Source: Deltaproteobacteria bacterium (GTDB taxonomy: Bacteria; Myxococcota_A; UBA9160; UBA4427). Taken from it: 37,230 bases of DNA. Location of the stretch: positions 1 to 37,230 of the forward strand of contig JAJDAN010000041.1 of assembly GCA_029261855.1 (NCBI GenBank), written 5' to 3'. The notes beneath the pieces are model-generated. The model worked only from the letters and a program-made list of their open reading frames with translations. It was not told the DNA's origin and ran no database searches. Within the stretch, counting starts at the first letter, position 1. Every line of letters starts with the position of its first letter. Position numbers and translations under genes: made by a program. Of the stretch, positions 1 through 37,230 are shown one piece after another.

Positions 1-788
1 CGGGCGGCACGCCGGCCATCGTTCTCGGGCGCTACTTCAACGATGCGACCCCGACGAGAGCGGATATTGCAGGCATCTCGGGGACGCTGTGCCTTGCTTC
101 TGACCCGAGCGCAAGCGCAGACAGCGAGTCTCTGTGGAGAAAGCTGGGTCGCCTTCTTGGGGAGAAGGAGGACGAAGTTCGTCCATTTTTCTTCGCGACT
201 GATACCGGGTTCGGTCTCAAGGTGGCTTGGTCGGGCACCACGGGCCCCTATCCCGATACGCTCAAGCTCGGGTACAACCGGAAGGAGTTCGCGTTTGCAC
301 CGATCTTCGCGCACGCGACGCCCTGTGACCCCGACGGGGCAGGACCCAAGCCCCCCCTTGCGTACAGTGTCGATGTCCCAGCGTTCATCGCGACCGTCGA
401 CAACGCAACGAAAGCGGGTGAGTTCCAGAAAAGCGGTGTGCGGCATTCTCAGTTCTTCGCTACCGGCAAGGCCGCAACGGAGCTCGCCCGGCGGAAGGAA
501 GTTCGTGACGTTCTGTACTCGCGGATGGCTCCTTCGATCTCGCAGGCTATCGAAGACGCTGAGAGTCGTGAGGGCTTCCGTTCGCTCTATGACGAATTCA
601 AGCCTCGCTACGACGCGGCTGACGACGCGAAAAAGGCCCAGATCGTCGCCAAGGCCGCGGAGCTAGAACTAGTTCCGGCGGACACCACGACAGTGAATCT
701 CAAGCCACGGCTCGCGGCAAACGAAAGCGGTGGGCTCGAGAAGAAGGAAAAACTGAAGGTCTTGCACGAGTACGCGGGCACGCTCTAG
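1..788 (+). CDS. hypothetical protein, 5' end outside the window
   Basis: The frame is open from base 3 to a TAG stop at 786-788, giving 261 visible residues with the true start upstream of the window. A GTG at 222 could look like a start, but the open frame before it reads like normal protein (for example VLGRYFNDATPTRAD), so I take it as internal. The product has no signal peptide or membrane segment in the visible part. Its C-terminal half is charged and probably helical, rich in Lys, Glu and Ala. I do not recognise the family. A competing longer frame from base 43 is Arg/Ser-rich and reads as a shadow. A small gene follows after 9 bases and may be co-transcribed. Confidence 0.6.
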   Translation, partial: GGTPAIVLGRYFNDATPTRADIAGISGTLCLASDPSASADSESLWRKLGRLLGEKEDEVRPFFFATDTGFGLKVAWSGTTGPYPDTLKLGYNRKEFAFAPIFAHATPCDPDGAGPKPPLAYSVDVPAFIATVDNATKAGEFQKSGVRHSQFFATGKAATELARRKEVRDVLYSRMAPSISQAIEDAESREGFRSLYDEFKPRYDAADDAKKAQIVAKAAELELVPADTTTVNLKPRLAANESGGLEKKEKLKVLHEYAGTL

Positions 789-797
789 GGGGAAGTG

Positions 798-953
798 ATG
801 GATTCCACCGTGGACATAGGACGAATGGGTTCCGCGGATGAGACAGCCGCTGAGATCTTGAAGTCCGTTCAATTCCAGACTAACAATGGGAACGTCCTCG
901 TTTCGTGGAGCTTCGAGGCGGACAAGGTCGTCCTGAGATACAGGTCACCCTGA
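798..953 (+). CDS. small hypothetical protein (51 aa)
   Basis: ATG at 798 is preceded by a GGGGGA ribosome-binding site at good spacing, and the frame runs to TGA at 951-953. It begins 9 bases after the stop of the preceding gene, which suggests one transcript. The acidic N-terminus (MDSTVDIGRMGSADETAAE) is followed by a short segment, NVLVSWSFEADKVVLRYR, with alternating hydrophobic residues typical of beta strands. I do not recognise the family. Support is the ribosome-binding site, tight spacing and sensible composition; the short length limits confidence. Confidence 0.45.
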   Translation: MDSTVDIGRMGSADETAAEILKSVQFQTNNGNVLVSWSFEADKVVLRYRSP

Positions 954-1143
954 ACGTGGAAGGTCGCACGGGTCTGGCTTCGTGCCGCGGCCCGACCTCA
1001 ATGGCCAGAGTTGATCCGATGACTCGTGGGCGTCGACATCTGGCCCCATCGGCGCGACTGGAAGAACTTCTCCGGTACGCCAGCTATTGCCGTGGTGACG
1101 CCGCGCAGTTCCTTCAGTCTGCTCTGAATCCGCAAGCTTCCCC

Positions 1144-1521
1144 GTAGTGTGCCAAGACTCGGCCGCTCGAAATCGGAAATGGGATCCGGCGACTTCCCTC
1201 GCAGCCGGAACCTCCCGGATCGCTCGAATACTCATCTCTCGCCCACGCTCAGTGGCGGATGGGATGGCTCATTCGCCTCAGCCTGGAGAGCGGTTTGGCT
1301 CGCCGGGATTTCCCTGCTCGTCGAAACGAGTTCCCTGTTCCTGATCACAGGGAATCTGTCGCCATAGCCGCGGAAGGGCTTCGGAATCTCGGCGCTGAAC
1401 GCGCCAGGAGGGTCCGTTCTCGGAGAAGTTCCCTGTACTTTCCCTGCAGATCAGGGAATTGGCCGCAGAGACGAGTTCGCACTCGACTGCCTCCACCGCC
1501 ATCTAGTCTGCGGTGTGGAGA
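1144..1521 (+). repeat. transposon-derived repeat, copy A (MITE-like)
   Basis: The left end carries GTAGTGTGCCAA followed by TCGGCCG, the same signature that begins at 4291 just upstream of the intact DDE transposase. The right part holds several TTCCCTG/CAGGGAA motifs and a 93-bp core (1429-1521) starting TTCCCTGTACTTTCCCT, then GACGAGTTCGC, then CACCGCCATCTAGTCTGC. The core recurs at 10666 and 17001; its first 30 bases are identical in copies A and B. There is no coding capacity. A short segment with a transposon-type left signature and the shared right core, but no transposase, looks like an internally deleted non-autonomous derivative. The FG-GAP gene starts 87 bases after it. Confidence 0.6.
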
Positions 1522-1608
1522 CTGGCTGCTCGTAGCCCGGGACTGGCCGTGTTATCCGCCTGCGATAGGCTAGGTGCCGCCCCCAGCGATTCGAGAGCAG
1601 GGCTGTTG

Positions 1609-4206
1609 ATGAAGGCGATTCGGACGCGGGCCATACCCGTTGCCGCATGGGTGCTGCTGTCGGTCCTTAGTGCGAGCGTTGCCGAGTCAGAGGTGTTTTC
1701 GAAGGTTGGGGTCTTCTCGGTCGCTCACTCGCCGCAGTTTCTCGTCTTCGGTGACTTCGATGCCGACGGAGAGACGGATCTAGCGACGACGGACGGCGAA
1801 ACGCAGCTGTCGCTCCTGCGCGGGATCGGCGACAGGTCCCTGGGAGAGCCGATCACCTATCCGGTTGCCTCGCGAATCGTCTCTGCGCTCGCAGCCGACC
1901 TCAATGGCGATGGAACCGACGACATCGTCCTCAGTGACATAACACCGACGCTTCAGGTCTTCCTCGCTCGAAGGGGAGACGGAGTATTGAGCCTCCACGA
2001 GGTCCCTGTCGAGTCGTGGGCCGCCGCAATGGTGGCTGATGACTTCGATGCCGACGGCCACATGGACCTCGTTGTCGTCGAGTCCTACGGAGCGGCGCTC
2101 CTGCCCGGCGATGGTTCCGGCGGGTTCGGACCCAGGCGACCAATCGACCCCGGCCATAGACCGAACTCCGTCGTCGCTGCTGATCTCGATGGAGATGGCT
2201 ACTCGGATCTGGTCTTTGGGGATGATCGCCGAGAGCTCTCCGTGCTCCGCGGTGACGGCGTCGGAGGCTTCGGCGAGGCCGAGGTTTACGCCTCGCCAAT
2301 TTCCGCGGGGTATCCGACGATCGGGGATCTCGATGGCGACGGTCACCCGGACGTCGTAGTCAGCTATCGGTTTGGCGATGAGCTCGCGATCTTCCTGGGA
2401 CGTGGGGACGGTACGCTCCAGGATCCGCAGTTGATCGGTATCGAGGAGCCGCTCCGCCCAATGGTTGGAGATCTGGATGGCGACGGGATCGACGATCTCG
2501 GGGTGGCGAGCCCGTCCGGGCTCGCGGTCCTCAGAAGCCTCGGGCGCGGCTCGTTCGCAGCACCCGATTTCTACGATACGACGGGTGTGGGCCGCGCACT
2601 GATCGACCTGGACGGGGACGGGCGACTCGACGTGGTCAGTACTGATTCCCTCGCGCGGAGCATCCGAGTGGCCTTCGGCCTAGAAGAGGGGGGGCTGGGT
2701 GCTGCAAAGGTGTACCGGCTACCGACAGGGAATCGGCCCTCGGGAATACAGATCGAGGACTTCGACTCGGACGGTATCCCTGATCTCGCGGTCGGTGGCG
2801 ACCTCGAGATTCGGGACGGCATCCGAGACTCTACCGCCGTGGACATCCTCCTCGGGAGCGGGGGCGGGGACGGACGCTTCTCCCCGGGAGAGCCGACGCC
2901 AACCGGCCAGAATCCCGGTTCGCTGGCCACGACTGATCTCGATGGTGATGGTCTCCCGGACCTTGTGGCTCTCAACCAGTCCGACGACGACGTGAGCGTA
3001 CTGCTGAGCAATGGCGACGGCACCTTCCGGAGAGCTCCCAGGGTCCCCCTCACGAGTCGACCGGTCAACGCGGTGGCGAGTGACTTCGACCTTGATGGCC
3101 ATATGGACCTTGCCGTCGGCGTCGGGCGCTTCTATGGCGGAACGATCTCCGTCCTCCTGGGCCTGGGCGATGGGACATTCAGCGAAGCAGCGCCGATCGA
3201 CGTCACCAGCCCTCCTCGTATCGCGGTTGCTGACATCGACGCAGACGGCGTTCCCGATCTGTTGGCCCGCGTCGACGGGGCCGTCCGCTACTGGGTCGGT
3301 GCCGGCGACGGGAGCTTCACAGGGGCGCGCACGGTCCACATCGGAAACGATCTGCAAGACTACGCTGTCGGCGACCTCGACCGGGACGGACTTCCCGACC
3401 TTGTCACGTTGCGGTGGGACGAGGGTGTGCTCGAGGTCCGCACTCGCACGGGTCCGCGCAGCTTTGGCCCAGCGCGGGTGCTTCCCGCTGGCGGGGCCCC
3501 AGGGCCCGTGTCGGTCCGCGATGTCGATGGAGACGGGCTTGCAGACATCTTGACCAGCAGTCGTGACGGCTTCGTCCTCCTCCATCGGGGCGACGGGAAC
3601 GCGAGCTTCGCCGATCCGATCGATTTCCCGGTGAGCGGCCGTCTCGGCTCGCTCGGCCCGCTGCGCTTCGGGGACCTCGACCTCGACGGAGACCTCGATC
3701 TCGTCTCAACGGATTCAGGTCGCTATCCTCGCGTGGCGGTGCTCTTCGGTCAGATGAACCCGACCACCGTCGCGCGCATCGACATTCGGCCGAGATTCGA
3801 CAGGAACTGGATCAACCCGCGTCGGGGCGGGCTCGTACGAGTGGCGCTGCTGGGTTCCGAGGAACTCGACACCGACGAGGTCGAGCTCTCCTCCCTCCGC
3901 TTCGGGCCCGCAAGCGCGCGTGCCCTTGCAGTTCCACGGGCGAGCAGGCGCGACCTGGATCATGATGGCTTCAGCGATCTCCTCGCGTGGTACCGGGTGG
4001 AAGATTCGGAGATCGCGTTGGGTTCGGAGTCTGCGTGCCTTCGGGGTCGCAGGAGCCTCGGCCTTCGGTTCGAGGGTTGCGATGGGATCCGAACTCCTCC
4101 GCCCTGCGGTCGCGGCTTCGAAGGTGCTTTGGCCGCGCTCCCGCTCGCCACCTGGGCGGCGAGACGGCGGTCTCGGGAGCGGGTTCGCGTCCCAGCTCAC
4201 GCATGA
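1609..4206 (+). CDS. secreted FG-GAP/VCBS repeat protein
   Basis: This 865-residue protein begins at ATG 1609, which places a signal peptide at the N-terminus (MKAIRTRAIPVAAWVLLSV, with a likely cut after SASVAES). The same frame is open upstream to 1513, inside copy A of the repeat, but that stretch is not credible protein. The body is about a dozen FG-GAP units of roughly 45-60 residues, each with a Ca-binding-like D-x-D-x-D-G loop (DFDADGETDL, DLDGDGYSDLV, DVDGDGLADIL). Such repeats form integrin-like beta-propellers in extracellular proteins. The extreme C-terminus has Cys-Gly, a weak hydrophobic stretch (ALAALPLATWAA) and an Arg cluster, resembling a tripartite surface-sorting tail, though weakly. 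Ligand and role are unknown. Confidence 0.85.
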   Translation: MKAIRTRAIPVAAWVLLSVLSASVAESEVFSKVGVFSVAHSPQFLVFGDFDADGETDLATTDGETQLSLLRGIGDRSLGEPITYPVASRIVSALAADLNGDGTDDIVLSDITPTLQVFLARRGDGVLSLHEVPVESWAAAMVADDFDADGHMDLVVVESYGAALLPGDGSGGFGPRRPIDPGHRPNSVVAADLDGDGYSDLVFGDDRRELSVLRGDGVGGFGEAEVYASPISAGYPTIGDLDGDGHPDVVVSYRFGDELAIFLGRGDGTLQDPQLIGIEEPLRPMVGDLDGDGIDDLGVASPSGLAVLRSLGRGSFAAPDFYDTTGVGRALIDLDGDGRLDVVSTDSLARSIRVAFGLEEGGLGAAKVYRLPTGNRPSGIQIEDFDSDGIPDLAVGGDLEIRDGIRDSTAVDILLGSGGGDGRFSPGEPTPTGQNPGSLATTDLDGDGLPDLVALNQSDDDVSVLLSNGDGTFRRAPRVPLTSRPVNAVASDFDLDGHMDLAVGVGRFYGGTISVLLGLGDGTFSEAAPIDVTSPPRIAVADIDADGVPDLLARVDGAVRYWVGAGDGSFTGARTVHIGNDLQDYAVGDLDRDGLPDLVTLRWDEGVLEVRTRTGPRSFGPARVLPAGGAPGPVSVRDVDGDGLADILTSSRDGFVLLHRGDGNASFADPIDFPVSGRLGSLGPLRFGDLDLDGDLDLVSTDSGRYPRVAVLFGQMNPTTVARIDIRPRFDRNWINPRRGGLVRVALLGSEELDTDEVELSSLRFGPASARALAVPRASRRDLDHDGFSDLLAWYRVEDSEIALGSESACLRGRRSLGLRFEGCDGIRTPPPCGRGFEGALAALPLATWAARRRSRERVRVPAHA

Positions 4207-4290
4207 CACCATACCGGAGTGTGGGGTCTTTCATGGTGTTCCCTCTCCGCCGATGTTAGGCTCCGTCGCCTAGCCTGCGCCCTTACTCTC

Positions 4291-5546
4291 GTAGTGTGCC
4301 AAAAGTCGGCCGAACCAAAACGCCAGCGATTCCGGAATACTAGGGGCTGGCACGATCGTCGCTCTCGGCCCTGCGCGCGACGCCCTGACTGACGTACGTT
4401 TGCGCGGATGACCACTCTTCAGCTCAGTTTCTGATGATGATCTTCGCCGGGTGGGTGAATCGCAGCCAACAAGATGTCATCGAGTACCTGCAAGCGGAGA
4501 ATCGGGTGCTCCGAGAGCAGCTCGGCAATGGGCGCTTGCTCTTGACCGATGGACAGCGCCGACGTCTCGCACGCAGGGCCAAGGTTATCGGCCGCAAAGG
4601 TCTCTTCGAGATCAGCACTCTGGTGACGCCCGACACATTGCTTCGCTGGTACCGGCGGCTCATCGCCAGGAAGTACGATGGGAGTGGGACTCGCAGGCCC
4701 GGTCGCCCCAAGACGGCCGCTGAGATCGGGAAGCTCATTCTCCGGATGGCCAAAGAGAACCCAGGCTGGGGCTACACCCGCATCCGTGGCGCGCTCCGCA
4801 ACATCGGCCACGAGATCGGACGTAATAGGATCAAGCGGGTCCTGAATGAGAATGGGATCGAGCCTGCCCCGCTGCGGAAGATGCCGTGGAAGACACTCCT
4901 GAAAGCTCACTGGGGTGCGATTGCAGCCACCGACTTCTTCAGCGTCGAAGTGCTCACGCGGGCGGGCTTGGTCCGGCACTTCGTGCTCTTCGCGATCGAC
5001 TTGAAGTCTCGCAGGGTCGAAATCGCCGGAATCGCGCGGCAACCGGACGGAGATTGGATGAAGCAGATCGCGCGCAATCTCAGCAATGCCGATGATGGAT
5101 TCCTGAATGGGGCTCACTACCTCATTCACGATCGGGATCCACTGTTCACGGAGGCGTTCAAGGAGCTTCTCGGGCTTGCTGGCGTGACGACTGTGAAGCT
5201 TCCAGCACGCAGCCCCGACCTGAACGCGTACGCGGAGCGATTCGTTCGATCTATCAAGTCCGAGTGTCTGGCCCAGATCATCCCGCTCGGCGAGCGCCAC
5301 CTTCGGACGGCCGTGAAGGAGTACACGGAGCACTATCACGTTGAGCGTAATCACCAGGGTCTCGAGAACGAGTCGATCGAATATCGCAGGGACGGGCTCA
5401 ACATTGGCGGCAGCGTCGAGTGCCGGGAACGACTCGGCGGTGTCCTCAAGTACTACGATCGAAGGCGGCGTGACGGTGGGCGGAGTAATGGCACACTACC
5501 CGCTAGTTGTGCTGGCGGTCGACTTCTGCAGAGCGCGCGATGGTGA
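4291..5546 (+). mobile_element. insertion element with DDE transposase, right end lost
   Basis: The left boundary is marked by GTAGTGTGCCAAAAGTCGGCC, shared in its first half with copy A at 1144. A single transposase gene follows at 4434. The TTCCCTG-rich core, which lies downstream of the related transposase remnant at 17001, is absent here. Instead the transposase runs on after its expected C-terminus (GGVLKYY) through about 26 unrelated residues into a region carrying another gene. The right end therefore seems to have been replaced or deleted at about 5460. The exact boundaries are inferred and no target-site duplication could be found. Confidence 0.55.
4434..5546 (+). CDS. DDE integrase-type transposase
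   Basis: The 370-residue product has an N-terminal helix-turn-helix-like region and a C-terminal rve (integrase core) domain. The catalytic triad is visible as D167 (AATDFF), D233 (LIHDRDPLF) and E268 ([16 protein letters not shown]), a DD(35)E spacing. The conserved [11 protein letters not shown] motif near residue 111 and the HHxGxE-like C-terminal segment (RNHQGLENE) support a solo integrase-type transposase related to the IS3/IS481 group. ATG 4434 is followed by a second ATG at 4437, and either could be used. Residues after about 341 appear foreign, and the last 20 codons overlap the next gene. A decayed relative lies at 16595-16925. The catalytic core looks intact, so the enzyme may be active. 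Confidence 0.88.
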
Positions 5547-5883
5547 TCGAGACGCATTCACGAGGCTTCTGCGGGAGTTCGACGAGCATGCACTCGGGAT
5601 CGCAGGTCAGCCCGGCGCGGACAACATCGTCGTGTCGCTCTTCGGCTTCTTCCCAGACTGGGACGCGTCGGGCCGGCGCCTCTTTCGGTATGTGAATCGC
5701 GCCGACGGTGCTGCCACTTCCATGGCGAGGGATTCCCTCGAATGGAAGCACCACCTGTTTGGTCGGACCAAGGGCTACATCAGGGAGTGCCTGGACGCAG
5801 CGATGTCCGAGGTTGATGAGTTGGGGATGAAGCGGGACACGCTGTGTCCCAAGGGAGAGTCGAGCCTACCCGCAGCGAAGTAA
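5488..5883 (+). CDS. hypothetical protein (131 aa)
   Basis: The frame overlaps the end of the transposase gene by about 59 bases and ends at TAA 5881-5883. I chose ATG 5488 ([13 protein letters not shown]); GTG codons at 5470 and 5476 in the same frame are alternatives, with AAGGCGG upstream of the first. The protein is soluble and mixed alpha/beta in composition, with a segment [17 protein letters not shown] and a charged C-terminus. I do not recognise the family. Its start lies across the point where the transposase loses homology, so it may have been joined to the transposon by deletion. A second small gene follows 50 bases later. Confidence 0.5.
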
Positions 5884-5933
5884 TCCAGATCCCGACCCCT
5901 GCGAGAGTCAGTCCGGCCTGACAGGAGTGTGAG

Positions 5934-6083
5934 ATGAGTGACGTAGACAGCACGGAAGATCTCTATCGACGGACTCTGGCCTACTGGCCGGAGTCCGTCG
6001 ATGTCCGAGAGCGAAAGCTCCACGCGACTGGTGGGGCAACGTCCCCAGCACTGGTCGCAGCGCATGACGACTTGTCGACTTGA
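5934..6083 (+). CDS. small hypothetical protein (49 aa)
   Basis: ATG 5934 follows an AGGAG ribosome-binding site at 5923, and the frame ends at TGA 6081-6083. The product starts MSDVDSTEDLYRRTLAYWP and contains a Gly/Ala/Thr-rich middle. No motif or family is recognised. It lies 50 bases after the preceding gene on the same strand. The end of the minus-strand anti-sigma-like gene lies about 95 bases downstream, so the two units converge. The evidence is only the ribosome-binding site and reasonable composition. Confidence 0.35.
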   Translation: MSDVDSTEDLYRRTLAYWPESVDVRERKLHATGGATSPALVAAHDDLST

Positions 6084-6178
6084 TCGACGCTTCCTAGGCG
6101 CTTAGCGAACCGCGTCGTTGCGTAGCTGGACGCGGTGGGGCAGGAGTTGCTCGACCTCTTCAAGGTTCTGTGGGTGTC

Positions 6179-7012
6179 TCAGCCGCGGAGCCGGGGGGAC
6201 AGCGGTGCGTCCTCGGCGATGACGCCCGGCTTGGGGTCCACGGCCTTGAGCTTCATCCCGCCTTCCTGGCCGCTCGTCGCCGGCGTCGGCTGGAACTCCA
6301 GGCGTGCTTCGCCGAAAACCTTGCAGCTTCCGTCGCCGTAGAGGCCCGAGACGCTCGCCCAGTCGATCACGTTCTGGTGGTTGTCGATGCCGGCCTTGAC
6401 CTTCGGGGCCAGCTCTACGTTCAGGAAGGTGACGTCCCAGAGGTCGGGCGTACCGTCCTCGTCCACGTCGACCACCTCGACCTTCGAGGTTTCGCTGGCC
6501 CGCAGGCAGCCTTGCAGGCGCAGCTTCGTCAAGTCCAGCGGGTCGACGTGCTCCGCCGCGAAGGGAAGGATGCGGACGCGGACATTGCGGGTCCCTCCGC
6601 TTCCTTCGACCTCGAAGACACTCGACGAGAACCCGAGCACGGCGGGCTGGAACACGGGCGTCTCGTTCCAGGGCAGGAGCGAGTGGATCCGGTCCCACAC
6701 GCCGACTCTCGCTGCAGCGCTCTGCTCGCGCCGGTGCACGATCTCGGATCGCTCCTTGCGCATGGAAGCGAGGTGGTTCAGCACGGTTCGTCCGCAGTCG
6801 CGACAGGTGAGGAAGTGTTCGAGCGCTCCGCCCGCGAAGCCCTCTTCGGAAACGCGCTCGATGTCGGCAATCGTCAAGCAGTCCGAGCCTGGCCCCGGCG
6901 CGCGGTGTCGCTGCGGGCGCGCGCTGCCCTGGGCGTAGGCCTGCTCGAGGATCGAGGAGATGTCGATGCGACCGCCATCGTGGGGGGCGCCGGATTCATT
7001 CGAGTCTGTCAT
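6179..7012 (-). CDS. zinc-finger anti-sigma factor-like protein
   Basis: This 277-residue protein follows an ECF sigma gene. Near residue 66-73 it carries HFLTCRDC, the H-x3-C-x2-C signature of ZAS-type anti-sigma zinc-binding domains, with an upstream helical segment (CLTIADIERVSEEGFAGG) as in that family. The rest is unusual: there is no transmembrane helix. The C-terminal region contains VDVDEDGTPDLWDVTF, like a Ca-binding/VCBS-type loop, in a beta-rich stretch. ATG 7012 was preferred because ATGGAAG lies just upstream; the frame is open back to a TTG at 7087. By context it should bind the neighbouring sigma factor and hold it inactive, presumably in the cytoplasm. That partnership is inference. 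Confidence 0.72.
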   Translation of the reverse strand: MTDSNESGAPHDGGRIDISSILEQAYAQGSARPQRHRAPGPGSDCLTIADIERVSEEGFAGGALEHFLTCRDCGRTVLNHLASMRKERSEIVHRREQSAAARVGVWDRIHSLLPWNETPVFQPAVLGFSSSVFEVEGSGGTRNVRVRILPFAAEHVDPLDLTKLRLQGCLRASETSKVEVVDVDEDGTPDLWDVTFLNVELAPKVKAGIDNHQNVIDWASVSGLYGDGSCKVFGEARLEFQPTPATSGQEGGMKLKAVDPKPGVIAEDAPLSPRLRG

Positions 7013-7106
7013 CGGGCTTCCATTGGTCTGTTGGCGAGCGGCCGTGCAGTAGCCCGCCACACACAGGATCGGGTGACTTCTATACAACGTGCGAGCCGTC
7101 CCTTTT

Positions 7107-7655
7107 CTAACATGCGGACGAATTCCCCAGCATTTCCCGAATCTTATCGAGGCAGCGCTTGATAGTCATCGGGACCGACTGGGGCTGGATCTCCAGCGAC
7201 CGAGCGATGTCCCTGTGGGGGCGGCCTTCCAAATAGTAGGACTCGACCGCATAGCGACAGCGATCGTCCAGTAGATCGATCAGCTGTAGAGCGTCGATCT
7301 GGTTCTCTCGGGCGATCGCCTCGTCGATCCCATCGCTGGGGATTCCCAGCTCGGGAAGCAGCGAATCGATCGGGTGCTCGCGGCGCCCCTTCCGGTGCTC
7401 GTCGATGAGACAGTTCTTGGCCATCGCCCACAGGTACCCGACGGTGACGGGCGCGTGATCGCTTCGGAAGAGCTCCAGGAACTTCACGCGCGCCGTCGCG
7501 TAGGCATCCTCGGCGTGACTGGGGTCGGAGTTCGAACGCGCGCAGAGGTAGATCCGAAGCTCGGCGCCGAAGGTGCGGTCCAGCTCGACGAATGCCTCCT
7601 CGTCGTGCGGGTTCCGGAACAGACGGTCGATGACCTCCTGGTAGTTGCGGCTCAC
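7107..7655 (-). CDS. RNA polymerase ECF-type sigma factor
   Basis: This 182-residue protein starts at GTG 7655, which overlaps the stop of the upstream hydrolase gene as GTGA, a translational-coupling arrangement that decides the start. Sigma region 2 is seen as YLWAMAKNCLIDEHRKGRRE at about residues 87-106, matching the core-binding and -10 recognition helices of ECF sigmas. Region 4 is LLDDRCRYAVESYYLEG followed by the HTH PHRDIARSLEIQPQSV. The gene is followed by a ZAS-type protein that is its likely anti-sigma factor. Sigma factors of this kind usually activate their own operon, but I could not identify a matching promoter by eye. Confidence 0.85.
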   Translation of the reverse strand: MSRNYQEVIDRLFRNPHDEEAFVELDRTFGAELRIYLCARSNSDPSHAEDAYATARVKFLELFRSDHAPVTVGYLWAMAKNCLIDEHRKGRREHPIDSLLPELGIPSDGIDEAIARENQIDALQLIDLLDDRCRYAVESYYLEGRPHRDIARSLEIQPQSVPMTIKRCLDKIREMLGNSSAC

Positions 7656-8638
7656 GGGCTCTCCCCGGCCAGCGATCGGCGTGCGAACTCCAGCACTGCC
7701 TCGCCAAAACCCAATCCTCGCATGGGTCTCTGCTCGAAGTCGAACACGAAGTCCATGAGAAGGGTCCCGGCCTTGGCCTGGACGAAACTCGCTGGGGCCC
7801 CCGGGCGCGCTGCAGAGACGGCCTTGGATACGGGTGCGAAGTGCGCGGTGATGTAGTTCCGAACCTCCTCCACGCTCGCCACTTGGAGCCTGCGACACTC
7901 GTGGATCACTTCACGGGGTGCCAGGTGGTCTCTAAGCTGGCGGAACAGGATCTTAGCCTGTTCATGTTGCAGCCGATGGCCGGAGCGGGTCTGCTCGACG
8001 GTGTCCCCAGGAAGCCCCATCGACCGCCGGGAACGGACGATCTGGTCGTAGTTTCCTCGGACCGCGATGGATCGCAGGCGTCGGCGACGGTCGGGATGGT
8101 CGAAGACCCCGGGCCACTGCCTGGCGAGGGTCTTGAAGGCCGGGCTCCAGCGGTGGAGATCTCGCCACTGTCTCAGCCGGTGTTCCTTCTTCGCGCCGGG
8201 CAGACGAGAGAGCATCGCGTGTAGAGGGAGGGCGCCGAAAGAGAGACGCGCATAGCCGAAGTGGGGCGTCCCGAAGGTCACTACGAGATCCACGTCCAGT
8301 GCGGCTCCACGGCCCGCGAGGAGCTCTTCGATGACGAACAGCTTCGCCACGAGCCCTCCCTGGCTGTGCGCGATGAGTGCGATCGTCTCATAGTGACTCT
8401 GGTGCGCGCGGAGAAAGCGGCGCAGCCCGGGGATTGCGTGCTCCTGTAGCGAGGGCTGACAGACGAATCCGGTCGCATAGTCGAAGGTGTAGGTGTCCCA
8501 GCTGCGGATCAGGCCATCTTCGAGTGCCTGGGCTTGGAGCACGTCTAGGAAGGGCGCCCAGGTTGAGAAGCGATTGCCCGTGATGCCATGGATGAGAACG
8601 GCCAGCGAGTTGTTGAGCTTGTGGCGGTTGATCCACAT
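7652..8638 (-). CDS. alpha/beta hydrolase (esterase/lipase-like)
   Basis: This 328-residue protein has the alpha/beta hydrolase fold signature. An oxyanion-hole segment LIHGITGNRFSTW lies at residues 15-27, and the nucleophile elbow AHSQGG has Ser92. A strand with VTFGTPHFGY follows, as in PGAP1/lipase-like proteins. The catalytic His may be in the SGHRLQHEQ segment; this is a guess. There is no clear signal peptide, so it is probably cytoplasmic. ATG 8638 has AGGA about 6 bases upstream. It is the first gene of the operon and its stop overlaps the sigma-factor start, so hydrolase and sigma are made together. Such pairing suggests a lipid- or envelope-related stress circuit; the substrate is unknown. 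Confidence 0.82.
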   Translation of the reverse strand: MWINRHKLNNSLAVLIHGITGNRFSTWAPFLDVLQAQALEDGLIRSWDTYTFDYATGFVCQPSLQEHAIPGLRRFLRAHQSHYETIALIAHSQGGLVAKLFVIEELLAGRGAALDVDLVVTFGTPHFGYARLSFGALPLHAMLSRLPGAKKEHRLRQWRDLHRWSPAFKTLARQWPGVFDHPDRRRRLRSIAVRGNYDQIVRSRRSMGLPGDTVEQTRSGHRLQHEQAKILFRQLRDHLAPREVIHECRRLQVASVEEVRNYITAHFAPVSKAVSAARPGAPASFVQAKAGTLLMDFVFDFEQRPMRGLGFGEAVLEFARRSLAGESP

Positions 8639-9363
8639 GGAGTCCTGTCATGACCCGCCCCGGACGAATCCCGGGATCGTGTCCGAGCATGGACCTGGCG
8701 CCGAGCCGACACCATGCCCCGAATGGGGTAGCCGTCGCTCGAGCTGGAAGGGCCGCCCCCGCGCTGCGAACTCTGTGCCCCGCCCGGCCGGGCTCCGTCG
8801 ACATCGCCCCGATCGGACTTCTGTCGGGCGGCAGCGCCGTTCGATCGCAGCGCGCTCGCCCGCCGCCTCGTGGCCGTGAGAGGGGCCATGCGCGGGCACA
8901 GGGGTTGCGCTGTGTCGCGTCCGGGAGCACTCGACATGCAGATCGCCAGCCACCGGGCTTCGTTCCTGGGCGGGCTCGCCCTGATCGCGGCGATCGCCGG
9001 CCCGCTGACATTCCGGAGTCGACTCGATCGGCGCCCCCAATACCTACGAGGCTTCCCGCGCTTGCCTTCGTGCTACCCGATTCCCAGTGCCCGAACCTGC
9101 TGCGGCTCCACGATTGCGTCACAGGTCAGCGAGACATGGACGTTGCCCTCTCTCCAAGAGGATGGACTGGGATGGTCCTATCTGAGCGCGCTTGGAGGAC
9201 TGCGTGAATCCGGTTGAAGGCGAAGCAAGCCGGCATCGACAACACGGCCGATGGTATGGACCATAGGCCGCGTCGTATATGTGTAGAAGGGCCCCGCGAA
9301 TGCCTTTCCAACTGCGGTCTCGAGGGGCTGCAACGAGCGTCCCGAGAGGACTCGAGTGGGGGT
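8639..9363. other. about 720 bases without a confident gene
   Basis: Frames on both strands here are Arg/Pro/Ser-rich and look like GC-driven open frames. One plus-strand stretch from ATG 8936 begins with a hydrophobic segment (RASFLGGLALIAAIAGPLTF) after a basic N-terminus, but continues as Arg-rich sequence without sensible composition, so I do not call it. The region should hold the promoter of the minus-strand hydrolase-sigma operon near 8640-8750. No repeat or RNA gene was recognised. Confidence 0.4.
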
Positions 9364-10434
9364 TCAACCTACTCCGCCGAGTCCAGTCTCCAGGAGCTCG
9401 CCGCAGGTGCGGAGCAGTCCAGGCCAGCTGCCCGATGGCCAATCGCGACGGTCAGGCTCGAGCGAGTGCTGGCAGCGAGCCCCATAGGCCGCGGTGTAGA
9501 CCGCAGTCCCGAGGACGGACTGCCGCTGCAGCTCGGTGAAATTGCGACCTCGGGCGTCTTCGTAGTCGGCCAGGAAGGTGCGCACCGCGAGGACGTCGGG
9601 CACGAGCCCACCACCGTACGAGGACCAGTCCGTCGTGTGACTGGCCGCAGTGACGCCGACGACTTCTGTCTCGGACATGGGCATCAGCGCCTCCCAGTCG
9701 TAGGTCGCAGTGATGCGACCTCCCAGGAAGCGCAAGTGCTCGCAGCGCCAGTCGCCGTGCGCGAGCCTCTGGGGTCCCGGATCGAACGACTGCGCCTTGG
9801 CCTGGTTGGCCAGGGCATCGATCCACTCGGCCCCGGACGCAGTCGCGTCGAAGTCGAAGAGCTTGCTGTGTGGCGTCGGGTAGAGACGATCAGCGGGCCG
9901 AAAGAAGGAGCGCAAGCCCGGTAGATCGCCCAGTGGCGCCAGCAGCTCGAGCAACTCGAACAGTCCCCGGGCGATCGCCCGCCGGATCTGCGGATCGAAG
10001 CCGTCGCCCCGCTCGCCCTCGTCGAGATAGGACTGCACCGTTGCCATTCCGACGCCAAGCGGCGCCGCTTCGACGAGTGGCTCGGGGCAGGGATATCCCC
10101 GCTCGTGGAGATGGGTGAGCACCCTATGGATAGACTGGAGCGCAACCGGCCCGTGCTCGCGATCGGGGTTGATGCGCGTCGGTTGGTGGACCTTGAGCAC
10201 CACGCGTCGACCGTCCGTGAGCTCGAGTCCATGTGTGGCGCCCTGGCTGGCCTGGCAGAAGAGGTAGCCCTCTACCCGCGAGCTGAGGTGCTGGAGGCAG
10301 AATCCGTCAACGAGCGCGGCGATCTCGCGGGGCTCCGCCGTTCCGAAGGTGTCGATGTCGACGTACGGCGTTGCCCACTTCGCAAGATGAGCGCGAATCG
10401 CTTCAATCGGATCCAGCAGCTCGGTCACAGTCAT
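9364..10434 (-). CDS. aminoglycoside phosphotransferase (APH)-like kinase
   Basis: The 356-residue protein has the APH/choline-kinase fold. A nucleotide-binding strand with the conserved Lys occurs in RRVVLKVHQP, and the catalytic Brenner-type motif is AHGDWRCEHLRF followed by ITATYDWEAL, where the Asp of YDWE would bind metal. The usual HGDxxxxN Asn is replaced by His (HGDWRCEH), an odd feature that could mean altered catalysis. ATG 10434 (MTVTELLDP) was chosen over the upstream extension to 10482 because the added residues are not family-like. Family members phosphorylate aminoglycosides, choline, homoserine or other small alcohols, so resistance should not be assumed. It is a single-gene unit transcribed away from repeat copy B. 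Confidence 0.78.
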   Translation of the reverse strand: MTVTELLDPIEAIRAHLAKWATPYVDIDTFGTAEPREIAALVDGFCLQHLSSRVEGYLFCQASQGATHGLELTDGRRVVLKVHQPTRINPDREHGPVALQSIHRVLTHLHERGYPCPEPLVEAAPLGVGMATVQSYLDEGERGDGFDPQIRRAIARGLFELLELLAPLGDLPGLRSFFRPADRLYPTPHSKLFDFDATASGAEWIDALANQAKAQSFDPGPQRLAHGDWRCEHLRFLGGRITATYDWEALMPMSETEVVGVTAASHTTDWSSYGGGLVPDVLAVRTFLADYEDARGRNFTELQRQSVLGTAVYTAAYGARCQHSLEPDRRDWPSGSWPGLLRTCGELLETGLGGVG

Positions 10435-10534
10435 CGAGCGTAGTGCGGTCAAAGCGTGGCATGCCAGGAATCGACCATCCATTCGGCACCCGGTAGATAC
10501 CGGAGGGCACGAGCGTCGTCTTCCTTCGCCACAG

Positions 10535-10759
10535 CGGCGGCCCGGGTTCCCTGCTGCGTCGCAGGAATTTCCCTATTCAGCGGCGCAGGGAAAATGCCTG
10601 CCAGGGCCGCTAGAACGGGTCGAATTCGAGAGACTGGCCGCGCCGGAAGCCGGAATCCGGACGATTTCCCTGTACTTTCCCTGCAGATCAGGGAACAGGT
10701 ACGGGGGACGAGTTCGCTCTCGACTCCACCCACCGCCATTCAGTCTGCGGGAGTAGAGA
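10535..10759 (+). repeat. transposon-derived repeat, copy B
   Basis: A 94-bp core at 10666-10759 matches copy A (1429-1521) over almost its whole length. It begins with TTCCCTGTACTTTCCCT and a following CAGGGAA half, then GACGAGTTCGC, CACCCACCGCCAT and CAGTCTGC. Upstream from about 10535 there are further TTCCCTG and CAGGGAA motifs in the same order as in copy A, though more diverged. No transposase remnant is recognisable here. It lies 468 bases before the start of a secreted HAF-repeat gene on the same strand, and just upstream of the divergent APH-like gene. Confidence 0.6.
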
Positions 10760-10997
10760 CTCCCCGCGCGCACTCCGGCACAGGCTGGGAAATCTCCGCG
10801 ATTCCGGGGGGCCTTGGCCTCCTTGCCCGGCCGTTCGGAACCAGAGAGCGCGGCGTCAGGGCCTGAACGAGCCCGCCGGGCACATTCGTCTCTGTTGGCA
10901 GTTCGTCCCGGTTCGGATTCGCTTTCGATTCGCCTACGGTCGCCTCAGGACCTCTCGATCGCCTGCCCCGAGAACGCCCGGCCCCTCCATCGTAGGC

Positions 10998-11046
10998 TTC
11001 GCTGGCGCCAGCGAACGGGCTCAGCCGAGGCTCGCGAAGCGAGCCT
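10998..11046. promoter_or_regulatory. two adjacent palindromes upstream of the HAF gene
   Basis: An 18-bp perfect palindrome, TTCGCTGGC followed by GCCAGCGAA, lies at 10998-11015. Twelve bases later a hairpin has 8-bp arms AGGCTCGC/GCGAGCCT around a GAA loop (11028-11046). Both are in the 468-base leader between repeat copy B and the HAF-repeat gene. They could be a regulator-binding site or a structured RNA leader. The sequence alone does not tell which. Confidence 0.35.
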
Positions 11047-11227
11047 GTTTCGCGAATCGGAGCAGAGAACCTCGGGCGCTCGGGTCTGGTGCTGTGTGAG
11101 GTCGCTCCGGACTGAGGAGCAGCGCGTTGGTTCCCGCAAGTTGCGAAAGGCGATTCGTGTGGTACCCAGACCTGCGCCCCCCGGGAGATCCCGTGAGTGT
11201 CTCACCACCCGGATACCTGGAGGGGCC

Positions 11228-12979
11228 ATGGCCGCGCGAATTGCTGGACTGATCGTTGCGATGATATTCCCAGCGGCGGCCGTCGCAGATCCCGTTGAGC
11301 CGTTCCTGATGGAGCTCCCCGGCACGGCGAGCGGGGCCAGCTATGTGAATGACGTCTCCGCGGACGGGTCGGTCGCGGTCGGCGCCTGCGGCATCGCGGG
11401 CAACGCGACCGGAGGCGCATGCCGATGGGTGCAGGGTGAATTGGAAGAGCTGCCCGACGTTCCCGGTCTACGGGCCTTCGACCGCGCCCTAGCGGTGTCT
11501 GCAGATGGAAGCACCGCCGTCGGATCCGGACAGTCGGAAGACGGCAACGAAGCAGTGATGTGGGTCGGGGACGAGATCGTCCTGCTCGGCGATTGGCCCG
11601 GCGGCAGCTTTGCGAGCGTCGCCTACGACGTGTCTGGAGACGGCAGAATCGCCGTCGGAGTCGGAAGCGGGCCCTTCTCCGCGCCTCCCCCCGCAATCAT
11701 CTGGACGAGGGGCGAAGGGATGGAGCGTGTCGTCGACCCGCAGAGTCGCATCGAAGTCCTGCGCGCTCTGGCGATCTCCGCCGATGGGTTCACCTATGTC
11801 GGATACGGCAATCAGCGAAACCCGCCGCCGCTGCGGGGTCGCACATACCGAGTCAAGGATGGGGCGATGGAACTCCTTCCACTTCTTCCGGGCGGAAACG
11901 TCACGCAGCCCAGAGACATCAACGCCGACGGATCGGTGGTCGTCGGGTGGGGCAACTCGGTGGGCATCCACCGCACTCCGTTTCGGTGGACGACCGACGG
12001 AGGCATCGAAGCCCTGGGCGACCTCGGAGGCCGCTACGGCGAAGCGGTCGGCGTCTCGCAGGACGGCGGCATCGTGGTCGGTCACGGCATCCCACGCACC
12101 GGGCCGACCGCGGCTTTCGTGTGGACTGAACGTCACGGCCTGCAGACACTTGCAGACTATCTAGCCGACTTCGGCGTCCCGACTGTGGGATGGCACCTCT
12201 CTTCGGCAACCGCCGTGGCAGACAACGGGAGGCAGGTGACGATCGTCGGGAACGGTCTCAACCCCGAGGGCGAAGGCAAGCCGTTCATGGCGGTGCTGCC
12301 CTCCTCTCCCTGTGACGACGGATACGACAACGACCGTGACGGACTCACTGATCTGGACGACCCGGACTGTCGGGACGCCGACGGACGTTCGGAGTCACCG
12401 ACCGCGGATGACGACAGGGACGGTGTACCGAACGAGTACGACAACTGCCTGGGACTGAGCAACCCTGACCAGTCGGACCCCGATAGCGATGGCTTGGGGA
12501 ATGCCTGCGACAACTGCGCGTACAATCCGAACCCCGACCAGATCGATGCCGACGGGGATACGCTCGGCGATGCCTGCGATCCGTTCCCCGACGATCCCGA
12601 GAACGAGCTCGCGCAGTGCGAGTTGGACCTGGATACCATCCTCGACGGGCTGGAAGTCTGCCTGGCCCGGCCAGAGATCCCGGACGGAGACGGTGATGGC
12701 GAGGCCGATCCGACCGACGCGTGCCCCGAGACGGCGGCAGGCGAAGAGGTCGACGATGCAGGTTGCTCGTTGAGCCAGTTCTGCGGTGACATCCCACTTG
12801 AGGTCCCACAGGGCTACAAGCTCTGCACTCACAGCGACTGGGGGAATGACGAGCCCCTTGCGACCCCACGAGACTGCGAGGTCGAGCGGCCTCGCTATCG
12901 CCACCGACGAGACGGACGGGGCGACGCGACCTGTGTACCTCGAGATCAGAGGGAACGCAGGCGTTGGCGCTGGAAATAG
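11228..12979 (+). CDS. secreted HAF-repeat / thrombospondin type 3 repeat protein
   Basis: ATG 11228 has GGAGGGG directly upstream and gives a signal peptide (AARIAGLIVAMIFPAAAVAD). Residues of about 25-355 are HAF-type repeats, seen as VSADGSVAVG, VSADGSTAVGSG, VSGDGRIAVGVG, INADGSVVVGWG and VSQDGGIVVGHG, each followed by an aromatic W-containing strand such as AAFVWTERHG. They form a propeller-like extracellular domain. From about residue 358 come Asp-rich thrombospondin type 3 repeats (DDRDGVPNEYDNCL, DSDGLGNACDNC, DADGDTLGDACD), which bind calcium. A final Cys-containing segment (CTHSDWGNDEPLATPRDCE, then CVPR) closes the protein. The 583-residue length has no membrane tail. It is probably released or loosely surface-bound; ligand unknown. 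Confidence 0.83.
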   Translation: MAARIAGLIVAMIFPAAAVADPVEPFLMELPGTASGASYVNDVSADGSVAVGACGIAGNATGGACRWVQGELEELPDVPGLRAFDRALAVSADGSTAVGSGQSEDGNEAVMWVGDEIVLLGDWPGGSFASVAYDVSGDGRIAVGVGSGPFSAPPPAIIWTRGEGMERVVDPQSRIEVLRALAISADGFTYVGYGNQRNPPPLRGRTYRVKDGAMELLPLLPGGNVTQPRDINADGSVVVGWGNSVGIHRTPFRWTTDGGIEALGDLGGRYGEAVGVSQDGGIVVGHGIPRTGPTAAFVWTERHGLQTLADYLADFGVPTVGWHLSSATAVADNGRQVTIVGNGLNPEGEGKPFMAVLPSSPCDDGYDNDRDGLTDLDDPDCRDADGRSESPTADDDRDGVPNEYDNCLGLSNPDQSDPDSDGLGNACDNCAYNPNPDQIDADGDTLGDACDPFPDDPENELAQCELDLDTILDGLEVCLARPEIPDGDGDGEADPTDACPETAAGEEVDDAGCSLSQFCGDIPLEVPQGYKLCTHSDWGNDEPLATPRDCEVERPRYRHRRDGRGDATCVPRDQRERRRWRWK

Positions 12980-13103
12980 GCTCTTCGCCCAAGGCACTGG
13001 CAGTTCCGAGGGCTTGCCCGTCAGATCTCGAATCCGGCGTGCCCGCGCCCGAAGCGCGGATTGCGACCGGCGGGCGATCCGTAGTGCAGGCCAGGGAGAC
13101 GAA

Positions 13104-13126
13104 CCGGCGGGAAGGCCACCCGCCGG
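13104..13126. terminator. hairpin between convergent genes
   Basis: Perfect 8-bp arms CCGGCGGG/CCCGCCGG flank a 7-base loop, between the end of the HAF gene (12979) and the end of the minus-strand sulfotransferase (13137). There is no T-run, so it is a terminator-like hairpin rather than a textbook intrinsic terminator. It could serve both strands. Confidence 0.45.
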
Positions 13127-13136
13127 CAGGCCGTTG

Positions 13137-14270
13137 CTAGAGCTCGACACCGAACCGCTCGCAGTACGGCGCAAAGGCCTCTCGAATCCGGTCCTCTTCG
13201 AGGCCGAAGCGTGCGAGGTCTGGATTGGGGCGCCCGGGTCCTCTTGGGTTCGCGTCGACCCACGCCTGCATGGGCACCGAGGCGCTGGTCGGCAAGTCGA
13301 TGCCGAGCTGATCATATATCCGAAGCACCGTGCGCATCGGGTCTTCGACGAACGATTCGAAGTCGACATCGACCCAGGAGGGCGAGCCCGCTCGGTCCCG
13401 GAAGCGGAGCGAGCGGGTGATGTAGTCGCTGAGCAGCTCGAGGATGCTCGTCCCGACCTCGTAGGGGTCGACGTGTTCGCTTCGCATGCCGCGAATGTGA
13501 AGAGCGAGTTCGCAATTGGATGCGACGACCGCGCGCGGTGAACGGTGAAACTGTACGAACTTCGCGCTCGGCAGCGCTGCGTTGAGCTCATCGAGGTGGA
13601 GCAGGTGTGGCGAATTCTTCAGAACCCAGCGAGTCCCCGGCGTTCTCGACTGGAGGATCTGTAGCTGCAGCCGGTAGTAGGCGTAGGCCTCGCTCATGTC
13701 CGCCTCGTACACGCTCCAGTCGTAGAAGCGTGGAACGCGCATGGAGTAGATCTGATGCGCTCCGCGGAACGTATTGCTGATCAGCCAATGGCACTCATCG
13801 GGCTCATCCGCGTCGTTGAGGTGCATGCGGCGAACTTCCTCGGGCAAGCTTTCGATGTTCTTTCGTGCGGCCGCGATTCGCGGGTCCAGCTCGCCGGGAT
13901 CTCGAACAGGCGGAGGGATGGGCCGCTTCGCGAGATACGTGTAGAGCGACCGGTTGCGGGGGTCCCGGTCGAGCATCCAGCCCGCCGCCGTCTGGCCCGT
14001 ACGCGGGAGGGTGGCCAGGATGATCGGCGCTCGAACCTCTTCTTCCGAGACCTCGGGGCGTCGCTTGACCCAATCCTCGATCTCGAGTCGATTGACGAGC
14101 TGCGCGACGATTTCCGATTGGAGGATCTCGCCGCCGGCCCGGGACAGTCGGGCTTCGGTCTCGACGGACGCCAGGAGCACCTCGAGCCCCTTCCGCCAGG
14201 AACCCGAGCCGAAGTCCTCGAGCCCGGTGATACGGCGTGCCTTGGCTTCGGCCTCCTCGATACTGACCAC
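13137..14270 (-). CDS. sulfotransferase family protein (PAPS-dependent)
   Basis: This is a 377-residue protein. GTG 14270 was chosen because AGGAGG lies 7 bases upstream and the family-like sequence begins there (SIEEAEAKARRITGLEDFG); the frame is open far upstream but without sensible composition. The 5'-phosphosulfate-binding loop is ATLPRTGQT at residues 86-94, and the 3'-phosphate-binding segment is FVQFHRSPRAVVASNCEL. Both match the sulfotransferase-3-like bacterial group. Family members transfer sulfate from PAPS to hydroxyl or amine groups of lipids, sugars or small molecules. The acceptor cannot be told from sequence. It is a single gene, divergent from the secreted pair starting at 14536. 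Confidence 0.85.
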   Translation of the reverse strand: MVSIEEAEAKARRITGLEDFGSGSWRKGLEVLLASVETEARLSRAGGEILQSEIVAQLVNRLEIEDWVKRRPEVSEEEVRAPIILATLPRTGQTAAGWMLDRDPRNRSLYTYLAKRPIPPPVRDPGELDPRIAAARKNIESLPEEVRRMHLNDADEPDECHWLISNTFRGAHQIYSMRVPRFYDWSVYEADMSEAYAYYRLQLQILQSRTPGTRWVLKNSPHLLHLDELNAALPSAKFVQFHRSPRAVVASNCELALHIRGMRSEHVDPYEVGTSILELLSDYITRSLRFRDRAGSPSWVDVDFESFVEDPMRTVLRIYDQLGIDLPTSASVPMQAWVDANPRGPGRPNPDLARFGLEEDRIREAFAPYCERFGVEL

Positions 14271-14535
14271 GACCGTCCTCCTGGCGCTACCGCCGGGTCC
14301 CTGGGAAGTATGGACCGCAGGCGCCGACGAGCCCATCCCGATCCGCCCCAGCTGCGCAGGGTGTGGACGCAGATCTCGATGACCACTGCCACGCAGCCGC
14401 AAACCCCGCGGGCGTAGTGAGCCGCCGCGCGACCGTGCGAGAGCGGTGCAATTGCGAATCGACACGCAATTGCGTGTCGCGCAGACCCGCGCGCGTGATA
14501 GGGTGACGCCGACAAGCCGTCGGAGCCCGGCCGCC

Positions 14536-15471
14536 ATGCAGTTCCGAGCCACTTCGCAGCAAGCCAACCCGGTGTCGTTCGGGTGGACCGCCGGGGCGTT
14601 GCTCGCCATCGTCACCTGGGTGGGCTTCCCTGCCAGCGCTTCCGCTCAGTGTCTCAGCGGAGCGGACCTGTCCATCTCGGTCGCGGGCCCCGACGTGGCC
14701 GTCTCCTCGACGGGCGAGCCCCTGCCCCACGATCTTCAGCAGACGAGCGCGCTGCTCCTGGGCGCGTGGCTTCCGCTCGGGTCCTTTCCCACCGGCACCT
14801 TCGATGCGATCGATCCAGCGCCGCCGGATCTCCATCGCGCGTACCGCGCGCCCTGTGGCCTCGTCCTCAGCCAGAACGCCGTCGGGTACGTGAAGCGCTC
14901 GGTGGCGACTGGCGAGCTGCAGCTCCTGGGCGTGCAGCTGCTGGGTCCGGACGGCGGCGCCGGCACCCTGGACGAGCTGATCGGCGCGCAGCCCGGCGTC
15001 GGCTCCGCCGTCTACGTCTGGAAGCGGGCAACCGACCGCTACGTCCCCGCCATCCGGACGAGCGCGGGCTGGGCTCCGAACCTCACGCTGCAGCTCGGCG
15101 ACGTCCTCTGGATCGACCCCGCACCCGACGAGGGCGGCGAGTCCGCCTACGAGGTGAGCCTGGTGGGCGATGTTCCGGGCGCCGGAAACGGCCACACGTC
15201 GGTCGTCCTCTCGGACATCACGCAGGACTTCATCGCGTACGCGTACCCCGTTGCAGTCGAATGGACCGAGCTGGAGATGGCCGACGGACTGCCCGATGGA
15301 TCGACGGTGTACTGGTGGGACTCGGCGAACCAGAGCTTCTCGAGCATGTCGAAGGACCCGATCCTGGGATGGCCGGCGCTGCTTCCGCTGGAGCCGGGGG
15401 ATGGTGTCTTCGTCCTCTCGGCGGGGGGCGACGCAGTCTGCTGCAATGGCAAACCCTATGACTGGCCGTGA
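14536..15471 (+). CDS. secreted protein with two related halves, unknown function
   Basis: ATG 14536 gives a 311-residue product with a signal peptide (hydrophobic FGWTAGALLAIVTWVGF, cleavage near ASAQC). The frame extends upstream to 14446 without convincing protein. The mature protein has a duplicated module. Near residues 155-220 it reads SAVYVWKRATDRYVPAIR, then GWAPNLTLQLGDVLWI. Near 260-305 it reads STVYWWDSANQSFSSM, then GWPALLPLEPGDGVFVL. The shared pattern is TVYxWD, GW-P, LxPGDGxF(V/L), seen in many uncharacterised secreted proteins. The next gene starts 4 bases after the stop, so the two form an operon. Function is unknown. Confidence 0.72.
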   Translation: MQFRATSQQANPVSFGWTAGALLAIVTWVGFPASASAQCLSGADLSISVAGPDVAVSSTGEPLPHDLQQTSALLLGAWLPLGSFPTGTFDAIDPAPPDLHRAYRAPCGLVLSQNAVGYVKRSVATGELQLLGVQLLGPDGGAGTLDELIGAQPGVGSAVYVWKRATDRYVPAIRTSAGWAPNLTLQLGDVLWIDPAPDEGGESAYEVSLVGDVPGAGNGHTSVVLSDITQDFIAYAYPVAVEWTELEMADGLPDGSTVYWWDSANQSFSSMSKDPILGWPALLPLEPGDGVFVLSAGGDAVCCNGKPYDWP

Positions 15472-15475
15472 ACGG

Positions 15476-16108
15476 ATGAAGCCGGAGCGAACCTCCATCG
15501 CGAGAGCCTGCGGCCTCGCGCTGCTGCTGTCCTTGCTCGCTTCGCCAGCCAGCGCGACGGTGCGCATCGTCTGGGGCGACGCGAACGGCTTCACGCTCGA
15601 TGGCGTCGCGCTGGCCGACGCGCTGGGTCCGGCGACGGTCCTGGTCCAGCTCGTCCAGACATCGAGCGCTCTGCCGCAGCCGCCGCATCCCGCCGCGCCG
15701 GACGGGATCGGGCCGGGCGAGCTGCTGCTCGACTCGGTGCTGCTCACGCTCGACCCGGCGAACCCGCCGGCGATCTTCCTCGAGAGCCACACGAGCCCGG
15801 GTCCGCCTGCACCGGGCAGCTTCGTCTATGCGCGCATCTTCGACGGCGCCAGCGTATCGGTGGGCGCGCGCTACGCGGCGACGATTCCGGTCTCACCCCT
15901 CGATCTGCTCGATCCCGCGCCGCCGCAGCTCGTCACGTGGACCGGCGCGCCCCCGGGCATGAACGTCGGAAACCCACCGCAGGAGCTGGCCGGGGTCGTG
16001 ACCGCTGCGGCGACACCCACCTTGGCGCCCCTCGCCATCGGTCTCGTGATCGCGGGCCTGCTCACCGCCGGCGCCGTTGCCGCCTCCCGGGTCGACCGCA
16101 CCGGGTGA
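15476..16108 (+). CDS. secreted protein with IPTL-CTERM-like C-terminal anchor
   Basis: ATG 15476 lies 4 bases after the preceding stop. The 210-residue product has a signal peptide (ARACGLALLLSLLASPASA) and a C-terminal segment consisting of a short TPTL motif, about 22 hydrophobic residues (IGLVIAGLLTAGAVAA) and a basic end. That layout resembles IPTL-CTERM/PEP-CTERM surface-sorting tails, although the motif is degenerate and the final Arg cluster is short. The middle is Pro/Leu-rich with beta-type segments (GSFVYARIFDGASVSVGARY). It is probably exported together with its upstream partner. No enzymatic motif is seen. Confidence 0.7.
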   Translation: MKPERTSIARACGLALLLSLLASPASATVRIVWGDANGFTLDGVALADALGPATVLVQLVQTSSALPQPPHPAAPDGIGPGELLLDSVLLTLDPANPPAIFLESHTSPGPPAPGSFVYARIFDGASVSVGARYAATIPVSPLDLLDPAPPQLVTWTGAPPGMNVGNPPQELAGVVTAAATPTLAPLAIGLVIAGLLTAGAVAASRVDRTG

Positions 16109-16117
16109 GCGCGCTCG

Positions 16118-16135
16118 CCGCCGGATGCCCGGCGG
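16118..16135. terminator. short hairpin after the secreted-protein pair
   Basis: Arms CCGCCGG/CCGGCGG (7 bp) flank the loop ATGC, just after the stop of the plus-strand gene (16108) and before the end of the minus-strand CBS remnant (16148). There is no T-run. It is a plausible weak terminator for the convergent pair. Confidence 0.35.
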
Positions 16136-16147
16136 ATCCCGCCCTCG

Positions 16148-16454
16148 CTAGGCGACCGAAGGCGGCAGCTCTTCGGATTCGGCTCGCAGGTGCTCGGCGA
16201 AGCTGCGACAGGCGTCCGTGGCTGTGAAGATCCCGACCAGCTTCCGATCCTTCACGACCGGGGTCGACCCGATGTGATCGTCCGCCATCTCCATCAACAC
16301 CTCGGAGAGGCCGTCGTCTCGACCACATAGGGATCGTGGATCATGACGTCGTCGACCAGGAGCTCGTCCCGGGGCAGTAGACCGAGCGACGGGTCCAGCG
16401 CGCGCTTGAGGTCCCGGTCGGAGAGCACGCCGACCCGCGCCCGCCGCCGGGACC
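16148..16454 (-). pseudogene. CBS-domain protein remnant, truncated and frameshifted
   Basis: Two minus-strand frames together read as the C-terminal part of a two-CBS-domain protein. One frame gives ARVGVLSDRDLKRALDPS, then LLVDDVMIHDPYVVETT. The other continues as GLSEVLMEMADDHIGSTPVV, KDRKLVGIFTATDACRSF and ends at 16148. The frame changes at about 16309-16312, where one missing G in a GGCC run would restore it. The first CBS motif and the normal N-terminus are absent; sequence before about 16454 is unrelated. CBS proteins bind adenine nucleotides and regulate partner enzymes. Because the N-terminus is also lost, this is likely a real pseudogene and not only a sequencing slip. Confidence 0.65.
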
Positions 16455-16594
16455 CTGAGGGGGATTGACATGACACCACTACCCGGACGTCACGCCAGGA
16501 CCTAGTCGATCGCCTTCTTTCATCAACGATTGCCAGGCCATAGCCCGCCGTGCCCGGCCCTCCGGATCGCCCAGTCGCGCGTGTTATGGGACGC

Positions 16595-16925
16595 ATGGCA
16601 TTGAACTTCTGGAGTACTCCTGCCCACGCGATCCTGACGATGCTGGCCGGCTGGATTCACCGCGAGCAGGAAGCGGTCGTCGCGTACCAGAAGGAGGAGA
16701 TTCGGGCGCTAAGGGAGATGCTCGGCCGCGGGCAGTTGCGCTTCACCGACGCACAGCGCCGCCGCCTAGCCCTGAAAGCGCGACCGCTCTCCCACGCCAA
16801 GCTTCGGGAGCTCGGCTCGGGACCTCGTAGTCAGGTTGGCCCAAGAGAACGTGGGCTGGGGCTACACCAGAATCCGGGACGTGATGCGCCTCCTCGACCA
16901 CTGGGGCGCCATCGCGGCGATGTTC
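16595..16925 (+). pseudogene. decayed DDE transposase (relative of the gene at 4434)
   Basis: In one frame the translation LAGWIHREQEAVVAYQKEEI, then RALREMLGRGQLRFTDAQRR, lines up with residues 5-47 of the intact transposase at 4434. After a gap the homology resumes in another frame as [18 protein letters not shown] (intact: [18 protein letters not shown]). After a second gap it resumes as DHWGAIAA (intact: [12 protein letters not shown]), where it stops. At least two internal deletions and one frameshift have removed the HTH-DDE linker, and the whole catalytic core is gone. It is followed within a few bases by repeat copy C. Confidence 0.75.
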
Positions 16926-16928
16926 AGG

Positions 16929-17073
16929 TCGCAGGGAATTCGGCGGCTGGGGCCGCGAGAACAGGCCGGTTTGGAGGCACTCGCCGCGTCGAAAGACAAT
17001 TTCCCTGTACTTTCCCTAGAGACGAGTTCGCGACAGACTCCACCCACCGCCATCTAGTCTGCTGGTGTGGAGA
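16929..17073 (+). repeat. transposon-derived repeat, copy C
   Basis: The core at 17001-17073 begins with TTCCCTGTACTTTCCCT, lacks about 20 bases containing the CAGGGAA half present in A and B, and continues with GACGAGTTCGC, CACCCACCGCCATCTAGTCT and GTGTGGAGA. Upstream, CAGGGAAT and a GGCCGCG segment resemble the corresponding part of copy A. The repeat directly follows the transposase remnant, so it is most simply the right-hand non-coding end of that element. The HAF/PEP-CTERM gene begins 35 bases after it. Confidence 0.65.
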
Positions 17074-17108
17074 ATTTCCTCCGCGCCCACGGGCGCTCGG
17101 ACTGCTCG

Positions 17109-18929
17109 ATGCTGCGCTTTCTCACTCTCGTGACGTTGCTGTGCTGGGTCGCTGGCTCGGCGATGGCTTCGGAGGGCTTTCCGTCGCCCGCCCGCCTCCC
17201 TTCTGGCCTGGCATTCGACGGGAGCCGTCTGCTGGTCGCGGACCGCTCCCTCTACGAAGTGGATCCGGAGACCGGGGCCGAGCTGGCCCGCGTCGTGCTG
17301 TATCGCGCGGACGGAACGACGGTCTTGTCCGTCGGCAACGTCGCTTACGATGCGCCAGCAAACCGGCTCTTCGGCTGCAGCGGGCTCGATCTGATCGAGT
17401 TCGATCGCTCGACCTGGGCGGTGGTTCAGGAGATCGTGCTCCCGTTTCGGTGTGGTGGCTTGGCCTGGGACGGCACGAGTCTCATCGTCGGCGACTCCGA
17501 CTCGAAGACCGTCGTTCGAATGAGTCGATCCGGCGATGTTCTCGAGACCGTCGAGATCGACTTCCGCCTGGGCTCCCTTGCATGGGACGCGAGGCTGCAG
17601 CGGTTCTATGCGACGGCCTCGTCCGATGATCTGATTCACGTCCTGGCGAGCGACCTGACCGAGATCCTCACCTACGAGGGACCGCACGAGGAGGTGCGGG
17701 GGGGAGCCGGAATCGCGATCGTGGGGACGCGGTTGTTCGTCTCCTATGGGATCGAGCCCGACCTGCCCGACCCGGGCGTGATCGCGATCGTCCCCGGTGT
17801 CTGCGGAGACGGGCAGCTCACGCCGGGCGAGCAGTGCGACCCCGGTCTGCCCGCGGTGAGTGACTGCTGCACCGGTTCCTGCCGATATGCAGGGTCACTG
17901 CGCTTCCTGGACGAGCTGTACCTGGCGGACGCCCTCGACGTCTCGGGCGATGGAACGACGCTGGCTGGAACGATCCCACACGGCGATATCGACGTCGCCT
18001 TCTACTGGCGTGACGCGGACGGCATCACCCGTCTCGAGACGCAGCCTCCTGGGCCGAGCTTCCACGGGGGAATCTCCGAGGATGGCGAGGTGCGAGCCGT
18101 GTCCCTCGGCGTGTCGGGAAGTGGAACCTCCGAGTTCGCGATCTGGGAGGACAGTCGGCTCCTGGTTCCGGATGTGTTGCCGGGTGACTTGTTCGGAATT
18201 GCCGGCGGGATCTCCGGAGACGGCAGGGTGATGGTCGGGTGGAGCGGCGACGCGCGGGTGGGGCAGGAGCGCGCGCGTGCCGTTCGGTGGACGGAGGAGA
18301 CCGGCATCGAACGCCTCGCTGGAGTGGGGTCGGAGTTCAGCTCCGCCCTCGACGTCTCCGCGGATGGCAGCGTCGTCCTCGGGAGGGCTGACTGGGTCCC
18401 GTTCTTGTGGTCCGGCCGTTCCCAGATCGTGCAACTCCCACAGCCGGGCGGCATCGACAAGCTCTCCGCCGACGGATCGACGGCGCTGGTCCTGCTGTCA
18501 GAGGCTGCGACCATTGGCGACGCGGCCCGCTGGACCGGGGGAGCCCCTGCGCCCCTTCCGGTCGTACACGAGGGAGAAACGCCGGATGCAGAAGACCTCT
18601 CCTACGACGGTTCCCGGGTCGTGGGATCCGTCGGCGGCGTCGGGCTTCCGAGGAGCCCGATCTTGTGGGACGGCGATCGGCCGGTGAATCTGCGGAGCTG
18701 CGCCGAGAACGACGGCAACCGCCCACTGAGACCATCTGCCATCTCCGACGATGGCAGCGTGATCGTCGGGAAGGCCCTCGACCTCGGACCCCCGTGGCCG
18801 AGTACGTCGATGCCCTTCATTCTGACGCTCCCCGAGCCGGACGCAATCCTGGCCGGCTCGGCAGTCCTGCTCGCGCTCGGACTCCTGAGGAGGAAGGCTC
18901 CGATCCGCGCGCGCCTCCGCGTGCGCTGA
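17109..18929 (+). CDS. secreted HAF-repeat protein with PEP-CTERM-like sorting tail
   Basis: ATG 17109 gives a 606-residue protein with a signal peptide (LRFLTLVTLLCWVAGSAMA). Domains in order: a propeller-like N-terminal region (residues 20-225, with repeated SGLAFDGSRLLVAD, GGLAWDGTSLIVGD and GSLAWDARLQRFYA); a Myxococcus-type Cys-rich repeat (CGDGQLTPGEQCD, then CCTGSC); and HAF repeats (VSGDGTTLAG, ISGDGRVMVGWSG, VSADGSVVLGR, ISDDGSVIVGK). At the C-terminus are LPEPDAILAG, a hydrophobic helix (SAVLLALGLL) and RRK, matching the PEP-CTERM layout recognised by exosortases. It is likely surface-anchored or released after processing. A GTG at 17067 lies inside repeat copy C and is a poorer start because it would bury the signal peptide. 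Confidence 0.85.
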   Translation: MLRFLTLVTLLCWVAGSAMASEGFPSPARLPSGLAFDGSRLLVADRSLYEVDPETGAELARVVLYRADGTTVLSVGNVAYDAPANRLFGCSGLDLIEFDRSTWAVVQEIVLPFRCGGLAWDGTSLIVGDSDSKTVVRMSRSGDVLETVEIDFRLGSLAWDARLQRFYATASSDDLIHVLASDLTEILTYEGPHEEVRGGAGIAIVGTRLFVSYGIEPDLPDPGVIAIVPGVCGDGQLTPGEQCDPGLPAVSDCCTGSCRYAGSLRFLDELYLADALDVSGDGTTLAGTIPHGDIDVAFYWRDADGITRLETQPPGPSFHGGISEDGEVRAVSLGVSGSGTSEFAIWEDSRLLVPDVLPGDLFGIAGGISGDGRVMVGWSGDARVGQERARAVRWTEETGIERLAGVGSEFSSALDVSADGSVVLGRADWVPFLWSGRSQIVQLPQPGGIDKLSADGSTALVLLSEAATIGDAARWTGGAPAPLPVVHEGETPDAEDLSYDGSRVVGSVGGVGLPRSPILWDGDRPVNLRSCAENDGNRPLRPSAISDDGSVIVGKALDLGPPWPSTSMPFILTLPEPDAILAGSAVLLALGLLRRKAPIRARLRVR

Positions 18930-18934
18930 CACGC

Positions 18935-18986
18935 GCGGAACGAGCAGCCCTTCCGATCACGAGTCCGGATGGACTGCTCGTCCCGC
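18935..18986. terminator. long inverted repeat after the HAF/PEP-CTERM gene
   Basis: Arms of 13 bases (GCGGAACGAGCAG against CTGCTCGTCCCGC, one mismatch) enclose a 26-base loop, beginning 6 bases after the stop of the plus-strand gene. The next gene is convergent and ends at 19047. It is likely a transcription terminator or 3' stabilising structure; there is no clear T-run. Confidence 0.4.
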
Positions 18987-19046
18987 TACGCCCTCGGCCC
19001 TACTCGCTCAGCCTGTTGCCGCGTTGAGTTCGGGTTCAGCCCCGAC

Positions 19047-19421
19047 CTACTTTCTTCGCGTGGGTCGCACCGCCTCGGACATCTCTGTGAGCGCCTTGGA
19101 TAGTTCTCGGCGCTGCTTGCGGAGGAACTTTCCGAGGTCCGATCCGCCGGAAAGCTCGACGTCATTGAGCCGCTTGCGCGCCTCTCGGATCACCCGCGAG
19201 GCCTTTGTGCCGGCCTTGCGCTCGACCTGCTCGATCTCCTTCCGCAGTGGCTTGAGTCTCTTTTCGACCTGCTTGTGGAGATCCGAGATCTCCTTTTCGA
19301 TCCGGTCGCCCAGATCTTTGGCCTTCCTTTTGGCCACCTTCTTTTTCTTCGCCACCTTCTTCTTGATCACCTTCTTCTTGATCGCCTTCTTCTTGACTGC
19401 CTTCTTTTTTCTTGCTGCCAT
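19047..19421 (-). CDS. lysine-rich histone H1-like / coiled-coil protein
   Basis: ATG 19421 was chosen because GGAGGG lies 7 bases upstream; an earlier ATG 5 codons before overlaps that site. The 124-residue product starts with about 35 residues of KKK-rich repeats (RKKKAVKKKAIKKKVIKKK), like the C-terminal tails of bacterial histone H1-like (Hc1/AlgP-type) proteins. A charged, coiled-coil-like helix follows (DRIEKEISDLHKQVEKRL, then LRKEIEQVERKAG). Such proteins bind DNA or other polyanions non-specifically. It is a single gene. The polypurine repeat codons make length variation by slippage plausible. Confidence 0.72.
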   Translation of the reverse strand: MAARKKKAVKKKAIKKKVIKKKVAKKKKVAKRKAKDLGDRIEKEISDLHKQVEKRLKPLRKEIEQVERKAGTKASRVIREARKRLNDVELSGGSDLGKFLRKQRRELSKALTEMSEAVRPTRRK

Positions 19422-19505
19422 GTAGTAACCCTCCATCCTGGTTTCGTAACGCTATCGCCGGACTCAGCGCCGACGATCTGATTCCCTGTGCTGTGCGCTT
19501 GGCCC

Positions 19506-19511
19506 CCTAGG
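19506..19511. repeat. IS481-type target-site duplication, left copy (CCTAGG)
   Basis: CCTAGG directly abuts the left TGTGGG end of the IS and is repeated at the right end. It fits the NCTAGN target preference and 6-bp duplication known for IS481. Confidence 0.8.
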
Positions 19512-20561
19512 TGTGGGTCCCAAAGACGTTGTTTACACCTGAGGGTGCTCTCTGAGGAACAATGGGGTTGTTCGAAGACCTCAACGACCTCAGAGAGGGA
19601 ACCCTCAAGTGCAACTGCATCCTAACGCGAGACTGACTCCTTCGGCGCGGCGTCTGCTGGTCGATCGAGTGGATCAAGAACAGTGGCCGGTAGCTCGAGC
19701 GGCACGGGCAGCCGGTGTAAGCCGGCAGACCGCCCACAAGTGGCTCCGACGGTTCCGGGAGGGCGGCGCGAAGGCGCTTGCCGACCGAAGCTCCCGGCCC
19801 CGGCGGATCCCGGTGCGAACGCCCCAGCGGGCGATCCGCCGCATGGAGCAGCTTCGGCGGCGCCGCAAGGCGGGCTGGGAGATCAGTCAGGAGATCGGGG
19901 TCCCGCTCTCCACCGTCTCCAAGCACCTCAAAGCCATCGGTCTCGGTCGGATCTGGAGGCTCGAGGAGGAGCAGGATCCTCCCCGGCGCTATGAGCACGC
20001 GGCGCCCGGCGACATGTTCCATATCGACGCCAAGAAGCTGGCTCGCATCGACGGCGTCGGCCACCGGATCCACGGCGATCGGAGCCGCAAGAAGCGCGGC
20101 GTGGGCTACGAAGTCGTCTTCGTCTGCGTCGATGACCACACGCGCCTGGCCTACGCCGAGGTGCATCCAGCCGAGAGCGCGAAGTACGCCATTCGCTTCT
20201 TCCGAAACGCGCTTCGGTGGTTCAAACGCCTCGGCATCTCGTGCAAACGGCTGCTGACCGATCGAGCCAAGTGCTACGCCGACTCCCAGGCCTTCCGGAG
20301 CTTCTGTGTCGATCACGACGTCCGACAGTGCTTCACCCGGCCGTACACGCCCCAGACCAACGGCAAGGCAGAGCGCTTCATCCAGACCCTCACCCGCCGT
20401 TGGGCCTACCGCAGGCCCTACCGCAGCTCAGCAATCCGCTCCGCCTCGCTGCCAGCCTGGATCAAGCACTACAATCACCAGCGACCCCACCGGGAGCTCG
20501 GCAAGAGGCCGCCGTTCGCTCGGCTCAGAGAGGCACGTCAACAACGTGCATAGGTCCCACA
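19512..20561 (+). mobile_element. intact IS481-family insertion sequence (1050 bp)
   Basis: The ends are TGT...ACA, with imperfect terminal inverted repeats of about 25 bp: the left reads TGTGGGTCCCAAAGACGTTG and the right, on the opposite strand, TGTGGGACCTATGCACGTTG. About 19 of 25 positions match. One transposase gene fills the element, and its length is close to IS481 itself. CCTAGG is duplicated on both sides, so the insertion is probably recent or at least undisturbed. The target lies at the stop codon of an ABC-permease remnant (20563-20672). Confidence 0.88.
19609..20553 (+). CDS. IS481-family transposase
   Basis: The 314-residue protein starts at GTG 19609, after a GAGAGGGA-type ribosome-binding site. 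It has the family-typical opening HPNARLTPSARRLLVDRV, a helix-turn-helix at about 25-50 (VARAARAAGVSRQTAHKWLR), and an rve catalytic core. Catalytic residues are D140 (FHIDAKKL), D218 (LLTDRAKCY) and E255 (NGKAERFIQTL). The C-terminal YNHQRPHRELGKRPPF motif is also typical. The length is near the usual 315-350 and nothing essential is missing, so it looks functional. Confidence 0.92.
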   Translation: MQLHPNARLTPSARRLLVDRVDQEQWPVARAARAAGVSRQTAHKWLRRFREGGAKALADRSSRPRRIPVRTPQRAIRRMEQLRRRRKAGWEISQEIGVPLSTVSKHLKAIGLGRIWRLEEEQDPPRRYEHAAPGDMFHIDAKKLARIDGVGHRIHGDRSRKKRGVGYEVVFVCVDDHTRLAYAEVHPAESAKYAIRFFRNALRWFKRLGISCKRLLTDRAKCYADSQAFRSFCVDHDVRQCFTRPYTPQTNGKAERFIQTLTRRWAYRRPYRSSAIRSASLPAWIKHYNHQRPHRELGKRPPFARLREARQQRA

Positions 20562-20758
20562 CCTAGGCGAGCGTCTTCTCGAAGCGTCGCGATGCCAGCC
20601 AGAGAGTCACCACACCCATGATCGCCAGTGCCAGCATCTGCGGCCACAGGATCTCTGGGCCGATCCCCTTCAAGAACTAGGTACCAGCCCCCTCCGCCGA
20701 GTAGGAGAAGCAGGGAGGGGACGACAATCCAGATCGCTCGCTTGTCGACGAGATTCAT
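20525..20758 (-). CDS. short membrane-protein ORF, probably truncated
   Basis: ATG 20758 has GGAG 6 bases upstream and gives MNLVDKRAIWIVVPSLLLLL followed by GGGGWYL, a plausible N-terminal membrane helix of a small protein. After about residue 28 the frame runs out of phase through the ABC-permease remnant and then into the right end of the IS481 element, so the last 50 residues are not genuine. I read it as the start of a small membrane protein whose remainder was lost in the deletion that also removed most of the permease. Confidence 0.35.
   Translation of the reverse strand: MNLVDKRAIWIVVPSLLLLLGGGGWYLVLEGDRPRDPVAADAGTGDHGCGDSLAGIATLREDARLGVGPMHVVDVPL
20562..20567. repeat. IS481-type target-site duplication, right copy (CCTAGG)
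   Basis: This is the second copy of CCTAGG, immediately after the right ACA end of the IS. On the minus strand it contains the TAG stop codon of the ABC-permease remnant. Confidence 0.8.
20563..20672 (-). pseudogene. C-terminal remnant of an ABC-2 type transporter permease
   Basis: On the minus strand, FLKGIGPEILWPQMLALAIM, then GVVTLWLASRRFEKTLA and a TAG stop, matches the characteristic C-terminal end of ABC-2 (YhhJ/YbhR-like) permeases: a last membrane helix and the ARRFxKxL tail. Immediately upstream the frame hits a stop, and the sequence belongs to a different small membrane protein. Only about 36 codons remain, so the rest of the permease has been deleted. The IS481 element inserted exactly at its stop codon. 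Recognition is from family memory of the terminal motif. Confidence 0.6.
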
Positions 20759-20832
20759 GAGGTGCTCCGCCTCTATCTAGGCTGGAGGGTCGCACGAACG
20801 CGGGCCGGAGGCCGGTTACCTCCGAGCCCGAT

Positions 20833-21327
20833 TCAGTCCTCGTTGGAGTGTTGCGTCGAACTCACGGCTGCTGGGCTGTTGACATAGGCGCTGGCCGCGC
20901 CGTGTTTGTAGACGAGCTCCCCGCCGCTGTGGCCTACCGAGATCCCGGCCGCGAGGACAGCGAGCGTCGCGAGTGTTCCGGCGGCGCGGCCGACTGCACC
21001 CGGCCGCCCGGGCAGCAGGCCCGCCCCGGTCACGAGCAATCCGATTCCGGCGAGGAGGAGGAAGCGTTCCGCTGCCTCTTCGTGGGCCTCGATGTGGCGT
21101 TCCGCCACGACGCGCTCGACTCGATCCTCCTGCTCTTCGCCGGTTTCGAGCGCGAGCCAGCCGCTGCCGATGAGCAACGCCTGCAGCAGGACGATCAGCG
21201 CCCAGCTCCGGGATGGGAGAAATCCCTTGTGGATCAAGAAGATGCCGAGGATGGCGAGGCCTGGGATCAAGATCGCAAGTGCGATCGGGAGATGAACGAC
21301 GGCGGGGTGTAGGGGATCGGGCATCAT
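20833..21327 (-). CDS. DUF2231-like four-helix membrane protein
   Basis: This is a 164-residue integral membrane protein. ATG 21327 has GGAGGA at 8 bases; a second ATG follows at once. The N-terminal PDPLHPAVVHLPIAL motif is the DUF2231 hallmark, with His residues that may bind haem or metal. Four hydrophobic segments follow (IALAILIPGLAILGIFLI, ALIVLLQALLIGSGWLAL, FLLLAGIGLLVTGAGLL, AAGTLATLAVLAAGISV), and the conserved GHSGGELVYKHGAA comes near the C-terminus. DUF2231 proteins have no firmly known role. The gene is divergent from the LuxR-RND operon with 115 bases between, so it is probably co-regulated with the efflux locus. Confidence 0.8.
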   Translation of the reverse strand: MMPDPLHPAVVHLPIALAILIPGLAILGIFLIHKGFLPSRSWALIVLLQALLIGSGWLALETGEEQEDRVERVVAERHIEAHEEAAERFLLLAGIGLLVTGAGLLPGRPGAVGRAAGTLATLAVLAAGISVGHSGGELVYKHGAASAYVNSPAAVSSTQHSNED

Positions 21328-21442
21328 TGGGACGGTCCTCCGGTCTGGTGTTTGCACAGGTAGTTTGGCTGCAGACGCCCAGATGCCCATCCGCCAGATG
21401 CCGGAGGACGCGTTTACGGGCCGTTGGCGAAAGGAGGGCCCG
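21328..21442. promoter_or_regulatory. divergent promoter region of the efflux locus
   Basis: These 115 bases separate the divergent DUF2231-like gene and the LuxR-type regulator gene. Promoters for both units must lie here or in the adjoining coding ends. I could not identify convincing -35/-10 pairs or an operator by eye. The regulator encoded at 21443 is the natural candidate to act here. Confidence 0.5.
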
Positions 21443-21973
21443 ATGGGTCCGACGGATGCCGGAGTGCGGTTTCGATGGCTGGCGACAGTCTTGCTCGGCG
21501 CGATCGCCACAGGCGGGGTCGTCGACCTCGCCCTGGACCAACCGACCCCACTCTGGAGCTTTCACGTTCTCTTCGAAGTCGGTCTGCTGATCGTCTCTCT
21601 GGCTGCCGTGGCGTACCTGTGGCTCGGCTGGCGAGACGCCAGCGATTCGCTCGAGCGGACCCGCATGGAGCTCGAAGCCAGGGGCGCCGAGCGCGACGCC
21701 TGGCGCTCCCGGGCCGAGAAGATCCTGCGCGGTCTTGGCGAAGAGATCGATACCCAGCTTCGGGACTGGGGCCTCACGCCGGTCGAGCGCGAGACGGCCC
21801 TGCTCCTGCTCAAGGGCTATGGCCACAAGGAGATTGCGACGCTTCAAGGGAAGAGCGAAAGAACCGTTCGCCAGCACGCAGTGGCCGTGTATCGGAAGTC
21901 GGGGCTCTCCGGGCGCGCCGAGCTCTCCGCGTTCTTCCTCGAGGATCTCCTCCTGCCCGGCGGTGAGGAGTAG
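21443..21973 (+). CDS. membrane-anchored LuxR-family transcriptional regulator
   Basis: ATG 21443 follows AAGGAGGG, a strong ribosome-binding site; the frame is open upstream but begins without one. The 176-residue product has two transmembrane helices (FRWLATVLLGAIATGGVVDL at about 10-30 and VGLLIVSLAAVAYLWLGW at about 48-65). A charged coiled-coil linker follows (residues 68-112), then a C-terminal LuxR-type HTH (LTPVERETALLLLKGYGHKE, then SERTVRQHAVAVYRKSGLSG). The effector domain thus faces the cytoplasm while tied to the membrane. It has no receiver domain. The RND permease gene starts 5 bases after its stop, so it likely controls its own efflux operon, perhaps sensing the membrane or a partner protein. 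Confidence 0.85.
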   Translation: MGPTDAGVRFRWLATVLLGAIATGGVVDLALDQPTPLWSFHVLFEVGLLIVSLAAVAYLWLGWRDASDSLERTRMELEARGAERDAWRSRAEKILRGLGEEIDTQLRDWGLTPVERETALLLLKGYGHKEIATLQGKSERTVRQHAVAVYRKSGLSGRAELSAFFLEDLLLPGGEE

Positions 21974-21978
21974 GGAAG

Positions 21979-24900
21979 GTGGCCGAGGCGTCGGAGCCCA
22001 GGAGTCGGTTGCCTTTTCTCACGCGCGTGGTCGACCTGTTCCTGCGCGGACGGCTCCCGCCGATCCTGATCGCCGTTTCGGTGGCGGCGGGTGTCGTCGC
22101 GCTCGTAGCGACTCCGCGCGAGGAAGAGCCCCAGATCGTCGTCCCGATGGCGGACGTACACGTCCTGGCCCCGGGACTTCCCGTACCGGAAGTCGAGCGC
22201 CAGATCGCCACCCGGCTCGAGAAGCTGCTGTTGCAGATCGACGGCGTCGAGCACGTCTACTCGATGTCGCTACCCGGTCGCGCGGTGGTCACCGTGCGCT
22301 TCTACGTCGGCGAGGATCGAGAGGACAGCCTCGTCAAGATCTACAACAAGATCTACTCGAACACGGACCAGATCCCTCCGGCCGTGCGCTCCTGGGTCGT
22401 CAAGCCGATCGAGATCGATGACGTTCCGATCCTGATCGCCACGCTCTGGAGCGAGCGACCGGAATTGATCGATGACTTCGCGCTCCGTCGGATCGCGGAG
22501 GAACTCGAGATCGAGCTGCAGGCCGTCGTCGAAACGAATCGGACAGGAGTCGTGGGCGGCCGGCCGCGTGTGGTGCGTGTGGAGCTCGACCCGGACGCGC
22601 TCGCCGCCCGTCAGACCTCGGCACTGGAGGTCGCCTGGGCGCTCGGTGTCTCCAACGTTCGCCGGTCGGCAGGCGGCTTCGACCGGCGCGACGCCTTCAC
22701 CGTCGTCGAAGCGGGCGACTTCTTCGGCGACGCGGCGGCTGTCAGCCGCACCGTGGTAAACGTCATAGATGGCATCCCCGTCACGCTCGACGCCGTCGCC
22801 GAGGTATTGGACGGCCCGGCGGAGCGCGAAAGCTATAGCTGGATCGGCTTCGGAGCGGGCGAGAGAGGGGTGGAAGGAGAGCGCGGCTCCGAGGTGGAAC
22901 GGTCGGCGTTCTTTCCCGCCGTGCATATCGCCGTCGCGAAGCAGAAGGGCAGCAACGCTGTCTGGGTGGCGGATCGCGTTGAGGCCCGCATCGAAGAGCT
23001 GGTCGGTACCTTGTTACCGGCCGGCGTTCACATGCGCATCACGCGGAACTACGGCGAGACAGCCAACGACAAGGTCAACGAGCTCCTCGAAGCGTTCGCG
23101 GTCGCCATCCTCATCGTGATCGCGCTCATTGCCTACAGCCTCGGCTGGCGCGAGGGACTGGTGGTGGCCGTGGCCGTTCCGATCACCTTCGCGCTGACGC
23201 TGCTGCTGAACTACTGGGCCGGATACACGATCAACCGGGTCACGCTCTTCGCCCTGATTCTGTCACTCGGCCTCGTCGTCGACGACCCGATCGTCGATGT
23301 CGAGAACATCTACCGGCACCTGCGAATGGGCCTCGAGTCTCCACTCGATGCGGTGCGCACAGCCGTGAACGAGGTGCGGCCGCCGATCCTACTCTCGACG
23401 CTGGTGGTCATCGCGTCCTTTCTGCCGTTGGCGTTCATCACCGGAATGATGGGGCCCTACATGCGGCCGATGGCGCTCAACGTTCCGGTAGCCGTCGTGA
23501 TGTCGACGGTCGTGGCGCTGACGATCACGCCCTGGCTGGCGTACCGGGCGCTACGGGCGAACGCAGTCGCCGACGGCATGGCAGCCGGGTCGGCCGTGAA
23601 CGAATCGGGCACCTACCGCTTCTACGAGCGTCTCCTGGGTCGCTTCCTGGACGATCGACGCGCGGCGTGGGCTCTTTTCGGAACGATGGTGGTGCTGTTC
23701 GCAGGGGCTGCGATGCTGGTGGCACTTCGCGCCGTTCCCCTCAAGATGCTTCCCTTCGACAACAAGAACGAGCTGCAGATTCTGGTCGACGCCCCCGAAG
23801 ACTTCAGCCTCGAGCGCACCGACGCGACCGCGCGCCGGCTTGCCGAGGTCCTGCGGAGCGCCCCGGAGGTTCGCGACTTCGAGATCTACACAGGTGTCGC
23901 CTCGCCGATGGACTTCAACGGGATGGTGCGCCACTACTTCTTGCGTCGCGGCGCGAACGTGGCCGAGATCCGGGTGAATCTTTTGCCCAAACGTCGGCGC
24001 GAGATGCAGTCGCACGAGATTGCGCTGAGGCTGCGATCGCAGCTCGAAGAGGTAGCCCGCGCAGCGGGCGCGAAGATCAAGCTCGTCGAGGTGCCGCCCG
24101 GACCGCCCGTGCTCGCGACGCTCACGGCGGTCGTCTCGGGGGCGCCAGATGTTCCTTATGAGCAGATTCGCGAAGGAGCGCGTGCGCTCGAGGCCCGGCT
24201 CGCGCGCGAGCCCGCAGTGCGTGACGTCGATTCCACGGTGGAGGACGACGCCCCCCGGCTCCTGTTCGTTACGGACCAGGAGAAGGCTGCGCTCTCCGGC
24301 GTGGCCGCCGCGGACATCGCCGAGACGATCGAGATCGCCCTGTCCGGCCGCGATGTCACGCAGCTGCACGTTCCAGGCGAGGTGAACCCCCTCGCGATCC
24401 GCCTGCGGCTGCCCCGTGCAACACGCTCCGGCCACGGGCCGTTGCTCGCGCTGTCGGTCAAAGGGCGCCCGGGAATCGTCAAGACTCGGGAGAACGGTGG
24501 CGTGCGCGACGCTCCCATTCCGGTCGTCCGCCTGGGCGAGCTCGGACGCTTCGATGCCGTTGCGGCGGAGAAGGCGATCTACCGCAAGGACCTGCGACGG
24601 GTCGCCTACGTGTACGCCGAGCCGGTGGGGCGCGCGCCCGCCGAGGTCGCTGCCGACGTTGCCGCCGACCTGAGAGGCCTTGGGAAGGAGCCTGCGGCGA
24701 ATCGCGGACTCCGGCCCGTGTCGGAGCGCACCTATCTCAGGAGCGGTGGTGGCATTCCATGGTCGCTCCCGCCGGGAACGCAGGTGGACTGGCTCAGCGA
24801 GGGAGAGCTCGAGATCACCCGTGACGTCTTCCGCGACCTCGGGATCGCCTTCGGCGTCGCACTTCTCGGGATCTACGGGATTTTGATCTACCAGACCGGC

Positions 24901-25389
24901 AGCTATGCGATGCCGCTCATTCTGATGATCTCGATTCCGCTCACCCTGATCGGGATCATGCCCGGGTTCTGGTTGCTGTCGGCGCTGTTCGGCAAGGACG
25001 TAGGCGGTTTCGCGAACCCGACCTTCTTCACGGCGACGGCAATGATTGGGATGATCGCGCTGGCCGGGATCGCCGTGCGCAACGCCATCCTGTTGATCGA
25101 ATTCCTCCACGTCGCACTGCGTCGGGGCGCGCCACTCCGCGAGGCGCTTCTCGAGGCCGGCGCGGTCCGTACGCGACCGATCCTGCTGACGGCGGGTACG
25201 GCGATGCTCGCGGCGATCCCGATTACGCTCGACCCGATCTTCTCGGGCCTCGCATGGGCGCTGATCTTCGGCCTGCTCGTCTCGACGGCATTCACCCTGC
25301 TCGTCGTCCCGGTCGCGTACTACCGCGTGTACCGGGATCGACCCGGGCACGGACTGCGCGATGCGGATCCTACGGAGGAGACGAGATGA
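21979..25389 (+). CDS. RND-family efflux permease
   Basis: This 1136-residue protein starts at GTG 21979, with AGGAG/GGGAAG upstream. It has the RND double-repeat layout: a first membrane helix at about 27-45, a large periplasmic loop, a block of helices (about 370-540), a second helix near 575, a second periplasmic loop, and a C-terminal helix block (about 950-1115). The proton-relay acidic pair is present as D435-D436 in GLVVDDPIVDVENIY, matching D407/D408 of AcrB. The size and the segment PGRAVVTVRFYVGEDREDSL suit the HAE/CusA superfamily. It should export a substrate from periplasm or membrane using proton flow. The adaptor gene follows with an ATGA overlap; no outer-membrane TolC gene is in the window. 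Confidence 0.9.
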   Translation: MAEASEPRSRLPFLTRVVDLFLRGRLPPILIAVSVAAGVVALVATPREEEPQIVVPMADVHVLAPGLPVPEVERQIATRLEKLLLQIDGVEHVYSMSLPGRAVVTVRFYVGEDREDSLVKIYNKIYSNTDQIPPAVRSWVVKPIEIDDVPILIATLWSERPELIDDFALRRIAEELEIELQAVVETNRTGVVGGRPRVVRVELDPDALAARQTSALEVAWALGVSNVRRSAGGFDRRDAFTVVEAGDFFGDAAAVSRTVVNVIDGIPVTLDAVAEVLDGPAERESYSWIGFGAGERGVEGERGSEVERSAFFPAVHIAVAKQKGSNAVWVADRVEARIEELVGTLLPAGVHMRITRNYGETANDKVNELLEAFAVAILIVIALIAYSLGWREGLVVAVAVPITFALTLLLNYWAGYTINRVTLFALILSLGLVVDDPIVDVENIYRHLRMGLESPLDAVRTAVNEVRPPILLSTLVVIASFLPLAFITGMMGPYMRPMALNVPVAVVMSTVVALTITPWLAYRALRANAVADGMAAGSAVNESGTYRFYERLLGRFLDDRRAAWALFGTMVVLFAGAAMLVALRAVPLKMLPFDNKNELQILVDAPEDFSLERTDATARRLAEVLRSAPEVRDFEIYTGVASPMDFNGMVRHYFLRRGANVAEIRVNLLPKRRREMQSHEIALRLRSQLEEVARAAGAKIKLVEVPPGPPVLATLTAVVSGAPDVPYEQIREGARALEARLAREPAVRDVDSTVEDDAPRLLFVTDQEKAALSGVAAADIAETIEIALSGRDVTQLHVPGEVNPLAIRLRLPRATRSGHGPLLALSVKGRPGIVKTRENGGVRDAPIPVVRLGELGRFDAVAAEKAIYRKDLRRVAYVYAEPVGRAPAEVAADVAADLRGLGKEPAANRGLRPVSERTYLRSGGGIPWSLPPGTQVDWLSEGELEITRDVFRDLGIAFGVALLGIYGILIYQTGSYAMPLILMISIPLTLIGIMPGFWLLSALFGKDVGGFANPTFFTATAMIGMIALAGIAVRNAILLIEFLHVALRRGAPLREALLEAGAVRTRPILLTAGTAMLAAIPITLDPIFSGLAWALIFGLLVSTAFTLLVVPVAYYRVYRDRPGHGLRDADPTEETR

Positions 25390-26951
25390 CTCAAGCCGTC
25401 CGACGAGGGCTCGAAGCCGCCCTCGGCATAGCGGTCGTGACTGCGGCCGTAATGTGGCTGTCCGGCGCGTTCGAGGAACGCGTTTCGCCCGGCGAGGTCG
25501 ATGTCGCGGCGCGCAGTGTCTCCGACGCCGGCAGTGCTGTTGTCGAGGAAGTCTCGGAGCCAGCCGTCGAGTGGGCCAGCGGAGAGGTCGCGTCGGCGCG
25601 GCACACGGCCGTCGCGTCCCGCGTGCTGGCTCGGATCGAGGAGGTTCGCATCCGTGCGGGTGCCTCCGTCTCGAAAGGGGACGTGCTTCTCGTGCTGGAC
25701 GCGCGCGACCTTCGCGCGCGCGTTGGCGAGGCCGAAGAGATGCTGCGCTCGAGCGAGGCTCGGCTCGAGCTCGCGCAGCGCGAGCACACCCGCACCGAGG
25801 CGCTCGCTCGCACGGGGGTCGCACCCCAGCAACGTCTGGACGAGACGACGTCCGCCCTGCGGTCGGCCCGCGCGGAGGTCGCCGCCCGACGGGAAGCCCT
25901 CGGCGAGGCGAGGACGGCGGCCTCGTTCGCCGAGATCCGCTCGCCGGTCAGTGGCCGCGTCATCGACCGCCTCGCAGAGCCCGGAGATACCGCAGTGCCG
26001 GGCCGGCCGCTCTTGCGGATCTACGATCCCACCCTCCTGCGTGTGGAAGCGCCGGTGCGAGAATCGCTTGCTGTGACGCTCGAGGTGGGGGACTCGCTTG
26101 CCGTCGACGTTCCGGCACTGGGCGAGCCCGTGGACGGACGCATCGACGAGATCGTTCCGTTCGCCGAGCCCGGGGCGCGCACGCTGCTCGTCAAAGTGAG
26201 CCTGCCTCGCAGCGACGCGCGGCTGTTCGCGGGGATGTTCGCCCGTGTCGCGATCCCCGCCGGCGAGCGCTGGCGTCTGCTCGTGCCCGGGGCAGCCATC
26301 GAACGCGTCGGTCAGCTCGAGTACGTGACGGTGCTCGCCGCCGGCGACGTGCCCGAGCGCCGCCTCGTCACGACCGGAGAGCCTGCACTGGCGGGCCGCG
26401 TCGAAGTGCTGAGCGGCCTCCAGGCAGGCGAGCGTGTGCGTGTGTCGAAGAAGGTGACCGCCGCGTCGCCCGGCGGGCTCTCCGCAGCCGCGGCGGCAAT
26501 CGCCCAGGTTCGCGCCGAGCTCGGGCAGGCCTTGCGCGAAGCGCTCGCGCAGGGACCCGAAGCGGCCCTCGAGGTCTGCCGCCTCGAGGCGCCTCGACTG
26601 GTCGGGGTCGCCGCAGCCCGGGGGATCATCGTCGGTCGCACCAGCCATCGCCTCCGCAACCCCGCCAATGCGCCGGAGGACTGGATGATCCCGGTGCTGG
26701 AAGAATTCCAGCGAGGCGAGCCGCAGCCGGGAAGCTCGCGAGTAGTGGACCTTGGCGCTCGAGGCGCGGGCTACGTGGAGCCCATCTACTTGCTGCCCGC
26801 ATGCGCGACGTGCCACGGCGAGGACGTAGATCCCGTTCTGCTCTCGCGCATCCAGGAACACTACCCCGACGATCAGGCCGTCGGCTTCCGCGTTGGCGAG
26901 TTCCGCGGACTCTTCTGGGCCGTGGTCGAAGGAAGCTCCACCGTTGAGTAG
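25386..26951 (+). CDS. RND periplasmic adaptor fused to a DUF3365-like c-type haem domain
   Basis: ATG 25386 overlaps the permease stop as ATGA, which fixes the start. The 521-residue protein has an N-terminal membrane helix (ALGIAVVTAAVMWL, 12-25). The adaptor region spans about 65-355: a lipoyl half-motif (ARIEEVRIRAGASVSKGDVL), a coiled-coil hairpin (about 112-178), a second lipoyl half (EIRSPVSGRVIDRLAEPGDT) and a beta-barrel. After about residue 370 a second domain resembles DUF3365/Tll0287-type haem proteins, with ALEVCRLEAPRL, RNPANAPEDWM, the haem-attachment motif CATCH (473-477) and the family-like ending YPDDQAVGFRVGEFRGLFW. Normal adaptors end after the barrel, so this is a fusion, placing a possible haem at the pump. 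Confidence 0.88.
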   Translation: MTQAVRRGLEAALGIAVVTAAVMWLSGAFEERVSPGEVDVAARSVSDAGSAVVEEVSEPAVEWASGEVASARHTAVASRVLARIEEVRIRAGASVSKGDVLLVLDARDLRARVGEAEEMLRSSEARLELAQREHTRTEALARTGVAPQQRLDETTSALRSARAEVAARREALGEARTAASFAEIRSPVSGRVIDRLAEPGDTAVPGRPLLRIYDPTLLRVEAPVRESLAVTLEVGDSLAVDVPALGEPVDGRIDEIVPFAEPGARTLLVKVSLPRSDARLFAGMFARVAIPAGERWRLLVPGAAIERVGQLEYVTVLAAGDVPERRLVTTGEPALAGRVEVLSGLQAGERVRVSKKVTAASPGGLSAAAAAIAQVRAELGQALREALAQGPEAALEVCRLEAPRLVGVAAARGIIVGRTSHRLRNPANAPEDWMIPVLEEFQRGEPQPGSSRVVDLGARGAGYVEPIYLLPACATCHGEDVDPVLLSRIQEHYPDDQAVGFRVGEFRGLFWAVVEGSSTVE

Positions 26952-27384
26952 GCGAGGTGAGCCGAGCACCAGCGAGCCTGCGACGAAGAGATCTCGTGCT
27001 GCTTGGACCACAGGGGCCGCGCTCGTCGCCGCGGGCTTTGGCCTGTTGACGATCCGGGAGGCCAGCGCCGTGCTGTTCGGCGATGGAGTCGCACGCGAGG
27101 CCGCAGGCCACTACGTGCCCTTCGTGTTGTGGTTCAACTTCGCCGCCGGCTTCGCCTACGTCGCTGCCGGGATCGGTCTGGGACTTCGGCAGCGCTGGGC
27201 GGTCGCGCTGGCCTTTGCAATCGCTGCCGCGACGCTCGTCGTGTTCGCGGCCTTCGGAGTACACGTCGCTTCGGGACGAGACTATGAGCTGCGCACGGTC
27301 ATCGCGATGGCCCTGCGCAGCAGCGTGTGGCTCGCCCTCTCCGCGGTTGCCTACCGGTTCGTGCTCAGACCGAGAGCAGAGTGA
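26944..27384 (+). CDS. four-helix membrane protein of unknown function
   Basis: TTG 26944 overlaps the last codons of the adaptor gene and has AAGGAAG 9 bases upstream; an earlier TTG at 26893 is less likely. The 146-residue product has four hydrophobic segments (ALVAAGFGLLTIREASAVLF, VLWFNFAAGFAYVAAGIGL, AVALAFAIAAATLVVFAAFG, SSVWLALSAVAYRFVL), with YELRT and HYVPFVLWFNF motifs that recur in uncharacterised proteobacterial proteins. It is the last gene of the operon and is probably an inner-membrane accessory of the pump; that role is inferred only from position. Confidence 0.72.
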   Translation: MSRRGEPSTSEPATKRSRAAWTTGAALVAAGFGLLTIREASAVLFGDGVAREAAGHYVPFVLWFNFAAGFAYVAAGIGLGLRQRWAVALAFAIAAATLVVFAAFGVHVASGRDYELRTVIAMALRSSVWLALSAVAYRFVLRPRAE

Positions 27385-27397
27385 CGAAGCAACCACG

Positions 27398-27415
27398 ACG
27401 CTGAACGCTCAGCGT
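27398..27415 (+). terminator. hairpin after the efflux operon
   Basis: Perfect 7-bp arms ACGCTGA/TCAGCGT with loop ACGC, 14 bases after the last stop of the operon. No T-run follows, so the strength is uncertain. Confidence 0.4.
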
Positions 27416-27741
27416 GGGCGAAAAGGCGGCCGCAAACATCGAGAAGCACGGGGACGCGATCGGGCGGTGCTGCAATCTGGACTCTGCCTGCGACGACGGT
27501 GACCCGCGCACCACGGACTTCTGCATCGCGGATAGGGAATTCAAGCTGCGTTCTGGCACCACGCCGGAGTATGGGCGTTATGTCATCCCAACGGGGAGCC
27601 CCACAGCGGGCCAACCGCACCAGGCTGAATTTTCTTCAGCGATCTAGAACGACCGGGTGCCCAGATGGGCACCAGCTCGCGCCGTCGAGGTGCGGAGGGC
27701 CTCGCAGCCAGGCTTTCGCGAAGACGCCGACGTGTGACCTG
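27416..27741. other. intergenic region, possible Cys-rich protein remnant
   Basis: This stretch separates the efflux operon from the convergent S74-domain genes. On the plus strand, around 27465-27530, it reads CCNLDSACDDGDPRTTDFCI, which resembles the CxDGDPCTxDxC repeats of secreted myxobacterial-type proteins with one Cys replaced by Arg. There is no signal peptide and the frame degenerates after it, so it may be a decayed fragment or chance. Nothing else was recognised. Confidence 0.3.
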
Positions 27742-29592
27742 TCAGCGTTGGGCAGACTGGCGAGTACCCTCGAGCGTGGCGATGCGGCCGAGGACGGCGT
27801 CCTGAGCCGCCTCGAGTGCTGCGATCTGACCACGCAGTGCGTCGTTGCCGTCGGCGAGTTCGCTCACGGCCGCGACGACCGGGGCGATGAGGCTGGAGTA
27901 GTCGACCAGCCGGAAGCCCTCGTCGTCGTAGGAGACGGCTTCGGGGTAGACGGCCTCGACCTCCTGCGCCATCAATCCGAGCTTGCGCGGCCCATCCGGC
28001 GTGGACTTCATGCGAAAGGAGTAGGCGTCGAGGCTTCGGACCCGGCGCAGCGAATCTTCGAGTGGCACGATGTCGGTCTTGAGGCGGCGGTCCGAAGCGA
28101 CGTTGTAGCTGGATGCCAGCACTGGGCCGTAGCCGGCGCCGCCGTCGCCGACATAGACCCCGCCCCCGCTAAACCAGCTCAAGTAGATCGAACCGTGGTC
28201 GGTGTCCAGATGGAAGTTTCCTCCCACACCGCTGTGGCGCAGTGATCCATAGTACTGGTCGAGCGGATCCCTGATCGTCATCGTTCCCGCCGCAGTGACC
28301 GAGAGCGCGGGTTTGTTCGTACCGGGCGCGTAGATCGAGTACTCGATGCCCCGGTCATAGCGGGTGATCCAGGTATTCGTCACGTCGTCGTAGTGGCCGA
28401 ATTGCCCGCCCTTGGACATCGTCACGTACTCCCCGTCGATGCTGTAGCCGGCCCACGTGCCCTTCCCGTCTCCGTTGATCTGAACGGATCCGTAGTCACC
28501 CGTTGGGTAGGAGAGATAATTTTCGGCATTGTCGACATAGAGCCGGCCTTCGGCGTACAGGTCATCGGTGAACCGACCCGTGCCGTTCACATCCAACTTA
28601 TGGGCCGGTGCGGGCGTCGCGATTCCCACATTGCCGACGTTGTCGATGTGCACAGCCGCTGAAGCTTGGCCGTTTCGGATCTCGTAGTAGACGTTGCGCC
28701 AGCTCACCGTGATCCAATTGTTGACGGCATCGTCGTAGAGGCCGAAGAGATTCGCGCCATCCGTCATCATCGCGTAGTTGCCGTCGATGCTGAATCCCTC
28801 GTAAGCGTTCTTGCCCCCACCGTTGATCTGAACGGAGCCGAAGTCTCCGGTCGGGTGCGACAGGTAATTGGTCGTGTTGTCGACATAGAGTCGGTCCAGC
28901 GCGAAGAGGTTGCCGAAGAACTCGCCCGTGGTGGCCTCCAACGAGTCGACCGCAGTGATGTCGTTGCCGTTCATGACGAGGTCGCCATTCATGCTGCCGC
29001 CGGTTTTCAGCAAGTACTGAGGATGGTCGTCATCCCCGAGGCCGCCCAGCAGCCCGTGCTCGAGTTGCCCTACATCGTCATCCGTGATCGAGCCGTCGAG
29101 GATCTCGCTCGAGCCAATGCCGCTCACGTCGAGGGTCACGACACCGCTCGAGCCGCCGCCCGACAAGCCCACGCCCGCGATCACCCCGGTGATATCACCA
29201 CTTCCGAACGGCTCGCAGACCACAGTGCCGTCCTCGTTGACCGCTCGGATCGCCTCCGCGACCGGGCACCCCTGCCCGACGCGTTGCTGGATTACGCTCG
29301 GGTCGACAGCGAGCGACACCGCGCCGCTCGCACCGCCGCCGGAAAGCCCGTACCCGGCCGTGACCTCGCTGATGTCGCCCCCGAGTAGCTCGATCGCGGC
29401 GATGCGCGAATCCTGGGCGTTGCTCTCGAGCACCAGCGTGTCGAAGTTGGCGTTCACCTCATCCGCGTCGGCGGGTGTCCCGTTCGAGAAGGCGTACGGC
29501 ATCGAGATGGTGGACGCGACCGCCGGCGTGATCCAAAGGAACGACAACAGCGACAGCAGCAGCGTGCGGGGGCTTCGAGTCAGGGAATACAT
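27742..29592 (-). CDS. secreted fibre-like protein with C-terminal S74 chaperone/peptidase domain
   Basis: This 616-residue protein starts at ATG 29592, with AGGA 7 bases upstream. A signal peptide (LLLSLLSFLWITPAVAS) is followed by a segment shared with its neighbour (FSNGTPADADEVNANFDTLV) and by Gly-rich beta repeats (SGGGASGAVSLAVD, GSVQINGGGKNA) like trimeric phage or host fibres. The C-terminal peptidase S74 intramolecular chaperone domain is clear. The catalytic Ser-Lys dyad is S500 and K505 in ASDRRLKTDI, then LGLMAQEVEAVYPEAVSYDD and a final coiled coil. The domain trimerises, helps the fibre fold and then cuts itself off before Ser. A host-encoded, signal-peptide version suggests a surface or extracellular trimeric fibre. 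Confidence 0.85.
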   Translation of the reverse strand: MYSLTRSPRTLLLSLLSFLWITPAVASTISMPYAFSNGTPADADEVNANFDTLVLESNAQDSRIAAIELLGGDISEVTAGYGLSGGGASGAVSLAVDPSVIQQRVGQGCPVAEAIRAVNEDGTVVCEPFGSGDITGVIAGVGLSGGGSSGVVTLDVSGIGSSEILDGSITDDDVGQLEHGLLGGLGDDDHPQYLLKTGGSMNGDLVMNGNDITAVDSLEATTGEFFGNLFALDRLYVDNTTNYLSHPTGDFGSVQINGGGKNAYEGFSIDGNYAMMTDGANLFGLYDDAVNNWITVSWRNVYYEIRNGQASAAVHIDNVGNVGIATPAPAHKLDVNGTGRFTDDLYAEGRLYVDNAENYLSYPTGDYGSVQINGDGKGTWAGYSIDGEYVTMSKGGQFGHYDDVTNTWITRYDRGIEYSIYAPGTNKPALSVTAAGTMTIRDPLDQYYGSLRHSGVGGNFHLDTDHGSIYLSWFSGGGVYVGDGGAGYGPVLASSYNVASDRRLKTDIVPLEDSLRRVRSLDAYSFRMKSTPDGPRKLGLMAQEVEAVYPEAVSYDDEGFRLVDYSSLIAPVVAAVSELADGNDALRGQIAALEAAQDAVLGRIATLEGTRQSAQR

Positions 29593-29605
29593 GGGTGTTC
29601 CTATT

Positions 29606-29624
29606 AGAGATCAACCCGATCTCT
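29606..29624. other. intercistronic hairpin between the two S74 genes
   Basis: Perfect 7-bp arms AGAGATC/GATCTCT around a 5-base loop lie in the 52-base gap between the paralogues, upstream of the ribosome-binding site of the 29592 gene. It could be a partial terminator or an RNA-processing site setting the ratio of the two products. Confidence 0.4.
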
Positions 29625-29644
29625 CTGGGATCCGATCCAGGATG

Positions 29645-31492
29645 TTAGTTTGCGTGCCTGTCGGTGAGTTCGAGGGCGGCGAGTCTCTCCAGCAGCTCGG
29701 ACTGCCTCTCTACGAGCATCTTGGCCCGGGCGCGAAGCGCGTCGTTCTCCAAGGCGAGCTCGCGGGCACTCGCGACGAGTGGCCCGACCAGAGCCGAGTA
29801 GTCGACCAGTCGGAAGCCGCGATCGTCGTAAGAGACGACTTCCGGGTAGACCGCCTCCACCTCTTGCGCCATCAAACCGAGTCGTCGCGGTGCGTCGGGC
29901 GCCGACTTCAGGCGGAAGGCATAGGCGTCGAGGCCTCGGAGTCGGGGCAGCACCGCCTCCACCCGTGCGATCTCCGACTTGAGCCGGCGATCCGATGGAA
30001 CCCCGAAGGTGGCGGCCCTGATCGAACCGTAGCCGGCGGACCCGTTGCCCACCACGATGCCCCCGCTGCCACCGTCCATGCCCAGCCCGATCTGGCCGCC
30101 ATAGGTATCGATGTGAAAGTTCCCGGCGGCTCCGCTGTGGCGAAGCGAACCCATGAGCTGCATGCCCAAATTGCCCACGTAGGTACTTCCGGAGGTGTCG
30201 ATCTGGAGGGCGTCCACTGCTGCGGCCCCGGGGCTGCGGATCTGGTAGAACACGCCCTGTTGGTACCAGCTTATGCCGTCGTTGATCGCATCGTCCCACT
30301 CGAGCAAGCCGCTCGTCCCGGTGGCGGACGTCACCGTGAATTGAGCGCCGATGCTATAGCCCGGCCAATCCCCCACCCCCGGCCCATTGACTTGGACCGA
30401 CCCGAAATCGCCCGTTGGATATGTCAGATAGTCGTTCGCGTTGTCGACATAGAGACGCCCTTCCGCGTAGAGGTCGCCCGCGAATCGGCCCGTGCCGTCG
30501 ACCTCCAATCTGTCGAACGGCTGGTGGGTCCCGATTCCGACGTCCCCGTTCGCATCAACGTGAAGGGCGACGGCGGAGGAGCCGGGCGTCATGATCTGAT
30601 AGTGCTGACCACGCGAGTAGAAGCTGATCCAGCGCTGCATCACGTCGTCGTAGAGCCCCAGAAAGGTGTTGCCCGCCCTCAACCCGTACGCGCCGTCGAT
30701 GAAGAGCCCCTGACTGCCATTCTTACCCGTGCCGTTGATCTGCACGGACCCGAAGTCGCCGGTCGGGTATGATAGATAGTTGGTCGAGTTGCCAACGTAG
30801 ACCCTGCCCTGGGTGACGAGGGTCCCGAGATACTCGCCTTGCGTGGCGCTGAGCGAACCGACACTCAGCACGCTGTTGTCGTTCAGCGTGACGTTTCCCG
30901 ACACCGCACCGCCGGCCCTGCGCAAGTAGGGGGTGTGGACGTCGAACCCAAGGCCACCCAACAAACCGTGGTCGAGCGTGCCCACGTCCGCATCGGTGAT
31001 CGTGCCGTCGATGATCTCGCTCGAGCCGATGTCACTCACATTGAAGTTCACGTCGAGTGCGGTGCCGCCGCCGACCAGACCCGTGCCTGCAACCAACTGC
31101 GTGATCTCACTGTCTCCGACCGGGTCGCAAAAGGCACCTCCAAATTGATCGATCCCATACATCACGCTGCCGAGGGAGCAGGTTCCCGTGATGCGTCGTT
31201 GGATGGTGCCCGTGTCGATGGCGAGCGAGACGCCCCCGCTTGCACTGCCGCCGGTAAGCCCGAACCCGGCGCCGACGTCGCTGATATCGCCCCCGAGCGC
31301 CTCGACCGCGGCGATGCGAGCATCCTGGTTGTTGCTCTCCAGAACCAACGTGTCGAAATCCGCATTCACCTGGGTCGCGTCTGCGGGCGTTCCATTCGAA
31401 AAGACATGGGGGAGCGAGATCGTGGACGCTCCGACCGGTGCCGCATAGAGGACGAGCAAGGACGAGAGCAGGAGAGTAGGCAGTGAGCGCAT
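29645..31492 (-). CDS. secreted fibre-like protein with C-terminal S74 domain (tandem paralogue)
   Basis: ATG 31492 has GGAG 7 bases upstream and gives a 615-residue protein with a signal peptide (LPTLLLSSLLVLYAAPVGAS). The frame is open further upstream but unconvincing. N- and C-terminal parts closely resemble the 27742-29592 protein: FSNGTPADATQVNADFDTLV near the start, GRLYVDN and LSYPTGDFGSVQINGTGK repeats in the middle, and at the C-terminus SDRRLKSEI with S500 and K505, followed by LGLMAQEVEAVYPEVVSYDD. The central shaft differs more. The two lie in tandem with 52 bases between and probably form an operon. They could form homo- or heterotrimers. Confidence 0.85.
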   Translation of the reverse strand: MRSLPTLLLSSLLVLYAAPVGASTISLPHVFSNGTPADATQVNADFDTLVLESNNQDARIAAVEALGGDISDVGAGFGLTGGSASGGVSLAIDTGTIQRRITGTCSLGSVMYGIDQFGGAFCDPVGDSEITQLVAGTGLVGGGTALDVNFNVSDIGSSEIIDGTITDADVGTLDHGLLGGLGFDVHTPYLRRAGGAVSGNVTLNDNSVLSVGSLSATQGEYLGTLVTQGRVYVGNSTNYLSYPTGDFGSVQINGTGKNGSQGLFIDGAYGLRAGNTFLGLYDDVMQRWISFYSRGQHYQIMTPGSSAVALHVDANGDVGIGTHQPFDRLEVDGTGRFAGDLYAEGRLYVDNANDYLTYPTGDFGSVQVNGPGVGDWPGYSIGAQFTVTSATGTSGLLEWDDAINDGISWYQQGVFYQIRSPGAAAVDALQIDTSGSTYVGNLGMQLMGSLRHSGAAGNFHIDTYGGQIGLGMDGGSGGIVVGNGSAGYGSIRAATFGVPSDRRLKSEIARVEAVLPRLRGLDAYAFRLKSAPDAPRRLGLMAQEVEAVYPEVVSYDDRGFRLVDYSALVGPLVASARELALENDALRARAKMLVERQSELLERLAALELTDRHAN

Positions 31493-31541
31493 CCGTTCTC
31501 CGAGAGTCCGGCGTTGCATGAATGGCGGGGAAGAGACCGAG

Positions 31542-31784
31542 CTACCGAGACTGGCGGCGCAGCAAGCGCACGCCCACCGCAGACACGACCACACCGAGCA
31601 GGACGAAGCCCGCGGTCGGGAGAGTCGGGACCGGGAGCGCACTTCCCCAGAACATCGTCTGCCAGTCATCCCCCCAATTCCCGGCCCAGGCGGGGCCCGC
31701 CAGGAGAGCTGCGGATGAGGCGCACGCGAGATTGGCGAGCGCGCGCCATAGAAGCAATCGTGAACTGCGGTTGCGGTAGTGCAC
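31542..31784 (-). CDS. small exported protein with IPTL-CTERM-like sorting signal
   Basis: The start is set at GTG 31784, 5 bases after GGGAGG; GTG 31790, two codons earlier, is too close to that site. The 80-residue product has a signal peptide (WRALANLACASSAALLAGPA, ending WAG). Only about 20 mature residues follow before the C-terminal signal: VPTLPTAG, a hydrophobic helix (FVLLGVVVSAVGV) and RLLRRQSR. That is the IPTL-CTERM layout (motif, helix, basic end). A protein that is almost only signal peptide plus sorting tail is unusual. It lies 49 bases upstream of the S74-domain genes on the same strand and may be part of their unit. Confidence 0.65.
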   Translation of the reverse strand: MHYRNRSSRLLLWRALANLACASSAALLAGPAWAGNWGDDWQTMFWGSALPVPTLPTAGFVLLGVVVSAVGVRLLRRQSR

Positions 31785-32175
31785 CGGCACCTCCCTTTCA
31801 CATCATCGTCGGACCGACAGTCGCACCCGGGGTGCACTCGTCATCGTACACCGACTCGGCTCCCGAATTGACGCCTTTCTCTCGGGGCAGCAGCCCTCCA
31901 TCTGGCGCATCCGTGGCATGATTCAGGCAGGCGCGACCATCTGGAACGCAGCCTGCCCGGATCAGCCCAGATCGTGGATGAATTCGAGCTGCTTGCCGCC
32001 CTCCTACTTGGGTGGGGATGATGAAATCCACCTTGAAGCCCCAGGCGCCTTCGATCTCGGGCGGGCGGGCGGGACATGGGACGCGCAGGGGGCGTGAGGG
32101 TGTAGAATCAAACGAGTCTCCGATCTGGCCTGCGCCCGCGTGTAAGCCGGGAATGGAGACGAGTCGTCAGCGCTC
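31785..32175. other. 391-base divergent intergenic region
   Basis: The region separates the minus-strand IPTL-CTERM/S74 unit from the plus-strand STAND regulator gene, so it should contain both promoters. A TAGAAT at 32103-32108, about 70 bases before the regulator start, is a possible -10 box, but no good -35 lies at the proper distance. No gene of convincing composition was found. Confidence 0.4.
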
Positions 32176-35133
32176 ATGGATGCTCCTGTTGTGATCTACT
32201 CGTTCCGCGGCTTCGATCTCGATTCCGACCAGTACCAGCTACGACGACACGGCATGGTCGTGCCGGTTCAGAAGAAGGTAGTCGAGCTGCTCCTGTTGCT
32301 CGCCGCTTCGGAGCCGGGTCGTCTCGTCCCTCGTGAGGAGCTCGAGCGTTCCCTCTGGGCAGGTGTCCGCGTCGGCCCGTCGTCCTTGCGACGCCTCGTT
32401 TCGCTCGCGCGGCGCGCGCTGGGCGACGATGCATCTATCGGGACGGTTCGCGGAATCGGGTATCGCCTGGTGGCCGAGCCGGCCGCCCGGGGCGGCGATG
32501 CCGCGGGGCCCATCGACGGGAAGCTCCCGTTCGTGGGTCGAGAGCGTTCGCTGGCGTCCCTGGGCGATCGTCTTGCCGACGTGGTCAGCGGGCGCGCCCG
32601 ATGCGTCCTCGTCCGCGGAGCGCCTGGGATCGGCAAGACCCGTCTGATCGAGGTCTTTCTCGAATCCGCGGCGGCGCGCGCCGCGCAGGTGATGTGGGGA
32701 CGCTGCAGCGAAGACGTCCATGCGCCGTCGTTCTGGCCCTGGCGCCAGGTCTTCGCGGATCTGCACGATATCGAGCTCCCGGTGGGGACTCGTTCGCCGC
32801 TGATGAAGGGCGCGGATGCGGACGAGGAGGACCGTTTCCGCCTGTTCGCGAGCGTCGGGGAAAGACTGAAGGCGAAGTCGATCAGCCGGCCGCTGATCAT
32901 CGCGCTCGATGACCTCCACCGCGCCGACCGAGCGTCCCTGGCCTTGCTTCGTTTCCTGGTTTCCGAGACTTCGGGGATCCGCGCGCTCTTCGTGTGCGCA
33001 CTGCGAGACTTCGACGAAGCGACCCGGCCGGGTCGCGACGCCGTGTACGACGCCCTGGGTGATGCGTCCGAGGTCTCGTCGCTGCCCCTCGTGGGTTTGT
33101 CCCGGAGCGAAGTCGGAGCGTTCCTGCGAGAGAGCCGGTACGAGACGACGACGGAGTCGCTGCCCGAAATCGAGAAGCTCACGGCGGGCAATCCATTCTG
33201 GCTTTCGGCTCTCGTCCAGGGCCGGAACGGGACGGCGAGCATCGAAGGGAGCGTGCCGGGGCTGCGCGAGATCATCCTGCGCAGACTGCGGAAGATGTCC
33301 GAGGATGCGAGACGCCTGATCGAAGTCGCCGCGGTCGCGGGCAGGCGCTTCGAGCCTCGCATCGCGGCGAGAGCGGCCGGCATTCCGGCGAACGCAACTC
33401 TCGCTGCGCTCGCCCAGGCCGAGCAGGCGCTTCTCATCGAACCCGAAGCCGACCCCGCCTCGGCCGGGCGCTTCCGGCACGTCTTGATCTGTCAGGAGAT
33501 CGCGCAGACGCTGTCGGAAGACGAACGTCAGCGCATCCATGGACGCATCGCCGATGCGCTCGAGGCTGTTCATGGCAAGCGTTCTCCCGCTAGAGCGGCA
33601 GAGCTTGCCTATCACTGCGCACGCAGCGCCAACGGGACGCGTCGCGCGATCGACCACTGGATCCTGGCAGCGGAGCATGATCGCGGGTCCCTTGCCTGGG
33701 AGGACGCGCCGACGCATCTGCGGGCCGCTCTCGATGCCGCTGAACGTGATCACGCGGAAGACCGCCGGCTGAAGTGCAGACTGCAGATCGCCCTGGGTGA
33801 AGCATGGATGCAGGCGGGCGACCCGGATCGCGCGGAGCCGTTGTTGCGGCGCGCTGCGGAACTGGCGCGGAAGCTCGACGAGTTCGAGTTGTTCGTACGC
33901 GCTGCGCTGGCCTTGAGTCCCGACTTCTTCGGGATCGAGATCGGAGCGTTCGACCACGAACGAACGGAGATGCTGAGAGAGGCGCTCGCGACCATCGAGC
34001 CGAGCGATCTCGCACTGCGATCGGAAATCCTCTGCGCCCTGGCCATCGCCCTTTCCTGGAGCGACGCCCGAGGACAGATGACCGAGCTGGAGCAGGAAAT
34101 CGAATCGCTCGCGGGAATCGGGCTTGCCGAGACCCCGCGTCTGTATGCCGATTGCGCACGTTACGCGCTGCTGACGGATCCCTGGGAACGCGTACGGCTG
34201 GGGCGTTCCATCGTCGATCACGCCCTTGCGCTCCGCGAATACGACCTGGCACTGATCCATCGTGTCCAGTTGGTGAGCGACTATCTGGAAACCGGCGACC
34301 TGGACGCATTCGGAATCGAAGTCGCAGCGTTCGAGCGCCAGGCGATTCGCACGAAGCGCAACCAGGTTCTCTGGTACGTCCACCTCTTTGCCGCCATGCG
34401 GGCGCTCAATCGCGGTCGACTCGACGAGGAGGCAAACCGCGCGGAGGATGTCGCGCGGACGGGCTATCCGGCAGGTGATCGGAACGCGCTTCAGAGCTTC
34501 GGAGGGCACCTCGTCTTCGTGTCGACATTTCGCGACGAGTTCGCCCGGGTTCAGCCCCAGCTGAACCAGATGCTCGAATCCGTGAACTACCTCGCGACCT
34601 GGTACGCAGGGCGGGTGTGGGCATGGACCATGACCGGAGAGCCGGAGCAGGGCCGACCAGACTACGAGCGCTACGCGGTGCGAGATTTCCAGAACATTGC
34701 CCACGACCGCCTGCGCCGCGCCACACTTGCACTGTTGTGCGAGCCAGCTCTCGCGTTCGCAGATCGGCGCGCTGCGTCACTGCTCTATGACGAACTCCTG
34801 CCCCATGCGGGACTCAACTTCCAGATCGGCTTTGCGTGCATCTGCCTCGGCAGCGCTTCCCGGTATCTCGGCGTCGCGGCAAGGGCAATGGGCCATTGGG
34901 ACACTGCAGAGCGGCACTTCGAAGATGCCTTGCGCGACAATCTTCGCGGGGATGCGGTCCTCTGGGCTGCCGCGACCCTGAGGGACCACGCCGCGATGCT
35001 TGCTGCGAGAGCGGAGAATGACGATGCCGCCCGGGCGGCCCTTCTGGCGCAACGCGGCCTGCGCCTGCTCGGTCGGGAATCGGTGCCACTACTGCAGCGA
35101 CAGTTGGCACAGCTCGCGTCGCACACGGACTGA
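32176..35133 (+). CDS. winged-helix / STAND-type ATPase / TPR transcriptional regulator
   Basis: This 985-residue protein starts at ATG 32176. An N-terminal OmpR/PhoB-type winged helix (about 8-100) ends with the typical TVRGIGYRLVAEP. An AAA/STAND-like ATPase follows: FVGRERSLASLGD, Walker A GAPGIGKT at 148-155, and Walker B PLIIALDDLHRAD with D245-D246. From about 450 to the end it is helical, with TPR-like repeats (AEPLLRRAAELARKLDEFEL). No receiver domain or membrane helix is present. Proteins of this CadC/MalT-like layout switch on transcription after an inducer bound by the TPR region allows ATP-dependent oligomerisation. It precedes a shorter paralogue and diverges from the S74-fibre genes, which are possible targets; that link is inference. 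Confidence 0.86.
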   Translation: MDAPVVIYSFRGFDLDSDQYQLRRHGMVVPVQKKVVELLLLLAASEPGRLVPREELERSLWAGVRVGPSSLRRLVSLARRALGDDASIGTVRGIGYRLVAEPAARGGDAAGPIDGKLPFVGRERSLASLGDRLADVVSGRARCVLVRGAPGIGKTRLIEVFLESAAARAAQVMWGRCSEDVHAPSFWPWRQVFADLHDIELPVGTRSPLMKGADADEEDRFRLFASVGERLKAKSISRPLIIALDDLHRADRASLALLRFLVSETSGIRALFVCALRDFDEATRPGRDAVYDALGDASEVSSLPLVGLSRSEVGAFLRESRYETTTESLPEIEKLTAGNPFWLSALVQGRNGTASIEGSVPGLREIILRRLRKMSEDARRLIEVAAVAGRRFEPRIAARAAGIPANATLAALAQAEQALLIEPEADPASAGRFRHVLICQEIAQTLSEDERQRIHGRIADALEAVHGKRSPARAAELAYHCARSANGTRRAIDHWILAAEHDRGSLAWEDAPTHLRAALDAAERDHAEDRRLKCRLQIALGEAWMQAGDPDRAEPLLRRAAELARKLDEFELFVRAALALSPDFFGIEIGAFDHERTEMLREALATIEPSDLALRSEILCALAIALSWSDARGQMTELEQEIESLAGIGLAETPRLYADCARYALLTDPWERVRLGRSIVDHALALREYDLALIHRVQLVSDYLETGDLDAFGIEVAAFERQAIRTKRNQVLWYVHLFAAMRALNRGRLDEEANRAEDVARTGYPAGDRNALQSFGGHLVFVSTFRDEFARVQPQLNQMLESVNYLATWYAGRVWAWTMTGEPEQGRPDYERYAVRDFQNIAHDRLRRATLALLCEPALAFADRRAASLLYDELLPHAGLNFQIGFACICLGSASRYLGVAARAMGHWDTAERHFEDALRDNLRGDAVLWAAATLRDHAAMLAARAENDDAARAALLAQRGLRLLGRESVPLLQRQLAQLASHTD

Positions 35134-35175
35134 TTCAGCAGGCCATCGAGCAAGTCTGCGCTCTCACGGCCCCGG

Positions 35176-35208
35176 TGTGTGATCTCTGTGTGATCAATCC
35201 GTGATGCC
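35176..35208 (+). promoter_or_regulatory. three direct repeats of GTGAT at 11-bp spacing
   Basis: GTGAT occurs at 35179, 35190 and 35201, exactly 11 bases apart; the first two copies extend to TGTGTGATC. Tandem sites with an 11-bp period are the usual target of OmpR/PhoB-type winged-helix proteins bound side by side. The array lies between two genes encoding such regulators, 111 bases before the start of the second, so it may be an autoregulatory or cross-regulatory operator. Confidence 0.5.
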
Positions 35209-35318
35209 CGGCGCGCCTCGCGATGCCTTCGCTATCGGTGAGGTCGACTGACCCACGCCGGATTCTCTCGGTTCATCCACCCCAGAGTGGGATTCGGAGT
35301 GCCTGGAGATCTACGGAA

Positions 35319-37052
35319 ATGCTCTACGAATTCGGTCGCTACGCTTTCGACGACGCGACTGGAGTCGTCGAGTGGGGGGACCGGCGGGTCAAGATCGAGC
35401 GGCTCACGCTTCGCCTGTTGACCTATCTGATTCGGCATCGTGATCGGGTCGTGCCCAAGGACGAGCTGATCGAGGTCCTGTGGAACGGGGACGCGGTCAG
35501 CGAATCCTCGCTTCCGCGCTGCGTGAGCGAGCTGCGCGCGGCACTGGGAACTCGAAGTCGTCGAGGCGACGACATCATCGAGACGGTGTACGGCCGTGGC
35601 TATCGATTCAGGCCTTCTGTCCAGATCCAGGGATCCTCTCCGGTGTCGGCTGAGAGTGGCGGGGAGGACGGCCGGTGGAAGCGGCTGCCTTCCGTACCGG
35701 AGGCTGCGGAGCTCCTCGAAATGGCGGTGGAGCAGACTCGATCGGGTGCGTTCGAGGATGCGCGCAGCAAGCTCATGTCGGCGCTCCAGCTGGCGCGAGA
35801 CGCCGAGGACGGCGAGCTCTTCGCGCGCATCGCGATCGCGCTTCAGGCCACCCGCCTGTTGGTCTACGCGAATGCTCAGCCGGTGAGGATCCTGGAAGAG
35901 GCAGAGCTGCGATGGGGTGCGCCTTCCACGCCGCTCGGGCTCGAGCTGAGGGCCGAACTCCAGGTCGCGAAGCTGCCCACGAGTGCCCCGGAAGTCCGCT
36001 GCGAGGCTGTTCGCCAGAACGTTGCCGAGGCCCTGCGACTCGGGGATCCCCACGTGCGCGCCCGCGTGCTCTTGCTGAGCCACCGTGCGCTCGAAGGGCC
36101 CGGTACGGCGAGCGAGCGCCGTGATCTCTCCGTGCGCGCCTCCCGCGCCGCTCACTTCGTGGGGACGGCCCCGCTGCAGGCCGAGGCCGCGCATGCTCGA
36201 CTCGCGGACGCCCTCACGGCCGGAGACATCGCGCACTTCGACGCGGAACTCCCGGAATTCTGCATGCTCGCCCGGGCGACAGGCCATCACGCTTGGAAGG
36301 CGCGGGCTGCACTCGCGGAGTCGTTGCTGGCCTTCTTGCGGGGGCAGTATTCCTGCGCGATCGAGCTTCGCGACGACGCGCTCTCGCTACTCGAGAATGG
36401 CAGCGAGGACCATCGGGCCGTGCATCGGGCGACGGCCTTCGCGATCGGCCGCGAGCGCAATGACGAGCGCATGCGGTTGGCTCAGTCCGACGCGCAGGCG
36501 GACTGGCGTGAGCCCGTCACCTTCGTCTCCATGGCGCTGTCCCTCCACTACTGTGGTCTGCCGGACGACGCGAGGCGCGTCTTCGAGGTCGTGCCCGACG
36601 AGGGGAGCCGATCGGCCAAGCCGAGCCGCACCTGGAAATCGACGATCGCGCTGTGCGCCGAGGCCGCCTTCCTGTTCGACGACCCGGAGATGGCGCGAAG
36701 CATGGTCCGTGAGATCTCCCGTTCCGGGAACGTGATGCCATCCCTGGACGCCTTCCTCTGCCTGGAGCCGCTCGACTATTTCTTGGCACTTGCCAAGACC
36801 TGCCTGGAATCGTGGGCAGAGGCCGAGGGCCACTTCCGAACGGCGATCGCATGGTGCCAACGAATGGGTACCCCGGCGTTCGAGGCCCGCATCACCTACG
36901 CGTTGGCCACGATGCTCTCGCGACAGGACGAGCGCGAGCGAGGACTGCTCGCATACGAGAACGCATGCCGCGCGCTCGAGATGGCGACTGCCCTTGGTAT
37001 GGACCGCCTGCAGTGTGAAGCGCAGGCTCTGGCCGAGGGGCTGGCCGGGTAG
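35319..37052 (+). CDS. winged-helix / TPR-like transcriptional regulator without ATPase
   Basis: ATG 35319 begins the domain sequence MLYEFGRYAFDDATGVVEW; the frame is open back to 35223 but that part is not domain-like. The 577-residue protein has an OmpR/PhoB-type winged helix at about 1-95 (LLTYLIRHRDRVVPKDELIE, VSELRAALG, TVYGRGYRF). From about 120 it is helical with TPR-like repeats (AAELLEMAVEQTRSGAFEDA). Unlike the neighbour at 32176 it has no Walker A/B motifs, so it lacks the ATP-driven switch. It may respond directly to a ligand or partner, or work together with the larger protein. The three GTGAT repeats lie in its upstream region. Confidence 0.83.
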   Translation: MLYEFGRYAFDDATGVVEWGDRRVKIERLTLRLLTYLIRHRDRVVPKDELIEVLWNGDAVSESSLPRCVSELRAALGTRSRRGDDIIETVYGRGYRFRPSVQIQGSSPVSAESGGEDGRWKRLPSVPEAAELLEMAVEQTRSGAFEDARSKLMSALQLARDAEDGELFARIAIALQATRLLVYANAQPVRILEEAELRWGAPSTPLGLELRAELQVAKLPTSAPEVRCEAVRQNVAEALRLGDPHVRARVLLLSHRALEGPGTASERRDLSVRASRAAHFVGTAPLQAEAAHARLADALTAGDIAHFDAELPEFCMLARATGHHAWKARAALAESLLAFLRGQYSCAIELRDDALSLLENGSEDHRAVHRATAFAIGRERNDERMRLAQSDAQADWREPVTFVSMALSLHYCGLPDDARRVFEVVPDEGSRSAKPSRTWKSTIALCAEAAFLFDDPEMARSMVREISRSGNVMPSLDAFLCLEPLDYFLALAKTCLESWAEAEGHFRTAIAWCQRMGTPAFEARITYALATMLSRQDERERGLLAYENACRALEMATALGMDRLQCEAQALAEGLAG

Positions 37053-37058
37053 GGGCGC

Positions 37059-37088
37059 CTTGCCCGCCCGGAGACCCGGGCGGGCAAG
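37059..37088. terminator. strong bidirectional hairpin
   Basis: Perfect 13-bp GC-rich arms (CTTGCCCGCCCGG/CCGGGCGGGCAAG) around a 4-base loop lie between the stop of the plus-strand regulator (37052) and the stop of the minus-strand gene (37104). No T-run is present, but position and strength fit a terminator for both. Confidence 0.7.
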
Positions 37089-37103
37089 CGCGGAAGCCCC
37101 GGG

Positions 37104-37230
37104 CTACGGCGTGACCTTGACCTCGATGTCCACCGCGGTGAAGTGCCCAAAGGTGTCGTAGACGAAGAGGGTGACGAAGAAGGTTCGGAACGCCTCACCC
37201 GGTGACAGCGTGAACGTGACAGGGGGATTC
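37104..37230 (-). CDS. C-terminal end of a protein with beta-rich domain, partial
   Basis: On the minus strand a frame enters from the right edge and ends at TAG 37106-37104, giving 41 residues such as PPVTFTLSPGEAFRTFFVTL and FGHFTAVDIEVKVTP. The alternating hydrophobic pattern suggests the last strands of an Ig-like or similar beta-sandwich domain, common in secreted proteins. The main part of the gene lies outside the window. The strong hairpin just beyond its stop supports that this is a true gene end. Confidence 0.5.
   Translation of the reverse strand, partial: NPPVTFTLSPGEAFRTFFVTLFVYDTFGHFTAVDIEVKVTP

Follow-up and report, generated by a model that had tools for sequence, protein, structure and literature searches.

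We found that one gene in the window (the whole stretch of 37,230 nucleotides analyzed here) almost certainly encodes, in a single protein, a complete RND periplasmic adaptor (residues 1 to 357) followed by a haem-c Cache domain (residues 360 to 520). The second part belongs to the Tll0287/DUF3365 haem-c Cache domains, to which a 2026 preprint (PMC12889525) gave the name sCache_heme. Each half is a known family, and their combination is unreported in the literature that we searched. Searches for DUF3365 together with RND proteins, or for haem on RND adaptors, returned nothing relevant, in agreement with an earlier sequence-only reading of this DNA, which knew of no characterized example. The survey of sCache_heme architectures in the preprint likewise leaves efflux, RND, and HlyD unmentioned in its main text (PMC12889525). 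Our preferred interpretation is that a haem reactive toward redox and sulfane-sulfur compounds would be tethered to a putative efflux pump, and we estimate the probability that it plays a role there at roughly 0.5.

The fused gene lies on the forward strand at positions 25386 to 26951 and encodes 521 amino acids. It starts with ATG at 25386, ends with TAG at 26949 to 26951, and is read in an unbroken frame with no internal stop. As seen at positions 25386 to 25389, its start falls within the stop region of the permease gene, and this ATGA overlap bears out the translational coupling that had been proposed. Residues 3 to 25 (25392 to 25460, forward strand) form a membrane helix, with a hydropathy of 1.95 over residues 11 to 29 and a helix in the structural model; RR occurs early within it and EE after it, and the predicted topology places the N terminus inside and the remainder in the periplasm. 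The adaptor body, residues 42 to 357 (25509 to 26456, forward strand), was recognized by the model, by structure matching, and by Pfam and NCBIfam profiles. RND_mfp (TIGR01730) matched residues 63 to 352 (2.2e-52; 178 bits against a cutoff of 94.9), and HlyD_D23 matched residues 71 to 286 (8.7e-22). The sCache_heme domain, residues 360 to 520 (26463 to 26945, forward strand), was identified by PF11845, the Tll0287-like profile, over residues 397 to 510 (7.7e-14; 52.8 bits against a gathering score of 24.1) and by a structure match to 5b82, the PDB chain of Tll0287, which was also found by sequence alone for the C-terminal domain (1.4e-9). Both halves thus matched their families above curated cutoffs, so that the claims of a complete adaptor up to about residue 355 and of a DUF3365/Tll0287-type C-terminal domain withstood the profile searches that had been suggested as a check. 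A search of the whole host genome returned the fused gene as its sole PF11845 match.

Structure prediction, the second suggested check, gave the same picture for both parts. The full-length AlphaFold model drew on 66 sequences, every one a translation from the window or a fetched locus, and had a mean pLDDT of 92.3 and a pTM of 0.64; at that pTM, how the two parts sit relative to each other is uncertain. Within the adaptor, the model shows lipoyl halves, a helical hairpin (residues 107 to 142 and 148 to 180), a beta barrel, and a membrane-proximal domain that extends to about residue 353, after which a short linker leads into the second domain. Modelled residues 42 to 357 resembled adaptors of the AcrA/MexC type (9j3d, MexC-like, and 9tg4, AcrA; Z of 20.6), with 311 residues aligned at an rmsd of 8.5 Å taken over several jointed domains. 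Modelled residues 360 to 520 matched Tll0287 (5b82) with a Z of 17.9 over 153 aligned residues at 2.6 Å. When the C-terminal domain was modelled alone, Tll0287 was again the closest match (Z of 18.1), followed by the Cache domains of WalK (8.3) and DcuS (6.8). Chemoreceptor Cache domains were also among the lower matches to this model, and the Geobacter haem sensors GSU0582 and GSU0935 scored a Z of only about 4.

Exactly three cysteines occur in the fused protein, at positions 398, 473, and 476, and all of them fall at haem positions. The CATCH motif that had been noted at residues 473 to 477 was confirmed (26802 to 26816, forward strand); it is the predicted site of covalent haem-c attachment, and alignment makes H477 one predicted axial ligand. 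CATCH fits CxxCH, the haem-c motif by which sCache_heme domains are recognized and which is 99% conserved in the family. C398 (26577 to 26579, forward strand) is the predicted sixth, thiolate ligand and aligns in sequence with a cysteine of Tll0287 (5b82) whose status as a ligand is taken from the literature. C398, C473, C476, and H477 are invariant across the 21 aligned domains. Cytochrome c assembly proteins are also encoded in the host genome, where PF01578 has three matches. These sequence features suggest that the fused protein very probably carries a covalent haem c, and ligation by H477 and the C398 thiolate is likely from the family to which the domain belongs. The earlier proposal of a covalent haem serving as a redox or gas sensor or as an electron-transfer center therefore stands in part: haem c is strongly predicted from the CxxCH motif and the cytochrome c assembly genes, and a gas sensor becomes less likely with C398 retained.

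The haem of Tll0287 is ligated by a cysteine and a histidine, and replacement of C59 in a stand-alone protein from Pseudomonas putida shifted its spectrum; both proteins behave as redox proteins (PMC12889525). By contrast, the axial cysteine is missing from the NO-binding signalling protein of P. azotoformans (PMC12889525). Since C398 is present, as is the cysteine of the two redox proteins and not of the NO-binding protein tested, the axial-cysteine criterion points to a predicted assignment of the fused domain to the redox class of sCache_heme and not to the NO-sensor class. The features of the latter are absence of the axial cysteine and fusion to HAMP, kinase, MCP, or GGDEF domains, and profile searches found no signalling domain in the fused protein. 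For Tll0287 itself, the abstract of the original paper reportedly discussed a redox sensor or an H2S-oxidizing system as possible roles.

The same permease-adaptor pair was found in about fourteen genomes of the host's order, three of which (the host, G016, and G080) carry the haem domain within the adaptor gene. In G016 the fusion is an intact open reading frame of 545 amino acids adjoining the same permease, and in G080 it is split across two contig ends, with 59 to 61% identity and the same order of parts. Because the fusion recurs in two other genomes, it is very unlikely to have arisen by chance or assembly error; the earlier argument against an assembly artefact is borne out, and a frame error is likewise ruled out by the intact G016 orthologue and the shared order of parts in G080. 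The haem-domain parts are under purifying selection, with a dN/dS of roughly 0.2 to 0.3, an approximate value because synonymous sites are near saturation. Linker lengths differ among the fusions. The adaptor tree groups the three fusions at one fork together with the unfused G031, and a single origin was neither demonstrated nor rejected (AU p of 0.197); in the tree of sCache_heme domains, G016 is set apart with weak support. Eleven of the 14 members of the order-level clade in the adaptor tree lack the haem domain, and since most members of the adaptor family do without it, transport as such does not require it.

The survey of fusion frequency that had been proposed thus returned three related genomes, the only ones with the fusion among 379 genomes of the phylum. 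No further fusion was found among permease relatives at 80 named loci from many phyla, nor among the matches listed for 369 gammaproteobacterial and 392 planctomycetal genomes, where only a few candidates were scored per genome; the other genomes searched numbered about 1,200 in all. Two candidates with long open frames in these genome surveys were rejected: G1055 holds a stand-alone domain, and G395 has no adaptor among its predicted genes. A plasmid collection yielded annotated DUF3365 proteins only, and the features listed for it included no adaptor fusion. A widespread fusion is therefore unsupported within the genomes and loci searched.

Upstream of the fused gene, the RND permease of 1,136 amino acids (21979 to 25389, forward strand; ACR_tran, 6.9e-136) is preceded by a gene for a membrane protein with a C-terminal LuxR/sigma-4-type HTH (21365 to 21973, forward strand; exact start uncertain), which is likely part of the same transcription unit. 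The end of the fused gene is overlapped by a small membrane protein gene with a TTG start and no assigned family (26944 to 27384, forward strand), for which no counterpart was found beside the fusions of G016 and G080. No TolC-type gene was seen in the operon. Several other features of the window were observed. An open reading frame for a DUF2231-like membrane protein, whose match lies just under the gathering score (20833 to 21510), is on the strand opposite to the LuxR-type regulator and overlaps the start of that frame. Two genes encode integrase-core transposases (4434 to 5546 and 19609 to 20553), the second of the IS481 type and about 0.8 kb before the regulator, permease, and adaptor group. 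On the reverse strand, two adjacent large proteins with similar N termini (27742 to 31837) each have a Peptidase_S74 (endosialidase chaperone) domain near the C terminus. Finally, two consecutive large regulators with N-terminal Trans_reg_C domains occupy 32176 to 37052, the first also having AAA ATPase and TPR-like parts.

The relatives of the haem domain led us to consider sulfur chemistry. In the sCache_heme domain tree, a supported clade (96/97) comprises the three fused domains and five others, namely, a rhodanese fusion (G081), a DUF442 fusion (G004), and three stand-alone proteins. At positions 10070 to 11487 of the G004 locus L028, an ArsR gene is followed by one for a DUF442-type sulfurtransferase domain fused to sCache_heme, and these genes are oriented divergently to the RND permease-adaptor pair that also occurs in the window. 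In Blh, the DUF442 domain acts as a sulfurtransferase and is controlled by BigR, a repressor that responds to sulfide (PMC5823870). We also observed that the G081 protein, a rhodanese domain fused to sCache_heme (L172, 4697 to 5620), is predicted to be exported and that its gene adjoins an RND-type permease gene in convergent orientation.

Separate sCache_heme genes occur in RND clusters of other groups. The gammaproteobacterium G661 has, in order, genes for the adaptor, the permease, an outer-membrane efflux protein (TolC), and sCache_heme, with a two-cysteine ArsR alongside. Another gammaproteobacterium, G638, has an SQR-like gene, sCache_heme, and a TolC-type outer-membrane efflux gene, divergent from ArsR, adaptor, and permease genes, its ArsR being BigR-like. 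A Gemmataceae locus holds, in a row, RND, rhodanese, persulfide-dioxygenase-like, SQR-like, sCache_heme, and sulfur transport genes, and its persulfide-dioxygenase-type protein is a metallo-beta-lactamase/rhodanese protein. The gammaproteobacterial RND clusters with a separate sCache_heme gene and a BigR-like ArsR occupy L176, 6328 to 13240, and L175, 3372 to 13052; the latter, in which an SQR-like gene is present, also encodes a pair of small membrane proteins resembling YeeE-type transporters.

Across the 80 named loci, ArsR-type genes lay less than 2.5 kb from the RND pair (23 open reading frames in 22 loci) and none lay further out; SQR-like genes lay less than 5 kb from it in 7 loci and none beyond. 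Both persulfide-sensing cysteine positions are present in 13 of the 23 ArsR frames, and the five of these that were scanned had BigR as their best NCBIfam match, below its cutoff, as were several sulfur-gene matches relative to curated family cutoffs. RND pumps have been described near ArsR regulators responsive to sulfane sulfur (PMC12423496). A separate observation concerns the ArsR proteins of L025, L027, L028, L029, L039, L090, L108, and L120, which have an LCxxVC-like pattern near the C terminus and not the BigR cysteine pair; they adjoin RND or sCache_heme genes, and a different sensing chemistry is possible.

The occurrence of the haem domain both as a separate gene in RND clusters and in fused form argues for two arrangements of the same partnership, suggesting that the domain works with the pump. 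Its predicted Cys/His haem, the sulfurtransferase fusions within its clade, and the SQR and ArsR neighbors of its relatives make redox chemistry involving reactive sulfur or thiols our leading guess. Against this sulfur reading stand the LuxR-type regulator, the absence from the window of any sulfur gene beside the fused gene and from the operon of an ArsR repressor with two sensing cysteines, the lack of a close SQR in the host genome, and the missing first persulfide-sensing cysteine in ArsR proteins of the host's order. We infer the sulfur link for the host, occupancy by haem, His/Cys ligation, and coupling to transport.

As a working mechanism, the adaptor would be anchored in the inner membrane, and its C terminus would leave the membrane-proximal domain beside the permease, carrying the haem-c Cache domain. 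The haem would be attached through C473 and C476, with H477 and the C398 thiolate as its most likely axial ligands. In the assembled pump, the adaptors might arrange these haems in a ring on the periplasmic side of the permease. There, periplasmic reactive sulfur or thiol compounds could oxidize, persulfidate, or displace the ligand cysteine, and the outcome may be a changed fit of the adaptor to the pump or the processing of thiol-type cargo during export. A built-in redox gate, in which oxidation or persulfidation of the cysteine switches adaptor-permease assembly or converts sulfur cargo before export, is an unlikely version of this scheme; if true, an RND efflux pump would contain a built-in cofactor-based sensor or enzyme.

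Other roles for the haem domain were weighed. It could be a plain electron-transfer cytochrome in a periplasmic redox chain, with the adaptor as a convenient membrane anchor, which is conceivable but doubtful. The adaptor relatives that mostly work without a haem domain, the variable linkers, and the resemblance of the P. putida-type stand-alone domain to an electron-transfer or redox protein (PMC12889525) are all consistent with such a cytochrome, whereas separate sCache_heme genes are independently associated with RND clusters of other phyla, which suggests a functional link to the pump system beyond anchoring. A substrate-processing enzyme at the mouth of the pump, where it would oxidize thiols, thiosulfate, or persulfides and the pump would export the product, would agree with the chemistry performed by the Cys-ligated haem c of TsdA (PMC4423706), with clade mates fused to sulfurtransferase-type domains, and with relatives' SQR-like and persulfide-dioxygenase-like neighbors. 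However, no homology to TsdA or SoxA was seen, and the protein has a single haem and no electron-acceptor haem, so that this putative activity seems quite improbable.

A gas sensor for nitric oxide that gates pump assembly or activity is similarly improbable. Domains of this family fused to signalling modules do bind NO (PMC12889525), and Cache domains joined to other modules usually act as sensors; yet the tested NO-sensing protein lacks the axial cysteine that is invariant here, the modelled structure lies near Tll0287 and far from GSU0582 and GSU0935, and the fused protein has no signalling output domain. The axial cysteine and the structural distance disfavor NO sensing as a first choice, and a redox- or sulfur-reactive haem acting at the pump is the interpretation that we prefer.

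To our knowledge, RND adaptors have been regarded as structural connectors without cofactors. The predicted covalent haem on this adaptor, conserved in related genomes and paralleled elsewhere by sCache_heme genes that stand apart in sulfide-linked RND clusters, suggests that some efflux systems form a class able to sense or process periplasmic redox or sulfur chemistry, and such pumps may respond directly to it outside the inner membrane. Stand-alone sCache_heme/DUF3365 proteins, which are largely unexplained, also gain a candidate partner in function, and what RND pumps do beside persulfide-sensing ArsR regulators becomes directly testable.

Compared with known systems, residues 1 to 357 have the same parts as the RND adaptors of TIGR01730 (AcrA, MexA, MexC, and ZneB) and the same adjoining RND permease; however, the matched adaptors end at the membrane-proximal domain, whereas the fused protein continues into the haem domain. 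That domain resembles Tll0287 and the P. putida protein in its CxxCH motif, its axial-type cysteine, and its modelled fold, and shares the Tll0287-type motifs RNPxN and YPxDxAxGF. The sCache_heme domains described previously stand alone or are fused to signalling modules or a cytochrome, with none on a transporter subunit (PMC12889525). The ArsR/RND/SQR/PDO neighborhoods of BigR, SqrR, and sHdrR (PMC12423496, PMC5823870) include relatives of this RND pump, in some cases accompanied by an sCache_heme gene; the window differs in having a LuxR-type regulator and no such neighbors. Lastly, TsdA and SoxA share the predicted His/Cys haem ligation but belong to a different family, so that the likeness is one of working only. 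Their His/Cys haems carry out sulfur chemistry on the ligand cysteine (PMC4423706), which indicates that a Cys-ligated haem center can be chemically active.
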